Source: Gammaproteobacteria bacterium
GTDB lineage: Bacteria; Pseudomonadota; Gammaproteobacteria; Ga0077536
Reading direction: 5' to 3'
Assembly: GCA_021773835.1 (NCBI GenBank)
Contig: JAJFJQ010000028.1
Location: 558,001-622,000 of the forward strand
DNA: 64,000 bases
In this document: in pieces, positions 1 through 64,000 of the stretch
Position numbering within the stretch: position 1 is the stretch's first letter
Layout of the letters: the number at the start of each line of letters is the position of its first letter
The notes under the pieces: model-generated
What the model was told of the DNA's origin: nothing
The model's input: only the letters and a program-made list of their open reading frames with translations
Database searches by the model: none
Made by a program: the position numbers and the translations under genes

Positions 1-1123
1 AACGAGTAACGGTTTTGAACAATCCTTCGATAACGCGCGTAACCGGAAAGTACGGCCGCAATTCTTCGGCGGAGAAGGCGAATGTGTGCTGGCGCAATTT
101 CTCGGTGCAATAAGCGATGTCCCATGGTTCGACCGAATTGAATCCAAGCTCAGTGCTAGCAAACGCGGTGAGCTGATCGTAATCGCGTCGGGCGGCGCCG
201 GCCGAACGTTGGGCGAGATCCTCAAGGAATTCGAACACCGCAGCGCTAGAAGGTGCCATCTTGGTTGCCAGCGAATACTCCGCATAATCGGAAAAACCGA
301 CAAGGCGAGCCAATTCACCTCGCAGTGCCAATATTCGGTCGATGTTCTTAGAGTTGTCATAGCGCCCGGCATAGGGCCCTTTGTCCGAGGCGCGCGTGAC
401 GTAGGCTTCATACATTTCACGCCGCAATTCGTGGTTGTCGCAATAGGCCATTACCGGCCCATAGCATGGGTAATCGAGTGTCAGCGTATAGCCCGATTGA
501 TCGCGATGCTTCGCGTTCTGCCGGATTAATCCCAGTGTGCTTTCGGGTAGCCCCGCCAATTCGGCAGGGTCATCAATATTCTTATTCCAAGCTTGCGAGG
601 CGTCGAGTACGTTCTCGGAAAAGCTGGTGGTTAGCTGCGCGAGTTCGGCATTCAGTTCACGAAAGCGCTGGCGTTTGGCGTCGTCTAATTCAATTCCGCC
701 AAGCCGAAAATCACGCATGGCATTATCAATTACTTTCTTTTGGCCGGGTTTAAGCGAGTCAAAATCGGGACTTTCGTGCAGGCTTTTGAAAGCCGCGAAC
801 AAGCGATCACTTTGCGCGAGTTCGGTTGCGTATTCGGTCAACATTTGAACCGCTTCTGTGTACGCGTCGCGTAAGGCTTCGCTATCGGCGACCCCATGCA
901 GATGCCCAATTGGAGACCAGAAGCGATTCAGGCGATCCCCAATATCCTCAAACGGCGCGACGAAGCCGTCCCAGTCGAGCTCGCCTTCGATTGCCAGCAG
1001 CGCATCGATCTCAGATCGGTTCTGCGCTAGCAGTTTATGCAGGTCGTCAACGATCGTCTGTGGCTGAATGGTCGAAAACTTTGGGAGGAGCTTGGTCGCG
1101 TGGTCAATATCCGCAGTGGGCAT
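1..1123 (-). CDS. prlC: Oligopeptidase A, M3 family metallopeptidase (N-terminal part)
   Basis: The minus strand is open from an ATG at 1123 to the left edge of the window, giving about the first 374 residues of a protein that continues outside. The start MPTADIDHATKLLPKFSTI, the segment LNRFWSPIGHLHGV and the later LDYPCYGPVMAYC and YVTRASDKGPYAG fit cytosolic oligopeptidase A (PrlC/OpdA). This M3 zinc peptidase degrades small peptides, including cleaved signal peptides. The HExxH zinc motif lies in the C-terminal half and is therefore not visible. No partner gene is close: the next gene is 115 bases upstream on the same strand. Family assignment is firm; completeness cannot be judged. Confidence 0.9.
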   Translation of the reverse strand, partial: MPTADIDHATKLLPKFSTIQPQTIVDDLHKLLAQNRSEIDALLAIEGELDWDGFVAPFEDIGDRLNRFWSPIGHLHGVADSEALRDAYTEAVQMLTEYATELAQSDRLFAAFKSLHESPDFDSLKPGQKKVIDNAMRDFRLGGIELDDAKRQRFRELNAELAQLTTSFSENVLDASQAWNKNIDDPAELAGLPESTLGLIRQNAKHRDQSGYTLTLDYPCYGPVMAYCDNHELRREMYEAYVTRASDKGPYAGRYDNSKNIDRILALRGELARLVGFSDYAEYSLATKMAPSSAAVFEFLEDLAQRSAGAARRDYDQLTAFASTELGFNSVEPWDIAYCTEKLRQHTFAFSAEELRPYFPVTRVIEGLFKTVTR

Positions 1124-1238
1124 GGTGCAATCTGTCCGTCGTTTAAGTTTATTAAAGTGGAGGCGCGCGGCGATGAGTAAGTTTACCAGCCCAAATCCGA
1201 TGATTTAGCTTGAGCAATTCAACTTGAACCAAATCTAA

Positions 1239-2201
1239 TCATCGAATGGTCAGCATCCAAACGACCGCGCAGCTTGAGATGAGCGTCAGCACACACAAGC
1301 CGACTGCCCGCCAGTGAAAGTGTGAAAGCATTTCTGCTTCTGTTTTGGCCGCAATGACGAATGGGTTGCGTGATCCCGCAGCATGCCCTATGACATCCAC
1401 TGGGGGCGCAGCGGCGAGTTCGGTGCGTTGTTTGTCGACCTCCATTTCAGCGGCGGCTCGTGCAGCGTCCCATTCGCCCATGTCTATGTTGCCGTCATTG
1501 TTCGTATCGAATCGTTCGAGCAAGGCGGTTTTGTCCTGTTTCCATTTGGCCAGGAGTTCACGTACGTCCTCGCCTCGGTCGAATGCAACCCCGGCGCCGC
1601 GATGCGTCGTAAAATCACCCAGGACATACAAGGGATCGCCGGGCTCAATTCGCTCTTCTGTGTAGCGATAGTTCCGCCCCATCTGTGCGATGCCGGTAAA
1701 CCGTAACCAACCCGAATCGCGTTCAACGCGGCCCGGAAAACGACTTTTGCCGTACCACACGTCGCGCGAAGAACGCGTAACTTTCGCGCCATCCGGGTCA
1801 ACCGCGCAGCGCCCTGTCGCATCAACAATATAAAACAAGCTATCGGATATATCGCGTTCGACTGTGCGCCAGTTTGAGCGGCTACCGCTTCCGGAATAGG
1901 AGCGACTTTTCTCTTCAACCTTGTAGCGATACCAAACACAAGTCCGCATCGATAGCGGTGCGACGATTTTATCGCCGTCCATCAGCTCCGCGTGACCCTG
2001 CAACTCAACGTAACCTTGCGATGCCGATCGAATGAGTGCCGTTGGCGTATCTTGGAGGATACGTTTTCGGACCAGCATGGCATAAGCCATCCATCCGGAT
2101 CCGAGCGCAAGAATCACGCCCAAGGCGAGGTATAGCGAGAATTGAAAGCTAGACGCGCTGGTTACCGAATTGGCAAAAGCGTTACCAGCGCTCCCGAGCA
2201 T
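1239..2201 (-). CDS. GIDE-domain (MULAN-like) membrane protein with an EF-hand-like loop
   Basis: A 320-residue protein with a membrane segment near residues 19-44 and another close to the C-terminus (about 298-318). The central part resembles the GIDE domain of mitochondrial MULAN/MAPL E3 ligases and their bacterial relatives; the RING finger is absent, as in bacterial members. Between the domain and the last helix is a loop reading DTNNDGNIDMGEW (about residues 232-244), which has the acidic spacing of a calcium-binding EF-hand. The gene follows lemA after five bases, a pairing that recurs in bacteria, so a joint envelope function is likely. No enzymatic activity is known for bacterial members and none is claimed here. 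Confidence 0.75.
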   Translation of the reverse strand: MLGSAGNAFANSVTSASSFQFSLYLALGVILALGSGWMAYAMLVRKRILQDTPTALIRSASQGYVELQGHAELMDGDKIVAPLSMRTCVWYRYKVEEKSRSYSGSGSRSNWRTVERDISDSLFYIVDATGRCAVDPDGAKVTRSSRDVWYGKSRFPGRVERDSGWLRFTGIAQMGRNYRYTEERIEPGDPLYVLGDFTTHRGAGVAFDRGEDVRELLAKWKQDKTALLERFDTNNDGNIDMGEWDAARAAAEMEVDKQRTELAAAPPVDVIGHAAGSRNPFVIAAKTEAEMLSHFHWRAVGLCVLTLISSCAVVWMLTIR

Positions 2202-2206
2202 AGGCC

Positions 2207-2779
2207 TTAGTTAAATAACGACTTTAGATTAACGTCCTGGACTTCTTCTTGTGAGAATTCCAACAAATCGCGAGCGCCGAATGAAAACCAGCGGGCGATG
2301 ACCACATCAGGGAATTGCTCAATGCGAACATTATTTAGATTGACTGATTCATTGTAGAACTCGCGGCGGTCAGCGATCGTGTTTTCTAGCGACGTGATAC
2401 GTTGTTGTAGGTGCTGGAAATTTTCGTTCGCCTTTAGTTCAGGATAGTTTTCGGCCAGGGCAAATAGATTACCAAGACCTTTGCGCAAGAGTGTTTCAGC
2501 GGCACCAAGTTTACCGACATCTCCGGCCTCGCGGGCCGCAAAGACTGACGAGCGAGCGCTTATAACTTGTTCTAGCGTATCCTGTTCGTAACCCATGTAT
2601 TGCTTGCAAACTTCCACAAGCTTCGGCAGCTCATCATGGCGTTGTTTAAGCAGAACATCGATATTCGACCATGCCTTCGAGACGCTGTGTTTTAAAGCGA
2701 CAAGTCCGTTATAGATCGTAACCCCGTAAAAACCGACAATTATGATGACGACAAACACTATGATGGTGCTGATATCCAT
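2207..2779 (-). CDS. lemA: LemA family membrane protein
   Basis: A 190-residue protein with one N-terminal membrane helix (about residues 3-24) followed by a long helical region. The early YNGLVALKHSVSKAW and IDVLLKQRHDELPKLV, and the later NLFALAENYPELKANENF, are characteristic LemA-family stretches. LemA proteins are inner-membrane proteins with a periplasmic or cytoplasmic helical bundle and no settled biochemical role. The gene is the first of a two-gene unit with the GIDE-domain gene downstream. Its promoter should lie in 2780-2950, between it and the divergent bfr gene. Length is normal for the family. Confidence 0.9.
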   Translation of the reverse strand: MDISTIIVFVVIIIVGFYGVTIYNGLVALKHSVSKAWSNIDVLLKQRHDELPKLVEVCKQYMGYEQDTLEQVISARSSVFAAREAGDVGKLGAAETLLRKGLGNLFALAENYPELKANENFQHLQQRITSLENTIADRREFYNESVNLNNVRIEQFPDVVIARWFSFGARDLLEFSQEEVQDVNLKSLFN

Positions 2780-2952
2780 AGCTTTATCCTGCTATTTAAT
2801 GTGAACCAAGATTATAGCAACCGACTACTGCTAACCTACGGTATGCAGTTGAAATTTGCGGCGCGCCATCACAGAAATATGGCAAACTACCCGCTACCCG
2901 TCGTGCTCCCGAGCCACCTAACAACGTAATCATCAAACTTCGAGGATCCACC

Positions 2953-3417
2953 ATGCAAGGTAACGCCAAGGTTATCGACTACCTTAATCAAGTCCTTAAG
3001 AACGAATTGACTGCTATCAACCAGTATTTTTTGCATGCGCGGATGTTCAAAAATTGGGGCTTGGGCAAACTCGATGAAGCCGAGTACGAAGAATCGATCG
3101 ACGAAATGAAGCATGCGGATAGGTTAATCGAGCGGATACTTTTCTTAGAGGGTCTGCCAAATCTGCAGGATCTCGGCCGATTACGCATCGGAGAGGACAC
3201 CCAAGAAATTTTCGCCGCCGATCTTGCCCTCGAACTCGAGTCTATCCCGCTGTTGCGCGACGCGATCGCGCACTGCGAGGGGGTCTCCGATTACGTCACG
3301 CGAGAACTCCTTGAGGACATCCTCGAAGGCGAAGAGGAGCACGTTGATTGGCTCGAAACACAGATTGAGCTGATCAAGACCTTAGGCCTAGAAAACTACC
3401 TACAATCAAAGGTATAG
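2953..3417 (+). CDS. bfr: Bacterioferritin (haem-containing ferritin)
   Basis: A 154-residue ferritin subunit that oxidises Fe(II) and stores iron in a 24-subunit shell. All dinuclear-centre ligands are visible at canonical positions: E18, E51, H54, E94, E127 and H130. Met52, the axial haem ligand of bacterioferritins, is present, which separates it from non-haem ferritins. The start at 2953 has a GAGGAT ribosome site five bases upstream and gives the family-standard length. The next gene downstream is bfd, its electron-donor partner, but a 133-base gap with its own Fur-like motifs separates them, so they are probably transcribed independently. Confidence 0.97.
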
Positions 3418-3449
3418 GTACAAAAAGCCCCGCTTTCCCCCGTTTGCCA

Positions 3450-3483
3450 CCGCGATCGTTTGATATCGCGCTATTGATCGCGG
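3450..3483. terminator. Inverted repeat after bfr, possible weak terminator
   Basis: CCGCGATC at 3450-3457 and GATCGCGG at 3476-3483 form a perfect 8-bp inverted repeat with an 18-base loop between bfr and bfd. There is no clear run of T after it, so termination is only a guess. It could instead be a protein-binding site. Confidence 0.25.
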
Positions 3484-3499
3484 CCCCACCTTACTTGTA

Positions 3500-3531
3500 A
3501 ACGGTTCTCATTTAGACTACGATTCTCGTTA
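3500..3531 (+). promoter_or_regulatory. Tandem Fur-box-like motifs upstream of bfd
   Basis: Two copies of the core TTCTC with similar flanks (GGTTCTCAT and GATTCTCGT) lie 18 bases apart, 20-50 bases before the bfd start. On the other strand they read GAGAACCGTT and GAGAATCGTA, resembling half of the Fur consensus. Known biology supports this, because bfd is generally Fur-repressed and made under iron shortage. The match to the 19-bp consensus is partial, so this is a candidate only. Confidence 0.45.
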
Positions 3532-3550
3532 GTAGTTAGCGGAATCAAAC

Positions 3551-3751
3551 ATGTACGTCTGTATCTGCAATAACGTCAGCGAAAAAGACATCAAGCGCGC
3601 GGTCCGCGACGGCGCGAACTCGATGCCCTGCTTGCGTGCGGAGCTCAGCGTTGCAGCGAATTGCGGTCAGTGTCATCACGCCGCGCGAGAACTCCTAGAC
3701 TCACTGGTCCAGTCGGACCTCAATGACGATCTAGTGCACGTCCCAGCCTAG
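3551..3751 (+). CDS. bfd: Bacterioferritin-associated ferredoxin
   Basis: A 66-residue [2Fe-2S] protein. The four cluster ligands are in the standard Bfd arrangement, with CIC near the N-terminus (C4, C6) and CGQC about 32 residues later. Bfd docks on bacterioferritin near the haem and passes electrons in to mobilise stored iron. The ATG at 3551 is preceded by AGCGGA. Its position just downstream of bfr and behind Fur-like motifs agrees with this role. A fifth cysteine (C27) is present in the loop; its role is unknown. Confidence 0.95.
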   Translation: MYVCICNNVSEKDIKRAVRDGANSMPCLRAELSVAANCGQCHHAARELLDSLVQSDLNDDLVHVPA

Positions 3752-3752
3752 C

Positions 3753-4193
3753 TCAAACCTCTTCCCCACATCCACGTTGTGCTTGAGAGTCGACGACAAG
3801 ACGTAACGGCTCGAACTCACCGTCGACGAGTATGAATGCTGCGACCACCGGCCGCGTGGGGATTGCCAGCGATACGATCAGATACGCGACCCCAGGGTAC
3901 GCAGCGTATGCCGTATCTCGAGGTGACGGTAACGCCGCGGTACGCGGATGCGAATGGTAGATCCCAAGCATGGTTTGACCGTCTAATTGCATCGCGCGCA
4001 GTGCAGTGAGCTGCAATTGCGGGTCCATATAAAACGATCGCTCGGGATCAGGTGATATGTTTTTAACCGGATACAGCGCCGAGCAGGCCTCGATTCGACC
4101 ACCAAGTAGCCCGCAAACTTCAACGTTGGGAAACGCTTGTGCTTCGCAAATGAGCTGCGTGTACAGCGCTTTGGAAAGATTGATCTTGGTCAA
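3753..4193 (-). CDS. JAMM/MPN+ metallopeptidase, M67 family
   Basis: The JAMM zinc signature HSHPRTAALPSPRD (HxHP followed by PSxxD) is complete, with a candidate upstream catalytic glutamate in NVEVCGLLGG. Bacterial M67 enzymes of this size resemble Mec+/RadC-independent JAMM proteases that cut C-terminal extensions off sulfur-carrier or ubiquitin-like proteins. I place the start at a TTG at 4193, which overlaps the moeB stop as TTGA and gives 146 residues. A longer reading from ATG at 4253 would overlap moeB by 64 bases and adds residues unlike the family. The direct coupling to an E1-like adenylyltransferase supports a role in sulfur-carrier processing. No ThiS/MoaD-like gene is visible nearby. 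Confidence 0.85.
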   Translation of the reverse strand: MTKINLSKALYTQLICEAQAFPNVEVCGLLGGRIEACSALYPVKNISPDPERSFYMDPQLQLTALRAMQLDGQTMLGIYHSHPRTAALPSPRDTAYAAYPGVAYLIVSLAIPTRPVVAAFILVDGEFEPLRLVVDSQAQRGCGEEV

Positions 4194-4942
4194 ACAAGCG
4201 CGCTGCCGCAAACCGGACAATTTGGATCGGGCTTGAAGCGCATCACTTGCCAATCCATTGACATAGCGTCAAGCAGTAATAGCCTGCCGGTCAGATCCGT
4301 GCCGACTTGCATGAGCACCTTCATCGTTTCGAGTGCTTGAACGCTTCCAACAATACCGAGTAATGGTGCAATCACACCAGTTTCCGAACAGGTTTGGGCC
4401 ACGCCGCTATCGCTGCGGTAGAGACATTGGTAGCACGGACTCTCACCGACGCCTGGATGATAGACGCTAACTTGCCCTTCGAAGCGGATTGCAGCGCCGG
4501 ACACGAGTGGCTTTTTTTGTCTAAAACAGGCTCTATTGATCGCAAAGCGCGCCTCGAAGTTATCCGTGCAATCGATCGCGATGTCTACGTTTGCCACGAC
4601 ATCGTCGAGTTCATCGTCGTTCAACTTCCGCTGAATTGTTTTAATTTCAGTGTCAGGGTTTAAGCTAGCTAAGTGATCGCGCGCCGATTCGACCTTGGGC
4701 CGTTCAATGTCGTTAGTTTGATGCACAATCTGGCGTTGTAGATTGGACAATTCGACGACGTCATAATCCACTAACACCAGATGGCCGACGCCGGCAGCCG
4801 CAAGATACATTGCTACTGGTGAACCGAGACCACCAAGACCGAAGACTACGGCAGTCGCGTCCAGTAGTTTCTGTTGGCCTTCGATGTCGACTTGCGGCAG
4901 TAGGATCTGCCGGCTGTATCGCAGAAGGCTTGTATCTTCCAT
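4190..4942 (-). CDS. moeB: MoeB/ThiF family adenylyltransferase
   Basis: A 250-residue E1-like enzyme that adenylates the C-terminal glycine of a sulfur-carrier protein (MoaD or ThiS). The nucleotide-binding GLGGLGSPVA lies near residue 36, followed by the family stretch VELSNLQRQIVH. Two CxxC pairs (CYQC in the middle and CPVC near the C-terminus) bind structural zinc. There is no C-terminal rhodanese domain, so it is the short MoeB/ThiF type. It lies downstream of prmC and an unknown gene and is translationally coupled to the JAMM protease. Whether it serves molybdopterin or thiamine synthesis cannot be decided from this window. Confidence 0.9.
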   Translation of the reverse strand: MEDTSLLRYSRQILLPQVDIEGQQKLLDATAVVFGLGGLGSPVAMYLAAAGVGHLVLVDYDVVELSNLQRQIVHQTNDIERPKVESARDHLASLNPDTEIKTIQRKLNDDELDDVVANVDIAIDCTDNFEARFAINRACFRQKKPLVSGAAIRFEGQVSVYHPGVGESPCYQCLYRSDSGVAQTCSETGVIAPLLGIVGSVQALETMKVLMQVGTDLTGRLLLLDAMSMDWQVMRFKPDPNCPVCGSALV

Positions 4943-4964
4943 ATCGATGCCTTAACTCAACTCA

Positions 4965-5366
4965 TCAGTCAGGTTCAGGTCGCGTGTCGTATTTTCGCCA
5001 GTGGCGCGGCCGATCGTCTCGACGACCATGTCGTCGGTGACGATAGCGGCTGACGTAGATTTCCCGAACACAACTATCCCATCCAGTTTCATCATTCATG
5101 TTTTCGATGAATATCGCTTCCTGATAGTAACGCAGCCACAGGCTTGCGCGTTGGCGCCAATTTAGCACGATGCCGGGGCCGCTAGCGTCGATAAAGTCGA
5201 CAATTGTTGCGGCAGTCGTTAGTGGCAGCTCGTAGCGTATATCTAAGTTACCTTTAGACACGGACACTGCGTCGCAACCCGACAGTTTGAGTAATTGGGC
5301 CTGCGCCGACTCGCATTGATCCGGGTCGCCGTCGATGCTGAGTTGAATATTTCTGATCATAGTCAT
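4965..5366 (-). CDS. Hypothetical protein, 133 residues, in the prmC-moeB operon
   Basis: I do not recognise this protein. The first 70 residues alternate predicted strands and helices (IRNIQLSIDG, a helix from DQCESAQAQLL, then DAVSVSKGNLDIRYELP), as in a small ferredoxin-like or HMA-like fold. The C-terminus is very basic (RYRHRRHGRRDD). The start at 5366 overlaps the prmC stop as ATGA; a second ATG two codons later is possible. Being locked between prmC and moeB makes it likely to be expressed with both. There is no signal peptide or membrane segment. Confidence 0.6.
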   Translation of the reverse strand: MTMIRNIQLSIDGDPDQCESAQAQLLKLSGCDAVSVSKGNLDIRYELPLTTAATIVDFIDASGPGIVLNWRQRASLWLRYYQEAIFIENMNDETGWDSCVREIYVSRYRHRRHGRRDDRPRHWRKYDTRPEPD

Positions 5367-6223
5367 GCTTTGCGACCGAAAGTTACTCGTTCCCGGTTGC
5401 CAATATCACGTTGTGTGGTGGTCCGCTGAAAACCTCGTTCCGCGAACAACTGTCGCACCTGTGACGCTTGATTATAACCGTGCTCGACCAGTAGATAGCC
5501 GCCTTGTTTAAGATGCCTCGGTGCTTGCTTAACGATCACGCGCAAGTCATCGAGACCATCCGGCCCTGCGACAAGCGCGTTACGCGGCTCGAAGCGGATA
5601 TCCGTATTTGCTAGCAAGGGGTCATCGCACTCGATGTAGGGTGGATTGGAGACGATGAAATCAAACTTGATCTCTGCAAAAGCGGTCATCCAATTCGCTT
5701 GCGCCAATACGACCCGGGACGCCCGGTGCGCGCGGCAATTGCGGCTGGCTACGTGCAAGGCCTGTGCGCTCAAATCGGTAGCGAGTACCGTTGCTTGTGG
5801 ACGTTCGGTGGCGAATACGACGGCAATCGCGCCAGTACCGGTGCCGAGATCAGCAATCACGGGCTCACCAGTAGTCGGGATCAGGTCAAGCGCAGTTTCA
5901 ACCAAGGTTTCCGTATCGGACCTAGGTATGAGAACGTTGGTGTCGACGGCGAACGACAGTGACCAAAACTCTGTGTTGCCTATTATCTGGGCCATTGGTT
6001 GCCCACCCGCACGGTGCTTCGCCAATTGCATGAAACGTTTATGCTGCGTCGCTGTCACCGGCGTATTGGGATCGCGGTAGATCGCGGCGCGATCGCAGCC
6101 GCACACGTGGCATGCCAGTAATTCCGCGTCTAGTCTTGAGCTCGTGTTGCGGCAGAACATTCGTTCGCCGACATCCACTAGATTGGCGATCGTGACCGGT
6201 GTCTCAGTTCGCGCTCGAATCAA
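5363..6223 (-). CDS. prmC: Release factor glutamine methyltransferase
   Basis: A 286-residue SAM-dependent methyltransferase that methylates the glutamine of the GGQ motif in release factors RF1 and RF2. The SAM-binding motif DLGTGTGAIAVVF and the catalytic SNPPYIE, both diagnostic for PrmC, are present, as is the N-terminal helical substrate-recognition domain. The gene starts three bases after the prfA stop, so enzyme and substrate are made from the same message. Length is normal. Confidence 0.96.
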   Translation of the reverse strand: MIRARTETPVTIANLVDVGERMFCRNTSSRLDAELLACHVCGCDRAAIYRDPNTPVTATQHKRFMQLAKHRAGGQPMAQIIGNTEFWSLSFAVDTNVLIPRSDTETLVETALDLIPTTGEPVIADLGTGTGAIAVVFATERPQATVLATDLSAQALHVASRNCRAHRASRVVLAQANWMTAFAEIKFDFIVSNPPYIECDDPLLANTDIRFEPRNALVAGPDGLDDLRVIVKQAPRHLKQGGYLLVEHGYNQASQVRQLFAERGFQRTTTQRDIGNRERVTFGRKA

Positions 6224-6226
6224 GGT

Positions 6227-7312
6227 CTAGCTAGCCGCCAGTTCAGTCATGAGATCAGCCTGATGTTCCTGTAATAGGGGTTCGATAACGAGGTCAAGAT
6301 CTCCCTCTGTAATTTCCGCTAACTTATATAGAGTGAGATTTATGCGGTGGTCTGTCACACGACCTTGTGGGTAATTGTAGGTACGGATACGTTCAGAGCG
6401 ATCGCCGCTGCCGACTAGGTTGCGCCGATTTTGTGCCTGTTCTGAGGTAATTTTGTCGCGCTCAGATTGCAGTAATTTCGCTTTCAATAGGCTCATGGCG
6501 CGAGCCCTGTTTTTGTGCTGCGAGCGCTCATCCTGACATTCAACAACGACACCGCTCGGTAAATGGGTCAGTCTGATCGCGGAGTCGGTTTTGTTAACAT
6601 GTTGGCCACCGGCGCCAGAGGCGCGAAACGTGTCGACGCGCAGATCGCTGGGATTTATCTCAATGTCGTCAACATCGTCGACTTCCGGCATTACCGCCAC
6701 CGTGCAAGCAGAGGTATGGATACGGCCTTGCGATTCAGTTTCCGGCACACGCTGAACCCGGTGTGCGCCGGATTCAAACTTTAATTTCGCATACACCCCG
6801 CGACCGATTATTTTGGCGATTACTTCCTTGTATCCCCCGGCTTCGCTGCGACTTTCGCTCATGATCTCAACCTTCCACGAACGCGCTTCGGCGTATTTTA
6901 GATACATCCGCAGGAGGTCACCCGAGAATAACCCGGCTTCGTCACCGCCGGTTCCGGCACGTATTTCTAGAAAGACATTCGCATCGTCCGCCGGATCTTT
7001 TGGGATCAGCAAACGCTCGAGTTGAATTTCACAAGCGGCGATGCTTTCCTTCGAATCTTTAATTTCCTCTGCCGCAAGCGCCTGCATTTCCGGATCACTT
7101 TCGGTATGCAATTCTTCAGCCTGTTTTAGATTACTAAGCAGCTGCTGGTAGTTGATAAAAGATTCGACCACGGGATCGATCTCCGCACGCTCCTGCGAGA
7201 GGGTTCGATACTGATTTTGATCGTTGATCACATCTGGGGTTGCGAGCAGTGCATCGAGCTCCTCGCGACGTTCGGCGATGCCTTCGAGTTTTATTAATAG
7301 ACTGTCTTTCAT
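6227..7312 (-). CDS. prfA: Peptide chain release factor 1
   Basis: A 361-residue class I release factor that recognises UAA and UAG. The tripeptide anticodon region reads [10 protein letters not shown] (PxT, the RF1 type) and the peptidyl-transferase motif is [14 protein letters not shown]. Full length. It follows hemA by 14 bases and is followed by prmC, the common hemA-prfA-prmC arrangement of gammaproteobacteria. Confidence 0.98.
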
Positions 7313-7326
7313 CGCAGAATAGTCGC

Positions 7327-8580
7327 TTATTCTGAGGAATCGAGAATATCGCGCGCGATACGTACGATATCATCCTGACCATCCATCGCAGCTTCACGAA
7401 TTTTCATCGTCGGTTTGTGCAGGAATTGATTGACCAGGCCATTCGCCAGAGAGGACAAGACGGCCGCTGGATCGTCACCAGCGGCAAGGCGCCGATGCGC
7501 TTTATCGAGTTGCTTATCTTTCAAATCATCGGCGCGCGCGCGAATGGCGACGATAGTTTGGGTACTGTCCTGGGTCTGCAACCAATCCATGTACGACTGG
7601 GCCTGAATATTCACCATCTCTTCTGCCTCGGCGGCAGCAGCTTCGCGCAGACGCGTATTCTCGCTGACAACTTGATTGAGGTCGTCCACCGTATACAAGT
7701 AAACATCCTTGAGTTCAGCTACTTCAGGATCAACGTCACGCGGAACGGCGAGGTCGACGATAAACATTGGTGCGCCATGACGCGTTTTAAGTGCAGCGTC
7801 GACCGCAGGCTTCGTGATCAAAGGCAGTCGACTGGCGGTTGACGATATGAGGATATCGGCCGCGCCCAGGTTTGCCGGTAGTTCATTTAATGTCACAGCT
7901 TTACCGTTTACCCGGGAGGCAAGTTCTTGAGATCGCTCAACGGATCGATTTGCGATGATAAGGTCGGCGATCTTGTTAGTCCGCAGGTGATGTGCAACTA
8001 GCGTAATAGTGTCTCCCGCGCCAACAAGTAACGCAGTTTTGTCGCTAAGATCCCCGTGGATCTGCACACCTAATTTGACCGCGGCATATGCGACCGAGAC
8101 GGGGTTTTCACCGATCGCGGTATGCGTTCGGATCTGTTTGGCGACGTAGAAAGAATGCTGGAATAGGCGGTTTAATATTTTTCCCGCGGTGCCTTGACCT
8201 ACCGCCGCCTGATAGGCTTGTTTTAATTGTCCCAAGATCTGCGGTTCACCCAAAACCATTGAATCAAGACCACATGCAACGCGTAGCGCATGACGCACAG
8301 CGTGTTCTTCGTCCAGTGTATAGAGGTGAGATTCTAAAATCGCTGGGTCGATACCATGGTGCCGGACCAGCCAAGCAAGCGGGTCTGCATCCGTATCCGG
8401 AGCTACATTGCAATAGAGCTCCGTGCGATTGCAGGTCGATAATATTAGGACTTCCGATAGGCCGGTGTCCTCGGACAGCTCATGAAGCGTTCTGGGGAGT
8501 TGTTCGGCATCGACCACGAGTTGCTCGCGCACGTCGACTGGTGCGGTCTTGTGACTGACTCCTATGATCTTGATCGACAT
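7327..8580 (-). CDS. hemA: Glutamyl-tRNA reductase
   Basis: A 417-residue NADPH-dependent enzyme that reduces glutamyl-tRNA(Glu) to glutamate-1-semialdehyde, the first committed step of C5-pathway tetrapyrrole synthesis. The start [19 protein letters not shown] and the catalytic cysteine in [11 protein letters not shown] are typical, followed by the NADPH domain ([13 protein letters not shown]) and a C-terminal dimerisation helix. It is the first gene of the minus-strand operon. Its promoter must lie in the 360-base divergent region shared with the TPR lipoprotein gene. Confidence 0.98.
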
Positions 8581-8941
8581 CTTGGGCTCAATACGTGGCG
8601 GGCTGGTTTGACGCTAAAAAATATACCTAAAGTAGCAATGCGGTCTCTAATCGATTCACCTGCCGCAGCCACTGGGCGACCAGTAAGCTGCGTTAATGCC
8701 GGCTATGCGTGTCACCCACATGGCTCGGGCCCTGGTACGTCCGTCCCGCGGCGCCGGCGTTCGATTAGAGCTGACACAGATTTGATCGAAAGTCGCGTAA
8801 TGCGAAGCGGATAACCTGGCGTATACTATTTTATAGTTTAAACCAGGATGGTCGATGTAGTTGCATTGTCCCCCATAACCACACAGTACAGTTAAGGCGT
8901 TGATTGCGTTTCATAAATATTTTGCCATCCAAGACGCTGCG
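8581..8941. promoter_or_regulatory. Divergent intergenic region hemA / TPR lipoprotein
   Basis: No convincing gene lies in these 361 bases. Both flanking genes point outward, so both promoters should be here. The best -10 candidate for the rightward gene is TATACT at 8822-8827 in an AT-rich patch; its -35 is poor. I see no riboswitch or strong hairpin. Confidence 0.4.
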
Positions 8942-10726
8942 GTGATTTACCGCCGCCGGCCTGTGCTCAATTGGCGCTTGATTTGCTTCGCATTCGTTGC
9001 GGTACAGGTGCTCAACGGCTGCGCCAGCACACCAGCACCAAGGCAGCTTCCTACAGCTAAGATTGCGCCGGTGGAAGTCTATGACCCGGTAATTCTAAAT
9101 GAAGGTAACCTATTGCACGTGCCCCGTCGTGCTCGATCGGAATTCGATGTAGACAGCTATCCGTTATATCACCTGATTGTCGCCGAATTTGCTGGACAAC
9201 GAGGCCAGATGGATCTCGCGGTGGAGCACTATCTGGAGACCGCTAAACAAGTTCGGGCCTTGGATATCGCGAAGCGTGCGACGCGTATTGCTGTGTTTGC
9301 GCGTAAAAACAAAGCTGCGCTCGAGACCGCGAAGATATGGGTTGAGCAGGCGCCGAATGATACCGAGGCGCGACAAATCCTTGCAGCCATGTATATCCGC
9401 GACGGCAATGCGGATGCGGCGAGCATCCATCTCGAACACGTATTGAACGCCGACTCGGAGCGTGAGAATCGTCAGCTGCGCACGATCGCAAACTTATTGA
9501 GCCGTGAACAAGACAAGCAAACCGCATTATCTGTAATGGAGCAACTCATGTTGAGTCGCCCAAACGACACAGACGCATTAGTTGCTTACGCATTGCTCGC
9601 AATTCGAGCCGAGGAACTCGACGAAGCGGGCGAAGCAATGGAGCGAGTAAGCAGCACTGGCGCTGGTGATACGAATATCGCAATGGCGTATGTCGCGCTC
9701 CTACAAAAACACGAAAAATCAAGAACAGCATTTGAGTGGCTGGAGCGTGCAATCGAAAAGAATCCGAGCGATACCGCATTAAGATTGATCTACGCGCGTT
9801 TGCTAGCGGATTCGAATCGTTACGAAGAGGCGCGTATACAGTTTGCTATGGTTGCCGTGAAGACCCCTGACAATAGTGACGTTGTATATGCTCTCGGTTT
9901 GCTTAATCTTCAGGCGAACCGCATTGATGCCGCCCATGAAAATTTCACGCAACTACTCAAACTCGATGGGCGCACCGATGATGCAAATTTCTATCTCGCC
10001 CAAATTGCGGAATCTCGAGAACAATCAACCGATGCACTCGAACTGTATCGTGCCATAGCGCGTGGACAGAATTATTTCCAAGCCCAAATTCGAATCGCCC
10101 TGATCCTATCGTCACTCGATGATGTTACCGACGCGCAAGCACATTTACACTCGATTGTGCCAAAAGATGAGGAGCAGCGATTACATCTTCTGCGCGCGGA
10201 AGGAGAGATTTTAACCGAACATGATCAGCTCGATGAAGCGCTCGCTGTGTACGATCGCGCACTTATCGACATCTACGATATGGAATTGTTGTATGCGCGT
10301 GCCATGTTGGCCGAGAAGATGGGGCGCTTGGAAATCTTGGAGGCCGATCTGCAGACGATCATCAAGCGAGAACCTGATAACGCGCAAGCGTTGAACGCGC
10401 TCGGCTATACGCTTGCCGATAGGACCGATCGTTACGAGGAAGCCTACGGCTTTATTAAACGGGCGCTTGCCATAAATCCGGACGATTTCTATATCCTTGA
10501 CTCCATGGGGTGGGCGCTCTACCGACTTGGGCGTTTTGCAGAAGCGATCGAGTTTTTGAACCGTGCGCGAAAAATAAAAGACGATCCGGAAGTCGCGGCC
10601 CACCTCGGCGAAGTGTTGTGGGTAATGGGTGATAAGGCCGCCGCTCGGGATATTTGGGATAGCGCACTAAAACACAAACCAGACGATCAACGCCTGCTCG
10701 ATGTTATAGAACGGCTGGCACCGTGA
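8942..10726 (+). CDS. TPR-repeat outer-membrane-type lipoprotein
   Basis: About 594 residues made almost wholly of tetratricopeptide repeats, with helical pairs such as ALNALGYTLADRTDRYEEA and LDSMGWALYRLGRFAEAIE in the C-terminal half. I prefer the GTG at 8942. It places a short basic stretch, a hydrophobic segment and the lipobox VLNGC in signal-peptide position with the cysteine near residue 27. A longer reading from TTG at 8900 has its ribosome site only two bases away. The gene sits between hemA and lolB, as a TPR lipoprotein gene does in Pseudomonas and relatives. A scaffolding role in the envelope is likely; no enzymatic function is seen. The lolB start overlaps its stop. Confidence 0.85.
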   Translation: MIYRRRPVLNWRLICFAFVAVQVLNGCASTPAPRQLPTAKIAPVEVYDPVILNEGNLLHVPRRARSEFDVDSYPLYHLIVAEFAGQRGQMDLAVEHYLETAKQVRALDIAKRATRIAVFARKNKAALETAKIWVEQAPNDTEARQILAAMYIRDGNADAASIHLEHVLNADSERENRQLRTIANLLSREQDKQTALSVMEQLMLSRPNDTDALVAYALLAIRAEELDEAGEAMERVSSTGAGDTNIAMAYVALLQKHEKSRTAFEWLERAIEKNPSDTALRLIYARLLADSNRYEEARIQFAMVAVKTPDNSDVVYALGLLNLQANRIDAAHENFTQLLKLDGRTDDANFYLAQIAESREQSTDALELYRAIARGQNYFQAQIRIALILSSLDDVTDAQAHLHSIVPKDEEQRLHLLRAEGEILTEHDQLDEALAVYDRALIDIYDMELLYARAMLAEKMGRLEILEADLQTIIKREPDNAQALNALGYTLADRTDRYEEAYGFIKRALAINPDDFYILDSMGWALYRLGRFAEAIEFLNRARKIKDDPEVAAHLGEVLWVMGDKAAARDIWDSALKHKPDDQRLLDVIERLAP

Positions 10727-11316
10727 AATGGTTGATGTTGCCGCTAGCGGCCTTACTGGCTGGCTGCGCGGGTGAGCCGATTCGACCGATCGACGCTACA
10801 AACGAAGCGAAGCCAGATCTCCCGGCGATCGAATCGATCCGAAACTGGAGCGCCGCTGGCCGCGTTGCGATCCAGCGCGGCGCGGAGGGTTGGAGTGCGA
10901 GCTTGCAATGGCGCAAGCGCGGGCCGGAGTTTCAACTCCGGCTAGTTGCGCCTTTGGGTCGCGGTACTTATCAATTAGCAGGTGATGGCGCGCAAGTTGA
11001 ATTGATCGTGCCTGACGGCGGTCGCTTTTATGCGAGCGATGCGCAGGCGTTGATGGAAACGCATCTCGGCTGGAGTATTCCGGTTGACGGTGCGGAGTAT
11101 TGGTTGCGGGGCCTCGTTGCGCCGGGGTCGACGCCGACTTTCATCAATCGTGACGACAACGGGCAACTGCTAGATATGGAGCAGGATGGATGGCGGATCA
11201 GTATTCTGCGTCGGGTACCGGTCAACAATTTCATCTTGCCGGCCAAGCTTTTTATGCATATCGACGATCTTAAAGTCAGGATTGTGATCTCGTCTTGGAA
11301 GTTGGCAAACGAATGA
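10723..11316 (+). CDS. lolB: Outer-membrane lipoprotein receptor LolB
   Basis: A 197-residue lipoprotein that accepts lipoproteins from the periplasmic carrier LolA and inserts them into the outer membrane. A signal peptide ends in the lipobox LLAGC (cysteine 15), followed by the family segments WSAAGRVAIQRGAEGWSA and FQLRLVAPLGRGTYQL. The start is GTG, overlapping the preceding stop as GTGA. The order lolB-ispE-prs is standard in gammaproteobacteria and supports the call. Confidence 0.93.
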   Translation: MKWLMLPLAALLAGCAGEPIRPIDATNEAKPDLPAIESIRNWSAAGRVAIQRGAEGWSASLQWRKRGPEFQLRLVAPLGRGTYQLAGDGAQVELIVPDGGRFYASDAQALMETHLGWSIPVDGAEYWLRGLVAPGSTPTFINRDDNGQLLDMEQDGWRISILRRVPVNNFILPAKLFMHIDDLKVRIVISSWKLANE

Positions 11317-12167
11317 ACGCCACGCGTTGGCCGGCGCCGGCGAAGGTAAATCTTTTTTTGCATGTCGTTGGACGCCGCAGTGATGGTTACCATTTACTAC
11401 AAACGCACTTTCAATTCCTAGACTACTGTGACCACCTAGATTTTAGAATTACTGACGACAACAAGGTGACTCGTGCCAATGATCTTGTCGGTATCCCAGC
11501 CGAGCAAGACCTCGTCGTACGTGCCGCGAGGTTGCTAAAACCATACGCAAAAGAACATGCGGGAGTTTCGATCACCGTAGATAAATTGTTGCCTGCCGGC
11601 GGCGGCCTCGGCGGCGGTAGTTCCGATGCGGCGACGACATTGGTTGCATTAAACGAATTGTGGCAAACCGGCCGCACGCAAGCTGAGCTCGCTTCTATTG
11701 GGTTGCAATTGGGTGCAGATGTTCCGGTATTCGTGCATGGACATGCGGCCTGGGCGGAAGGCGTTGGTGAGCATTTGATACCGCTGGACGCGCCTGAAGG
11801 TCCGGTACTGGTCGTCTATGCCGACGCCCTAGTTTCTACAGCAGAAGTGTTCTCCCACTCGGAATTGACACGTGATACCCCAGCCATCAAAATCCACGAC
11901 CTCGCGTCTGCCAAGCTTACTAACGATTGTGAGGGGGTCACGCGACGGCTCCACCCAGATGTGGGCAGAGTCTTAGATTGGCTTGGACAACATGCCGATG
12001 CTCGAATGTCTGGGACCGGCGCTTGCGTTTTTGCGGCGTTCGACTCGATATCGCAGGCGCATTCGGTCGTGGAAAGAATGCCTGAACGATGGACGTGGTT
12101 TGTTGCAGAGCGCCGCAACACCTCGCCATTGATCGACAAATTGAGGAAAATCAAAAAGCGCGCCTGA
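11313..12167 (+). CDS. ispE: 4-diphosphocytidyl-2-C-methyl-D-erythritol kinase
   Basis: A 284-residue GHMP kinase of the MEP isoprenoid pathway. The N-terminal PAPAKVNLFLHVVGRRSDGYH and the phosphate-binding loop PAGGGLGGGSSDAAT are diagnostic, and the C-terminal MSGTGACVFAAF completes the fold. I use the ATG at 11313, which overlaps the lolB stop as ATGA. An in-frame start 18 bases earlier lies inside lolB and adds residues not typical of the family. Confidence 0.97.
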   Translation: MNATRWPAPAKVNLFLHVVGRRSDGYHLLQTHFQFLDYCDHLDFRITDDNKVTRANDLVGIPAEQDLVVRAARLLKPYAKEHAGVSITVDKLLPAGGGLGGGSSDAATTLVALNELWQTGRTQAELASIGLQLGADVPVFVHGHAAWAEGVGEHLIPLDAPEGPVLVVYADALVSTAEVFSHSELTRDTPAIKIHDLASAKLTNDCEGVTRRLHPDVGRVLDWLGQHADARMSGTGACVFAAFDSISQAHSVVERMPERWTWFVAERRNTSPLIDKLRKIKKRA

Positions 12168-12213
12168 GACACCGCCGATGTGGCGTTTGGGGATCGCGTG
12201 TTAATTGGACAAT

Positions 12214-12288
12214 TGGGGTGTAGCCAAGCGGCAAGGCACGGGGTTTTGATCCCCGCATTCCCAGGTTCGAATCCTGGCACCCCAGCCA
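12214..12288 (+). tRNA. tRNA-Gln (anticodon TTG)
   Basis: A 75-base cloverleaf with encoded CCA. The acceptor stem pairs TGGGGTG with CACCCCA, the T arm contains GGTTCGAATCC, and the anticodon stem CGGGG/CCCCG encloses the loop TTTTGAT with anticodon TTG. Its position between ispE and prs is conserved in many gammaproteobacteria. Confidence 0.98.
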
Positions 12289-12323
12289 CCTTTCCGACCG
12301 CTTAACGACGGAGATTTCGGTGT

Positions 12324-13280
12324 ATGTTTAACGACCCGTCGATGATGCTATTCGCAGGAAATTCGAACCCGGACTTGGCCCGCTCGGTTGCCGCTCATCT
12401 AAAGGTGCATCTCGGCAAGGCCGCGGTTGGTCGTTTCAGCGACGGCGAAGTGATGGTCGAAATCGAGGAAAACGTCCGCGGGCGTAACGTATTCGTACTG
12501 CAGTCAATCTGTCACCCGACAAACGATAATTTGATTGAATTGCTCGTATTGATCGATGCACTACGTCGCGCGTCCGCGGCGAATATCATCGCCGTCATTC
12601 CGTATCTCGGTTATGCGCGTCAGGATCGACGGCCGCGTTCTGCACGAGTCCCAATCACGGCCAAGGTGGTGGCGAATATGATCGCGAGCGCCGGTACCGA
12701 TCGTGTGTTGACCTTGGATCTACACGCCGAACAAATCCAGGGCTTTTTTGATATGCCACTGGACAATATTTACGCCTCGCCAGTTCTATTGGGTGACGTA
12801 TGGAAGCATGAATATCCTGAATTGATCGTTGTCTCCCCAGACGTCGGCGGAGTGGTTCGAGCACGAGCGCTAGCGCGGCGACTGGACAATGCCGACTTGG
12901 CAATCATCGACAAGCGGCGGCCGCGAGCGAACGAAGCGCAGGTAATGAATATCATCGGCGACGTCAAAGGGCGCAGTTGCGTGTTAGTCGATGACATGGT
13001 GGATACGGCAGGAACGCTGTGTAAGGCTGCGGATGCCTTGAAGGAGCACGGTGCTAGGCATGTCGTCGCCTACTGTACCCATGCCGTATTGTCGGGTCCG
13101 GCGATTCAAAATATCTCTGCCTCCGAGCTAGATGAACTGGTCGTCACCGACACTATTCCATTAACGGCCGAGGCCGCGGCTCTCAAGGTGATCCGGCAAA
13201 TGACCGTCGCCGAGTTGATCGGCGAGAGCATCAATCGCATCGATGGAGGCCAATCGTTGAGTTCAATGTTCGTGGACTAG
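12324..13280 (+). CDS. prs: Ribose-phosphate pyrophosphokinase
   Basis: A 318-residue enzyme making PRPP from ribose 5-phosphate and ATP for purine, pyrimidine, histidine, tryptophan and NAD synthesis. Diagnostic segments are [35 protein letters not shown] (the catalytic flexible loop) and the PRPP-binding [12 protein letters not shown]. Length is typical of bacterial class I PRPP synthase. It begins 35 bases after the tRNA-Gln gene, so co-transcription with the tRNA is possible. Confidence 0.98.
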
Positions 13281-13468
13281 TACGCCCGGTGCGGCGGAAA
13301 TCCGCACACATTCGCCGCTGATCGCCTGCCGGCGCGAATTCACCCGTTTACACGCTGGGTACCTGCCGGACTAACCCTCGGCGCGTTTTTTATATACAAT
13401 CCGCGGTCCCCTGCGATTTGGTCGCGGATCGTGGGGCGGCAGATTAACCAATCGATTGGAGTAGCACG

Positions 13469-14158
13469 ATGGAACAATTCGAAATTGTCGCCGCCGCGCG
13501 CGATGCTAAGGGCAAAGGTGCGAGCCGCCGCCTACGTCGCACCGGCTATATACCCGGGATCCTGTATGGGGCCGGGAAAGACCCAGTAAACATCCAGCTG
13601 GAACACAACGACGTCGTAAAACACACTGACGTCGAGGCGTTCTATTCCCATATTTTGACCTTGACGCTGCCGGAGGGCAGCGAGCGTGTCGTGTTGAAAG
13701 ACATGCAGCGCCATCCGCACAAGGCGCGAATTATGCACTTGGATTTTCTTAGAGTTGATGAAAACGAACAATTGGCCATGCGTATCCCGTTGCATTTCAT
13801 CAACGAAGATGTTTGCGTCGGCGTAAAAACCGGTGGCGGCGTCATCTCACATGTGATGACGGAGCTTGAAATCCTTTGTTTACCCCGCAATCTACCGGAG
13901 TACATCGAGGTTGATGTAGAAGCACTTGAACTTGGTGATTCCTTACATTTATCCGACATCAGTGTCCCTGAAGGGGTTGAAATCGCAGCGCTAGCGCATG
14001 GCGGCGATCCAGGTCAATCCGTCGTGTCCGTGCAGCTGCCACGGATTGAGGTTGAGCCGGAAGAACTCGAAGAAGAGGCTGCCGTAGGTGAAGGTGATGA
14101 ACCGTCTGCACCGACGGAGGCGGCTGACGAACCTGCTGCGGGCGAGGACGACTCCTAA
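13469..14158 (+). CDS. rplY: 50S ribosomal protein L25/general stress protein Ctc
   Basis: A 229-residue protein of the long Ctc form: an N-terminal L25 5S-rRNA-binding domain (GKGASRRLRRTGYIPGILYG) followed by the TL5-like beta domain and an acidic, low-complexity tail rich in Glu, Asp and Ala. A GGAGTAG ribosome site precedes the ATG. It forms a unit with pth downstream. The 188 bases upstream hold a weak GC stem followed by six T at about 13366-13390, a possible prs terminator, and an AT-rich -10 candidate. Confidence 0.95.
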   Translation: MEQFEIVAAARDAKGKGASRRLRRTGYIPGILYGAGKDPVNIQLEHNDVVKHTDVEAFYSHILTLTLPEGSERVVLKDMQRHPHKARIMHLDFLRVDENEQLAMRIPLHFINEDVCVGVKTGGGVISHVMTELEILCLPRNLPEYIEVDVEALELGDSLHLSDISVPEGVEIAALAHGGDPGQSVVSVQLPRIEVEPEELEEEAAVGEGDEPSAPTEAADEPAAGEDDS

Positions 14159-14187
14159 TCGCTTAGTGCTTGAGGTGCTTGAGTGCG

Positions 14188-14775
14188 GTGAGCAAGAGTC
14201 TCTCGGTAGCCCTTATTGCTGGACTCGGAAATCCGGGCGCCGAGTACACCAAGACGCGGCATAACGTTGGTTTTTGGCTGGTCGATCTACTCGCCGAGGA
14301 GTACTCGGGGAGGTTTCGTGCGGAAGCACGATTTAAGGCGCAGGTTTGTCGAATTGAACTTGGTGGTCGATCGATCTGGTTGTTGAAACCCGATGCCTAC
14401 ATGAACGAAAGCGGACCCAGTGTGGCCGGGTGTGCGTCCTACTACAAGCTACGCGCGGAACAAACGCTGGTTGTTCACGATGAATTGGATCTGCCTTGTG
14501 GCCGGGTCGGGATAAAGCGCGGCGGTGGCCACGGCGGTCACAACGGTTTGCGTGACATCGTGTCGCATTTAAACGCTAACTTCGTACGCCTACGTATCGG
14601 GATTGGGCATCCGGGTTCAGGGCGCGACGTTTCTCGCTACGTGCTCAACACACCACCGGCCGACGAGCGGCAACAAATTGAGCGAGCCACCGCGGCGATA
14701 CTTGAAAATATTGAGTCTGTTGTCGACGGTGATTTCGAGGTGGCCTTGAAATCGATCAATCGTGCATTAGCATGA
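14188..14775 (+). CDS. pth: Peptidyl-tRNA hydrolase
   Basis: A 195-residue enzyme that recycles peptidyl-tRNAs dropped from the ribosome. The N-terminal IAGLGNPGAEYTKTRHNVGF carries the catalytic histidine, and HDELDLPCGRVGIKRGGGHG the second active-site region. I choose the GTG at 14188; a TTG 18 bases upstream adds six unneeded residues. It follows rplY closely, the usual arrangement, and precedes ychF. Confidence 0.96.
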   Translation: MSKSLSVALIAGLGNPGAEYTKTRHNVGFWLVDLLAEEYSGRFRAEARFKAQVCRIELGGRSIWLLKPDAYMNESGPSVAGCASYYKLRAEQTLVVHDELDLPCGRVGIKRGGGHGGHNGLRDIVSHLNANFVRLRIGIGHPGSGRDVSRYVLNTPPADERQQIERATAAILENIESVVDGDFEVALKSINRALA

Positions 14776-14805
14776 CCCAAAAAGACTAAGGGCAGAACGC
14801 AGCTT

Positions 14806-15897
14806 ATGGGTTTTAAATGCGGAATCGTGGGGATGCCGAACGTCGGCAAGTCGTCATTGTTCAACGCCTTGACTCGTTCCGCAATAGCGGCTGAGAACTA
14901 TCCGTTTTGTACGATCGATCCTAATGTCGGCATCGTAAACGTTCCTGATCCGCGCCTCGATGAGGTTGCGAAACTCGTCAATCCGAAACAGGTGTTGCCG
15001 GCGACGATGGAGTTTGTCGATATCGCGGGCCTTGTCGCGGGTGCATCAAAAGGCGAGGGTTTGGGTAATCAGTTTCTCGCCCATATTCGTGAGACCCAAG
15101 CCATTGCCCACGTCGTGCGTTGCTTTGAGGATGATAATGTCGTCCACGTGGCTGGTCGGGTCGACCCGATGGCCGACGTCGAGATCATCGAAACTGAGTT
15201 AGCGCTCGCCGATATGGAGACCATATCGCGCGCGTTGGATAAAGCGAAAAAACTGGCACGCTCAGGCGATAAAGCAGCGTTAGTTCTCGTTGGACAGCTC
15301 GAAGGAATATTCAAAGGACTCGATGCAATGCAGGCTGTTCGAGTGCAAGAGCTGGATGACGACACCTACACGAACATCAAGTCGTTCAACTTATTGACCG
15401 CCAAACCGATCGTCTATGTGGCCAATGTTGATGAAGCGAACCTAAACGGCAATGACATGTCGAAGGCGGTCGAAGCGCACGCACGTGAGCAGGGTGCCGA
15501 ATTCGTTGTATTGTGTGCCGCGCTTGAAGCTGAGCTAGCTTCATTAGAAGACCAAGAGCAGGAGGAATTTCTCGGCGAGATGGGCCTCGACGAAGCGGGT
15601 CTCAACCGGTTCATCCGTGCCGGCTATCGCTTGCTAGGGCTGCAGACCTTCTTCACCGCTGGGCCTAAGGAATGTCGCGCATGGACAGTACGGCAGGCCG
15701 CGACGGCACCAAAGGCGGCCGGTGTTATTCATACCGATTTCGAAAAAGGCTTCATTCGCGCCGAAGTTATCGGCTATGACGATTACATCAATTTTAAGGG
15801 TGAGTCGGGCGCGCAGGAGGCCGGACGGTTGCGCCTAGAAGGTAAGGACTACGTCGTCGAGGACGGCGACGTTATGCATTTTCGTTTCAACGTTTGA
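14806..15897 (+). CDS. ychF: Obg-family GTPase/ATPase YchF
   Basis: A 363-residue P-loop NTPase of the Obg family that prefers ATP and is involved in translation and stress responses. The P-loop is [15 protein letters not shown], with switch/G3 [10 protein letters not shown]. The C-terminal TGS domain contains [14 protein letters not shown] and a [11 protein letters not shown] stretch. Full length. It lies 30 bases after pth and ends the plus-strand run, meeting the EVE-domain gene convergently. Confidence 0.97.
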
Positions 15898-15953
15898 TCT
15901 GCCGGAAAACCCTGAGGGCGAAATCATTCTGCGAAAGCCGTTTAGCGTCTACG

Positions 15954-16412
15954 TTATTCGAGTGAGAGAATAAAATCCCACTCTGCGTCCTCAATGGGCA
16001 TTACCGATAGTCTGTTGCCGCGCTGTAGGAGTCGCATTTCACTTAATTGATTGCAAGCTTTAAGCTCAGATAGACTGAGCGTTCGTTTCAGCTTGCGTTT
16101 GAATTTGAGATCTACCACAAACCATCTGGGGTCTTCCGGGTCACTTTTCGGATCGAAGTGATTCTCGTCCGGATCGAATGCTGTCGGATCTGGGTAAGCC
16201 TCTTTAACAACCTCCATGATCCCGACGATGCCTGGCTCCGCACAAGCCGAATGATAAAAAAACACGAGATCGCCCTTTTTTATCGAATCACGGATCATGT
16301 TTCGTGCCTGATAATTTCGTACGCCGTCCCACATGTTGGTCTGCTTAGGACTCGCCTTCAGATCATCAATACTGAACTCGCTCGGTTCGGATTTCATGAG
16401 CCATCTTTGCAT
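15954..16412 (-). CDS. EVE domain-containing protein (THYN1-like)
   Basis: A 152-residue single-domain protein. The start WLMKSEPSEFSIDDL, the segment MWDGVRNYQARNMIRD and the motif GDLVFFYHSACAEPGIVGI are typical of bacterial EVE-domain proteins related to thymocyte nuclear protein 1. EVE domains share the PUA/YTH-like fold and are thought to bind modified nucleic-acid bases. The gene lies just downstream of the 6S RNA gene, where ygfA (fau) is usually found in related bacteria. Confidence 0.92.
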   Translation of the reverse strand: MQRWLMKSEPSEFSIDDLKASPKQTNMWDGVRNYQARNMIRDSIKKGDLVFFYHSACAEPGIVGIMEVVKEAYPDPTAFDPDENHFDPKSDPEDPRWFVVDLKFKRKLKRTLSLSELKACNQLSEMRLLQRGNRLSVMPIEDAEWDFILSLE

Positions 16413-16467
16413 TTCAGATACCAGTATCGTTTAGCAAAAGTGCAAGTGAGGACGCGCAATGGAAAGG

Positions 16468-16656
16468 GGTGTTCTCCACGATGCCGCAACAGGCCGTAAA
16501 CTTGAACCAAAGGCTCAAGGTGGAACCTCTCGCAGCAAATCAGGCTTTCCGCACCTGCGCGGACATGCACAACATCGCTGACGGATCAGTTCCGGGGTAC
16601 ATCGATTATAGGCTCAAGGATTATCCAGCCTGTACGCGTACAACACAGAGAACACC
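16468..16656 (-). ncRNA. ssrS: 6S RNA
   Basis: About 189 bases on the minus strand, immediately downstream of zapA, the standard location of ssrS. The 5' end GGTGTTCTC pairs with the 3' end GAGAACACC to close the molecule. The 3' half reads CCACCTTGAGCCTTTGGTTC and then TACGGCCTGTTGCGGCATC, matching in order the E. coli 6S segment from CACCTTGAACCAAGGGTTC to CAGCCTGCGGCGGCATC. The middle can form a long interrupted hairpin with a central bulge, the open-promoter mimic that binds sigma-70 RNA polymerase. Ends are judged from the closing stem and may be off by several bases. Confidence 0.9.
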
Positions 16657-16676
16657 ATTCTTTAATTCAAATCTAA

Positions 16677-17003
16677 TTACGAGGCGTCAGTTAATTCGAA
16701 TGTTCGACCTCGAGACAGCGCGCTGTTGATTTTACTTCGAATGCGATCGATTCCTGCGCCAATATCCGAACTCATGGATTCGTTATGCCGACGATATTCG
16801 AGATATTCGTGGGTTACGTTTAGGGCCGCCATTACCGCGATGCGCTCACTACCAATCACTTTGCCGCTGTCGCGTTGCTCTTGCATTTTGTTATTTAAAA
16901 ATTCAACCGAGGCAAACAGGGCTTCGCGCTCGTCTTCAGCACAACCGACAAGATACTCCTTATCAAGAATGGTAACCGTGATTGGCTTTACACTTTCCGT
17001 CAT
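16677..17003 (-). CDS. zapA: Cell division protein ZapA
   Basis: A 108-residue FtsZ-ring stabiliser. The N-terminal PITVTILDKEYLVGCAEDE is the conserved ZapA head domain, followed by a coiled-coil tail. It overlaps the upstream small coiled-coil gene by four bases. The 6S RNA gene begins about 20 bases after its stop, and in related bacteria both can be read from the zapA side. Confidence 0.94.
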   Translation of the reverse strand: MTESVKPITVTILDKEYLVGCAEDEREALFASVEFLNNKMQEQRDSGKVIGSERIAVMAALNVTHEYLEYRRHNESMSSDIGAGIDRIRSKINSALSRGRTFELTDAS

Positions 17004-17224
17004 GAGCGTGTTTCCATCGCTTTAAGCCGTGCAATCATGGCTTCGACTCGGGTTCGTGCCTGTTCTGTTTTCTCTATTAATGTCGCTCGTTCGGCTGTCA
17101 ACGACGCCTGTTGGTTGCGTAAAGCGACGTTCTCGTTGGCAAGGCCTTCGATCGTCTTAATTAACTCGTCGACCCTGGTTTCTAGGGCCGCCAGTTCTAA
17201 TTTATCTTTATCCACTTGAGTCAT
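17000..17224 (-). CDS. Small coiled-coil protein (TIGR02449 family)
   Basis: A 74-residue, highly charged, wholly helical protein with heptad spacing of Leu and Ile throughout (LAALETRVDELIKTIEGLA). It resembles the TIGR02449/ZapB-like proteins encoded beside zapA in Pseudomonas and relatives. A division-related role with ZapA is inferred from the four-base overlap and the conserved pairing; nothing in the sequence proves it. Confidence 0.8.
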   Translation of the reverse strand: MTQVDKDKLELAALETRVDELIKTIEGLANENVALRNQQASLTAERATLIEKTEQARTRVEAMIARLKAMETRS

Positions 17225-17446
17225 TGTGCAACCAATCGCTTGTTGGACAGCATTTTACCGTAGCGGCGCTCAATATAGAGCCGCCAATAACATCGGTCAA
17301 CCGCCTACACGACAGCCATACGAGCCGATTGAATCGGCGAATAATTAATCCAATCGGTCGCCAAACGGCGATCACGATGCTTCCCAGTGCTTTAAGTGAA
17401 GGTGACTGGCATGGGATAATCGCCCAAGGCATTGTACTACGCTTAT

Positions 17447-18022
17447 ATGACTGAATATTTTGATAACGCGTTATATGAATCGGTCGAATCGTCATTAAGT
17501 TTAATGGACTGCGATATCGGCGCGGCCGAATGCCATGGGATGCTCTGCGGCATGCTGTGTGGTGCGCAGCATTTCGATGCAGCCGTTTGGTTGGGCCATA
17601 TGATGGGCTACAGCGAGGACTATAGCTGGTCCGATTTGGGATCAGGGCACGCGCTGACGCAATTGTTAGACGATACCGTAGCGGGGTTTTCAGCAGAGGA
17701 TTTCTCTTTACAAGTCTTGCTGCCATCCGATGAAAATCCGCTGCAGCAACGTACCCAAGCACTCGGTTGTTGGTGTCGCGGATTCCTATCGGGCTACGGG
17801 TTGAGCGATGTGGTGGATCCAAGTCTGCTCAGCGATGATAGCCAGGGCTTCTTACGGGACTTAGACGCGATCGGACGGATTGATACGGCTGGCGCCGGCG
17901 AAGACGATGATGAATTCGCGTTTATGGAAATTTGTGAATACGCACGGATGGGCGCGATGTTATTGCGCGAGGAGACTCTCGGCATGGGCGGGCAGAACGA
18001 AGCCGGTGGGACGATCCACTAA
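17447..18022 (+). CDS. UPF0149 (YgfB/YecA-like) family protein
   Basis: A 191-residue protein of the UPF0149 family, with ECHGMLCGMLCGA near the N-terminus, FLSGYGLSD in the middle and EICEYARMGAMLL near the end. The ATG at 17447 is chosen; a TTG five codons earlier adds nothing conserved. The family is encoded upstream of pepP-ubiH in gammaproteobacteria. Its Pseudomonas member YgfB has been linked to gene regulation and beta-lactam tolerance. Here it is divergent from zapA. Confidence 0.9.
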   Translation: MTEYFDNALYESVESSLSLMDCDIGAAECHGMLCGMLCGAQHFDAAVWLGHMMGYSEDYSWSDLGSGHALTQLLDDTVAGFSAEDFSLQVLLPSDENPLQQRTQALGCWCRGFLSGYGLSDVVDPSLLSDDSQGFLRDLDAIGRIDTAGAGEDDDEFAFMEICEYARMGAMLLREETLGMGGQNEAGGTIH

Positions 18023-18073
18023 TTTGATATCGTTCGATTAAAGTGTCGGACTAATACGGAACAACGAAACATT

Positions 18074-19393
18074 ATGGAAAAACGAGAATTTGCCCGTCGC
18101 CGGAAACGCCTGATGAATATGATCGACGTCGGAGGTATTGCGATCCAGCCGACCGCGCCTGAACGCGTGCGCAATCGGGATGTCTTCTACCCGCACCGGC
18201 CAGATAGCGATTTCTTCTATCTCACTGGATTTCCGGAGCCCGAAGCAATCGCCGTGATCGTACCGGATCGGCCACAGGGCGAGTTTCTGTTGTTCTGTCG
18301 AGAACGCGATCCCGAAGCAGAAACCTGGCACGGGCGCCGTGCGGGACTCGACGGCGCATGCGAATTTTATGGTGCAGACGACGCCTTTCCAATTTCCGAT
18401 CTCGATGACATTCTTCCAGGTTTGTTAGAAAACAAAGAACGGATCTACTACACGATGGGGCGCTATCCAGAATTTGATCAGCGCCTTGTGGGTTGGATAA
18501 CGCGCGTTAATGATAAGGGGCGCTCTGGTATTCACGCACCTGATCAATTCGTTTCCCTCGGGCACGTACTACACGAGAGTCGTTTGTTTAAGAGTCATCA
18601 AGAAATCAAAGCAATGCGGCGGGCGGCATCAATTGCAGCCGATGCGCATCGGCGCGCGATGTCAGTGTGTCGTCCGGGAATGTTCGAATACCAAATCGAA
18701 GCGGAGTTACTCCACACTTTTATGCAGCAAGGCGCCCGGTCTCCCGCCTATCCAAGCATTGTGGGCAGCGGCGCAAACAGTTGCATCCTGCACTATGTCG
18801 AAAATCAAGATCAACTGAAGGACGGTGATTTGTTATTGATCGATGCGGGTGCCGAGTATGATTGCTACGCCAGTGACATAACTCGAACGTTCCCGATTAA
18901 TGGCAATTTTTCCAAAGAGCAAGCCGCGGTCTACGAGGTGGTCTTGGAAGCCCAACTTGCCGCTATCGCCGAAGTGCAGCCCGGTAATACCTGGAATATG
19001 CCGCACGAGGCAGCGGTTGAAGTGATAACCCGGGGCTTGGTGGGTCTCGGCATACTAAAGGGACGCGTAGCGAAGCTTATCCGCGAGGAGCTATACCGTC
19101 CGTACTATATGCATAAGACGGGTCATTGGCTTGGCATGGACGTACACGACGTCGGTGATTACAAGATCATCGACGAGTGGCGGACCTTTGAAGCGGGTAT
19201 GGTTACCACGGTGGAGCCGGGTTTGTACCTGTCGCCGACCATTCGAGGCTTAGCGAAACGTTGGTGGAATATCGGGATCCGAATTGAAGACGACGTATTA
19301 GTAACCAAGACCGGCCACGAGGTACTGAGCGCAAATGCGCCGAAACTAATCGACGACATTGAATCGCTAATGCACCAGGACCGTGCAGCCTGA
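18074..19393 (+). CDS. pepP: Xaa-Pro aminopeptidase
   Basis: A 439-residue M24B metallopeptidase removing N-terminal residues that precede proline. The dimetal ligands are visible in order: LLIDAGAEYDCYASDITRTF (two aspartates), HKTGHWLGMDVHDVGDY (histidine), TTVEPGLY (glutamate) and IRIEDDVLV (glutamate). The N-terminal creatinase-like domain contains RPDSDFFYLTGFPEPEA. The gene overlaps ubiH by eleven bases, as in the conserved pepP-ubiH-ubiI operon. Confidence 0.97.
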   Translation: MEKREFARRRKRLMNMIDVGGIAIQPTAPERVRNRDVFYPHRPDSDFFYLTGFPEPEAIAVIVPDRPQGEFLLFCRERDPEAETWHGRRAGLDGACEFYGADDAFPISDLDDILPGLLENKERIYYTMGRYPEFDQRLVGWITRVNDKGRSGIHAPDQFVSLGHVLHESRLFKSHQEIKAMRRAASIAADAHRRAMSVCRPGMFEYQIEAELLHTFMQQGARSPAYPSIVGSGANSCILHYVENQDQLKDGDLLLIDAGAEYDCYASDITRTFPINGNFSKEQAAVYEVVLEAQLAAIAEVQPGNTWNMPHEAAVEVITRGLVGLGILKGRVAKLIREELYRPYYMHKTGHWLGMDVHDVGDYKIIDEWRTFEAGMVTTVEPGLYLSPTIRGLAKRWWNIGIRIEDDVLVTKTGHEVLSANAPKLIDDIESLMHQDRAA

Positions 19394-20594
19394 CTATGAT
19401 TGCGTCGTTGTCGGCGCAGGATTAGTTGGCGCAGCACAGGCGCTGGCCTTATGCCAGCGCGATCTAAGTGTTCTTGTCATCGAGGCGCGAGAACCGCGGA
19501 GTGGGCAAGTCGGCGGCGACGTACGCGGCTTGGCCTTATCGTTCTCATCACGGCAATTAATCGAAGCGCTTGGCCTATGGTCTGTACTCAGCGCTCAGAT
19601 CGCTCCCATCCGCTACATCCACGTAAGTGACCAAGGGCGCTTCGGCTTTACCCATCTCAGTGCTGATGATGTTGGTGCCGATGCGCTCGGTTACGTCTGC
19701 CCGGCGGACTATCTTGCCGATGCGACCGAGGCTGCTCTGAAAGAACAATGCGAAGTACAGTGGCAATCGACGCTTACGCGTATCGATACGGGTTCTGAGT
19801 ATGCACAGATCCGGATCGAAGGCGGCGCGGGAACCGTAAACATTACGACCCGCCTGGTAATCGGTGCTGATGGCATGCACTCACGCGTGCGCGAAACAAT
19901 GGGTGCAGCGGTCCAGCAACGGGATTATCGACAAAGTGCCATCGTCGCAAACCTCGCCCTGCAGTACCCAGTGCCGGAGACGGCGTTCGAGCGCTTCACT
20001 CCAAGCGGCCCGCTGGCACTGTTACCTTTGTCCAGCGGGCGTCACGTTGCCGTCAGGTGTTGCACCGATACGGAGCTCGAGCGTTTAGTTGGGCTTAGTG
20101 ACAAAGAATATCTTGACGAACTTGCAGCAGGTTTCGGGTACCGATTCGGTGCATTCAGCGATGTGGGGCCGCGTCGCACTCACAAGCTCGTATTGCAGTG
20201 GGCCGATCACATCGTCGATCATCGGATCGCATTAGTCGGTGCAGCGGCCAACACGATCCATCCTAATGGCGCACAGGGACTTAATCTTGGCCTTCGCGAC
20301 GCTGCCGCGCTTGCGGCCAGTGTTGGTCGGGTTCGATCCAAAGGCGGCGATATCGGCGACCTCGAATGCTTATCCGAATTTGCCACTGGGCGTCGCGCCG
20401 ACCAGCGAGATGTGATTCGATTTACAGACACCATGGCACAGGTATTCGCGAGCAAAATACCGCTAATAGGTCCACTGCGTGATGCGGTGATGTTGGCAGC
20501 CGATATATCGCCCACGTCAAAGCGCAGCCTTATTCGTAGGGCAACCGGAATGCACGCCGGCACCCCAACCGCGGGTTTGCAAATAATCGGATGA
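19383..20594 (+). CDS. ubiH: 2-octaprenyl-6-methoxyphenol hydroxylase
   Basis: A 403-residue FAD monooxygenase of ubiquinone synthesis, hydroxylating C4 of the ring. The FAD dinucleotide motif VVVGAGLVGAAQALAL is at the N-terminus, VIGADGMHSRVRE in the middle, and the second FAD motif reads VGAAANTIHPNGAQGLNLG. The GAA start of that motif in place of GDA resembles the GNAAQTLHP variant of E. coli UbiH and separates it from the next gene. The start is GTG, overlapping pepP, and the stop overlaps the next gene as ATGA. Confidence 0.9.
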   Translation: MQPDYDCVVVGAGLVGAAQALALCQRDLSVLVIEAREPRSGQVGGDVRGLALSFSSRQLIEALGLWSVLSAQIAPIRYIHVSDQGRFGFTHLSADDVGADALGYVCPADYLADATEAALKEQCEVQWQSTLTRIDTGSEYAQIRIEGGAGTVNITTRLVIGADGMHSRVRETMGAAVQQRDYRQSAIVANLALQYPVPETAFERFTPSGPLALLPLSSGRHVAVRCCTDTELERLVGLSDKEYLDELAAGFGYRFGAFSDVGPRRTHKLVLQWADHIVDHRIALVGAAANTIHPNGAQGLNLGLRDAAALAASVGRVRSKGGDIGDLECLSEFATGRRADQRDVIRFTDTMAQVFASKIPLIGPLRDAVMLAADISPTSKRSLIRRATGMHAGTPTAGLQIIG

Positions 20595-21814
20595 CGGGTC
20601 GACAACACTATGACATCGCCGTGGTTGGTGCCGGCATAGTCGGGCTCAGCGTATCGGCACTGCTCAACGATCTGGGATACCGTACCGCCTTGATCGATCC
20701 GTTAACGCGACCGCCGCCACTGCCGGACCACTTCGACCTTCGAACCTACGCCATTACCCCGGCATCAATGCGTCTATTTGAAAAACTCGGCGTCAATGCC
20801 GCGATGGAGCATAGTCGAATTGCAGAATTTTGCGGTATGCAAGTTTGGGACGCTGATAGCGACGGTGCAGTTCAGTTTAGTGCGGTTGAGCTCGGCCGCG
20901 AGCGTTTGGGCTGGATTGTCGAGCACAGCAATCTAATGATTGCACTACATCATTCTCTGGTGCATCGCCCGAACGTCACGCGTATTGCAGGCTCGGTTAA
21001 TGCGATTGACCAGACAGAAAACGACGTTGGTCTTGTGCTTAATAATGATCAGCAATTTCGTGCCGCCCTAGTGGTGGCCTGCGATGGTGCGAATTCACCA
21101 CTGAGGCGCTTGCTTAAATTGGACGCAGTAGCCCGCGACTATGTGCAAAATGCGGTTGTATGCAATGTCCAAGTCGAGTTGGAACATGCCAAAATCGCGC
21201 GCCAACGATTTCTCGCAAACGGTCCGGTCGCCTTTTTACCGCTACCACAGGCACACGAGTGTGCGGTTGTTTGGTCGACGACGCGTGAACAAGCAGTACA
21301 AGCGCTCAATGCATCAGATGAGGATTTTCTCCAGGCCCTCGGCCTTGCATTTGACCATCGGCTCGGCGCGATACGAGGCACTAGCGACCGCATTATCGTG
21401 CCACTGCAGACGCTGCATACGAATCACTATACCGTCGGCCGGGTTGCGTTGCTCGGCGATGCCGCCCACGTGGTGCACCCGCTAGCCGGTCAGGGTCTTA
21501 ATTTGGGATTGATGGATGCGGCGGCGCTTGCGGAAGTATTAGGTCCGCGAGAGGAACTAAATTTGAGGTTTCCACGGCGTAGTTTTCGCCAATATGAGCG
21601 GATGCGACGCGGTGAGAATACGGCAATGCTGAAAATCACCGATCAACTCAATCGACTATTTCGTGACGAGCACGACTTGACGCGGCGCTTGCGCGGCACC
21701 GGTATGCAGTTTGTCGATCGGGTGCGGCCGCTAAAAAAATGGTTGATGCTGCGCGCGATGGGCGATGTGGGTGACGTACCAGCTATCGCCGCCTTACCAT
21801 CGCAGTTTGCCTGA
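20591..21814 (+). CDS. ubiI: UbiH/UbiF/VisC/COQ6 family hydroxylase (UbiI-like)
   Basis: A 407-residue flavin monooxygenase, paralogous to the preceding gene. It has VVGAGIVGLSVSALL, VVACDGANSPLRRLL and the canonical LGDAAHVVHPLAGQGLNLG. By position (second in pepP-ubiH-visC) it corresponds to UbiI/VisC, which hydroxylates C5 in ubiquinone synthesis. Sequence alone does not fully separate UbiI from UbiF-type enzymes. Membrane-peripheral, within the Ubi complex. Confidence 0.87.
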   Translation: MTGRQHYDIAVVGAGIVGLSVSALLNDLGYRTALIDPLTRPPPLPDHFDLRTYAITPASMRLFEKLGVNAAMEHSRIAEFCGMQVWDADSDGAVQFSAVELGRERLGWIVEHSNLMIALHHSLVHRPNVTRIAGSVNAIDQTENDVGLVLNNDQQFRAALVVACDGANSPLRRLLKLDAVARDYVQNAVVCNVQVELEHAKIARQRFLANGPVAFLPLPQAHECAVVWSTTREQAVQALNASDEDFLQALGLAFDHRLGAIRGTSDRIIVPLQTLHTNHYTVGRVALLGDAAHVVHPLAGQGLNLGLMDAAALAEVLGPREELNLRFPRRSFRQYERMRRGENTAMLKITDQLNRLFRDEHDLTRRLRGTGMQFVDRVRPLKKWLMLRAMGDVGDVPAIAALPSQFA

Positions 21815-21885
21815 TCCGGTGGTACCGGGGGGCCGAGTCATGTGCGAAAATCGTGCGTTCTAACTAATCGAACTGGGATCTCAAA

Positions 21886-22779
21886 GTGACCGAAACTGCA
21901 TTATATGAATCAACAATAAGCAGCCTGCCATTGGTCCAGCGCGGTAAAGTCCGCGATATCTACGCGGTAGGCGACGACCATCTGTTAATCGTGACGACGG
22001 ACCGAATTTCCGCGTTTGACGTCATCCTACCGGATCCGATCCCAGGCAAAGGGGCCGTGCTCACGGCTACCTCAAACTTTTGGTTCGAACGTATGGCCGA
22101 TGTCATCGATAACCACCTAAGTGCTTTGCGCCTCGAGGATGTTCTTACGAATGCGTCCGAACGGGCACAAGTCGAGGGACGTGCGATAGTCGTCAAAAAG
22201 CTTCAACCGCTACAAATCGAAGCCATCGTCAGGGGGTATCTTATTGGGTCTGGTTGGAAAGATTATCAGCGTAGCGGTGCCGTTTGTGGGATCACCTTAG
22301 CGGCTGGTTTGCGGCAAGCAGAGCAACTTCCAGACGCAATTTATACGCCATCGACTAAGGCGGCCGTTGGTGACCACGATGAAAACGTCGATTTCGCCTA
22401 CACCGTGTCGTTGATCGGTGAGGAGATCGCCAACAAGGTCCGTGACACGAGTTTGGAAATCTATACGCGAGCAGCAAAATATGCGCGTGAAAAAGGGATC
22501 ATTATTGCCGATACTAAATTCGAATTTGGCCTCGATGCAGACGGCGAAATGCTTTTGATCGATGAGGCCCTGACTCCGGACTCATCGCGTTTTTGGCCGG
22601 AATCGGAATACCAGCTTGGGATCAGTCCGCCTAGCTTCGATAAGCAATTTGTGCGTGATTACCTTGAGACGCTCGACTGGGATAAGCGTGCCCCTGGGCC
22701 GAACTTACCGCAAGATATCATTGAAAAAACTGCGGCAAAATACCGTGAGGCCTTCGATCGGATCAGCGGACCGGCTTGA
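21886..22779 (+). CDS. purC: SAICAR synthase (long form)
   Basis: A 297-residue phosphoribosylaminoimidazole-succinocarboxamide synthase, joining CAIR and aspartate in purine synthesis. The start [19 protein letters not shown], the segment [18 protein letters not shown] and [13 protein letters not shown] are diagnostic. It is about 60 residues longer than the E. coli enzyme and matches the long, yeast Ade1-like class also found in proteobacteria. The start is GTG. It follows ubiI after 71 bases. Confidence 0.96.
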
Positions 22780-22848
22780 GCACCTAGCGATTAAGTCGAC
22801 GGTAATGGTCGTGAGGCCTTTGACCTGTCCGAGGCCTTGCGATCTCAA

Positions 22849-23208
22849 ATGAACAAACCGACCGCAGCGACCTTATTATCTATTTTGGTGTACCCGGGTG
22901 CCGGGCATTTCCTGCTAAAAAAATATGTTACCGGCACCGTTTTGGCGGGCGCCGCATCCGTTGCGTTATACATCGTGGTAGTAAAGACCTTACGGACGGC
23001 AGTTATTGTCGCCGACAAAATTCAGCGCGGCGAAGTACCGTTGGACGTCTTCTCAATCACGGAATCGATAACGCAGCACACCAGGGGCGCCGACGGTCAA
23101 ATGCTCAATTTGGCGGCAGCGGTACTACTTATAGCCTGGCTGATTGGCATCGTCGATGTTTACCGGCTTGGCCGTAGTTATAACAACGATGAAGCGCGAA
23201 ATGATTAG
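22849..23208 (+). CDS. Small hydrophobic membrane protein, unknown function
   Basis: About 119 residues with hydrophobic stretches near residues 9-25, 30-45 and 92-108, so two or three membrane passes. The conserved-looking YPGAGHFLLKKY between the first two resembles a motif seen in short membrane proteins of the TM2-like type, but I do not recognise a named family. The ATG at 22849 is preferred to one four codons earlier. It is convergent with the monooxygenase gene, with ten bases between. Confidence 0.6.
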   Translation: MNKPTAATLLSILVYPGAGHFLLKKYVTGTVLAGAASVALYIVVVKTLRTAVIVADKIQRGEVPLDVFSITESITQHTRGADGQMLNLAAAVLLIAWLIGIVDVYRLGRSYNNDEARND

Positions 23209-23218
23209 CAACTTGGTA

Positions 23219-24304
23219 CTACGCCCTCACACCCATCTGCTTAAGTAAGGGCAGGATCTCCTGTTCGAAACGAATCGTATCTTGGTAATAGTCCAGCATC
23301 ACCATCAAAAATCCATCCATGCCGCCGTCGTAGAGTTCTCTTAGTGACTCGGCCACCTGCGTCTTACTACCCACCAGCGGCAACGCGCCGCCGCCAAATG
23401 CGTACATTTCGGCGGTGAATTTATCGAAAGATCCACTTTGAATCTTGAGGCCGCTAGCCCAATTATCGACTGCTACCCGGTCCATGTTTTCCACTATCCG
23501 CTGCCGCTCTTCCTGCGCCTCACTTTCTGAATCACGCCACAAGACAAATGGGTAGCAAGCGCATTGCACATTGCGGTCGAGCTTACGCGCACGTTCCTTA
23601 ATGTCTGCGACCACCGCCGGGGCTTCCGCAACCGACGGAGGGCTTATAAATGCCCAGTCGCACTGCTTCGAGACTAACGCTTTGGCATCTTCGGACACGC
23701 CGGCATTGGCGATTATTGGATGTGGTTTGTGCATCGGTTGAGGAAGTACGTTACCGCCCGTGATCGTGTACCAAGGACATTCATAGTTGAATGAACCGGG
23801 CTCCTGCGTCCACAGGCCTTTAAGAATTTCGATGTAGGCTTCTGTACGGCGATAGCGTTCCTCATGCGCAATAACCTCAATACCCATCATGCCGAATTCA
23901 TGCTCGCTCCAACCGCTGACAATGTTTAATCCCCAACGACCGTTGCCGATGTGGTCGAGCGTCGCACCCATCTTCGCGGTCGCGACTGGGTGGAACACAG
24001 GCACGTGCACAGTGGAAAAAATGTTGATCGTCGTCGTATTGGCTAGCAGTGCGGAAGCCCATGTAAACGTTTCCAGAGAAGTTCCTAGATAATCCGTCTC
24101 GCCGCCGTAGCCCTGCCACTTAGCAACCGGGAACAGAAAATCAAAGCCAGCTGCCTCCGCTGCACGGGCAATTCGCAAGTTAGATTCGAAAGTCCAGTCG
24201 TTGGGGTCTGGTTTGTAGGTGCTAATTGAATACCCGTAGCTACAATTCGGCATAAACAAACCCAACTGCATAGCGTTTCCATTGCGACTTCCCGCGTAAG
24301 ACAT
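23219..24304 (-). CDS. LLM-class flavin-dependent monooxygenase (RutA/SfnG-like)
   Basis: A 361-residue luciferase-like TIM-barrel monooxygenase using reduced FMN. The N-terminal MQLGLFMPNCSYGYSIS, the GYGGETDYLGTSLE stretch, and GRWGLNIVSGWSEHEFGMMG followed by ERYRRTEAYIEILKGLW match the branch containing RutA (pyrimidine oxygenase) and SfnG/SsuD-type enzymes. I use the ATG at 24304, which has GAGGAA seven bases upstream; a longer frame to 24367 lacks this. No reductase, rut or sulfonate genes are nearby, so the substrate is open. Confidence 0.85.
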   Translation of the reverse strand: MSYAGSRNGNAMQLGLFMPNCSYGYSISTYKPDPNDWTFESNLRIARAAEAAGFDFLFPVAKWQGYGGETDYLGTSLETFTWASALLANTTTINIFSTVHVPVFHPVATAKMGATLDHIGNGRWGLNIVSGWSEHEFGMMGIEVIAHEERYRRTEAYIEILKGLWTQEPGSFNYECPWYTITGGNVLPQPMHKPHPIIANAGVSEDAKALVSKQCDWAFISPPSVAEAPAVVADIKERARKLDRNVQCACYPFVLWRDSESEAQEERQRIVENMDRVAVDNWASGLKIQSGSFDKFTAEMYAFGGGALPLVGSKTQVAESLRELYDGGMDGFLMVMLDYYQDTIRFEQEILPLLKQMGVRA

Positions 24305-24493
24305 GACCGTTCCTCTATATCCAGGGGGAGGTAGAGTACACGGCGAACCAATCGACGAGCAACGCATGACCCGCTAGATACGGCCCTGATCGATTATTTG
24401 ACGTGCTTTGCTCGGAAAAAAGAGTGCGCGATCCGGAAAAATCCGCCGTCGGCTGCGAGCGACGTTGAACCTTAGATATAGCCTATTTGAGGA

Positions 24494-25060
24494 CTATCTT
24501 TGCATCGGCGCGCGCTCGGACACATGGCCCTGCGTAAATAACCACTCATCGCCATGCTTGCGCAGCACCGCGCTCACTATCATCTCCATCTGCCACTTGC
24601 GTTGATCCAGATCGGTCGTGTCAAATATTTGCCGTACAATCCGTGCCGCCATTTCCGTCTCGACGGTAACGGACACCGGACACCAACACCACGTGGCCCA
24701 AGCAATCGTCCCTTCGTTGCTAATGCGGATATTGGTTGGCTCCCACCGAACCTCGGCGCCGAGCGTCTGCAATGGTAGGGCGCGCTGACTCAAGCTATCG
24801 AGCCCAACGGGCTTAGTCCCCATTTCAATCCAGGTGCCGTCTGGTTCAAACAATGCTTGGGTATTGTCAAAATCGTAGGCCGACATCGCGCTTGCTAGGT
24901 TGCGAATGGCAGTTTCGACGCCGCTAGTGTCGATGCCCTCCTCGGGTGATGAACAGCCGACGCTGACGGCCGCAATGACGATGAGTACCACATTGACGGT
25001 AGCCAAATTTGGCAGTCCTGGCGCGACCATAGTTCTAATGCGTTTCAGGTCAAAGTGCAT
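24494..25060 (-). CDS. NTF2/SnoaL-like lipoprotein
   Basis: About 188 residues. From the ATG at 25060 the protein has a basic start, a hydrophobic segment and the lipobox VSVGCSS, so it is probably a lipoprotein. The mature part looks like an NTF2-like (SnoaL/DUF4440) cone fold, with a helix ending in MSAYDFDNTQALFEPDGTWIEMG and late strands around WQMEMIVSAVLRKHGDEWLFTQ. Such domains bind small ligands or act as accessory domains; none can be named. It starts nine bases after the esterase-like gene and is probably co-transcribed. The longer frame to 25153 would overlap that gene and lose the signal peptide. Confidence 0.7.
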   Translation of the reverse strand: MHFDLKRIRTMVAPGLPNLATVNVVLIVIAAVSVGCSSPEEGIDTSGVETAIRNLASAMSAYDFDNTQALFEPDGTWIEMGTKPVGLDSLSQRALPLQTLGAEVRWEPTNIRISNEGTIAWATWCWCPVSVTVETEMAARIVRQIFDTTDLDQRKWQMEMIVSAVLRKHGDEWLFTQGHVSERAPMQR

Positions 25061-25068
25061 GGATAGAC

Positions 25069-26295
25069 CTAATCGAGCGCGGGGCAAACGAACGCATCTC
25101 GATAGCGGCTTAAATCCACAGCCCCAGACGCGTCGCCAATGCTGGTAAACCAAGGCGTGACCCTCGTTTCATTAATTGAATAGGTGTAGGCGTGACCCCA
25201 ATCCGGCAATTCGGTATAGGTGAGGCGACTGAATTGAGAATCTTGTAGGCGCGCATAGGTGGCCCTCGCAGTTGCGACGGGAAAAATAAAATCTTGAACG
25301 CCGTGGACCATGAAAATCGGCAAACTTTGCGCTTCCTCGAGTGGGTATCCGGGCGGGAGGACGGCCGCGATTGGTGCGATACCGGCAAACAGATCAGGGC
25401 AATGCAAGCCCAATGCATAGGTGAATGTCCCACCATCCGACAAACCGCTAACAAACATTCGATGCGTGTCGACCGAATAGGTTTGCGCGACTCTGGTGAG
25501 CATGGACAGTACCGAGCGAATATCCACGGCGGGTTGTCGAATCGACCAAGTCACGTCGAGTGATTGCGGCGCTAGAACGATATAGCCGTGGTTTTTCGCT
25601 GCACGCAGCCACGTCAATAGGTACTCCCCCCCACTGCCATGGCTGCCGTGCAGCGCAACGACGAGCGGCCACCGTTGACTAGGATCGTAGTCTTCCGGAA
25701 CGTATAAGGAGTACGGAGCGTGTGCTTCAGTTTGGCGGTGATGCGTAACGCTCGGTTGTGTTGCGGTTTTTGTCTGTTTGGGACCGGTTATCGACGCTTG
25801 TTGGGTGGCGCTTTCCAGTTGCCAGTGGTTTTGTACCGTCGGCAGCTCTGCTCTTAGGGCGTAAAGCAGGTAACTACCATGAGCAAATTCCCGACCACCT
25901 CGGAGAAATGCCTCGATGAATTGCTGTGGCGTACTGGTCATAATGAGCAAATACGCGTTTTCTAGATGCTCTAAAATTTTTCCCCACTGTGCATTGAAAG
26001 CAGCTGATTCGGATGGCACCTGAATATCATTTAGTTCTGCTCGTAGTTCAGGAACAATCGGATCGAGTGCCTTGAACAGCGCCTTACGCTGAGCCACAAG
26101 CTTTTCCATGTGCAGCTCTTCTTGAAAGGTCTCGTAGGTGCGGAGAAATCGGAGCACGCGCTCTTCCTGTCCCGCGATTAGCTCGCGATAGGGATCGGCA
26201 GCTTCAAGCGTGCGGCTCATGGTTAATCCAAGCTGAAACACTATTAACGCAATGGCAAATTTCACCAAATCGATATTTGGTCTCTCACGCAACAT
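25069..26295 (-). CDS. Secreted alpha/beta-hydrolase (polyhydroxybutyrate depolymerase/esterase-like)
   Basis: About 408 residues. The N-terminus has a hydrophobic segment (KFAIALIVFQLGLTM) suggesting export. A helical region follows, then an alpha/beta-hydrolase domain from about residue 200: VVALHGSHGSGGEYL with the oxyanion region, the nucleophile elbow GLSDGGTF, an aspartate in MVHGVQDFIFP and a histidine in DWGHAYTY. This layout fits esterases of the PHB-depolymerase/feruloyl-esterase type. The start at 26295 overlaps the pyk end by eleven bases; an ATG at 26313 is also possible. It lies where fructose-bisphosphate aldolase usually follows pyk. The substrate is unknown. Confidence 0.8.
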   Translation of the reverse strand: MLRERPNIDLVKFAIALIVFQLGLTMSRTLEAADPYRELIAGQEERVLRFLRTYETFQEELHMEKLVAQRKALFKALDPIVPELRAELNDIQVPSESAAFNAQWGKILEHLENAYLLIMTSTPQQFIEAFLRGGREFAHGSYLLYALRAELPTVQNHWQLESATQQASITGPKQTKTATQPSVTHHRQTEAHAPYSLYVPEDYDPSQRWPLVVALHGSHGSGGEYLLTWLRAAKNHGYIVLAPQSLDVTWSIRQPAVDIRSVLSMLTRVAQTYSVDTHRMFVSGLSDGGTFTYALGLHCPDLFAGIAPIAAVLPPGYPLEEAQSLPIFMVHGVQDFIFPVATARATYARLQDSQFSRLTYTELPDWGHAYTYSINETRVTPWFTSIGDASGAVDLSRYRDAFVCPALD

Positions 26296-27727
26296 GTTCG
26301 ACAAAGTCGCCAACGGTCACGATCTTCATCCCATTCGTGCCACCTATATGACCCAGCATGTCGCCTTTCGTAATGATAACTTTATCGCCATGATCAACGA
26401 CACCGCGTTTCCGTAGCTGTTCCAAAACGCCAGCTGTGACCTCGGTATAGTCGACGTCACTGATGTCAAAGGCAATTGGTTGCACGCCGCGATATAGGTT
26501 TACCTTACGCAGTGTCTCGGTGACACCTGATAATGCGAATATTGGGATGTCAGTGCGGATCCGAGACATCCATTTTGTCGTCGCGCCCGTCTCGGTAAGT
26601 GCAGCAATCGCGGTAACCTTGATCCGATTGGCGCAATATATAGTCGACATTGCTATCGCTTGGTCGACCCGACCGAAGGTCGCATCAAGCAACAGTTCGG
26701 CCTGATTATCTGGCCATTCTTTTTCCGATTCGCGGCATATCCGCGCCATTGCCTCAATAGTTTTCTCCGGGTACTTGCCGATACTCGTCTCTGCAGAGAG
26801 CATGACCGCATCAGTCCCATCGAGTACTGCATTGGCGACGTCAAAGACCTCCGCGCGGGTTGGCATTGGGTGCTCGATCATCGACTCCATCATTTGTGTC
26901 GCCGTTATGACGATCCGATGGCAGTGCCGTGCAAGATCGATGAGTTGTTTCTGTACCGGTGGCAGCCGGGAATCGCCAATCTCGACCCCTAGATCGCCGC
27001 GCGCGATCATTATCCCGTCGGCCGCGCGGATGATCTCCTCGGCATGCTCAATCGCTTCGGCCCGTTCGATCTTGGCGATAATGCCGGCGTTGCTGCCGGC
27101 TTTTTCGATTAGCCGCCTAGCGTCATGAATGTCTTTTGCAGTGCGTGGGAACGATACCGCGATGTAGTCCGCTCCGATTCCAACAGCATGTTTCAAATCT
27201 TGCCGATCTTTGTGCGTCAATGCCTTGGCCGATAATCCGCCACCTTCGCGGTTCACACCCTTGTTGTTCGATAGCTCGCCGCCAAGTAGCACTACGGTCT
27301 CAATTGCATTGCCATCGACATGTTCGACTTTGAGAATAATGCGCCCGTCGTCTACCAATAAGGTGTCACCTTCGTGTACGTCACGGGGTAGCGCCTTATA
27401 TGTCACGCCTACGTGGTGCTCGTCGCCGGCATCTGCTTTCAGGTCCGCATCGATAATGAATTCATCACCCTCTTCCAAATGGATCGGGCCGCTGTGAAAT
27501 CGTTCGAGTCGTATCTTCGGTCCTTGAAGGTCGGCAATTAGTGCAATTTCACGATTTTGGCTCTTAGCGGCACGGCGCAAGGAGCGTGCGCGTTTTGCGT
27601 GGTCGTTACGCGTGCCGTGAGAGTAGTTTAGGCGTGCGGCATCGAGGCCCGCGGAAATTAGGTTGGCAAGCACCTTTGGCTTGTCGGTCGAGGGACCGAG
27701 CGTTGCAACTATCTTAGTTCGGCGCAC
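26285..27727 (-). CDS. pyk: Pyruvate kinase
   Basis: A 480-residue glycolytic enzyme converting phosphoenolpyruvate and ADP to pyruvate and ATP. The start TKIVATLGPSTDKP, the active-site segment GIMIARGDLGVEIGDSRLP and VITATQMMESMIEHPMPTRA are diagnostic, as is the C-terminal allosteric domain ending in GTNGMKIVTVGD. It is the fourth gene of the tkt-gap-pgk-pyk unit and is separated from pgk by 114 bases, so it may have a promoter of its own. Confidence 0.97.
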   Translation of the reverse strand: MRRTKIVATLGPSTDKPKVLANLISAGLDAARLNYSHGTRNDHAKRARSLRRAAKSQNREIALIADLQGPKIRLERFHSGPIHLEEGDEFIIDADLKADAGDEHHVGVTYKALPRDVHEGDTLLVDDGRIILKVEHVDGNAIETVVLLGGELSNNKGVNREGGGLSAKALTHKDRQDLKHAVGIGADYIAVSFPRTAKDIHDARRLIEKAGSNAGIIAKIERAEAIEHAEEIIRAADGIMIARGDLGVEIGDSRLPPVQKQLIDLARHCHRIVITATQMMESMIEHPMPTRAEVFDVANAVLDGTDAVMLSAETSIGKYPEKTIEAMARICRESEKEWPDNQAELLLDATFGRVDQAIAMSTIYCANRIKVTAIAALTETGATTKWMSRIRTDIPIFALSGVTETLRKVNLYRGVQPIAFDISDVDYTEVTAGVLEQLRKRGVVDHGDKVIITKGDMLGHIGGTNGMKIVTVGDFVEHVA

Positions 27728-27841
27728 ACGTTGTCTCCTTCATCGTGGCTAACGGTGTACCCGATCTACCATCCATCGGGATCTAAATCGCAACATGTAT
27801 CTGTAACCGGCGGTACTATGGGGCTCTCGTTGGGGTGCCGG

Positions 27842-29017
27842 TTAGGCGGCACGTTGTTCTAAAATTTCTACAGCTGGTAGGGTCTTGCCCTCCAGAAACT
27901 CGAGGAACGCTCCGCCTCCGGTTGAGATATACGATATTCGATCGGCGACGTTGAACTTCACGATAGCGGCAATCGTGTCACCGCCACCGGCGATCGAATA
28001 CGCGGTCGAGTCCGCTATTGCTTTCGCCAGAATTTTCGTCCCTTCGGCAAACTGATCAAATTCAAACACCCCGAGCGGCCCATTCCAAACGATCGTTTGA
28101 GCTTGGTCGAGTATCTCGGCAAAAGCGTTGGCAGTTTCAGGTCCAACATCCATGATCATGTCGTCCGGATTCACCGAACCGGCGGCCACGATCCGAGCTT
28201 CGGTGCCGGCATCGAAGGCCTTCCCGCATACGAGATCGGTTGGCATTGGAATACCGCCACCGTCGAGTAGTCGCTTCGCGGTCGGCACCATATCTGTTTC
28301 ACAAAGGGAGTTGCCGATCTCGAATCCCGCGGCTTGCAAAAATGTGTTCGCAATTCCGCCACCGACGATTAATTGATCGACCTTGGTTGTGAGCGATTCC
28401 AGCAATGCCAGTTTTGTTGACACCTTCGCGCCACCTACAACGGCGACCACGGGGTGTGCGGGATCACGCAGGGCTGTTGCTAATGCGTCGAGTTCCGCGC
28501 TGAGCAAGGGACCCGCACAGGCAATCGGGGCGAACTGCGCGATACCGTAAGTCGAGGCCTGGGCTCGATGTGCCGTGGCAAAGGCGTCGTTAACAAAAAC
28601 GTCGGCCAATGCCGCCAATCTGCGCGCTAGATTCTCCTCATTTGCCTTCTCGCCCTTTAGGAAACGTACGTTTTCACACATCACAATACCGCCGTCGCGC
28701 TGCTCGATACCTCCCATCCAATCGAACTCGAAACGAACGGGCCTATTCAGCAGATCGGCCAAGGCATGCGCGACTGGTTCAAGGGAGAAACGCGGATCAA
28801 ATTCTCCTTCTGTCGGTCGGCCTAAGTGGGACAGCAGCATGACGCGCCCGCCAGCCGCAACGGCAGCTTCAATTGTCGGTATTGCCGCGCGCAGACGCGT
28901 ATCGTCGCTAATGACGCCGTGTTCCATCGGTACATTGAAGTCTTCGCGGATAACGACTCGTTTGCCGCCAAGCGCGACCTCAGACATTTTTAGCATTGGC
29001 GCCTGGCTCCAATCCAA
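27842..29017 (-). CDS. pgk: Phosphoglycerate kinase
   Basis: A 391-residue enzyme transferring phosphate from 1,3-bisphosphoglycerate to ADP. The signature [18 protein letters not shown] and the hinge/ATP region [17 protein letters not shown] are present, as is the C-terminal [11 protein letters not shown]. It follows gap by 16 bases. Length and motifs are normal. Confidence 0.97.
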
Positions 29018-29033
29018 TGATCGGACATCGACG

Positions 29034-30050
29034 CTATTTTCCGGCGTTCATTAGCGCGATCGTCGTATCGAGCATGCGATTCGAAAAGCCCCATTCATTG
29101 TCGTACCACGACAATACTTTCACGGTCGTGCCCGCGATGACCTTAGTCTGAGAGGATTCAAAGATCGAAGATGCTGGGTTGTGATTGAAGTCTATGGACA
29201 CCAATGGCTCCGCGTTGTATTCGAGTATCCCTTTTAGTTCACCCGCAGACGCATCGCGCATTATTTGGCTAATTTCATCGACATCGGTATCGCGCGCCGC
29301 GCAAAACGTGAGATCTACTAGCGAGACGTTAATCGTCGGTACACGCACTGCGTAACCGTCCAGTAATCCGTCTAATTCGGGTAGCACCAGGCCGACCGCC
29401 GCTGCCGCGCCAGTTTTCGTTGGGATCATTGACTGGGTGGCTGAGCGTGCACGGCGAAGATCACTATGGAAGACGTCGGTCAGTACCTGGTCGTTAGTGT
29501 AGGCATGGATTGTCGTCATGATTCCTGACTTGATACCGATCTTCTCATGCAATGGTTTGACCAGCGGTGCAAGACAATTGGTGGTACACGACGCATTCGA
29601 AATAATTTGATCTGATGATTTAAGCACCGTGTGATTGACGCCGTAGACAATCGTCGCGTCGATATCTTTGCCCGCGGGTGCCGAGATCACGACTTTTTTC
29701 GCGCCTGCGTCGAGGTGTGCTTGAGATTTTTCGCGGCTGGCGAAAAACCCAGTGGACTCGTGTACGACATCAACCCCAAGGTCATCCCAGGGCAATTTTG
29801 AAGGGTCACGCTCGCTGCAGACCTCAATTCGGTCGCCGTTGACGAACATTGCTCCGTCCTTCACTTCAACTGTGCCCGGAAATGGGCCATGGGCAGAATC
29901 GTAACGAGTGAGATGGGCGTTGGTATCCGCGTCTCCCAGATCATTCACCGCGACAATTTGTACTTCGTTTGTACGATTGGCTTCGTAAAGTGAGCGAAGC
30001 ACATTACGACCTATGCGGCCGTATCCATTGATCCCAACTCTGATGGTCAT
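29034..30050 (-). CDS. gap: Glyceraldehyde-3-phosphate dehydrogenase
   Basis: A 338-residue NAD(P)-dependent dehydrogenase. The dinucleotide fold begins [15 protein letters not shown], the catalytic cysteine is in [13 protein letters not shown], and the C-terminal [12 protein letters not shown] is typical. The aspartate or other residue that fixes coenzyme choice was not resolved, so NAD versus NADP use is open. It lies between tkt and pgk, a carbon-metabolism unit used in glycolysis, gluconeogenesis or a Calvin cycle. Confidence 0.96.
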
Positions 30051-30106
30051 CCGTTTTTCTCCTAACCGGTATTGACGAAAATAGTACGTTTAACGATATC
30101 GTAATT

Positions 30107-30123
30107 TTCCAGCCTTGCTGGAA
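30107..30123 (-). terminator. Hairpin directly after tkt
   Basis: On the minus strand TTCCAGC AAG GCTGGAA is a perfect 7-bp stem with a 3-base loop starting at the base after the tkt stop, followed by AAAATTACG. The T tract is weak, so it may attenuate or protect the message between tkt and gap and need not end it fully. Confidence 0.4.
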
Positions 30124-32172
30124 CTAATTTGCGGTGTCACGCAGGTAGGTCGTCACCCTGCGCAGAATGTGATCGTTGGTCAGCTTAAAGTGCTCATACA
30201 GGTCGGCCGCGGGTGCGGAAGCGCCGAAATCATCCAGTCCGATGACACAACCGTCGAGACCGACATATTTGTACCAGCCATCGCGGGAACCCGCTTCAAT
30301 CGCAATACGTCGTCGAATCGCCCAGGGTAGTACTGCCTCGGCATAATCGGCATCTTGTCGTTCGAAGGTATCAACACTCGGCATTGATACGACTCGGATC
30401 GATGACCCTTGCGCGTTTAGGGACTTGGCCGCTGACATTGCGAGTTCGACTTCCGATCCCGTCGCAATTATCACCGCATCTGCTGCGCCCTCGGGTTCCA
30501 GTAAGACATAGGCGCCACGTGAGATCGCGCGAAGCTGCTCATCGTTGCGTTGCTGCATGGGTAGGCCTTGACGGGTCAGCAATAGGCACGTCGGTCCGTG
30601 GCGTCTTTCGACCGCCGCGCACCAAGCCGCGGCGGTTTCGGCGCCGTCGCAGGGGCGCCATACAGACATACGTGGGATCAGACGCAAAGATGCCGCGTGC
30701 TCGATCGGTTGGTGGGTCGGTCCATCTTCGCCGAGGCCGATCGAATCATGGGTATAAACATAAATAACGCCGACGCCCATCAAGGCGGACATGCGCACAG
30801 CGTTACGCGCGTAGTCAGAGAAAACTAAAAATGTACCGCCGTAGGGAATGAAGCCACCGTGCAGCACAATACCGTTCATGATGGCGCTCATGGCGAATTC
30901 ACGTACGCCGTAATTGATGTAGTTGCCCGCACCGTCTGTGAGAGAGAGCGCCTTGCTGCCGCTCCAGTTGGTGTTGTTCGATTCGGAAAGATCTGCCGAG
31001 CCACCGATCAACTCCGGTAGCACCGGCCCAATGTTTTCAAGAACAAGCTGTGACGCTTTGCGAGTCGCTTGTTTTGCATCATTTGATTGCATTTCCCGGA
31101 CGCAGTTACTCGCAATCGCCTGCCAGTTGCTAGGCAAGTCCCCGTGGGTTCGTCGTTCGAATTCCATTGCGAGCTCGGGGTGTGCCTCGCGGTATTGCAC
31201 CAGCAGACGTTGCCAATCTGCTTCGGCCTCGACACCAGCCTCAGTTGCATTCCACGCGCTTGCAATCGGTGCCGGGATCTCGAACGGTGAGTACGGCCAA
31301 TTAAGCGCCGCACGTGCCGCCGCCACTTCATCTTGCCCAAGCGCAGCGCCGTGGGAAGCGGCAGTCCCCTGTTTGTTCGGTGCACCGTATCCAATTACCG
31401 TACGGCAACAAATGAGAGTGGGTCGTGAACTGTCGGCCTTTGCGGTCTCCAATGCCGCGCTGATCGCCGACGAGTCGTGTCCATCGATATCATTGATGAC
31501 ATGCCACCCATAGGCGGCAAAGCGGGCTGGGGTATCGTCCGTGAACCAACCTTCAACAGCACCGTCGATCGAAATCTGATTGTCATCATAAATCACAATC
31601 AGCTTGCCCAAACCGAGGGTTCCGGCGATTGAGCAGGCTTCGTGAGAAATACCTTCCATTAAACATCCGTCACCGACACAGGCGTAGGTGTGGTGATCCA
31701 CGATCGAGAAACCATCTCGGTTGAATTCTGCCGCCAAACTGCGCTCGGCAACGGCCATGCCGACCGCGTTGGCTAGTCCTTGGCCAAGGGGACCGGTCGT
31801 TGTCTCAACCCCCGGGGTGTGGGCATATTCGGGATGTCCGGCGGTCGCGGAATCGAGTTGGCGAAACCGCTTTAGCTCCTCAATCGACAGGTCATAACCG
31901 CTGAGGTGCAGTAGTGCGTACAACAGCATCGAGCCGTGACCATTGGACAGCACGAAACGGTCCCGGTTGAGCCAGGTTGGATTGTCGGGATTGTGACGCA
32001 GGAAGTCTCGCCACAAGACTTCTGCGATATCGGCCATCCCCATCGGTGCGCCGGGGTGCCCGGAATTTGCAGCCTGCACGGCATCCATGCTCAAGGCTCG
32101 GATTGCATTCGCCATTTCTCGACGGGTCACCGCAAGGTCGTTGGCAGCTGCCAATGGCACCGGTTCGCTCAT
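30124..32172 (-). CDS. tkt: Transketolase
   Basis: A 682-residue thiamine-diphosphate enzyme moving two-carbon units between sugar phosphates. It has [21 protein letters not shown] at the N-terminus (first catalytic histidine region), the ThDP motif [18 protein letters not shown], and the pyrimidine-domain stretch [20 protein letters not shown] use the ATG at 32172, which has GAGGTAG seven bases upstream; the frame stays open another 27 codons but without conserved residues. It is the first gene of the tkt-gap-pgk-pyk run. Confidence 0.97.
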
Positions 32173-32877
32173 AATGTCTACCTCGGTAAGTGAGTCTTTT
32201 TTAATGCACTGGTCGCCATTGCTTGCGCTTGGCGATCCCGTTTCTGTACCCAATCGGAGCGGCGCCCAGCAGCTACGGATCGCGGAAATCTGATGGAGCC
32301 GGGGACCCTATTGTCGCCCCTTCAGCCGGCCGGAATTGACCGCTGCTTGCCGACGTAGAACTGCAAAGTTCTCCGAACCTGGGCAAAGCGACGCAAAACG
32401 GGCGTTTTCTCCCAGCGGACAGCGAATTTCTGCGCTGCACTAGTGCATCATCACCAAGTATGCGGGGAACCGGACAGGCGCGTGCATTTTAGCCTGGTGC
32501 GGTCGGTGGCAAAAGCCCAAACGACGACAAAGCGTCGTTAGGATCTAGTGTTGTGTGTTGAATTAGCCCGATTGCGGAGAGTTTTGAGTGGCAACGACTG
32601 GGATCCGGTGCCGCGCGGCGCAAGTCATCATCGTCCGTGGTCGGTGCTTATATCGACCCCGAGTGGTCCCAATGTAATCCACAGGATGGAATTTCGGGCG
32701 GATCAATATCTAATATAGAACATTAGGTATATGCCCTATTCTATTAAGAAAACACATGATTTTTGTTATATGATGTGGGTTAGAGAAGTCCGTGCTTAGG
32801 GTTTTCATCGGTCCTGGTGCGGCCGAGACCGGCGCGGATGGCAAGCGATTAGGACATTCTAGAACAAGGTCACAGAT
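32173..32877. promoter_or_regulatory. Long divergent intergenic region tkt / metF
   Basis: No credible gene lies in these 705 bases. The middle holds a perfect 7-bp hairpin (AACGACG at 32520-32526, CGTCGTT at 32533-32539) and a nested inverted repeat around 32385-32420 (CTGGG...CCCAG enclosing AAAACGGGCGTTTT). The last 180 bases before metF are markedly AT-rich (about 32700-32770) and are the likely metF promoter. I looked for SAH and SAM riboswitch cores before metF and did not find them. Confidence 0.35.
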
Positions 32878-33768
32878 ATGTCGGCAGACAAACAGAAACC
32901 CAATTTCAGCTTTGAATTTTTTCCGCCGCGTAGTGCCGAAGCACAAGGTAAGTTCGAACTCACCCGCGACAGGCTATCGGCGCTGAAACCAAATTTTTTC
33001 TCGGTAACCTTCGGCGCCGGTGGTGGTACTCGTGAACTGACGCTGGAAACCGTGATGGCGATAACCAAGGCCACCGGCATAGATGCCGCGCCACATATCT
33101 CTTGCATCGGATTCCCAATAGACAATATTCGCGCTGTCTTACGCGAGTACCTGGACAACGGGATCAAGCGCGTTGTCGCTTTACGCGGAGATTTGCCATC
33201 GGGGACGACGGGGGTTGGCGAGTTGCGTTACGCCAATGAATTGGTCGAGTTCATCCGCCAAGAAACCGGGTCGGCGTTTCATATAGAGGTCGCGGCCTAT
33301 CCTGAATTTCACCCACAATCCGCCACCGCAGCTGACGATTTACAGAACTTCAAGCGTAAAGTCGATGCCGGCGCCGATAGTGCTATCACGCAATATTTCT
33401 ACAATCCAGATGCGTACTTTCGATTTGTTGACAGTGCCTTGAGCATTGGTATCGACATCCCGATCGTTCCTGGGATCATGCCGATCATCAACTACACGCA
33501 ATTGATGCGCTTTTCTGAAATGTGCGGGGCCGAGATCCCACGTTGGATCGTACGGCGGCTGCGAGATTTCGGTGATGACCGAGCCTCGATCCGGGCATTC
33601 GGGATCGATGTCACGACCGAATTATGTCGGCGGTTGCTCGAACAAGGCGTTCCCGGCCTGCATTTCTACAGCATGAATCAATACGAGGCGTCTGAGGCGA
33701 TCTGGCGCAACCTAGGTATTGATACACCGGATAGTGAGATCCGTAGTGGTAAGCCTGCAGACGAATAA
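32878..33768 (+). CDS. metF: 5,10-methylenetetrahydrofolate reductase
   Basis: A 296-residue FAD enzyme reducing methylene-THF to methyl-THF for methionine synthesis. The start FSFEFFPPRSAEAQGKFE, the segment FSVTFGAGGGTRELT and the later SAITQYFYNPDAYFRFVD are diagnostic. An AAGG site lies seven bases before the ATG. The end overlaps the likely start of the response-regulator gene by about 23 bases, which may be coincidental coupling because the functions are unrelated. Confidence 0.97.
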   Translation: MSADKQKPNFSFEFFPPRSAEAQGKFELTRDRLSALKPNFFSVTFGAGGGTRELTLETVMAITKATGIDAAPHISCIGFPIDNIRAVLREYLDNGIKRVVALRGDLPSGTTGVGELRYANELVEFIRQETGSAFHIEVAAYPEFHPQSATAADDLQNFKRKVDAGADSAITQYFYNPDAYFRFVDSALSIGIDIPIVPGIMPIINYTQLMRFSEMCGAEIPRWIVRRLRDFGDDRASIRAFGIDVTTELCRRLLEQGVPGLHFYSMNQYEASEAIWRNLGIDTPDSEIRSGKPADE

Positions 33769-35203
33769 CAGTGATCCTGTCTCTGGCGACTCGACCTTGC
33801 CGGGATTGATACTGGTTGACGATGACCCGTTGATCGTCGAGTCATTGAGTTTTGTACTTGGGATCGATTTCAACGTTTTAACCGCAAGCACGCGACACGC
33901 CGCAAAAACCTTGTTGCAAGGTCTCCCAGAGATGCCGGCCTTGGCCCTCATAGATCTCGGCCTTCCACCAGATCCCCACGCGCCCGACGAGGGTTTCGCG
34001 CTCATCACGGAATTGCTCGCGTTTAATCGTGCCATGAAAATTCTAGTGTTGTCGGGACAGAGTGACCGCAGCAATATCCAGCACGCCTTAACCTTGGGCG
34101 CGGTAGATTTCGTGCCGAAACCGTGCGATGCAGATCTATTGCGCGCACGCCTAAACCATCAGTTGTTGATCCTCGGTGCTGAGCAAACAGAGGCCATACC
34201 ATACGGCGTCAAGGAGGAGGTCTTGCTCGGCGATAGCCTTGTGATGCAGGCCTTACGCGACTCCTTGGCGCAGTTTGCGAACACCCCTTTCCCGGTACTT
34301 ATTGAGGGCGAGTCTGGTTGTGGGAAGGAGTTGGTCGCGCAATGTCTACATCGTGAAAGTGCCCGCGCCGATGAACCCTTGTTGACGATCAACTGTGCCG
34401 CGTTTACCGCGGATCTACTTGAAGCGCAGTTATTCGGTCACGCAAAAGGCGCATATACCGGCGCCGAACAGGCACGCTCGGGCTTTTTCGAAGACGCGAC
34501 CAACGGCACACTGTTTTTGGACGAAGTAGGCGAAATGCCGCTCGAACTGCAAACGAAATTTCTACGGGTTTTAGAAAATGGCGAATACTATCGTCTCGGA
34601 GAAACTCGCGCACGGCACTCGAACGCACGTATTGTTGCCGCGACGAATAGAGAGCTGCGCGAAGCCGTACGCACGGGAGATTTCCGCCAAGATCTCTTTC
34701 ATCGCTTGAGCGTTCTATCGATCAGCGTGCCACCTTTGCGCAGCCGTGGCCGCGATTGGAAATTACTGGTCAACCATTTCCACCAACTCTATGCGGGTAC
34801 GATAAAGCCATTCACGCTTAGTGATGCAGCGGAACAGTTACTTGATGAATACGCTTTCCCAGGCAATGTGCGCGAACTCCGCAATATTGTGATCCGGATC
34901 GGAGCGCAGCATCCCGATGGGGAAGTTGGGGTCGACGAGCTTCGGGCGGAGCTTGAACCGGAAGTCGCGCCCGAGGCCAAGCGAGCAGGAGAGCCTGACG
35001 ACGACGAACTGGTCGTACAGCAACTTTCTCGTTCAGGCTTTCAGCTCGACGACGAAGTCGCGTCTCTTGAACGAAGATTTATTAATGTTGCGCTGAGAAT
35101 GTGCAACGGCAATCTGAGCAAAGCTGCACGCTTGTTGGGGGTCAACAGGACAACGCTTTACAGCAAAGTTTCGCGACTAGGCCTCGATACAGATGAAAAT
35201 TGA
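33746..35203 (+). CDS. Sigma-54-dependent response regulator, PrsR/PilR-like
   Basis: About 485 residues in three domains. The receiver (residues 15-140) has LVDDDPLI, the phosphoacceptor in LIDLGLPPDPHAPDEGFA, and KP. The spaced LGLPPDP...EGFA insert is typical of PrsR of PEP-CTERM systems. The AAA+ domain has Walker A GESGCGKE, GAYTGA in place of the usual sigma-54 contact GAFTGA, and Walker B TLFLDEVGEM. A Fis-type HTH ends it (NLSKAARLLGVNRTTLYSKV). GTG at 33746 is my preferred start; other GTG and TTG codons lie within 27 bases upstream, inside metF. It lies directly before mshM, so it probably controls the pilus genes together with the kinase at 48421-50136. Confidence 0.88.
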   Translation: MVSLQTNNSDPVSGDSTLPGLILVDDDPLIVESLSFVLGIDFNVLTASTRHAAKTLLQGLPEMPALALIDLGLPPDPHAPDEGFALITELLAFNRAMKILVLSGQSDRSNIQHALTLGAVDFVPKPCDADLLRARLNHQLLILGAEQTEAIPYGVKEEVLLGDSLVMQALRDSLAQFANTPFPVLIEGESGCGKELVAQCLHRESARADEPLLTINCAAFTADLLEAQLFGHAKGAYTGAEQARSGFFEDATNGTLFLDEVGEMPLELQTKFLRVLENGEYYRLGETRARHSNARIVAATNRELREAVRTGDFRQDLFHRLSVLSISVPPLRSRGRDWKLLVNHFHQLYAGTIKPFTLSDAAEQLLDEYAFPGNVRELRNIVIRIGAQHPDGEVGVDELRAELEPEVAPEAKRAGEPDDDELVVQQLSRSGFQLDDEVASLERRFINVALRMCNGNLSKAARLLGVNRTTLYSKVSRLGLDTDEN

Positions 35204-35256
35204 ATCCCCCCAACCGGCGTAAGTTGATGCGCATTTCATAAACGGCGAGTAGAAAA

Positions 35257-36483
35257 ATGTATACGCAATATTTCGGGCTTAATAAAGCACCTTTTAAGAT
35301 CACTCCGGACCCAGAGTTTTTCTTTTCGGGCGGCAATCGTGGCGCAGTACTCGAAGCACTTTTGTATGCGGTGGCCCGTGGTGAAGGGATCGTAAAAGTT
35401 GTCGGTGAAGTGGGCAGTGGTAAAACCATGTTGTGCAGAATGCTTGAACGCGAGCTGCCGGAAAACTGTGAAATCGTCTACCTCGCAAATCCCCGTTTAT
35501 CACCAGAAGAAATTCTGCAAGCCATAGCGATTGAACTACATCTCGATGTTGCGAAGGACGCGAGTAAGATTGAAGTAATGCGCTTGTTGCACGCGTATCT
35601 ACTCGAGAAACATGCGAACAATCGTTCCGTTGTTATGTTCATCGAAGAAGCCCAAGGGATGGATCTTGAGACGCTCGAAGAGATCCGCATGTTGAGTAAC
35701 CTCGAGACGACGCAAGATAAATTGCTTCAAATCGTGTTGTTCGGGCAGCCGGAACTGAACGAGAAATTGCGCGCACACGAAATCCGACAATTGAAAGAAC
35801 GTATCACCTACGCGTTCGATCTTAGCCCGTTGAACCGCGCAGAAATTCGTGACTACCTAAATACGCGCATCCGCACCAGCGGATTCCGTGGTAATGACTT
35901 GTTCAGTGCCAGTGCAATCCGCGCCTTGGAGCGACGCTCGGGTGGGCTATTGCGCCGCATCAACATCCTCGCGGATAAAGCACTACTGGCCGCATTTTCG
36001 CGCGGCGATCGCTTGGTTAAACCGGCACACATAAAAATGGCGGCCAAAGATAGTGAGTTCGACGCAGGGGCGCGATTTGCGCCGGCCTTCGTCGCTGCGG
36101 GGGTAATCGGTGCGGCCGTTTTGGTCGCTGCGACGTGGTGGGTCAGCCAACTCGCGGGTCCGAATGGTTCGAATCACGCAATTGGACAAGCCACAGACGT
36201 TCCGTCGATCGCTGCCAAGACGGTTGGTGCGGCCACTAATGAAGATTCACCAGGCGAAACCGATTTGGAAACTTTAGAAGTTAATAGCGTCAATTTGGCC
36301 GAAATTAGCGACAGTATCGCCGAAGGTGGTGATATTGCGCTAAACCGCAAAGAGCCCGTCGAGGCGCCCTCGAACCCACCGATATCGGCGCTATTCGCAG
36401 CCTCCATGATCTCGCTCGACGATCTGGAGCCTGATACCTCACCGGCGCTCACCGCGGAAACCCTGGTCGAACTGTTCGAATAG
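35257..36483 (+). CDS. mshM: MSHA biogenesis ATPase MshM (ExeA-like)
   Basis: A 408-residue AAA+ protein. The start MYTQYFGLNKAPFKITPDP, Walker A GEVGSGKTMLCRML and Walker B VMFIEEAQGM are typical of the MshM/ExeA group. These proteins help place or assemble the secretin in the cell wall. A membrane helix near residues 273-294 (VAAGVIGAAVLVAATWWV) is followed by a low-complexity periplasmic tail; no peptidoglycan-binding domain is seen. It opens the MSHA-like gene run. Confidence 0.88.
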   Translation: MYTQYFGLNKAPFKITPDPEFFFSGGNRGAVLEALLYAVARGEGIVKVVGEVGSGKTMLCRMLERELPENCEIVYLANPRLSPEEILQAIAIELHLDVAKDASKIEVMRLLHAYLLEKHANNRSVVMFIEEAQGMDLETLEEIRMLSNLETTQDKLLQIVLFGQPELNEKLRAHEIRQLKERITYAFDLSPLNRAEIRDYLNTRIRTSGFRGNDLFSASAIRALERRSGGLLRRINILADKALLAAFSRGDRLVKPAHIKMAAKDSEFDAGARFAPAFVAAGVIGAAVLVAATWWVSQLAGPNGSNHAIGQATDVPSIAAKTVGAATNEDSPGETDLETLEVNSVNLAEISDSIAEGGDIALNRKEPVEAPSNPPISALFAASMISLDDLEPDTSPALTAETLVELFE

Positions 36484-36540
36484 AACCGATATTGACGCGT
36501 CCTTGGCTATATTTCTGACCGGTCCATATCAACTCGATAG

Positions 36541-36642
36541 CACAATTTTTCCTAATTAATTTAATGGTTTGCAATATACATATAATCTGTTATCTTAGGT
36601 ATTATATGAGCGAATAATCGCCTAACTACGGTGTAACGGAGA
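36541..36642 (+). promoter_or_regulatory. AT-rich promoter candidate before mshL
   Basis: The 159-base gap between mshM and mshL is strongly AT-rich in its second half and contains a perfect -10 hexamer TATAAT at 36581-36586. The -35 is not convincing. A GGAG element lies almost at the mshL ATG. An internal promoter for mshL onward is likely but unproven. Confidence 0.4.
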
Positions 36643-38310
36643 ATGACAAAGACCTTCCTCAGTGTGGTGGCTTGTAGCGTCCTTTGGGGATGTGCCGAGA
36701 TGCGGCCACCCACTGATCGACCGGACGTTGCCGGCCATACCGGGCATGTGAGTCAAACGGTTGTTAGTACCGAGCCGGATATCCCCGGGGTCGTTCAACA
36801 AACACCATTCATTCCACCGCCAGAGCCGGCGCCGGAAAGCGAACGTTACACAGTTGTCGTAAACAACGTCCCAGTCCGCGAACTCTTATTCGCCTTGGCC
36901 CGCGACGCCGAAGTCAACGTCGACATACACCCGACGATCGAAGGCGAGGTTACGCTCAACGCTATTGACCAAACGCTAACCGAGATCCTTGACCGTATTG
37001 CACGTCAGGTTGACTTACGCTACGAAATATTCGGCAACACCGTGATGATTTCCGCGGATATTCCGTACTTTCGTAGCTATGAAGTCGGCTACGTAAATCT
37101 TTCAAGGGAGGTAGAAACGAACGTGAACGTTGCAGTGAAAGTTGCAACGACAGGTGAAGGTGGCGCGCAGGACGGTAGTAGCGGTGGCGGTGGTGGCTCC
37201 GGTTCGGGTGATGGCGACAACACATCCTCTACCCGCTTAACTGCGACGACCTACAATCGATTTTGGCAAACGCTAAATACGAACATCTTATCGATACTCG
37301 GGGAAGGTGAGGACGCCAACGACAACCAATCCTCTGAAAACGTGATCGTGAATGCCGAATCCGGGATCATCAATATCAAAGCAACGGCTAAGCAGCACGA
37401 GCTCATTCAAGGCTTCATCGATCGCGTTTTAACGAATGCACGGCGACAAGTAATGATCGAGGCGACGATTGTAGAAGTGACCTTGAACGACCAATACCAA
37501 GCGGGGGTCGATTGGCGAGTACTAACGGGCGCGGCCAAATCCGGCCTTGGCGCGAACGCCGATCTCCTAGGCGGCGTGACTGAAGGCATTATCGACAACG
37601 CCATATCGTCGTTCGTGTTCGGATATACCACCGATCCAGCAAGCCCCGGACGGTTAATCGATGTCACCGTACGTTTGTTGCGTGAATTCGGCGATACCCA
37701 AGTTTTATCGAGTCCTCGCCTGATGGCCCTAAATAATCAAACTGCGATGTTGAAAGTCGTTGAAGAACTCGTGTATTTCACGATCGAGGTCACCGATAAA
37801 GACGGTACCAATAATGCCCAAGGGCGGACGATCATCGAGTCTGAAGTGCACTCTGTGCCGGTCGGCTTGGTGATGGCTGTAACACCCCAGATATCTGAGA
37901 ACTCTGAGATTACGTTGACCATAAGGCCGACGATTTCACAAAGAATTGGCGATGCGGTCGATCCCGGCACGCAGCTTGCGGCACAATTTCTCCAGGGTGC
38001 AAATGTGACTAATACGGTACCGATTATCCGTGTGCGCGAAATGGAATCAGTACTACGTCTGGTTAACGGACAGATTGCGGTTTTGGGTGGCTTGATGCAG
38101 GACGATATTCAAACAGCAGATAGGTCCATACCTGGGCTATCCAAACTACCGGGAATAGGCGATCTCTTTAGCGTCGAAGAGACTTCGACGAGGAAAACAG
38201 AACTGGTTATTTTTCTACGACCCATCGTAGTCGACGATCCAAATCTGGAAACCGACCTTAAGGGCTATGAGCAGTTCTTGAGCACTAACACCGCAACTCC
38301 GGTCTACTAA
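36643..38310 (+). CDS. mshL: MSHA-type pilus secretin MshL
   Basis: A 555-residue secretin forming the outer-membrane pore. The signal peptide ends in the lipobox VLWGC (cysteine about residue 17), so it is a lipoprotein. An N-terminal STN/secretin-short domain (VVVNNVPVRELLFALARDAEV) is followed by an N1-like domain, with a Gly/Ser/Asp-rich linker around residues 166-192. The C-terminal beta-barrel carries VLSSPRLMALNNQTAMLKV and the late RLVNGQIAVLGGLMQDD. Its neighbours mshM, mshN and mshE confirm the system. Confidence 0.92.
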   Translation: MTKTFLSVVACSVLWGCAEMRPPTDRPDVAGHTGHVSQTVVSTEPDIPGVVQQTPFIPPPEPAPESERYTVVVNNVPVRELLFALARDAEVNVDIHPTIEGEVTLNAIDQTLTEILDRIARQVDLRYEIFGNTVMISADIPYFRSYEVGYVNLSREVETNVNVAVKVATTGEGGAQDGSSGGGGGSGSGDGDNTSSTRLTATTYNRFWQTLNTNILSILGEGEDANDNQSSENVIVNAESGIINIKATAKQHELIQGFIDRVLTNARRQVMIEATIVEVTLNDQYQAGVDWRVLTGAAKSGLGANADLLGGVTEGIIDNAISSFVFGYTTDPASPGRLIDVTVRLLREFGDTQVLSSPRLMALNNQTAMLKVVEELVYFTIEVTDKDGTNNAQGRTIIESEVHSVPVGLVMAVTPQISENSEITLTIRPTISQRIGDAVDPGTQLAAQFLQGANVTNTVPIIRVREMESVLRLVNGQIAVLGGLMQDDIQTADRSIPGLSKLPGIGDLFSVEETSTRKTELVIFLRPIVVDDPNLETDLKGYEQFLSTNTATPVY

Positions 38311-38336
38311 ATCGGTCGTCGGTCGGAGCGAGCCCA

Positions 38337-39911
38337 ATGAGTCTCTTGATGGATGCACTGCGTAAGGCAGAGGCGGACAAAAAGCAGGCTTCCGCGGCAA
38401 CCGTTGGCGCTGAGCCAGCGGCACAAGATTTACCGCAAGACGACGATATCGACCTCGCGGAAACGATCGCAAGTCCGGTAAAGAGCGCTGCGGCGGCGGC
38501 GTCGGTGCAGTCTGTAATCGATCCCGAGATCCAGCCCCCGCGCAAAGACCCTCTCGCGCTAGAGCCGCTGGAAGCGGAGCCTGATTTCCCTGCCGACGAC
38601 ACGTCGCCATCGGAGCATCAAGTAGATGCGCCTTCGAACGCCGACCCGAGCTTAACCATGCCGACGCCACGTGGGGTAGAAGCCCAACGTGATAACTACT
38701 TCGAAGAGTCTCAGTCCACAACCGGGCCACAGCCAGATCCATTGGCGGAACTTGCTGTTGCTCCGGCGGTTAGTTCGGGAATCACCGAGACCGTGGCATC
38801 CGCTCATACCGTATTCGAAGCCGGCACGCAGGGGCCGTCGAAGCGTGTCATTGTTTGGGGCTCAGTCATCGCGGTGGTCATTGGGTGTGTCTTCGTGGGC
38901 GCGGGAATTTACTATTTTCAACAGGCGCCGGCACCTCATCAAATACCTTCCCCGAGCGTGGCTGCAAAAGTCGAATCGATGTCGTCTAAGCCTTTGCCGA
39001 TTGTCGTCCTCGATCCCGAACCTGAATCGCCTGCGCCGTCCGTTACTGAAACCCAGGGTCAAGTAGACGTAGCGCGCCCACCGATCGGAGCTACGGCTAC
39101 TGTTGAGGCACAGGCGGATGCCACCGCAACACCCAGCGTGCCTGACGACTTCGCCAAATACGCGCTACCGGAATTAGATGTTGATGGAAATGATGCCACC
39201 GCTAAGGACGGCGCCACGGCAAGTTTTCAAGTTTCGGAATCGTCGGAAAATGGGGAGCGCCTCACGGCGCAAGCGGTCACGATCGGTGTACGACCAGGCG
39301 AGGTACGGATCGCGCGCAGTACTAAATCCTTCGATACCGATGACATCATGCGACGCGCATACGCGGCCTACGTGGGCGGTGACTATGCTACCTCGGAAGA
39401 GCTTTACCAGGAGGTATTACGGCATAAGCCCCAGCAACGCGATGCACTGCTTGGGGTCGCTGCGCTCAAACTGCGCGCTGGTAAGGTAGCGGATGCGCAT
39501 AGACTCTATCGAGACGTGTTGAAGCGGGACCCAAAAAACCCTACCGCAAATGCGGCGATGTTTTCGCTCGAAAGTGGCGAAGGCGACAATGTAACCGAGA
39601 GCCGATTGAAATTGTTACTCGATGAAGGAGTAGACGTTGGTTACATCTATTTCTCCTTAGGTAACCTTTACGCGCGTAACCGCCGCTGGTCAGACGCTCA
39701 GCAAGCATATTTCGAAGCCTTGCGTAACAGTCCGACAAATCCGGATTACAACTACAATCTTGCTGTCAGTTTGGATCGGATCGGGCAACGCGCGTCGGCA
39801 GTGAAATATTATGAGGCGGCCGTTGGTTACACGGACTCGCGACAAGCGAGATTCGATCCCGCACTGGCGCTCGCACGGATCCAAAGTATCGGTCGCGAAT
39901 CGACGCCCTAG
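38337..39911 (+). CDS. mshN: MSHA biogenesis protein MshN (TPR, single membrane pass)
   Basis: A 524-residue protein. The start MSLLMDALRKAEADKKQ is shared by many MshN/GspB-like proteins. A long acidic, proline-rich cytoplasmic part is followed by one membrane helix near residues 178-200 (VIAVVIGCVFVGAGIYYF), then a periplasmic region with at least four TPR units from about residue 338 (AYAAYVGGDYATSEELYQE, later YFSLGNLYARNRRWSDAQQ). It is thought to link the inner-membrane platform with the secretin. It sits between mshL and mshE as in known MSHA loci. Confidence 0.85.
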   Translation: MSLLMDALRKAEADKKQASAATVGAEPAAQDLPQDDDIDLAETIASPVKSAAAAASVQSVIDPEIQPPRKDPLALEPLEAEPDFPADDTSPSEHQVDAPSNADPSLTMPTPRGVEAQRDNYFEESQSTTGPQPDPLAELAVAPAVSSGITETVASAHTVFEAGTQGPSKRVIVWGSVIAVVIGCVFVGAGIYYFQQAPAPHQIPSPSVAAKVESMSSKPLPIVVLDPEPESPAPSVTETQGQVDVARPPIGATATVEAQADATATPSVPDDFAKYALPELDVDGNDATAKDGATASFQVSESSENGERLTAQAVTIGVRPGEVRIARSTKSFDTDDIMRRAYAAYVGGDYATSEELYQEVLRHKPQQRDALLGVAALKLRAGKVADAHRLYRDVLKRDPKNPTANAAMFSLESGEGDNVTESRLKLLLDEGVDVGYIYFSLGNLYARNRRWSDAQQAYFEALRNSPTNPDYNYNLAVSLDRIGQRASAVKYYEAAVGYTDSRQARFDPALALARIQSIGRESTP

Positions 39912-39987
39912 ACTTTTTACACCGACCCACGTGATCCAATGAAATTGAATAGTTCTACAGATCGATCATCGTGCGAGCGCATCGCTT

Positions 39988-41724
39988 GTGTCTGTACTTG
40001 GTAAGGAAGCCGGATTGAACGCCAATAAACAAGCGCTACGTATCGGTGAACTGCTGGTCCAGAAGGGTGTCGTCAGCCCAGACCAAGTTCGTATTGCCTT
40101 AATTGAGCAAAAAAAGAATAAAGATCATCTCGGTAAAATTTTGGTTCGCCTCGGTTTTGCCACCGAAGCGATCATCTTGGATGTGCTCGGTGGCGCACTC
40201 GGCCAACAGAAGGCGGACCTATCCAAAGTTGTCGTCGACAGCGAAGCAATAAAGCTTATCCCGAAGGATATGGCTCGGCGTTTTCATATCTTGCCGCTAA
40301 CGTTTGAGGCAAATCGAAATCGATTGACCTTGGCAATGGCGGATACGTTCAACGTCGTTGCCTTGGATCAAATTACGGCGCTGCTCGGTGGGGAGACCGA
40401 GATCGTTCCTCTGATGGCCGGTGAGGCGGAAATCGAGAAGGCGATCGATCAGTTCTACGGATTCGAGCTTTCGGTCGATGGGATCCTGCAAGAGATCGAG
40501 ACCGGCGAGATCGACTACGAAAGTCTCGACGCAGATAGTGAAGAATACAGTCAACCGGTTGTCCGATTGGTCAACGCGTTGCTTTCAGATGCTGTCAAAC
40601 GGGGCGCTTCCGATATCCACTTCGAGCCGGAGGAAGGTTTCCTTCGCTTTCGGTACCGTATCGACGGCGTCCTGCGTCAGGTTAGAAGCCTGCATAAAAA
40701 CTACTGGTCGGCGCTAGCTGTTCGCTTAAAGGTAATGTCAGGAATGGACATCGCTGAAACTCGGGCACCGCAAGATGGTCGCATCGGATTATCCCTCTCC
40801 GGCCGCGCAATCGATTTTCGTGTATCGACAATTCCGACGGTACATGGTGAAAATATTGTTTTACGTGTCCTCGATCGACAAAAAGGTATTGTCCCGATTG
40901 ATGAGATTGGGCTTGAGAAAGAAGTGCTCGACCTGTTGAAGCTTATGGTCGCCCGTCCTGAGGGATTACTACTTGTAACAGGTCCGACCGGAAGCGGTAA
41001 GACGACGACCTTGTATAGTGTGTTGAACCATCTCAATGACGAGACGGTCAATATCATGACTTTGGAAGATCCAGTTGAATACCCGATGGGCATGATTCGT
41101 CAAACATCGGTAAACGACGCTGTCCGCCTAGATTTCGCAAGCGGAATTCGTTCGATGCTGCGTCAAGATCCCGACATAATTCTAGTCGGCGAGATCCGAG
41201 ATGAAGACACCGCCGCGATGGCGTTCCGCGCAGCGATGACAGGCCACCAAGTTTTTTCGACCTTGCACGCGAATTCGGCCCTGGGATCAATCCCTCGACT
41301 GATCGATATGGGTGTACGACCCGACATCATGGCCGGCAACATCATTGGCATATTAGCCCAGCGTTTGGTTCGTAAACTAAAGGAGGGCTGTACGGAGCCG
41401 TATGAACCATCGACCATCGAACGTCAAATATTGGGTTTGGATGCGATGCCGGACGGTCAGATTATTTATCGTGTCGCTGAAGAGTTTCAGCACGCCGAGC
41501 ACCAAGGATATTCTGGACGGGTGGCGTTGATGGAGTTGTTGAAGTTCGACCGCGAAATGGACGAATTGATCGCACGTGCAGCGACGCAGCGGGAGCTAAA
41601 CGATGCTGCGAGGAAGAATTCGTTTAAGTCACTTGCGGAGGTCGCGGTTAAGCGAGTGCTCGAAGGTCAGACGACACTTGATGAAGTTTCTCGAGTCGTC
41701 GATCTAACTGAGCGGTTAGTTTGA
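39988..41724 (+). CDS. mshE: Pilus extension ATPase MshE with MshEN c-di-GMP-type domain
   Basis: A 578-residue GspE/PilB-family ATPase. The N-terminal MshEN domain has two repeats, RIGELLVQKGVVSPDQV and LGKILVRLGFATEAI, the layout that binds cyclic di-GMP in Vibrio cholerae MshE. The motor domain has Walker A TGPTGSGKTTTLYS, the Asp box and Walker B RQDPDIILVGEIRDEDTA, and a His box STLHANSA. The CxxC zinc site usual in this family is not seen: only one cysteine (EGCTEPY) is in the region. The start is GTG. The stop overlaps the mshG start. Confidence 0.93.
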   Translation: MSVLGKEAGLNANKQALRIGELLVQKGVVSPDQVRIALIEQKKNKDHLGKILVRLGFATEAIILDVLGGALGQQKADLSKVVVDSEAIKLIPKDMARRFHILPLTFEANRNRLTLAMADTFNVVALDQITALLGGETEIVPLMAGEAEIEKAIDQFYGFELSVDGILQEIETGEIDYESLDADSEEYSQPVVRLVNALLSDAVKRGASDIHFEPEEGFLRFRYRIDGVLRQVRSLHKNYWSALAVRLKVMSGMDIAETRAPQDGRIGLSLSGRAIDFRVSTIPTVHGENIVLRVLDRQKGIVPIDEIGLEKEVLDLLKLMVARPEGLLLVTGPTGSGKTTTLYSVLNHLNDETVNIMTLEDPVEYPMGMIRQTSVNDAVRLDFASGIRSMLRQDPDIILVGEIRDEDTAAMAFRAAMTGHQVFSTLHANSALGSIPRLIDMGVRPDIMAGNIIGILAQRLVRKLKEGCTEPYEPSTIERQILGLDAMPDGQIIYRVAEEFQHAEHQGYSGRVALMELLKFDREMDELIARAATQRELNDAARKNSFKSLAEVAVKRVLEGQTTLDEVSRVVDLTERLV

Positions 41725-42929
41725 TGGAAGTCTTTCTCTATAAGGCGATAAATGATCAAGGTCGCGTACTACGCGGCAAGGTCGATGCTGTCAATCCAGC
41801 AGATCTCGAAACTCGCCTAAGTCGCATCGGGCTGGACCTGGTGAACTACAAAGAGGTCAAATCAAAACACAAAAATGTCACTGGCCGCGGTATCAAGCGT
41901 ACCGACCTAATCACGTTTTGCTTTCACCTAGAGCAGTTGACCCGAGCGGGTGTTCCAATTCTAGAGGGATTAGCGGATCTTCGCGATACGATCGACAACA
42001 AGCGTTTGCGCGAGGTCACTGCGGCCATGATCGAGTCAATCGAGGGCGGTAAGAACCTTTCGGACGCGATGAAAGATTTTCCGTTCGTTTTCAGTCCAGT
42101 ATTCGTTAGCCTAATTGCAGCGGGTGAACAAAGCGGACAGATTGTCGACGTCCTGCAAAAGCTAATAGAAAACCTAAAGTGGCAGGACGAGCAGGCCGCT
42201 CAAACGAAAAAGCTTTTAATGTATCCAAGTATCGTTTCGGTCATCGTAGCTGGGGTGCTATTTTTTCTGATGCTTTATGTCGTTCCCCAGTTGATCTCAT
42301 TTCTGAGCACCATGGGACAGGAATTGCCCCTACAGACCAAAGCACTAATTTGGACGTCCGCGTTTTTCCGTGAGTACTGGTACCTGGTTCTCGCCACACC
42401 AATTGTCGTTGGGGTCGGTTTAGTGGCAGCGATAAAAACGAACCCGGTATTTGCGCTACGAGTTGATGGTTTAAAGCTACGCTTACCGGTAATTGGACCG
42501 ATTTTAAAAAAGATCATTGTGACTCGGGTTTGTAACGTCTTTTCGATCATGTACTCCTCCGGCATAACGGTATTGGAGTGTATTCGCACTAGCGAAGATG
42601 TTGCGGACAACAAGGCAATCCAACAGGCGGTACGCGATGCAGGCAGAATGATCGCCGACGGCGGCGGGATCAGCGCGAGCTTTGCCGCAACCGGATTATT
42701 TCCTCCGTTGGTCGTACGTATGCTTCGCGTCGGCGAAAACACCGGTGCCCTTGAAGAGGCGCTCGGCAACGTGAGCTATTTCTATACGCGTGATGTCAGA
42801 GAATCAGTTGCGAATCTGCAGGCGATGATCCTGCCCGGAATCACGATTGTGTTAGGTGCGATGATCTTGTGGATCATGGCGGCCGTTATGGGACCGATAT
42901 ATGACCTTTTCACTCAAATCAAATTTTAA
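41724..42929 (+). CDS. mshG: Inner-membrane platform protein MshG (GspF/PilC family)
   Basis: About 401 residues with two GspF domains (residues 65-190 and 270-395) and three membrane helices, including VIVAGVLFFLMLYVVPQLI and the C-terminal ITIVLGAMILWIMAAVMGP. The repeat signature FCFHLEQLTRAGVPILEGL and its later partner VCNVFSIMYSSGITVLECI are typical. The ATG at 41724 shares one base with the mshE stop. It forms the platform on which MshE acts. Confidence 0.94.
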   Translation: MEVFLYKAINDQGRVLRGKVDAVNPADLETRLSRIGLDLVNYKEVKSKHKNVTGRGIKRTDLITFCFHLEQLTRAGVPILEGLADLRDTIDNKRLREVTAAMIESIEGGKNLSDAMKDFPFVFSPVFVSLIAAGEQSGQIVDVLQKLIENLKWQDEQAAQTKKLLMYPSIVSVIVAGVLFFLMLYVVPQLISFLSTMGQELPLQTKALIWTSAFFREYWYLVLATPIVVGVGLVAAIKTNPVFALRVDGLKLRLPVIGPILKKIIVTRVCNVFSIMYSSGITVLECIRTSEDVADNKAIQQAVRDAGRMIADGGGISASFAATGLFPPLVVRMLRVGENTGALEEALGNVSYFYTRDVRESVANLQAMILPGITIVLGAMILWIMAAVMGPIYDLFTQIKF

Positions 42930-44619
42930 GCTGTCAGAAAAGCGGTCACTATTGATCACCGCCGACAAGGCGATCCTATACCAATGCCGTAATGGCCAAG
43001 TCGATATTGCGTACGAATTCTCCAGTGACGAGGATGGACGTGAACAATTCACTCGATGCTTAACCGAAACTAACCGCTCACCGATCTACATCCTGGTTGA
43101 TATAGTCGAAGAAGAATACCGTCAGGACGTGATCCCTCATGTCTTTGGTGCGGATCGAAAATCAGTATTAGAACGTAAATTTTCTCGCCTATTTCGCGGT
43201 ACAGGTTATTGTTACGCTTTGACTCAAGGTCGCGAAACCGAGGGGCGCAAAGACGATAAGGTTCTACTCACCGCGATTACTAAGCCCGATGTAATTCAAC
43301 CTTGGGTAGAGTTGATACAAGAACAAACGATCCCAATCGCGGGCATTTTTTCATTACCAGTGCTCAGCCAACGTTTGCTGAAAAAGATCGGTGCCAAAGG
43401 ACCAAATATCCTGTTGTTGAGCGTGCAGAGCGCAAGCGGGTTACGGCAAACCTTCTTTCGCGATCGGCAAATCAAGATCAGCCGCCTTGCGCCAATGCCG
43501 CGGCTTGGATCGGTGCCATATGCGTCTCACTTGATGGGCGAACTCGAAAAATTGCGACGCTACTTAAATAGTTTGGCGTTGATTTCCAACGAGGGCCCGC
43601 TGGAAGTTTATATCTTGAGCCACGGCGAGTGGTTAAACGAACTCGAACAACATTGTCGGGATACCGTTGATGAGAAGTTCTTTCTACTTGATGTCGCCGA
43701 CGTCGGTGTTCGCCTCGGATTGGAGAAAAAACTGACCACCGCCTACAGCGATACGATCTTCAATCAGCTGTTGCTCGATGAGTCACCAAAAAACCATTAC
43801 GCGAGTACGGACGAGACGAAATACTTCACCTTACACCGGGCGCGCAATGGTCTCCTGGCTGCAAGTTTCTTGTTGCTGTTGGGTTCTATGGGCTTAAGCG
43901 GTTTCAATTTTCTCGATGCCGTATCTCTGAAACAGCAGGCATTGGATGCAGAACAAAAAGCGAATTTTTATCAAGACCGATATGCAATGGCGCGGCAAGA
44001 TTTACCGCCGACACCTGTGGAACCGCATGATATTAAAACCGCGGTGGATATCGTCGATACATTGCGCCACTACAAGAGCAGTCCATTACCGCTTCTTAAG
44101 GTGATTGGAGGCGCCTTGGAAGAGACACCTAAAGTTCGTCTAGATGCGATCGACTGGTATTTCGCGGTTGATCCTAATGCGAGCGGAGAGCTTAACTCGC
44201 GACGCAAGCAATCGGTTGAAGGCGAGCAAATCGAGCGTGATCCGAAATACTCACACTACCATATTGCGGTGTTCAGAGCCCACCTACAACAATTTACTGG
44301 AGACTTTCGCGGCGCAATCCGACAGGCTGACGAACTTGTAAAACGCTTAGAACAGCAGCCGGACGTTAAACATGTAAAGGTGACGAAGTATCCACTCGAC
44401 GTTACCCCGGACGCGAGCATGAGCGGCACTGCAACAGAGGCAACGGCTTCGGACGACGCACGATTTACCGTCAGGATCGTATTAGGCGTCACGCAAGCAC
44501 AAGCCAAAACCACGGTACGCCACGATACGTTTACGAAGCTTGGGGTCGAACGTCAGATCGCTGCCTACGATATCGGCGATACCGGGGCTTGGCGGTCCGA
44601 TAGTAGATCCTTGGAGTAA
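42901..44619 (+). CDS. PilM-PilN-like fusion (MshI-like) pilus assembly protein
   Basis: A 572-residue protein in the position of mshI. Residues 1 to about 300 look like the actin-like PilM/MshI cytoplasmic domain (KRSLLITADKAILYQC, YILVDIVEEEYRQDVIP, FSLPVLSQRLLKK), without an obvious ATP motif. A membrane helix follows at about 319-338 (NGLLAASFLLLLGSMGLS), then a coiled coil and a periplasmic PilN-like domain up to the end. So one polypeptide seems to cover what PilM and PilN do separately. Its start overlaps mshG by 29 bases and its stop precedes the PilO-like gene by three bases. Confidence 0.7.
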   Translation: MTFSLKSNFKLSEKRSLLITADKAILYQCRNGQVDIAYEFSSDEDGREQFTRCLTETNRSPIYILVDIVEEEYRQDVIPHVFGADRKSVLERKFSRLFRGTGYCYALTQGRETEGRKDDKVLLTAITKPDVIQPWVELIQEQTIPIAGIFSLPVLSQRLLKKIGAKGPNILLLSVQSASGLRQTFFRDRQIKISRLAPMPRLGSVPYASHLMGELEKLRRYLNSLALISNEGPLEVYILSHGEWLNELEQHCRDTVDEKFFLLDVADVGVRLGLEKKLTTAYSDTIFNQLLLDESPKNHYASTDETKYFTLHRARNGLLAASFLLLLGSMGLSGFNFLDAVSLKQQALDAEQKANFYQDRYAMARQDLPPTPVEPHDIKTAVDIVDTLRHYKSSPLPLLKVIGGALEETPKVRLDAIDWYFAVDPNASGELNSRRKQSVEGEQIERDPKYSHYHIAVFRAHLQQFTGDFRGAIRQADELVKRLEQQPDVKHVKVTKYPLDVTPDASMSGTATEATASDDARFTVRIVLGVTQAQAKTTVRHDTFTKLGVERQIAAYDIGDTGAWRSDSRSLE

Positions 44620-44622
44620 ATT

Positions 44623-45243
44623 ATGGCCGAACAAAAGATTGATTGGACCGTTTTGCGTGGGGCCGTTGGCGTGTTTTCGATTTGCCTCTTAGTTAGTGGC
44701 ATCCTACTCGGCGCCAGTGACTACTTCCGTGACGAAATGGAGACGGAGTATCGAAATCACCATGCCCGATTTCGCGATGTCAGCCGCAAGTATTTAGCGG
44801 TGGACGAAGAGGAGCGAATTATCGAGCAGACCTATCCTAAATTTGTGCATTTATATGAGTCTGGAATACTGGGGCCGGAGCACAGGCTAAGTTGGATCGA
44901 GTCCCTACGTAGTGCCGGGGAGGAGATCAAGCTTCCCGAAATAGGCTACCGGGTTAATTCACAGTTGGTTTACGCACCGGAGTTCCCGCTAGCCCTAGGT
45001 GCATTCGATGTACATGCGAGTGAAATGCAATTGAGTCTAGGCTTGCTCCACGAAGGCGACCTACAGAGTTTATTTAGTGCATTGGATCGCGATGCAGAAG
45101 GTTTGTATTCCGTATCGCGCTGTGAGGCAAACCGGATCAACGAACAGACTGAATTTGATCCGGCACAACCGATGATCTCAGCGACCTGCCGGCTAACCTG
45201 GTTTACCGTTGACCTAAAAGGCACACGGAAGCTCTCGCTATGA
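44623..45243 (+). CDS. PilO/MshJ-like inner-membrane protein
   Basis: A 206-residue protein with one N-terminal membrane helix (about residues 13-31, GAVGVFSICLLVSGILLGA), then a charged coiled coil and a small alpha/beta domain. This is the layout of PilO/MshJ, which dimerise with PilN-type proteins in the alignment complex. Sequence similarity to named families is low by eye, so the call rests on architecture and on position between the PilN-like and PilP-like genes. The stop overlaps the next start as ATGA. Confidence 0.6.
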   Translation: MAEQKIDWTVLRGAVGVFSICLLVSGILLGASDYFRDEMETEYRNHHARFRDVSRKYLAVDEEERIIEQTYPKFVHLYESGILGPEHRLSWIESLRSAGEEIKLPEIGYRVNSQLVYAPEFPLALGAFDVHASEMQLSLGLLHEGDLQSLFSALDRDAEGLYSVSRCEANRINEQTEFDPAQPMISATCRLTWFTVDLKGTRKLSL

Positions 45244-45737
45244 AAACGAATACTATCTTGACTGCGTTTAGTTTGTTCACGTTGTTGATGTTGGCGGCAA
45301 CCGCATCTGCCGCTGCGGACGTCGGGCGTTTGTTCTTTACGCCTGCTGAACGTTCGGCGTTCGAACGCGCGCGTCAGGCAGCCGAAGCCGGTCCAGTGCG
45401 CGAGAAACTAGACCCTGATCCCGACATCGTCGTCCCAGTAATTGAGGATCTACCACAAACAGTAAAACCGATGATTACGGTCGACGGCTATGTTCGTCGC
45501 TCGCGAGGAACTGCGACGCTGTGGGTGAACGGTGAGAATAATTACGATGGCGATCTGTACTCCAGCCAGGTAGATCCAAGCGCTACACATATGCGCGGCA
45601 ACATCGTTCGTCTCACCCCGATGAATGAGGATGAATCCATAGACCTCAAACCGGGTCAGACCTACGATCCGAACAGGATCGTCACCAGTGATGCCTATGA
45701 AACGCCGGTAATGGGCGACGATTTAGGTGGTCGCTGA
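45240..45737 (+). CDS. PilP/MshK-like periplasmic pilus protein
   Basis: A 165-residue exported protein with a clear Sec signal peptide (ILTAFSLFTLLMLAATASAAA). The mature part has an Asp/Glu/Pro-rich linker followed by a short beta-rich domain starting PMITVDGYVRRSRGTATLWV, which resembles the C-terminal beta domain of PilP and of MshK. In known systems that domain links the inner-membrane complex to the secretin. No lipobox is seen. It overlaps the PilO-like gene by four bases. Confidence 0.65.
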   Translation: MKTNTILTAFSLFTLLMLAATASAAADVGRLFFTPAERSAFERARQAAEAGPVREKLDPDPDIVVPVIEDLPQTVKPMITVDGYVRRSRGTATLWVNGENNYDGDLYSSQVDPSATHMRGNIVRLTPMNEDESIDLKPGQTYDPNRIVTSDAYETPVMGDDLGGR

Positions 45738-45804
45738 CGCTCTTAAGACAGATTTGTGACTGTGTTGACGAAGAACATGGGTCGCTTGGGCTACTTTTTC
45801 CTAT

Positions 45805-47487
45805 ATGTACGCCAAACGTAGACAACAGGGAGTCGTGCTGCTGACCTTAATGCTCGTGATAATGGCGGCGGGGTCGTTTGTGTTATTGAAAGCATTAAAC
45901 GTTGCCGCGAGCAATTCCGGTTACGATGAATCGGCCACTCGATCGGCACTGATGCAAGCAAAGCTAGCTTTGATTGGGTATTCAGTAAACGATCCCGCGG
46001 CAAACCTGGGTCCTGGGCGTCTACCTTGCCCCGATTTTAGCGGCGATGGTGCAGCAGTGGGCAGCTGTTCGCTCGGTGGTGCCAATCCGACGACCGGACG
46101 CTTTCCCTATGCGACAATCGGTAATGGCCGCATCACTGATTCTACCGGCGCGGATTTGTGGTATGCGGTCGCCGATTCGCACCGGTATTTTCTAACGACA
46201 CCGATCAATAGCGATACCGGTGATACGACGGATGATCTTAGTGTCGATGGAGAGGACGATATCCTTGCCGTCATTATCGCGCCGGGCCCTCCGCTTGCCG
46301 GGCAGTCTCGATCTACCAGTGCCGGACTCGCCGATTTTCTTGAAGGTGACAATGCAAGTCTCGGTGATAGTACGTTTACCCGGACTTCAGAGTCACCGTT
46401 TAACGATAAAATAATCACGCTAACTCGTGGCGAATTGATGGCGGCTGTAGAGCAGCGAGTACTCGGCGAGGTCAATCGGCATTTGGCCGAATACTTCGCG
46501 GCATACGGTGGGTACCCTTGGGCAAGTGCGATCGCCGATCCCGCAACGAAGACGCTGTTCGACGAGACGATCAGTTTGCGCGACGGTCACCTAGCAGTCC
46601 ACCAAAACGGTGATGTTTTTCCGTCGGCATTTTCACTGGATTGGAACGTTCCAAGCGATGGTACCTTATCGGTCGGACCGGAACCGAACGAAATTTGCAT
46701 ACGTTGGAATGAGTGTACGGATCCGGATCCTGATATCGATTTCGATTTCACCGGCAATACGATCACCTTTACTAGCGGACTGTGCACTTGGATCGACGCA
46801 GAAACGTTTAACTGTCAAGGTACCGAAGCCGTATCCGCAACAGTTGCCGGCGGGGCGGCGTTGATACGCACGTTTACGGTGAACCTGACAATAACGGGTA
46901 TGACGCCAACGGTCACGGCACCTACAGCGTTAGCGCCACGAATACGAGGCGCGGTTTTCAGCGGCCGCTTGCCGCCTGGTTCGAGTGGGACAATTGGAGT
47001 CAGTGACCTCTTATCCGGCGTACCACGTGGCGTATCGAGAACGCTTACATTGTCGGCTGGCGATAGCGTGACGGTCAGCTTCCAAAACGTGCGGTTCTTG
47101 TTGGGGGACGATAGGGATGTCGTCGTTACCGAGGCGAGTTCGCCTGCGGCGCTGCCACGGTGGTTTACCGCGAACCAGTGGCATCACTACATTCATTATG
47201 CCTACGCCTTGCCAGAATCCCTTGGCGGAAGTGGGACCTGTGTGGCCGGTAGCTCATGCCTGACCTTGGAAGTTGCTCGTAACGGGACCACGACAGCAAA
47301 TGATCGGGTTCGTGGTCTCGTCGTCATCGCAGGCCGGCAGCTGACGGGCTTACCCCGAGGCGGGTTAATGTCAGATTATTTCGAGTTGGAAAACGACCAA
47401 GCCACGACACCGAACGAAGTTTTTTCAATGCGCCCAGTAAGCGGCACATTCTCCGATCGCGTAAGTGTTCTTGCTACTGTCCCCTAA
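45805..47487 (+). CDS. Large prepilin-like protein, possible tip/adhesin component
   Basis: A 560-residue protein. Its N-terminus (KRRQQGVVLLTLMLVIMAAGSFVLL from residue 4) has a basic leader, a glycine and a hydrophobic helix, as in PilX/GspK-type minor pilins, but lacks the usual Glu5 after the cleavage glycine. Residues 50-110 contain ALIGYSVN and GRLPCPDFSGDG, a motif also present in the next protein. The remainder is beta-rich and Cys-containing, with repeated PD/GDD turns, and could be an adhesive domain comparable in role, though not in visible sequence, to MshQ. It is followed at once by a second prepilin. Confidence 0.65.
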   Translation: MYAKRRQQGVVLLTLMLVIMAAGSFVLLKALNVAASNSGYDESATRSALMQAKLALIGYSVNDPAANLGPGRLPCPDFSGDGAAVGSCSLGGANPTTGRFPYATIGNGRITDSTGADLWYAVADSHRYFLTTPINSDTGDTTDDLSVDGEDDILAVIIAPGPPLAGQSRSTSAGLADFLEGDNASLGDSTFTRTSESPFNDKIITLTRGELMAAVEQRVLGEVNRHLAEYFAAYGGYPWASAIADPATKTLFDETISLRDGHLAVHQNGDVFPSAFSLDWNVPSDGTLSVGPEPNEICIRWNECTDPDPDIDFDFTGNTITFTSGLCTWIDAETFNCQGTEAVSATVAGGAALIRTFTVNLTITGMTPTVTAPTALAPRIRGAVFSGRLPPGSSGTIGVSDLLSGVPRGVSRTLTLSAGDSVTVSFQNVRFLLGDDRDVVVTEASSPAALPRWFTANQWHHYIHYAYALPESLGGSGTCVAGSSCLTLEVARNGTTTANDRVRGLVVIAGRQLTGLPRGGLMSDYFELENDQATTPNEVFSMRPVSGTFSDRVSVLATVP

Positions 47488-47488
47488 C

Positions 47489-48346
47489 ATGTTGCGTTCG
47501 TCAAATAATGGCCATGGCTCGCACCATGGTTTCACGCTCGTCGAAATGGCCGTGGTGTTATTCATCCTGGGCCTTTTGATAGCGGGACTATTAGGGCCAT
47601 TAGAAACGCAGTTGGAGGCGCGAGACCGTCGCCAGACGATCGATTCGATGGAAGAGATCCTTGATGCCTTGTATGGCTATGCGATCACGAATCGACGACT
47701 ACCATGTCCAAATACCGACGGGGACGGAGTCGAACAACTCGACACGGATATCAACGGTACAGACGACTACGATGAATTCACAGGCGCCGCCTTGGACGCG
47801 ATCGTTGCTTCCGGTGGCGACTGCCTCAACGAAGAAGGATTTGTTCCGTGGGTGACACTTGGCGTTAAGCAAGGTGACGCGTGGGGTAATCGATTTACGT
47901 ATCGAGTAGCGGCACGTGATTTCACGACCGTGGATGTTGACGGTATTTGCGACGGGAACGTTGCGCCATTCGAACTCGATTTGTGTTCGGTAGGCGATGT
48001 CGACGTGCAAACGCGAGGTGACGATCCCGGTACCGGTGGGATAGAAGGCAAAGTGATTATGGCCGAAGTTTCTAACGTACCCGCGGTAATAATGTCGCAT
48101 GGCCGCAACGGGTTCGGAGCAACCACAGTGGGCGGGGTCGCACGCCCAGCACCACCGGCTGGAACCGATGAGCTCGAAAACGTAAATCTAGATGAGACGT
48201 TTATCTCCAGAAGCTACACCGGGGATAACCAAACCTGTGATGAGACCGATGAGTCCCAGGCATTTTGTCCATTCGACGATATTGTTAAATGGCTTTCGTC
48301 CCCGGTACTCAATAATCGTCTGGTGACCGCCGGTCGTTTACCGTAG
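47489..48346 (+). CDS. Type IV prepilin, large (class with RLPCP motif)
   Basis: About 285 residues. The prepilin signal GFTLVEMAVVLFILGLL with Glu5 follows a 14-residue leader, so a PilD-type peptidase should process it; no such peptidase is encoded in the window. After the helix comes YGYAITNRRLPCPNTDGDG, which matches the motif in the preceding protein, then an acidic, Asp/Gly-rich globular part with four or more cysteines. The ATG at 47489 lies two bases after the previous stop. It is too large for a major subunit and is probably a minor pilin. Confidence 0.8.
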   Translation: MLRSSNNGHGSHHGFTLVEMAVVLFILGLLIAGLLGPLETQLEARDRRQTIDSMEEILDALYGYAITNRRLPCPNTDGDGVEQLDTDINGTDDYDEFTGAALDAIVASGGDCLNEEGFVPWVTLGVKQGDAWGNRFTYRVAARDFTTVDVDGICDGNVAPFELDLCSVGDVDVQTRGDDPGTGGIEGKVIMAEVSNVPAVIMSHGRNGFGATTVGGVARPAPPAGTDELENVNLDETFISRSYTGDNQTCDETDESQAFCPFDDIVKWLSSPVLNNRLVTAGRLP

Positions 48347-48383
48347 GTAGTTTGTCGACGTAGTTTGCATTTCGGGACATTGG

Positions 48384-48404
48384 ATGCCGGATGAAGTCCG
48401 GCAT
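48384..48404. repeat. Palindrome between convergent genes (REP-like)
   Basis: ATGCCGGA at 48384-48391 and TCCGGCAT at 48397-48404 form a perfect 8-bp stem with a 5-base loop, between the convergent prepilin and kinase genes. The CCGGA core and the adjoining GCATGACG resemble REP-type palindromes. It may also end transcription from either side. Confidence 0.5.
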
Positions 48405-48420
48405 GACGTACAAATGGGAT

Positions 48421-50136
48421 TTATGACGAATCGGTCATACTGTATTCCCGGTTCGTCAACGTAAATCGAACTGCACCATCAAGGTTTTCGCTCAATACTA
48501 AGCGATAACCATTCACCTCGGCCTGTTGCGCCGATTGATACAAGCCGATCCCAAATCCGTCGTCTGACGATACTGGTTGAGAGAGGAGCTGGCTCGCTAA
48601 GGATGCCTCGATGGCTTCGCCGTTGTCGACAACGCTCAACACCACCTTGCCTTCGTTTTCGTAGAGGCCGACTTTTATCTGGATCGGAACATTGGTCTTT
48701 GCCTTGTTACGCGCGTTGTCCAACAGATTTTCTACGACGCTGTCAAAACAGTCCCACGGTAAGGCAAGCTCGCCATTGTGGATATCGGCCAAGAATTCAA
48801 TATTTTCGGAGTCATGGCGTGCTACCAGTTGGTCCCACCAGGACGTAATGGCGCCACGCTCGCTCTCCTGCGGGGCTGGGAGTTGCAGCTTATCCAAGGC
48901 TAGTTGTAATCGTTGGGTGATCTGGGGAAGCTGGCGTCGGAGCAGTGATTGGCGCTGTTGTTCGCGTTGCCTGTCAGACGAATCGGTATCCTCGAGGATC
49001 GCCGCCGTTGTCGTCTTTAACGACTGTAAGAGATTTTTGATGTCGTGAGTTAAGCGCGCGCCGGTTTCATGAACAGCTTGTAGATGTGCCTGGCTAGCTT
49101 GCTCAGTTTCCCGAATCTTCGCCGAATAAAAATGCCCGAGGACTTGGATTAATAATCGGCAATGAATTAATAATGATGGCCCGACTTGACGTTCGGTGAA
49201 CAGTTTCACCTCAAGTGCATCGGTGGTGAGTAGCGTGCTGAATTCAGCTGTCCCCGGCACTCCACCGCGCTGATCGTTTGCTCTCCATTCGGCCCCCTGG
49301 ATCCACGGGATCTCACACAACTCCTCTAGCGCCGCGTCCAAGAATTCTTGCGGTTGCTGCCGACGGCGAGCGAGCTGTGCGAGGCTTGAGAGCCAACTCT
49401 CGAACGGCGTGCCGATATTTAACACCGACTTTTCCCATAGTGCGCCGAGACCCGAGCCGGTCCCCGGTGTAATCAACCAACTGATCAGCACCAGGAAAGA
49501 ACTTAGAATCAAAAGGCTAACAACTAAGGCGACCGGGTATTCGACGTGCAGCTCGTAGGTCATCAGTACGCTACTGAGTGCGAGTAAGGCGGTCATTAAT
49601 GCGATAGTAATACCGCGAAAAAAGTCAATCGGAAATGTCTCCCGCTGTGCCGTGCTTGAGGTGGGAAACAAGAACAACAGCAACGGTAGGGCCGTCCACG
49701 CAAGTCGAAATGAATACAGTACGGCATTGTTGAGTTTGCCGATTTCGAAAATCATCGGTACGCATTCGATCAACAACACGGAGATGAGAAAGGTCAACGT
49801 GATCATGTAAGCGAGGCGTTCTTGCCGCGTGGAGAATGATCTACCTGCAACGATCCCTATCAGTAGGATCATCCAACCGAACAACAACCACCAGTCAAGC
49901 GCCGTGACAAAGGCTGCCGTCAGCACCACAATTAAGCTTGAGGACCACCTATCGAGGCGCTGATCGGTCTGCCAAATGGGCTGCCAGAGAAAGAACAAGC
50001 CTAGATGTGCCGTCATAAGAGAGGCGGACAGTGCGCGACCGAAATCAGCGCGCAAGGCGAGGTTGAGTACGATTAACATCATCGCCAGGATCCAATGCTC
50101 GCGACGATGGTCGAGCAGGCGAGACAAATTGATCAC
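48421..50136 (-). CDS. Membrane histidine kinase, PrsK-like
   Basis: A 571-residue sensor kinase. Residues 1 to about 225 form six or more membrane helices; a GAF-like region follows (about 235-345). The phosphoacceptor is in THDIKNLLQSL (about residue 368). The ATPase domain has the N box VVENLLDNARNK, VDNGEAI and GFGIGLYQS. The HDIKNL form and the multi-pass sensor resemble PrsK, the kinase paired with PrsR in PEP-CTERM systems. The likely partner is the sigma-54 regulator at 33746, placed at the other end of the pilus operon. The start is GTG. No exosortase is in the window, so the pair may have been adapted to pilus control. Confidence 0.85.
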   Translation of the reverse strand: MINLSRLLDHRREHWILAMMLIVLNLALRADFGRALSASLMTAHLGLFFLWQPIWQTDQRLDRWSSSLIVVLTAAFVTALDWWLLFGWMILLIGIVAGRSFSTRQERLAYMITLTFLISVLLIECVPMIFEIGKLNNAVLYSFRLAWTALPLLLFLFPTSSTAQRETFPIDFFRGITIALMTALLALSSVLMTYELHVEYPVALVVSLLILSSFLVLISWLITPGTGSGLGALWEKSVLNIGTPFESWLSSLAQLARRRQQPQEFLDAALEELCEIPWIQGAEWRANDQRGGVPGTAEFSTLLTTDALEVKLFTERQVGPSLLIHCRLLIQVLGHFYSAKIRETEQASQAHLQAVHETGARLTHDIKNLLQSLKTTTAAILEDTDSSDRQREQQRQSLLRRQLPQITQRLQLALDKLQLPAPQESERGAITSWWDQLVARHDSENIEFLADIHNGELALPWDCFDSVVENLLDNARNKAKTNVPIQIKVGLYENEGKVVLSVVDNGEAIEASLASQLLSQPVSSDDGFGIGLYQSAQQAEVNGYRLVLSENLDGAVRFTLTNREYSMTDSS

Positions 50137-50298
50137 GCTAATTTCATTCGCTATGGAGAAGCTCAGGTGCCAGAGTACTTGAACACTATCTATCGACGCA
50201 AAAAGGGGGACAGCAGTCTAGTAATTCAAGTAATCTCCGGTCTGCAAATTGTCGAGTACACGAGCCGCATTTTCCAGTATTACTAACAACTAGCTGTT

Positions 50299-51069
50299 AT
50301 GAATCTAACGAACATTCTATCTGTAACGCAGTTTGTGTGGTTGGAATTGAGGCGGTCACGATTGTGGTGGATAGCTATGGCCTTGATCGTGATCGGCAGT
50401 GCGATCGGCGAGTTCGCGGCGACTATTGCGATAACGGAGAGTAGCCAATATCGGCTTATGTTTTATGCCGCGACTATGCGCATCGCAGCCGTCTTTGTAA
50501 TGGCATTACTGGTGGCAACAAGCATACTGCGAGAGGTTGATGACAAAGTTGTCGAGTTGACATTGTCGCGTCCGCTATCGCGCCCTGAGTGGTATATCGG
50601 CAAGCTGATTGGGTATGTCGCGGCGTCCGCGGCGCTTGCGATTATTGTAAGTGTGCCACTTATACTCCAAGTTCCCACCGCGGCACTTGGCTGGTGTTAT
50701 TCTCTCGCGCTCGAACTTACCATCGTAGTAGCGGCGACGCTGGCATTTGCGATCACGCTAAGACAAATTCCGCTTGCACTCAGCGCCGTGGCCGGATTTT
50801 ATATTCTCGCGCGAGGCATCGCCGGGATGGCGCTGATCAGCCGAGGTCCAACGGTTGATCTGTCGTTAACTTCTAGTCAGGTCATCGCAAGGATGGTCGA
50901 TGTGCTGGCCTATGTATTGCCCGACCTCGAACGGTTCACGGATTCCGCTTGGCTGATCACGAGTTCACCGTCAGCGTCCGAGTTCGGGCTAATGACTGTG
51001 CAGGCGTTGGTATATTTGATGTTGTTGGTAGCGGTTGGCCTGTTCGATCTGCACAGACGTAACTTCTAG
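50299..51069 (+). CDS. ABC-2 type transporter permease
   Basis: A 256-residue integral membrane protein with about six helices. The N-terminal VWLELRRSRLWWIAMALIV, the loop REVDDKVVELTLSRPLSRPEWYIGKL and the following helix are typical of ABC-2 permeases. The only ABC ATPase nearby is at 54258, 3.2 kb downstream, with a single-pass protein, a cyclase and a pilin between. This spread set resembles PilI with PilH in Myxococcus. The substrate is not known. Confidence 0.8.
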   Translation: MNLTNILSVTQFVWLELRRSRLWWIAMALIVIGSAIGEFAATIAITESSQYRLMFYAATMRIAAVFVMALLVATSILREVDDKVVELTLSRPLSRPEWYIGKLIGYVAASAALAIIVSVPLILQVPTAALGWCYSLALELTIVVAATLAFAITLRQIPLALSAVAGFYILARGIAGMALISRGPTVDLSLTSSQVIARMVDVLAYVLPDLERFTDSAWLITSSPSASEFGLMTVQALVYLMLLVAVGLFDLHRRNF

Positions 51070-51091
51070 GTGGCGCCAGGGTAACCCACAC

Positions 51092-51829
51092 ATGTTCCTA
51101 GATCGCCGTAACGAACGCAGCGTATATTCGGTTCCGCGCTGGGTCTTGATCTTGCTGTTACTCAGTATAAGCCTGCAGCTCGCCGTTCACAGCCGCCTGC
51201 CTGCGTCGATCGCAAGTGCAGAAGATCTCCCGAGCCCGCCGCCCTATGAATTTATGCGTGCAATGAGTTTCGGTGAACAACCGTTGTTAGCAAAGGCGGT
51301 CATGTTATGGCTGCAAAGTTTCGATAATCAACCGGGGATCAGTATTCCCTTTGTTGCACTGGATTATGCAAAAATCATCGCGTGGCTGGAGTTGATCCTT
51401 GCGCTCGATCCAAATGCACAATACCCGCTGCTCGCGGGTAGCCGAATTTACGGTGAAGTACCGGATAAAACCAAACAGCGCGCGATGCTTGAGTTCGTCG
51501 CGCGCGAATTTCGCCGGAACCCGAACGCTCGTTGGCAATGGATGGCGCATGCGGTGTTCGTCGCGAAACACAAGATTGGTGATAATGCGTTGGCGCTTCG
51601 CTACGCGCGCAGTTTGGCCGAGGAGGCCGAAGGAACACAGATCCCGCACTGGGCACAGCAGATGGTGATTTTCGTTCTTGAAGACATGGGCGAGTTGGAG
51701 AGCGCGAAGGTCCTTTTAGGGGGACTGCTGGATAGCGGCAAGATCATTGATCCGAACGAGCAATGGTTTCTGTCAAAGCGTCTGGCGGAGATTGAGGAGC
51801 GAATGGGGTTGGACTACCGCGACGATTAA
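51092..51829 (+). CDS. Single-pass helical protein beside ABC permease (PilG-like position)
   Basis: About 245 residues. One N-terminal membrane helix (about residues 14-31, WVLILLLLSISLQLAV) is followed by a soluble helical domain that looks like degenerate TPR units (LDYAKIIAWLELILALDPNAQYPLLAGS and later VLEDMGELESAKVLLGG). I do not recognise a named family. The ATG at 51092 is used, 22 bases after the permease stop; a TTG reading starts inside the permease. Its position next to the permease suggests it is the accessory subunit of the transporter, as PilG is thought to be for PilHI. Confidence 0.65.
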   Translation: MFLDRRNERSVYSVPRWVLILLLLSISLQLAVHSRLPASIASAEDLPSPPPYEFMRAMSFGEQPLLAKAVMLWLQSFDNQPGISIPFVALDYAKIIAWLELILALDPNAQYPLLAGSRIYGEVPDKTKQRAMLEFVAREFRRNPNARWQWMAHAVFVAKHKIGDNALALRYARSLAEEAEGTQIPHWAQQMVIFVLEDMGELESAKVLLGGLLDSGKIIDPNEQWFLSKRLAEIEERMGLDYRDD

Positions 51830-51892
51830 TGCGGAGGCATTGGGCGTATACCGCTGAAACATTGGATTCGAGCGACGGTGCTTTCCGCCTGT

Positions 51893-53203
51893 TTAGCTGA
51901 TGCCAACACTCATTTCTGCGTTGAAACTCGTGATCCCGTCAAAATTCGGATCATTGCGTGCACTTAAGCTCAAAATGCGATTACGCATCACCACGTAATA
52001 GCGTGAATCCGGATGCGCGCCATTTAGGGTCGCGAATAATTGTTCAGCACCGACCCAATCGCCGCGGTAATACGCCTCCAAGGCGGCGTTGTGATCGGAC
52101 AACCATGTCTCCTGCGCGGGATCGAGATTGTCACTTAGACACATTGGCTCATGGATCCGGGTTGCCAATCCCTTGCCTTTAACTCTCACGTGGTCGAGCT
52201 CGCGAAAAATGTACTGAGGATTGGCGATTTTCGTCGCTTCACTGACGATGAGCTTTGTATCGTAGACTCTAGTGAGGCCTTCTAGGCGCGCCGCAAGATT
52301 TACCGCGTCGCCGACAACGGTGTAGGCGATCCGATACCGTGACCCCATATTTCCAACATTCATGATGCCGGTATTGATCCCGATCCCTATATCTATCGCC
52401 GGCCAATCGCGTTTCGTAAACGTCGCATTTAGCCCCTCCAAGGCGTCCAACATTGCTAGACCGGCGCCGACAGCGCGCGCAGCGTGATCTTCCTGCGTCA
52501 TCGGCGCGCCCCAAAAAACCATGATGGCATCGCCAATATATTTATCGATGGTCGCACCATGACGATGCAAGATATCCGTCATAAGGGTGAAATAAAGATT
52601 GAGCATTTGTGCCAATTGGCGTGGGTCCAAGCGCTCGGCGATGGCGGAAAACTCTCGAATATCGCAAAACAATACGGTTAGCTCGCGTGCTTCACCGTCC
52701 AGCGAATACGATTCCGGCGAGTTGCTGATATCGTTGACAACTTCCGGCGGCACATACTGTCCGAATATGGCGATCAGCTTTTGCTTCTCACGCGTCTCGA
52801 CAAAGTATTTGATCAGTACATTGACCGAGAACAACACCAAGATGGTCAGCAATGTGTATTCCATCGGAATTAATCGCGCGATCCCGGGCGAGGTGTACTC
52901 GACGTAGAACGGTGGTGCCATTGAAAGGAAGGTCACAATCGATGCCTTGATCGGATCGAGGCTTGGGAGTAGTAGCGATAGGAGGATGCCGACACAGAAA
53001 AAGCTTGCGAAATCGGCGCCCAGTTGCGAGCCGGTGAAGCCCCGATCGACAAAATCCGCCAATAGATCGGGTCGAATTTGAAAACGCCGCTCGAGGCCCA
53101 GCGGTAATTCCAGAATACCCACGGCATTCAGCAGAAAAAGAAGAAAAACGGCGAGTATTAGCAGCGCGTGGGCGCGAAACGGAGTGAATTTTGCCAATTT
53201 CAT
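51893..53203 (-). CDS. Class III adenylate/guanylate cyclase, membrane bound
   Basis: A 436-residue protein. The N-terminal 150 residues contain four hydrophobic segments without a full CHASE2 sensor. The catalytic domain follows, with metal-binding aspartates in LFCDIREFSAI and DKYIGDAIMVFWG, and then GIGINTGIMNVGNMGS and YTVVGDAVNLAARLEGL. The lysine and aspartate around the second site fit an adenylate rather than guanylate cyclase, by family knowledge. About 70 C-terminal residues form a helical tail that resembles TPR (EAYYRGDWVGAEQLF). It is divergent from the pilin gene and shares its 275-base upstream region. Confidence 0.88.
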   Translation of the reverse strand: MKLAKFTPFRAHALLILAVFLLFLLNAVGILELPLGLERRFQIRPDLLADFVDRGFTGSQLGADFASFFCVGILLSLLLPSLDPIKASIVTFLSMAPPFYVEYTSPGIARLIPMEYTLLTILVLFSVNVLIKYFVETREKQKLIAIFGQYVPPEVVNDISNSPESYSLDGEARELTVLFCDIREFSAIAERLDPRQLAQMLNLYFTLMTDILHRHGATIDKYIGDAIMVFWGAPMTQEDHAARAVGAGLAMLDALEGLNATFTKRDWPAIDIGIGINTGIMNVGNMGSRYRIAYTVVGDAVNLAARLEGLTRVYDTKLIVSEATKIANPQYIFRELDHVRVKGKGLATRIHEPMCLSDNLDPAQETWLSDHNAALEAYYRGDWVGAEQLFATLNGAHPDSRYYVVMRNRILSLSARNDPNFDGITSFNAEMSVGIS

Positions 53204-53271
53204 TACGCCACTTCTGAGTTGGGTAGGCTACTTATGCGAGCTCGTGTTGGGTTCGGATCAACCGTATAGAC

Positions 53272-53285
53272 CGGTAATATTACCG
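53272..53285. promoter_or_regulatory. Perfect palindrome upstream of the cyclase gene
   Basis: CGGTAATATTACCG is a perfect 14-bp palindrome, 69 bases upstream of the cyclase start and about 150 bases upstream of the pilin sigma-54 promoter. Position and symmetry suggest an operator, possibly an upstream activator site. The binding protein is unknown. Confidence 0.35.
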
Positions 53286-53423
53286 CTCGATAGCACATGG
53301 TGATGTCGATCCGTCGTCACTCTACGGACACATTGTTGATATATCGTCAAAACTGTTCGTTCCTTGACAATCAAACCAGCCGCCGTCTTGCTTAATGCCA
53401 TATTTTTCAGTGAGTTATGATCT

Positions 53424-53440
53424 TGGCATGGATTGTGCTG
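53424..53440 (+). promoter_or_regulatory. Sigma-54 (RpoN) promoter of the pilin gene
   Basis: TTGGCATGGATTGTGCT fits the -24/-12 consensus: GG at 53426-53427 and GC at 53438-53439 with exactly ten bases between, and the TTGGCA block complete. Transcription would start near 53451, leaving a 28-base leader before the pilin ATG at 53479. pilA-type genes are often RpoN-dependent through PilS/PilR, and this region encodes a sigma-54 activator and a kinase. Confidence 0.75.
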
Positions 53441-53478
53441 TATCGATTAGCAAGATAAATCCCTTGAGGATACATACA

Positions 53479-54189
53479 ATGCCCAACATGCAAAAACAAC
53501 GTGGATTCACCCTCGTCGAAATTGCGATCGTCCTTGTCATTATCGGCCTATTGCTTGGCGGGATCCTCAAGGGCCAGGAACTCATCACGAGCGCCAGGGT
53601 GCGCAATATCGCCGACCAAAACTCTGGTGTGCAGGCGGCATACTACGGCTTTATCGACCGCTACCGCCAGGTCCCCGGAGACTGGAACAACACCAATGCG
53701 GCGCAGGCGATCCCGGGTGTCACCACCGGCGGTAACGATAGTGGTCGACTCGACGCAGTTAGTGGCAGTGATTGGACGGAGGCTCTCGCGCTATGGGAGC
53801 ACATGTCCAAGGCCGGGTTTATTCAAGGCAACTATACCGGCGGCACAACCGCGCCGACTGCTGCCGATACCGACCAAGCACCGCGAAATGCGTTCAATGG
53901 GTTTTTGGTCTTATATCGGACCGACGACTACGATGACGCGGGTACGGCTGCGGAGCGCCTCAACCTCGTTCTCGGTGCAGGCATCCCGGTAAATGTGTTG
54001 CGTGAACTGGACCTTAAGGTCGACGACGGGCTGCCGGAAACTGGGGTCATGCGACATGCACTGACGAGTGGCGCTACCCATGGTGCAACGGCGCACTCCG
54101 TGGCGGCGTGCGTAGACGGCACGACAACGCCACCCATATGGGACATCGCCTCAAACGAACAGCTGTGCAACGCCATCTACCTGTATTGA
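53479..54189 (+). CDS. Type IV prepilin, candidate major subunit
   Basis: About 236 residues. An eight-residue leader (MPNMQKQR) precedes GFTLVEIAIVLVIIGLLLGG with Glu5, a textbook prepilin signal. The next segment ILKGQELITSARVRN is shared by a broad family of gammaproteobacterial pilins. The globular part contains several Gly/Asp/Thr turns and a C-terminal cysteine pair (VAACVDG and EQLCNAIYLY), as in the D-region of pilins. A GAGGA site is nine bases before the ATG; an upstream ATG at 53395 overlaps the promoter and is rejected. Its own sigma-54 promoter and a strong hairpin behind it suggest high expression. Confidence 0.9.
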   Translation: MPNMQKQRGFTLVEIAIVLVIIGLLLGGILKGQELITSARVRNIADQNSGVQAAYYGFIDRYRQVPGDWNNTNAAQAIPGVTTGGNDSGRLDAVSGSDWTEALALWEHMSKAGFIQGNYTGGTTAPTAADTDQAPRNAFNGFLVLYRTDDYDDAGTAAERLNLVLGAGIPVNVLRELDLKVDDGLPETGVMRHALTSGATHGATAHSVAACVDGTTTPPIWDIASNEQLCNAIYLY

Positions 54190-54215
54190 TAAGCGCCAAC
54201 AGCCATGCCCGTTTA

Positions 54216-54238
54216 ACGGCCCGCCTTGTGCGGGCCGT
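54216..54238 (+). terminator. Strong GC hairpin between pilin and ABC ATPase genes
   Basis: ACGGCCCGC and GCGGGCCGT form a perfect 9-bp stem with the loop CTTGT, 27 bases after the pilin stop and 20 bases before the ABC gene. The following ATTACTTT is only a weak T tract, so partial termination is likely. This would give much pilin and less transporter from one promoter. Confidence 0.65.
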
Positions 54239-54257
54239 ATTACTTTGGGAATAAATT

Positions 54258-55013
54258 ATGGCGAGCGTTCAAACGCCAAATTCAAACCCATGTCCCGTTC
54301 AGTTTACGAGCGTGACCAAGCGGTATGGTCCACGCTGGATTTTGCGCGGCATAGACTTAGAGATAGGTGCGGGTGAGACGGTCGGACTTATCGGTATTAA
54401 TGGCGCCGGTAAGTCGACCTTACTGAAGGCGATGCTCGATCTGACCAGTGTTGACGACGGCCACATCGATATCTTCGGTACCAACCACAACCACACCGCG
54501 GCGCGTGACAAGGTGTCCTATCTCGCGGAGCGTTTTATTCCGCCGCACTATGCCAACGGTCTCGATTTCCTGCGATATATGGCGAAGCTGCACCACTGTG
54601 CGCCGAGCGAAGCGGCAATCCATGCAGAATGTCAGAGCCTTGAGCTCGACGTCGAGGCGCTCCGGCGTCCGGTACGTGAATATTCGAAGGGGATGACGCA
54701 GAAGCTGGGCTTGATTGCCTGCCTATTGGTTCAGTGTCCGCTGCTCGTTTTGGATGAACCAATGAGCGGCCTTGATCCGAAAGCTCGCGCGCTCTTTAAG
54801 GCGCGTCTAGCACGCCTTAAAGATGCCGGGGTCACGATATTTTTCAGCACCCATCTGCTCGACGATGTGGCCGTGATTTGCGACCGGGTAGCTATCCTGG
54901 AGGCCGGGCAGATCCGTTTTACCGGTACTGTAGCTGACTTTCAGGCCACCCATCGTGGTGCCACGCTTGAGGCGTCCTTTCTGAGCTGTATTGGCGCAGC
55001 GTTACCGGCGTAA
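54258..55013 (+). CDS. ABC transporter ATP-binding protein (PilH-like position)
   Basis: A 251-residue ABC ATPase. Walker A is GINGAGKSTLLKAM, the signature is YSKGMTQKLGL (a common variant of LSGGQ in ABC-2 exporters), Walker B LLVLDEPMSGLDP, and the switch histidine is in FFSTHLLDD. It is of the type that pairs with ABC-2 permeases such as the one at 50299. Lying directly behind the pilin, it resembles PilH, which with PilG and PilI is required for pilus formation in Myxococcus xanthus. What it moves, if anything, is unknown. Confidence 0.88.
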   Translation: MASVQTPNSNPCPVQFTSVTKRYGPRWILRGIDLEIGAGETVGLIGINGAGKSTLLKAMLDLTSVDDGHIDIFGTNHNHTAARDKVSYLAERFIPPHYANGLDFLRYMAKLHHCAPSEAAIHAECQSLELDVEALRRPVREYSKGMTQKLGLIACLLVQCPLLVLDEPMSGLDPKARALFKARLARLKDAGVTIFFSTHLLDDVAVICDRVAILEAGQIRFTGTVADFQATHRGATLEASFLSCIGAALPA

Positions 55014-55095
55014 AGGATCGGCCCTGGCGGCCGCTAACTGGAACAAATTAACTCGGCGAACCAGCGCTACGCTGTCACGCCGCTACGCTGGGCCA

Positions 55096-55908
55096 ATGAT
55101 AGAACTACATCCTGAACTTGCGCGTTCGATTGTCAACGATCTACCGGCAGGTATTGCCGTGGTCGACGCTGACGGCCGCGTCGTGTGGGGTAACGACGTG
55201 CTGTGTCGCTTATTGCAGCGCGACGCGAGCGAAATTATTGGATGCAGCGCCGAATCACTACTCCTGCCGATTCCCCAACCTGAGCGTTTGGGTAATCCAC
55301 ATGAAGGCCAGAGGATCATTGAGAATGGCGGGTTGATTGGCGTATCGACGTTTTTGGGTACAACAAATTTTCGTGGTCGCGCACTGTTGGTGATAGACCG
55401 GGAAAATGCTATCGACTGGTTCTTCGATGTGCTCTCAACCGGCGGTTTCGATGGCTCGGCGGCATCACGTTTCTTATCGCGCAACGCCGTGTTCGGTCGC
55501 TTACAGCTTGAGGTCTCGCGCTCGCGGCGTTATGGGAATCCATTGTCGTGTTTGGTGATACGCATCGATTTTGGGACACCAGAATCGGTTGGCCAACGGC
55601 GCACCGTGCACGACATGATAGCCACTACACTAACCGAGCAACTGCGGTGGGTAGACGTGCTCGGACAATGGTCCGATCAAGCACTGATCACAATATTGCC
55701 GGAGACGACTGATGCGGCGGCACTGCAATTGGCACAAAAGGTTGCCGACGCGTTAGATCCAAGTCTCGCGCGCGAGACACCCGCCGTCAGTATCAATGTG
55801 GGTTCGAGTAGTTGGCGCAAAGGTGACGACGCGGAACGCATGGTGCGGCGTGCGGATATTGTCGCGCGACGCCAAATCGGGAGCACCGCCCGCACCCTTA
55901 ATTTTTGA
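55096..55908 (+). CDS. PAS-domain protein with degenerate GGDEF domain
   Basis: About 270 residues from the ATG at 55096. Residues 10-120 look like a PAS domain (PAGIAVVDADGRVVWGNDVL). From about 145 a GGDEF-type fold follows (RLQLEVSRSRRYGNPLSCLVIRID), but where the GGDEF motif should be it reads GQWSDQALITILPET. The catalytic glycines and acidic pair are lost, so it should not make cyclic di-GMP. It could bind a nucleotide or act as a protein sensor. An in-frame TTG at 54991 overlaps the ABC gene and is less likely. It is the last gene of the pilin-ABC unit. Confidence 0.75.
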   Translation: MIELHPELARSIVNDLPAGIAVVDADGRVVWGNDVLCRLLQRDASEIIGCSAESLLLPIPQPERLGNPHEGQRIIENGGLIGVSTFLGTTNFRGRALLVIDRENAIDWFFDVLSTGGFDGSAASRFLSRNAVFGRLQLEVSRSRRYGNPLSCLVIRIDFGTPESVGQRRTVHDMIATTLTEQLRWVDVLGQWSDQALITILPETTDAAALQLAQKVADALDPSLARETPAVSINVGSSSWRKGDDAERMVRRADIVARRQIGSTARTLNF

Positions 55909-55920
55909 CCATGAGAGCGC

Positions 55921-56343
55921 CTAGTCGTTTATCTCGACTATCTCGAAATCATGGGTGATAGTTGCAGTCTTGGCGATCATGATCGAGGCCGAGCAGTATT
56001 TATCGGCCGACAGATGGACTGCGCGTTCCACCTGCTTTGGTTTAAGATTGTTACCACTCACGATGAAGTGAACATGAATTCGTGTAAAGACTTGAGGGAC
56101 CTCGTCGGCGCGCTCGGCTTCCAGTTCTGCGCGACAATCGATGACGTCCTGGCGCGACTTTTTGAGGATTGTGACAACGTCAAAGCTGGTGCAGGCACCG
56201 AGCCCCACCAGCATCAGCTCCATCGGGCGGATACCGGCATTATTGCCGCCGGCCTCGGGTGGTCCGTCGATCACGACGCTGTGACCGCTGCCGGATTGGC
56301 CAACGAACATGACGTTGTCGACCCATTTGATGGTTGCGCGCAT
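55921..56343 (-). CDS. OsmC family protein
   Basis: A 140-residue OsmC/Ohr-superfamily protein. PMELMLVGLGACTSFDVVTIL contains the first redox cysteine, and the second is in DKYCSASIMIAKTATITHDF. This pair reduces organic or fatty-acid hydroperoxides in characterised members. It is of the YhfA-like type encoded divergently from crp in many gammaproteobacteria, and that arrangement is conserved here. Confidence 0.9.
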   Translation of the reverse strand: MRATIKWVDNVMFVGQSGSGHSVVIDGPPEAGGNNAGIRPMELMLVGLGACTSFDVVTILKKSRQDVIDCRAELEAERADEVPQVFTRIHVHFIVSGNNLKPKQVERAVHLSADKYCSASIMIAKTATITHDFEIVEIND

Positions 56344-56425
56344 ACTTGGACCTATAACTGACTGTCTTTCGACCCGTGAGCGGATCCAAGAGTGGTTGTA
56401 GTAGAAGGCATTAAAACGATTAAAA

Positions 56426-56453
56426 TTCGTATCTTACGAACTTTTCCTATAGT
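56426..56453 (+). promoter_or_regulatory. crp promoter with overlapping palindrome
   Basis: TTCGTA TCT TACGAA is a perfect 6-3-6 palindrome at 56426-56440, directly followed by a -10-like TATAGT at 56448-56453. It lies between the divergent osmC and crp genes and covers the -35 area, as expected for a repressor or autoregulatory site. It is not a consensus CRP or LexA site. Confidence 0.4.
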
Positions 56454-56532
56454 ATGGTCGAGATAATAATCGACACCGTAATCCCCGGACAGATGCGATC
56501 AACAACCGGAGATACTTGAAGAGGGTAGTAGT

Positions 56533-57174
56533 ATGAGCACCGTACAGTCCTTTCAAACGACCGATGAAGACGCGATCCAGCGCTTCCTCGAGCACTGTCA
56601 CCGTAAGCAATATCCATCGAAGAGTACCATCATTCGACAGGGCGATCCGTCGCACGAACTGTTCTACATCATCAAAGGATCAGTCACCGTGATGTTGGAA
56701 GACGAAGAGGGACGCGAGTTAGTGCTCGCCTACCTTAACCCTGGCGACTTCTTTGGCGAGATCGGCCTTTTTAATGAACACGTCAACCGTAGCGCACTCG
56801 TCCGGGCCAAGACGCCGTGCGAAGTGGCACAGATCAGCTACGAAAAACTAAAGAGTATGTCGACCGTATTTCCGGATCTCCTGTTTGCTATTTCCTCCCA
56901 GCTAGCAAACCGGTTGCGCAAAATGAATCGCAAGATTGGCGATCTCGCGTTCATGGATGTTTCGGGTCGTGTCGCACGCTCGCTGCTAGATCTGTGCAAA
57001 GAACCGGACGCGATGACTCATCCAGACGGTATGCAGATCCGCATCACCCGCCAAGAACTCGGACGTATCGTTGGATGCTCGCGCGAAATGGTTGGGCGCG
57101 TGCTGAAAACCCTGGAAGAGCAGCACCTGATCAGCGTCAGCGGGAAAACCATCGTCGTCTTCGGCGTGCGATAG
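56533..57174 (+). CDS. crp: cAMP-receptor protein (Crp/Vfr)
   Basis: A 213-residue regulator. The cyclic-nucleotide domain has [11 protein letters not shown] followed by [16 protein letters not shown], the phosphate-binding cassette of CRP. The long C-helix and the [24 protein letters not shown] with RExxxR recognition residues match Crp/Vfr. A GAGGG ribosome site lies before the ATG. In Pseudomonas, Vfr with cAMP controls type IV pili and virulence. A cyclase gene lies 3.3 kb away, so a local cAMP circuit is plausible. Confidence 0.95.
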
Positions 57175-57193
57175 CAAGCTAACCGCCTATTGT

Positions 57194-57276
57194 GATTCCG
57201 GAGACCGCCGGAATCCAATCAGAATCAGCCAGTCCACAGCCGTCATTCCGGAAGTCGCAAAGCGGCTATCCGGAAT
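57194..57276. repeat. Two REP-like palindromes after crp
   Basis: Unit 1 is GATTCCGG (57194-57201), a 6-base loop and CCGGAATC (57208-57215). Unit 2 is ATTCCGGA (57245-57252) and TCCGGAAT (57269-57276), with AGTCGC/GCGGCT extending the stem. ATTCCGG with GTCATTCCGG flanks is a widespread bacterial palindromic repeat. The pair sits between convergent crp and thioesterase genes and may also act as a terminator. Confidence 0.65.
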
Positions 57277-57327
57277 CCATAGTGCATCAAAAAGAAGCGA
57301 GCGCAGATAGCTCAGCAAGGCTTCTCA

Positions 57328-57825
57328 TCAACTCGCAGGCTTCCCTCGTCTGATCCCGACTGCTCGACCCACCCACTCCGGTCGCGGAACCGCAAGTTGC
57401 GCCTGATACATCGCCTCAATGTTCGCCGCAATTGCAGGCGCGAACGGTTGGCTCTTGCGCGCCTTTAAATCAAAACTAATCGACAGCGTCTCTTGCGTTG
57501 CAAGTAAATCCTCGCCGCGAAACATCTCCTGATAAAGGTGTGTCCGTTTACTGTCGAAATCCAAAATACGAGTTCCAATCTGAAGCGTTTCGCCAAGCGA
57601 CGCTTCATTTTGGTAAGTGATGTGTGCCTCAAGCGCAACGGTCGAGCGCTGCTGCATCGCGATGTAGTCACTATCGATACCATAGACCGCCTTCAACTCA
57701 TCGATGCCGAGGTCGAACGTGGCAATGTAGTAGGCAACATTCATGTGATCGTTGTAATCGAGCCATTCGGGCAATACCGTTGCAGTGGTGACGACGATGC
57801 CGTTTTCAGGAATAGTAAAAGTCAC
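57328..57825 (-). CDS. Acyl-CoA thioesterase-like hotdog protein
   Basis: A 165-residue single hotdog-fold protein. The start region EWLDYNDHMNVAYYIATFDLG carries the DYNDHMN motif of 4-hydroxybenzoyl-CoA-thioesterase-like enzymes, followed by HITYQNEASLGETLQIGTRI. Such proteins hydrolyse acyl-CoA thioesters; DYNDHMN-type domains also occur fused to or beside carnitine dehydrogenases. The substrate cannot be named. It stands alone between crp and tRNA-Met. Confidence 0.82.
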   Translation of the reverse strand: MTFTIPENGIVVTTATVLPEWLDYNDHMNVAYYIATFDLGIDELKAVYGIDSDYIAMQQRSTVALEAHITYQNEASLGETLQIGTRILDFDSKRTHLYQEMFRGEDLLATQETLSISFDLKARKSQPFAPAIAANIEAMYQAQLAVPRPEWVGRAVGIRRGKPAS

Positions 57826-58004
57826 GGAAAACCTTATGTTGGAATGTGGGTTCGCTTAACACTATATGGCATCGCTTAGAGCAAGCGAAAGTCCGATGCG
57901 CTGGCTTGACAGTGCCCACCGCAACGCCGATGATCGCGGTCCCCCAAAGCGTGGAATGACGGCCGACACAGTCAATGATCCGCTTGGGCTAGAAACCTCT
58001 TCAT

Positions 58005-58081
58005 GGCTATGTAGCTCAGCTGGTTAGAGCGCGGCACTCATAATGCTGAGGTCGGTGGTTCAAGTCCACCCATAGCCACCA
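58005..58081 (+). tRNA. tRNA-Met (anticodon CAT, elongator type)
   Basis: A 77-base cloverleaf with encoded CCA. The acceptor pairs GGCTATG with CATAGCC, the D arm has GCTCAGCTGGTTAGAGC, the anticodon loop is CTCATAA and the T arm GGTTCAAGTCC. Overall it resembles E. coli elongator tRNA-Met. A CAT anticodon modified to lysidine (tRNA-Ile2) cannot be excluded by sequence alone. An integrase gene begins 20 bases after its 3' end, so it is the probable attachment site of the island. Confidence 0.95.
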
Positions 58082-58100
58082 ATTTCATCAAGTACTTAAC

Positions 58101-59309
58101 TCACGCCTCCAACAAGACCGGCTTCGATTGTGGGGAAATTGTGGGGATTTTTGTCTCCATACCACCACGGATCACCACCAAACCTTGCCCGTTGATCGTG
58201 CGTGCACACACCCGATTCACCGCTTCCAGCAATTCCTCGATCTCGACCGCCGAATAGTGCGTTGTGATGTCACCATTCTTGTGGCCGAGTAAGGCCTTCC
58301 TTGTTTCTAGCGGTACACCGGCCGCGCGCAAGCGACGTCCGAACGTGTGCTTGAGATCGTGCACCCGGATATTGGCAAAGCCTTCCGGACACTCAAACCC
58401 AAACGTCTCGCTGAACTTCTTTGCGGCGGATTCGCGCGAGCGCTTCCAGGCACTGTTGTAGATCTTCGTGATCCGCTTACCTCGATAGGGAAACACCCAG
58501 ACGCGATCCAGACCACGCTGCCGGTCGATAACCGATTGCGCGATGCTGTTGAGAACGACCAGGCGATCCTCCCGGTTCTTCGTGTCGCTCTCAGGAATCA
58601 CGAAAACACTCGTGCCGAGATTCGGCAGGACTTGCTCCTGCTGCCAGCGCAGCCCGCACACTTCCCGCTCACGCAGACCCGTATTCACTTTGAATAAGGC
58701 CAGGGTGGCAAGATGCGTCGGCATTTGCTGAAACAGGAGATCCTGCTCGTCCCACGACAGGGGATACGGTCGCCGCTTATCGTTCCAATCCACAAAACGA
58801 ATCAACGGCGGCGTTTCCAACCAGGACAAACCGTTTTCGTCACGCCACAAACGCGCCGCGAGATTTAACACCCGCCGCACGGTCGCGAACGTTCGGTTCA
58901 CGGTACCGCTTTTCACCCCGGCCTTACGGCGAGCGGCGATAAACGGTTTCAGGGTTTCCATGTGTACCTGGTCCAAACTCAGATCCCCGATAAACGGCAC
59001 CACCAGGTTCAAATCCTGTGCATCCCGGTGCAGGCTCCGTTTATATTCTTCCAACAAGTACTTCGTCGCCGCCTCGCGAAATGTCCGCTTCGGCCGAATG
59101 CCGTAGATCATCGCATCACGGATTTGCGTAATACGATGGTTCAGGTAGCGTTCGGCTTCCGCGACATCGCGCGTTTCACAGCTTTCTCGAATGCGTCGTC
59201 CTTGTACGACTTTATCGATATGCCAGACCCCGCCTCTTCTATAGAGGCCTGGCGTTCTCCTGCGTCCCATAGCTTTCCTCCTTGCTTCGCGGGACGCCCG
59301 TTGCGGCAT
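58101..59309 (-). CDS. Tyrosine recombinase/integrase of the genomic island
   Basis: A 402-residue integrase, pointing toward the tRNA-Met gene. The N-terminus (GLYRRGGVWHIDKVVQGRR) is an arm/DNA-binding type domain, the core-binding domain spans about 75-170, and the catalytic domain shows Arg in VNTGLREREVCGLRW, HDLKHTFGRRLR, LLGHKNGDITTHYS with the tyrosine. The HxxR arginine is a lysine here (HDLKH), a variant seen in some integrases. Start is ATG at 59309, or a later ATG at 59270. The 5' end overlaps the Xis-like gene. Confidence 0.93.
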   Translation of the reverse strand: MPQRASREARRKAMGRRRTPGLYRRGGVWHIDKVVQGRRIRESCETRDVAEAERYLNHRITQIRDAMIYGIRPKRTFREAATKYLLEEYKRSLHRDAQDLNLVVPFIGDLSLDQVHMETLKPFIAARRKAGVKSGTVNRTFATVRRVLNLAARLWRDENGLSWLETPPLIRFVDWNDKRRPYPLSWDEQDLLFQQMPTHLATLALFKVNTGLREREVCGLRWQQEQVLPNLGTSVFVIPESDTKNREDRLVVLNSIAQSVIDRQRGLDRVWVFPYRGKRITKIYNSAWKRSRESAAKKFSETFGFECPEGFANIRVHDLKHTFGRRLRAAGVPLETRKALLGHKNGDITTHYSAVEIEELLEAVNRVCARTINGQGLVVIRGGMETKIPTISPQSKPVLLEA

Positions 59310-59509
59310 TTATACTGCTCCAAGGCCGCATCGAGCTCAAGACGGTCGAAGGCGAGACCCTGCCGGCCGATGGGGATCTCGGTCAGGTAAGGCCTCAGTG
59401 CCTGGTTGAATATGGCGCGGCACATGCCGCAGTAGCCGTGGGCGTCGCGGGCGCGGATGAATCGCGGTAACAGCGTCACCGCTCTCGTCTTATGGGGGCC
59501 TACCGTCAA
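59141..59509 (-). CDS. AlpA/excisionase-like small DNA-binding protein
   Basis: Up to 122 residues. The segment YCGMCRAIFNQALRPYLTEIPIG followed by LAFDRLELDAALEQYKCRNGRP is typical of short proteins encoded next to island integrases and resembling AlpA or Xis in size and helix-turn-helix layout. A TTG at 59509 overlaps the upstream gene's stop as TTGA; a GTG at 59479 is an alternative. Its 3' end overlaps the integrase by up to 169 bases in another frame. It probably controls integration direction, but this is inferred from context. Confidence 0.7.
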   Translation of the reverse strand: MTVGPHKTRAVTLLPRFIRARDAHGYCGMCRAIFNQALRPYLTEIPIGRQGLAFDRLELDAALEQYKCRNGRPAKQGGKLWDAGERQASIEEAGSGISIKSYKDDAFEKAVKRAMSRKPNAT

Positions 59510-60378
59510 CTTCCGAGGTAAATCGAGGTGACGCCGACTCTCGCGTGCCCCAGCTCGGCGCTGATGATGAAACGGGCCTGACGGTCGCGGACTTTGAGAT
59601 CACCTTCTAGACGGCCCGAACTAGGCCCGCCCAGTGACGGACAGAGCCGGCCGGTCAACTCCTTGTAGCGCTGCTGTGCATAGCGATGCCGGTGGCCGTG
59701 CACATGGTGGATGCCGGCTTTGGTGCAGTGATACTTGAACACTTGGAGCTGAGCGACGTAGGTATCCCGCATGATCAGCGACCCCCGCGGCGTTAGCGCT
59801 GCGAGCGTCTTGGCCTCATCGAGCAAGGCGCGTTGTTCCGGGGTGCGGATCGGGATCTCGCGCGACCGTCCACCCTTCGTCCAGGATGCCCGTAGGTGGA
59901 GCCGGTCACCCCGGTCGGCGTAGCCGGGCTGAAATTTAATGCTTTCTTCGCGACGTAAGCCGAATGCCGCCTGCAACTTCAGCGACATTTGCGTGTACGG
60001 GTCTTCGACGGCGGCAAGATCGTCCGTGGTTAAATCCCGCCCCTTGTCCTCGTTCGTCACGAAGCGACGATCCGGGATCCCGTAAGCATCGTTCGTCCGC
60101 GCGACGATATTCTGCTTATTGATCTTGCCCGCAAGCCAGCGCAGCGCGCTCATGCGGTTTTTGATGCTGCCGGGGTTCAGCTCTTCCTCGGTCCAGCGCT
60201 TCACGAGGGCCTCGATATGACGCGTACCCAAGCCGCCCGCATGATTTAGCCGATAGCCCATCTCGAGCAATTGCTTCCCAATCAACAGTAATATCCGCTG
60301 TCGGTCGGCCTGGGTCTTATACGAGCCGTCGCGATTGTGCCGACAGATCTGGGTCAAGCTGTAAATCAGGTTCTTCAT
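59506..60378 (-). CDS. Integrase-domain protein (second tyrosine-recombinase family member)
   Basis: A 290-residue protein. The ATG at 60378 is marked by GAGGAA six bases upstream; the open frame continues upstream to 60753 but reads like non-coding DNA. The N-terminal SLTQICRHNRDGSYKTQADR and a central ALRWLAGKINKQNIV form a SAM-like domain. FGLRREESIKF, GHRHRYAQQRY and ELGHARVGVTSIYLG carry the expected Arg, His-Arg and Tyr of a tyrosine recombinase. It is known as an 'integrase domain' family that travels with island integrases. It overlaps the Xis-like gene by four bases. Confidence 0.82.
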   Translation of the reverse strand: MKNLIYSLTQICRHNRDGSYKTQADRQRILLLIGKQLLEMGYRLNHAGGLGTRHIEALVKRWTEEELNPGSIKNRMSALRWLAGKINKQNIVARTNDAYGIPDRRFVTNEDKGRDLTTDDLAAVEDPYTQMSLKLQAAFGLRREESIKFQPGYADRGDRLHLRASWTKGGRSREIPIRTPEQRALLDEAKTLAALTPRGSLIMRDTYVAQLQVFKYHCTKAGIHHVHGHRHRYAQQRYKELTGRLCPSLGGPSSGRLEGDLKVRDRQARFIISAELGHARVGVTSIYLGS

Positions 60379-61599
60379 GTTTCGTTCCTCATCCGTTCGC
60401 ACGCATGCTCTCGATTGCGCGGCCCGCAGCACCATGGCTGCAAACGCCGGCGGCGCATTGCGCGAACGTTTCTCTGTGTGCAGTTCATCCATTCGTTTCG
60501 ATCTCCAAACATCAATGCCAAAATCTCGGTGTCGTCTAATCGGTAAGTGGTAATGCTCAGCCGCTATGCCGTAGCGCAGCGGGTTACTTGAGCCCGGGAC
60601 ACCGTTCCCGGTTTGTGCGGACGTTTCCTTGTGGTTGCCGCCGCCGCACTGGCCTTGGGCATCGATGGACGTCTCTGTTGAAACTGCACACATCGAGGTT
60701 CTGTAATCCTGAACCAGAGGAAGTCCGTCGGGTGGACCAAACCAAGAGCGCATTGCGCGCTAAGTAGAAGATGCGTAGACGTCGATTAAGGCCGTCACGC
60801 GAGGTCGTCACTTCTGCAAGCGAGGGGCAAACTCAAGCGCGACGCCGGTTGCAGTGCGTCGTCACTGTCAGCGTTCCGCTTACCAGTGACGACGCAGATC
60901 CATGCGAACTCGTTCGAGCTGCGACCGGATCCGAAACATTCACACGGCATTCGCCACGCAAACGAATCGATCGATCGCACTACGCCGTTAAGCGCTGCCA
61001 CCCGATGCAGGGGAATAGCCGCCGTGCTGACGCACATAGCGGCCCAAGCGGAACGGTAGAAAAGACACGATCGCTTGGCATGAATCTCACGATTGCGCGC
61101 ACGCAATCGTGGCTTGGGAGCCGCAAACGGGCCCCGACTTGAAGATGGCACGGTCGGAAAAATCCGAGTCGCACCGTCGCAATAAAGCCCGAATGTCGCG
61201 ACCACAAGGTGGGCGCTCCCGCACGTCTCCAGACGTACTTACTTCGAGCGAGCGGTGGCCTCAATATTTGAGTTCCGCGACCCGCGCATCCTGCGCGGTT
61301 GCTGCCGCCAATCTGGTTCTCCCGACGCAGCGATCGGTTACACGTACCAGACAAACGTGATTAAGTGCGTATTGTTATACGCCGTCACTTATTTGATTTC
61401 GAGTGTGGCGTTGTTAGCAATGCGCTAAACAAAATTGGGCTGAAAACGCTGGATTTAGACCGTCTTCTTACCTGGAAACGCAGGTTCACGGTTAGCACGG
61501 AGCTACAAATTTGGCGCAATTAATTTGCTTCGCGCCGTCCTCAATTGTGCGCGCATCGAAGCCGATGCAACGAACGAAAGCCCATCGCCATCAGTCGGC
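60379..61599. other. Gene-poor stretch inside the island
   Basis: No frame in these 1.2 kb looks like a real protein: open frames are short, lie in several overlapping phases and have odd composition. I see no tRNA, insertion-sequence ends or CRISPR repeats. It is probably decayed or regulatory island DNA. The 5' part must hold the promoter of the recombinase genes. Confidence 0.5.
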
Positions 61600-61830
61600 T
61601 TAACAAGCAAGCTCAGGATCTCGAAATGATCCTTCCCATGTCAGTGTCATCATTCGGCCGCCGTCCTGATATTTAGCAAGTGCGCCCAAATTGATGAGAT
61701 CAATGATAGTCCGCGCTTGGGTGCGTGATGCGCCCGGTACCGTCGTCGAACGGATGAATCGCGACAAACCATAAATGGACGAGGGTAGCGACGACGAGCG
61801 GATCACTCTCGTGCCGTTCTTCCAGGGATA
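61600..61830 (-). pseudogene. Remnant of a Fic-family gene
   Basis: On the minus strand one frame reads LVVATLVHLWFVAIHPFDD, followed by GTGRIT, at about 61724-61800. This contains the Fic active-site motif HPFxDGxGR and the usual helix before it, with N replaced by T. The frame then stops. In a shifted frame, ASRTQARTIIDLINLGALAKY (61640-61730) resembles the C-terminal winged-helix end of Fic proteins. The roughly 100 residues expected between the two are missing, so a deletion with frameshift is inferred. No N-terminal part is found. Fic proteins AMPylate targets; this copy cannot work. Confidence 0.65.
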
Positions 61831-61839
61831 GGGCATATT

Positions 61840-61883
61840 TTCTCCGCAACTATTGCGGAGAATACGTGCGCCATTCTCCGCAA
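61840..61883. repeat. Three copies of TTCTCCGCAA, two as a hairpin
   Basis: TTCTCCGCAA (61840-61849), CTA, and TTGCGGAGAA (61853-61862) form a perfect 10-bp inverted repeat. A third copy, TTCTCCGCAA, lies at 61874-61883. It stands at the 5' side of the Fic remnant, so it may be an operator of the lost gene. It could instead be the scar of another element. Confidence 0.5.
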
Positions 61884-62111
61884 CCACAATAAAGGCTAAA
61901 GAGCGGCTAAAGAGCTGACAGCAATCGGTAACGCACGCTCGTCGTCCCTACATTTGGCGAAACGTCGGATTTTGGCGGGCTTTAAACTTCAGTAAAGTGT
62001 TTCTAAAGCAAACGTGTCGAATGCATTGAGCCGACACTTTGATCGAGGGGGAGGGTGACGTTATGCGGGAATCCGGCCAAGCTCTGGAATCTCGGTCCGC
62101 TTACACACGAA

Positions 62112-62238
62112 AGTACATTGAATTACCGATATTTCTCATAAAACGGGAATTAACGGCATAGTGATGAACTATTATCCTTGCCTTTAGGTTTCAAAAGAGT
62201 ACATTAAACCAACGATTTATCTCTATAAACGGGAATTA
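62112..62238 (+). promoter_or_regulatory. 41-bp direct repeat upstream of abiEi, candidate operator
   Basis: Copy A (62112-62152) and copy B (62198-62238) match at 32 of 41 positions by hand count. Both start AGTACATT and end ACGGGAATTA; their starts are 86 bases apart. Copy A also holds an inverted repeat, AATTACCG with CGGGAATT. Copy B ends 18 bases before the abiEi start. AbiEi proteins are known to bind repeats in their own promoter and repress it, which fits. The rest of the 61884-62256 gap shows nothing else clear. Confidence 0.6.
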
Positions 62239-62256
62239 TTGTCAATAAATTGTACT

Positions 62257-63069
62257 ATGGACGCTGCTGAAAGCACGATACCAGCGGGCCGCGCCAAGCT
62301 CGCCGCCGTTGTTCGGAGCGCGGGAGATGTGATCCTCACGGAGCACGTCGCAAAGGAATTGCGGGTCCCGCGGCAGCGCGCCTCAAAAATCCTTGCACGC
62401 TGGACCGCGCAGGGCTGGCTGCGGCGGGTTGGTCCCGGCGCCTATGTCGCAGCCTCTCTCGATTCGCTCGGTGAGGAACACGTCCTCGATGATCCCTGGA
62501 TCCTTGTCCCCGCGCTATTTGACCCCGCGTATATCGGCGGTCGTACCGCAGCAGAATACTGGGACCTGACAGAACAACTCTTCCGCGACATCGTGGTGAT
62601 CACCGCCCAGCCTGTGCGCAAGAAGACCCTACTCCGACACGGTGCGTCGTTCTCGCTAAAGCATAAGGACCAGGCGAGTCTGTTCGGGACGAAAAGCGTC
62701 TGGCGTCACCAAACTAAGGTGCAAGTCTCAGATGTCCACCGCACGATTATCGATATGCTCGACGATCCCGCGCTCGGCGGCGGCATCCAGCATGTTACCG
62801 ATTGCTTGAGCGCATACGCTCGTCGCGATGATCGCGATTTCAACAAGCTCATCGACTATGCCGTTCGCCTCGGGAACGGCGCGGTATTTAAGCGGCTAGG
62901 TTTTCTCGCGCAACACTTGGAGATCTCCGACTTTCCGGTCGAGGGCTGTTTGGCTCAATTAACCGCCGGAAAATCGAAGCTGGATCCAGCCCTCCCATGC
63001 CCCCGAATAAGTACAAAATGGCGCTTGTGGATCCCCGAGTCATTTGTGCGCAAAGCGAGCCGTGATTGA
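62257..63069 (+). CDS. abiEi: AbiEi-type antitoxin/transcriptional repressor
   Basis: About 270 residues. The N-terminal winged helix (AGDVILTEHVAKELRVPRQRASKIL, then GWLRRVGPGAYVA) and the following AbiEi domain (DDPWILVPALFDPAYIGGRTAAEYW, later KVQVSDVHRTIIDMLDDP) fit the antitoxin of the AbiE abortive-infection system, a type IV toxin-antitoxin. I use ATG 62257; a TTG six codons earlier is possible. It overlaps the toxin gene by eight bases. The C-terminal part would bind and regulate from the repeats upstream. Confidence 0.88.
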   Translation: MDAAESTIPAGRAKLAAVVRSAGDVILTEHVAKELRVPRQRASKILARWTAQGWLRRVGPGAYVAASLDSLGEEHVLDDPWILVPALFDPAYIGGRTAAEYWDLTEQLFRDIVVITAQPVRKKTLLRHGASFSLKHKDQASLFGTKSVWRHQTKVQVSDVHRTIIDMLDDPALGGGIQHVTDCLSAYARRDDRDFNKLIDYAVRLGNGAVFKRLGFLAQHLEISDFPVEGCLAQLTAGKSKLDPALPCPRISTKWRLWIPESFVRKASRD

Positions 63070-64000
63070 TAAGCGGGAAATCATTGATACCGCTTCGAAG
63101 CTGGGGCTGAACCCGCACGTCGTCGAAAAAGACTTCGTGCTCGGCTGGATCCTCGCCGGCATATATCAACACCACGCGCTCGCCGACTCGTGGGTATTCA
63201 AGGGCGGAACTTGTCTCAAGAAGTGCTTCTTCGAGACTTATCGTTTTTCCGAAGATCTCGATTTCACGCTCACCGAACCTGAACATCTCGACAGCGACTT
63301 CCTTGTCGCTACTTTCCGCGAAATCTCAGAGTGGGTTTACGAGCAATCCGGTATCGAGCTACCCACCGACCAACATGCTTTCGATATCTATGAGAACCCG
63401 CGTGGTCATCGATCTTGTCAGGGCAAGCTCAGGTATCAAGGCCCGGTTTCTCCACGCACCGGCGGACTTCCGAGGATCAAACTCGATCTAACGGCCGACG
63501 AGGTTCTCGTATTAGCGCCGGCTAAAAGTCCGGTCTATCACCCCTATAGCGACGCGCCCTCGGCCGGTATTTCAGCGTTGACCTACGCCTATGAGGAAAC
63601 CTTCGGTGAGAAAGTGCGGGCGCTCGCCGAGCGCACCCGTCCACGTGATCTCTACGACGTGATCAATCTATTTCGAAACGCGGAATCACGACCATCCGCT
63701 AGCGCCGTGCTCGATGTCTTGACACAGAAATGCGCGTTCAAAGGGATTAGCGTTCCGAAGCTGGAAGATATCTATGAGCATCGGGATGCACTCGAAGGCG
63801 GATGGGCGAACATGCTGGCGCATCAACTCCCAAGTTTGCCGCCGTTGGATACGTTCTGGGATGAACTACCCGCTTTCTTCGCATGGATCGAGGGCGGTGC
63901 CGCACCGTCGATTCCCGCGGCCTACCAACACGCTACGGGCGAATCCGTCATTCGTGATCGCAGGCTACAGCTTTCGATATCGAGTTCCGCTGATTCCGCT
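63062..64000 (+). CDS. abiEii: AbiEii-type nucleotidyltransferase toxin (3' end outside window)
   Basis: From a GTG at 63062 the frame is open to the window edge (313 codons). The N-terminal DTASKLGLNPHVVEKDFVLGW and the nucleotidyltransferase core FKGGTCLKKCFF followed by RFSEDLDFTL are diagnostic of AbiEii, whose family acts as a nucleotidyltransferase on cellular targets such as tRNA. The later EKVRALAERTRPRDLYDV is also typical. It overlaps abiEi by eight bases and is probably translationally coupled. AbiE systems stop phage spread by abortive infection. Confidence 0.9.
   Translation, partial: MIDKREIIDTASKLGLNPHVVEKDFVLGWILAGIYQHHALADSWVFKGGTCLKKCFFETYRFSEDLDFTLTEPEHLDSDFLVATFREISEWVYEQSGIELPTDQHAFDIYENPRGHRSCQGKLRYQGPVSPRTGGLPRIKLDLTADEVLVLAPAKSPVYHPYSDAPSAGISALTYAYEETFGEKVRALAERTRPRDLYDVINLFRNAESRPSASAVLDVLTQKCAFKGISVPKLEDIYEHRDALEGGWANMLAHQLPSLPPLDTFWDELPAFFAWIEGGAAPSIPAAYQHATGESVIRDRRLQLSISSSADSA

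Follow-up and report, generated by a model that had tools for sequence, protein, structure and literature searches.

A conserved ABC-2 transporter module encoded with type IV pilins and MSHA-type pilus genes in proteobacteria

The window analysed here is the whole stretch of 64,000 nt from a Gammaproteobacteria bacterium (GCA_021773835.1, JAJFJQ010000028.1, 558,001-622,000, forward strand), and all coordinates are those of the window. The initial annotation had described a locus of six genes, encoding a permease, a single-pass protein (termed X in the following), a pilin, an ABC ATPase, an adenylate cyclase and a GGDEF protein. Open reading frames together with Pfam and NCBIfam profiles place all six where they had been described (Table 1). 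The order of the module in the window is permease-X-(cyclase)-pilin-ATPase.

Table 1. Features of the pilin/ABC locus and of its surroundings in the window
Feature	Coordinates	Strand	Evidence
NtrC-type sigma-54 response regulator, PilR-like candidate	33719..35203	+	PF00158 2e-64, Response_reg 6e-14
MSHA-type pilus machine	35257..48346	+	MshM-, MshL-, MshN-, MshE-, MshG-, MshI-, MshJ-, MshK-like genes
Two pilin-like genes within the MSHA-type machine	45805, 47465	+	
Membrane histidine kinase, optional neighbour, PilS-like candidate	48421..50136	-	HATPase_c, weak TIGR02916
ABC-2 type permease, 256 aa	50299..51069	+	PF12679 2.5e-7, over curated cut-off
X, single-pass, predicted periplasmic TPR-like alpha-solenoid, 245 aa	51092..51829	+	without Pfam or NCBIfam match
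Class III adenylate cyclase, optional neighbour	51893..53203	-	PF00211 2.6e-23
Pilin promoter region, sigma-54 (-24/-12) box	53395..53478	+	box TGGCATGGATTGTGCT begins 55 bp 5' of ATG 53479
Type IV pilin	53479..54189	+	N_methyl PF07963 5e-8, TIGR02532
ABC ATPase, permease partner	54258..55013	+	PF00005 5e-22
PAS + degenerate GGDEF protein, optional neighbour	about 55096..55908	+	PF00990 3e-8, PAS

Profile searches found no model for the X family in Pfam or NCBIfam. The AF2 model of X (pLDDT 94.9) consists of a transmembrane helix (17-35) followed by a helical TPR-like solenoid. Compared with solved structures, X gave no match better than E = 0.04, generic TPR proteins being the best, and a significant match to the TPR profile was absent, with 1 of 21 X members matching weakly (E 0.22). 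As modelled, X is TPR-like in its fold only. The positive N-terminus of X speaks for a solenoid on the periplasmic side. For the permease the best Foldseek match of the AF2 model (pLDDT 93.7) was NosY (TM about 0.7), a likeness at the level of the fold only with about 15% identity. The permease profile furthermore matches PmtD at 2e-6, a pointer to real export. In the ATPase the Walker A motif, the signature (YSKGM), the Walker B motif and the H-loop are all intact, and together with the ABC-2 fold of the permease this makes the two proteins an ABC-2 pair of the NosFY/Pmt-like type. Among solved structures the ATPase profile matched ABCA lipid transporters best, followed by 1vpl and NosF; the latter (188 bits) is one of the closest bacterial ATPases with a solved structure. 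Against all NCBIfam exporter models the ATPase scored far under the respective cut-off.

Half of the family genomes (18 of 36) carry X, as do 53 of 369 class genomes and 35 of 398 from the phylum draw; these frequencies vary with the genome draw. X also occurs in MAGs whose titles name alpha-, beta- and gammaproteobacteria. We scored the neighbourhood of 80 X loci, nearly all of them from separate genomes. In 77/80 of them the permease is the gene directly 5' of X, and the fetched stretch contains pilus genes, likewise in 77/80. A pilin follows within 4 kb 3' of X in 60/76 loci and the ATPase within 9 kb in 56/73. The ABC genes thus occur with pilus genes much more often than chance would give. 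In relatives the MSHA-type machine is colinear with the ABC module; one betaproteobacterium (L023) carries MshL, N, E, G, I, J, pilin-like genes, permease, X, ATPase and a PilT-like ATPase in an unbroken series. These counts bear out the idea that permease, X and ATPase are a set kept together with pilins and the MSHA-type machine, and the neighbourhood of ABC genes and pilins expected in relatives holds across many families and also outside the class. The ABC module is a widespread conserved set and not a local oddity. Where the context is readable, it is nearly always accompanied by an MSHA-type machine or a pilin. X represents a conserved family of membrane proteins for which the annotation "pilus-associated" can now be used.

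The module is also found in a public MAG (L022) that bears the title Klebsiella pneumoniae. Its proteins share no more than 40-52% identity with those of the window, and this title is probably a mislabel.

The profile of the pilus-linked ATPase was searched over the 369 class genomes at a threshold of E ≤ 1e-60, which falls in a clear gap: orthologues reach at least 262 bits, and the next-best ABC ATPases of the examined genomes at most 182 bits. An orthologue was detected in 53 genomes, as a single copy in each. The genomes with X (53) and those with the ATPase (53) have 52 in common (n = 369; Fisher p = 3e-61, taking genomes as independent). Wherever the ATPase did not adjoin X, an orthologue was present elsewhere in every tested genome except the fragmented G335. 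Such dispersed ATPases adjoin a pilin in four loci (L151, L154, L156, L158) and the assembly ATPase MshE in two alphaproteobacteria (L159, L160); in some genomes (L179-L183) the ATPase is far from any detected pilus gene. ABC matches near X in L081, L085 and L113 were considered as the partner and rejected, their LSGGE signature assigning them to other ABC proteins. For a tree we took 41 ATPases that are pilus-linked or dispersed, together with 29 further ABC ATPases from these genomes. In this quick tree, which has some long branches among the other ABC ATPases, a branch with SH-aLRT 90 separates the pilus-linked and dispersed ATPases from the rest. A grouping of the ATPase with other exporters, of the kind that the initial annotation had named as a refutation, was not seen, and the pilus-linked ATPases form a clade apart.

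Upstream of the pilin a sigma-54 box scoring at least 10/12 was found in 30/56 loci, and at least 9 in 44/56, with a chance expectation at ≥10 of 0.54 (mononucleotide shuffles). In most loci it lies about 50-80 bp 5' of the pilin. No such box was found 5' of the ATPase (0/52 loci). The pilin with the conserved box is probably the major pilin. The arrangement resembles the control of pilA by PilS/PilR via sigma-54 in that the box lies at the pilin and an NtrC-type regulator and a membrane kinase are encoded nearby, which makes the regulator at 33719 and the kinase at 48421 candidates for controlling the box. It differs in that kinase and regulator are not constant in module loci, and the two are PilS/PilR-like candidates only: a histidine kinase stands divergently 5' of the permease in 39/72 loci, and a homologue of the NtrC-type regulator adjoins the ATPase in L097, L104, L105 and L115.

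The adenylate cyclase retains the residues expected for catalysis and ATP specificity, and in the GGDEF protein WSDQALI replaces GG(D/E)EF. The initial annotation had regarded both as woven into the set. This applies to the window, but not to the system: a cyclase is located between X and pilin in 17/73 loci and is absent from both readable loci of the same genus (L026, L027), and the PAS-GGDEF gene was found in 17/62. Both genes are optional neighbours outside the conserved unit. A CRP gene over the NCBIfam equivalog cut-off is located at 56533-57174, after an OsmC-like gene, and is kept beside the module in the family. We considered a local cAMP-CRP circuit and dropped it as without sequence support, because a scan of the window gave no more CRP sites than shuffled sequences.

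The pilus genes of the window include a colinear cluster of MshL, N, E and G with pilin-like genes, as expected of MSHA-type systems, and MshL passes the curated cut-off (TIGR02519, 260.7 vs 250.2). The MshI/J/K-like genes had no match from MSHA family models and are named by their position. By its sequence the N-terminus of MshE resembles the c-di-GMP-binding MshEN type. As a marker for MSHA systems among genomes MshL (TIGR02519) was rejected as too broad, with 217 of 369 class genomes matching at E ≤ 1e-40; these matches probably include PilQ-type secretins. At this threshold 50 of the 53 X-positive class genomes gave a match, compared to 167 of 316 X-negative ones (p = 7e-10).

That a retraction ATPase and a prepilin peptidase are missing had been noted for the window, and there it is true. 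For the cell it does not hold with respect to PilT: three tandem PilT-family ATPase genes are located on the same contig (G000:C21:383365-386627, L187), about 222 kb upstream of the locus. An A24 prepilin peptidase (PF01478, PF06750) was not found in the whole 98%-complete assembly (G000), despite several assembly ATPases. Since 25 of 36 family genomes, one of the same genus (G026) among them, do have PilD, its absence is likely an assembly gap, and a true loss was set aside in favour of this explanation. Elsewhere in the assembly secretin-, MshE- and MshG-like genes occur together with four pseudopilins (L190, G000:C68:186000-205900), probably a type II secretion system.

Among described systems, the MSHA pilus of Vibrio cholerae is similar in that the window has colinear MshL (over cut-off), MshE, MshG, MshM and MshN-like genes. 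The V. cholerae MSHA gene list lacks an ABC-2 permease, X and a partner ATPase, all three of which are present in the window; because V. cholerae MSHA pili function without it, an MSHA machine dispenses with the module in principle (PMC4624765). In the literature searched, which covered few subscription journals, no ABC transporter has been described as part of an MSHA-type system. Within this literature, texts that name MshL, MshE and MshG along with ABC transporters concern Vibrio, in one case by way of a reference title.

PilGHI (TC 3.A.1.144.5) is similar by its list of parts, with an ATPase and a permease of ABC type plus a third protein, encoded beside a type IV pilin. In the window, too, ATPase and permease are encoded together with a type IV pilin. 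According to a description of 1998, PilGHI is reportedly needed for pili of Myxococcus xanthus. The genes pilA, pilG, pilH and pilI form one operon there and are essential for S-motility (PMC3546991), deletion of pilGHI leaves S-motility and EPS defective (PMC5544727), and PilGHI has been termed essential for the translocation of pilin over the inner membrane (PMC3724824). Older literature, quoted in PMC6060248, calls PilGHI unique to the Myxococcus cluster. Two differences are apparent: the order pilA-pilG-pilH-pilI (PMC3546991) is not that of permease-X-pilin-ATPase, and PilGHI adjoins a T4aP (PilMNOPQ) machine whereas the module here adjoins an MSHA-type machine.

NosDFY, which serves the copper-site maturation of N2O reductase, shares the permease fold (NosY), the ATPase match (NosF) and a periplasmic partner. 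It is described to couple ATP hydrolysis to this partner. X, however, is predicted to be a membrane-anchored TPR-like solenoid and not of the NosD type, and it is linked to pili and not to nos genes. The match to PmtD connects the permease to the phenol-soluble modulin exporter PmtCD. PmtD exports amphipathic helical peptides; PmtCD is a Gram-positive peptide exporter and is not known to have a TPR-like partner or linkage to pili.

The occurrence of the module with MSHA-type pili in many proteobacteria suggests that these pili have an extra pump-like machine. We favour a reading in which permease, X and ATPase would form one ABC-2 complex for MSHA-type pili that acts on the pilus through X, and we give it about an even chance; by analogy it is backed by the need for PilGHI in the pili of Myxococcus. 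Such a complex would likely comprise a pair of permeases, a pair of ATPases and X, which would be held in the inner membrane by its helix and extend its solenoid into the periplasm. The filament subunit served by it would be the pilin with the sigma-54 box. ATP hydrolysis would move the permease pair and thereby pass a conformational force to X, as is thought for the action of NosDFY on NosD, and X would in turn act on pilin or assembly complex, with the effect that pili are built or stay extended. Complex formation, the location of X in the periplasm, the need of the module for pili and its direction of action are steps that we infer from the gene set, its conservation and co-occurrence, the single ATPase clade with intact motifs, the predicted folds and the sigma-54 box. 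Points against this reading are the deviating gene order of PilGHI, the V. cholerae MSHA pili that function without the module, the fold-level likeness to NosY, the match to PmtD and the ATPases far from pilus genes in L179-L183. A broader proposal, in our opinion unlikely, is that the loci represent a distinct and widespread class of MSHA-type pili in Pseudomonadota, in which the ABC complex would push the pilus or pilin via X and PilB-type as well as ABC ATPases would power assembly.

The main rival, to which we give clearly less than an even chance, is a true exporter. A pilus-dedicated ABC-2 pair would secrete a small peptide, lipid or glycan with X as its periplasmic acceptor, i.e. a substrate would be moved instead of force being passed, and the product would act on or decorate the pilus. 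An ABC-2 permease with an intact ATPase and a profile match to PmtD fits this. Against it, no recurring biosynthetic gene was seen in a profile survey that covered the genes present in the window, the constant company of the module is a pilin and the pilus machine, and the ATPase resembles none of the NCBIfam exporter models closely enough to come near their cut-offs. The least probable explanation, and a very improbable one, is mere co-location of pili with a transporter doing an unrelated job, e.g. drug or bacteriocin efflux. ABC-2 exporters are common, and with the cyclase, the kinase and the GGDEF gene other loosely related neighbours do gather at this place; yet the linkage to pili persists outside the class, a moved ATPase is often found beside a pilin or MshE, and the co-occurrence of X and ATPase is near-perfect.

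Whether X is a diverged PilG, with the module shared by descent between machines of the MSHA and T4aP types, concerns kinship and is compatible with either force or export as mechanism. We regard such a descent as possible, though at less than an even chance. The same parts, namely ATPase, permease of about 250 aa and accessory protein, stand beside a pilin in both cases, and pilus-based motility requires PilGHI (PMC5544727, PMC3546991), but the gene order differs and PilG is annotated as an efflux accessory factor (PMC3546991) and not as a TPR-like protein. With a PilGHI-like set in about one in seven of the sampled class genomes, the question becomes a general one that is testable in other bacteria.

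Outside the class of the window, one locus (L227) has the order permease-X-pilin-ATPase-MshE-MshG, the module being joined directly to the assembly ATPase. In addition, X is present twice in eight genomes from other classes (G422, G425, G435, G444, G489, G492, G531, G550). In G550, where the surroundings of both copies (L223 and L240) were fetched, each copy has its own permease and pilus genes, which suggests two parallel pilus systems.
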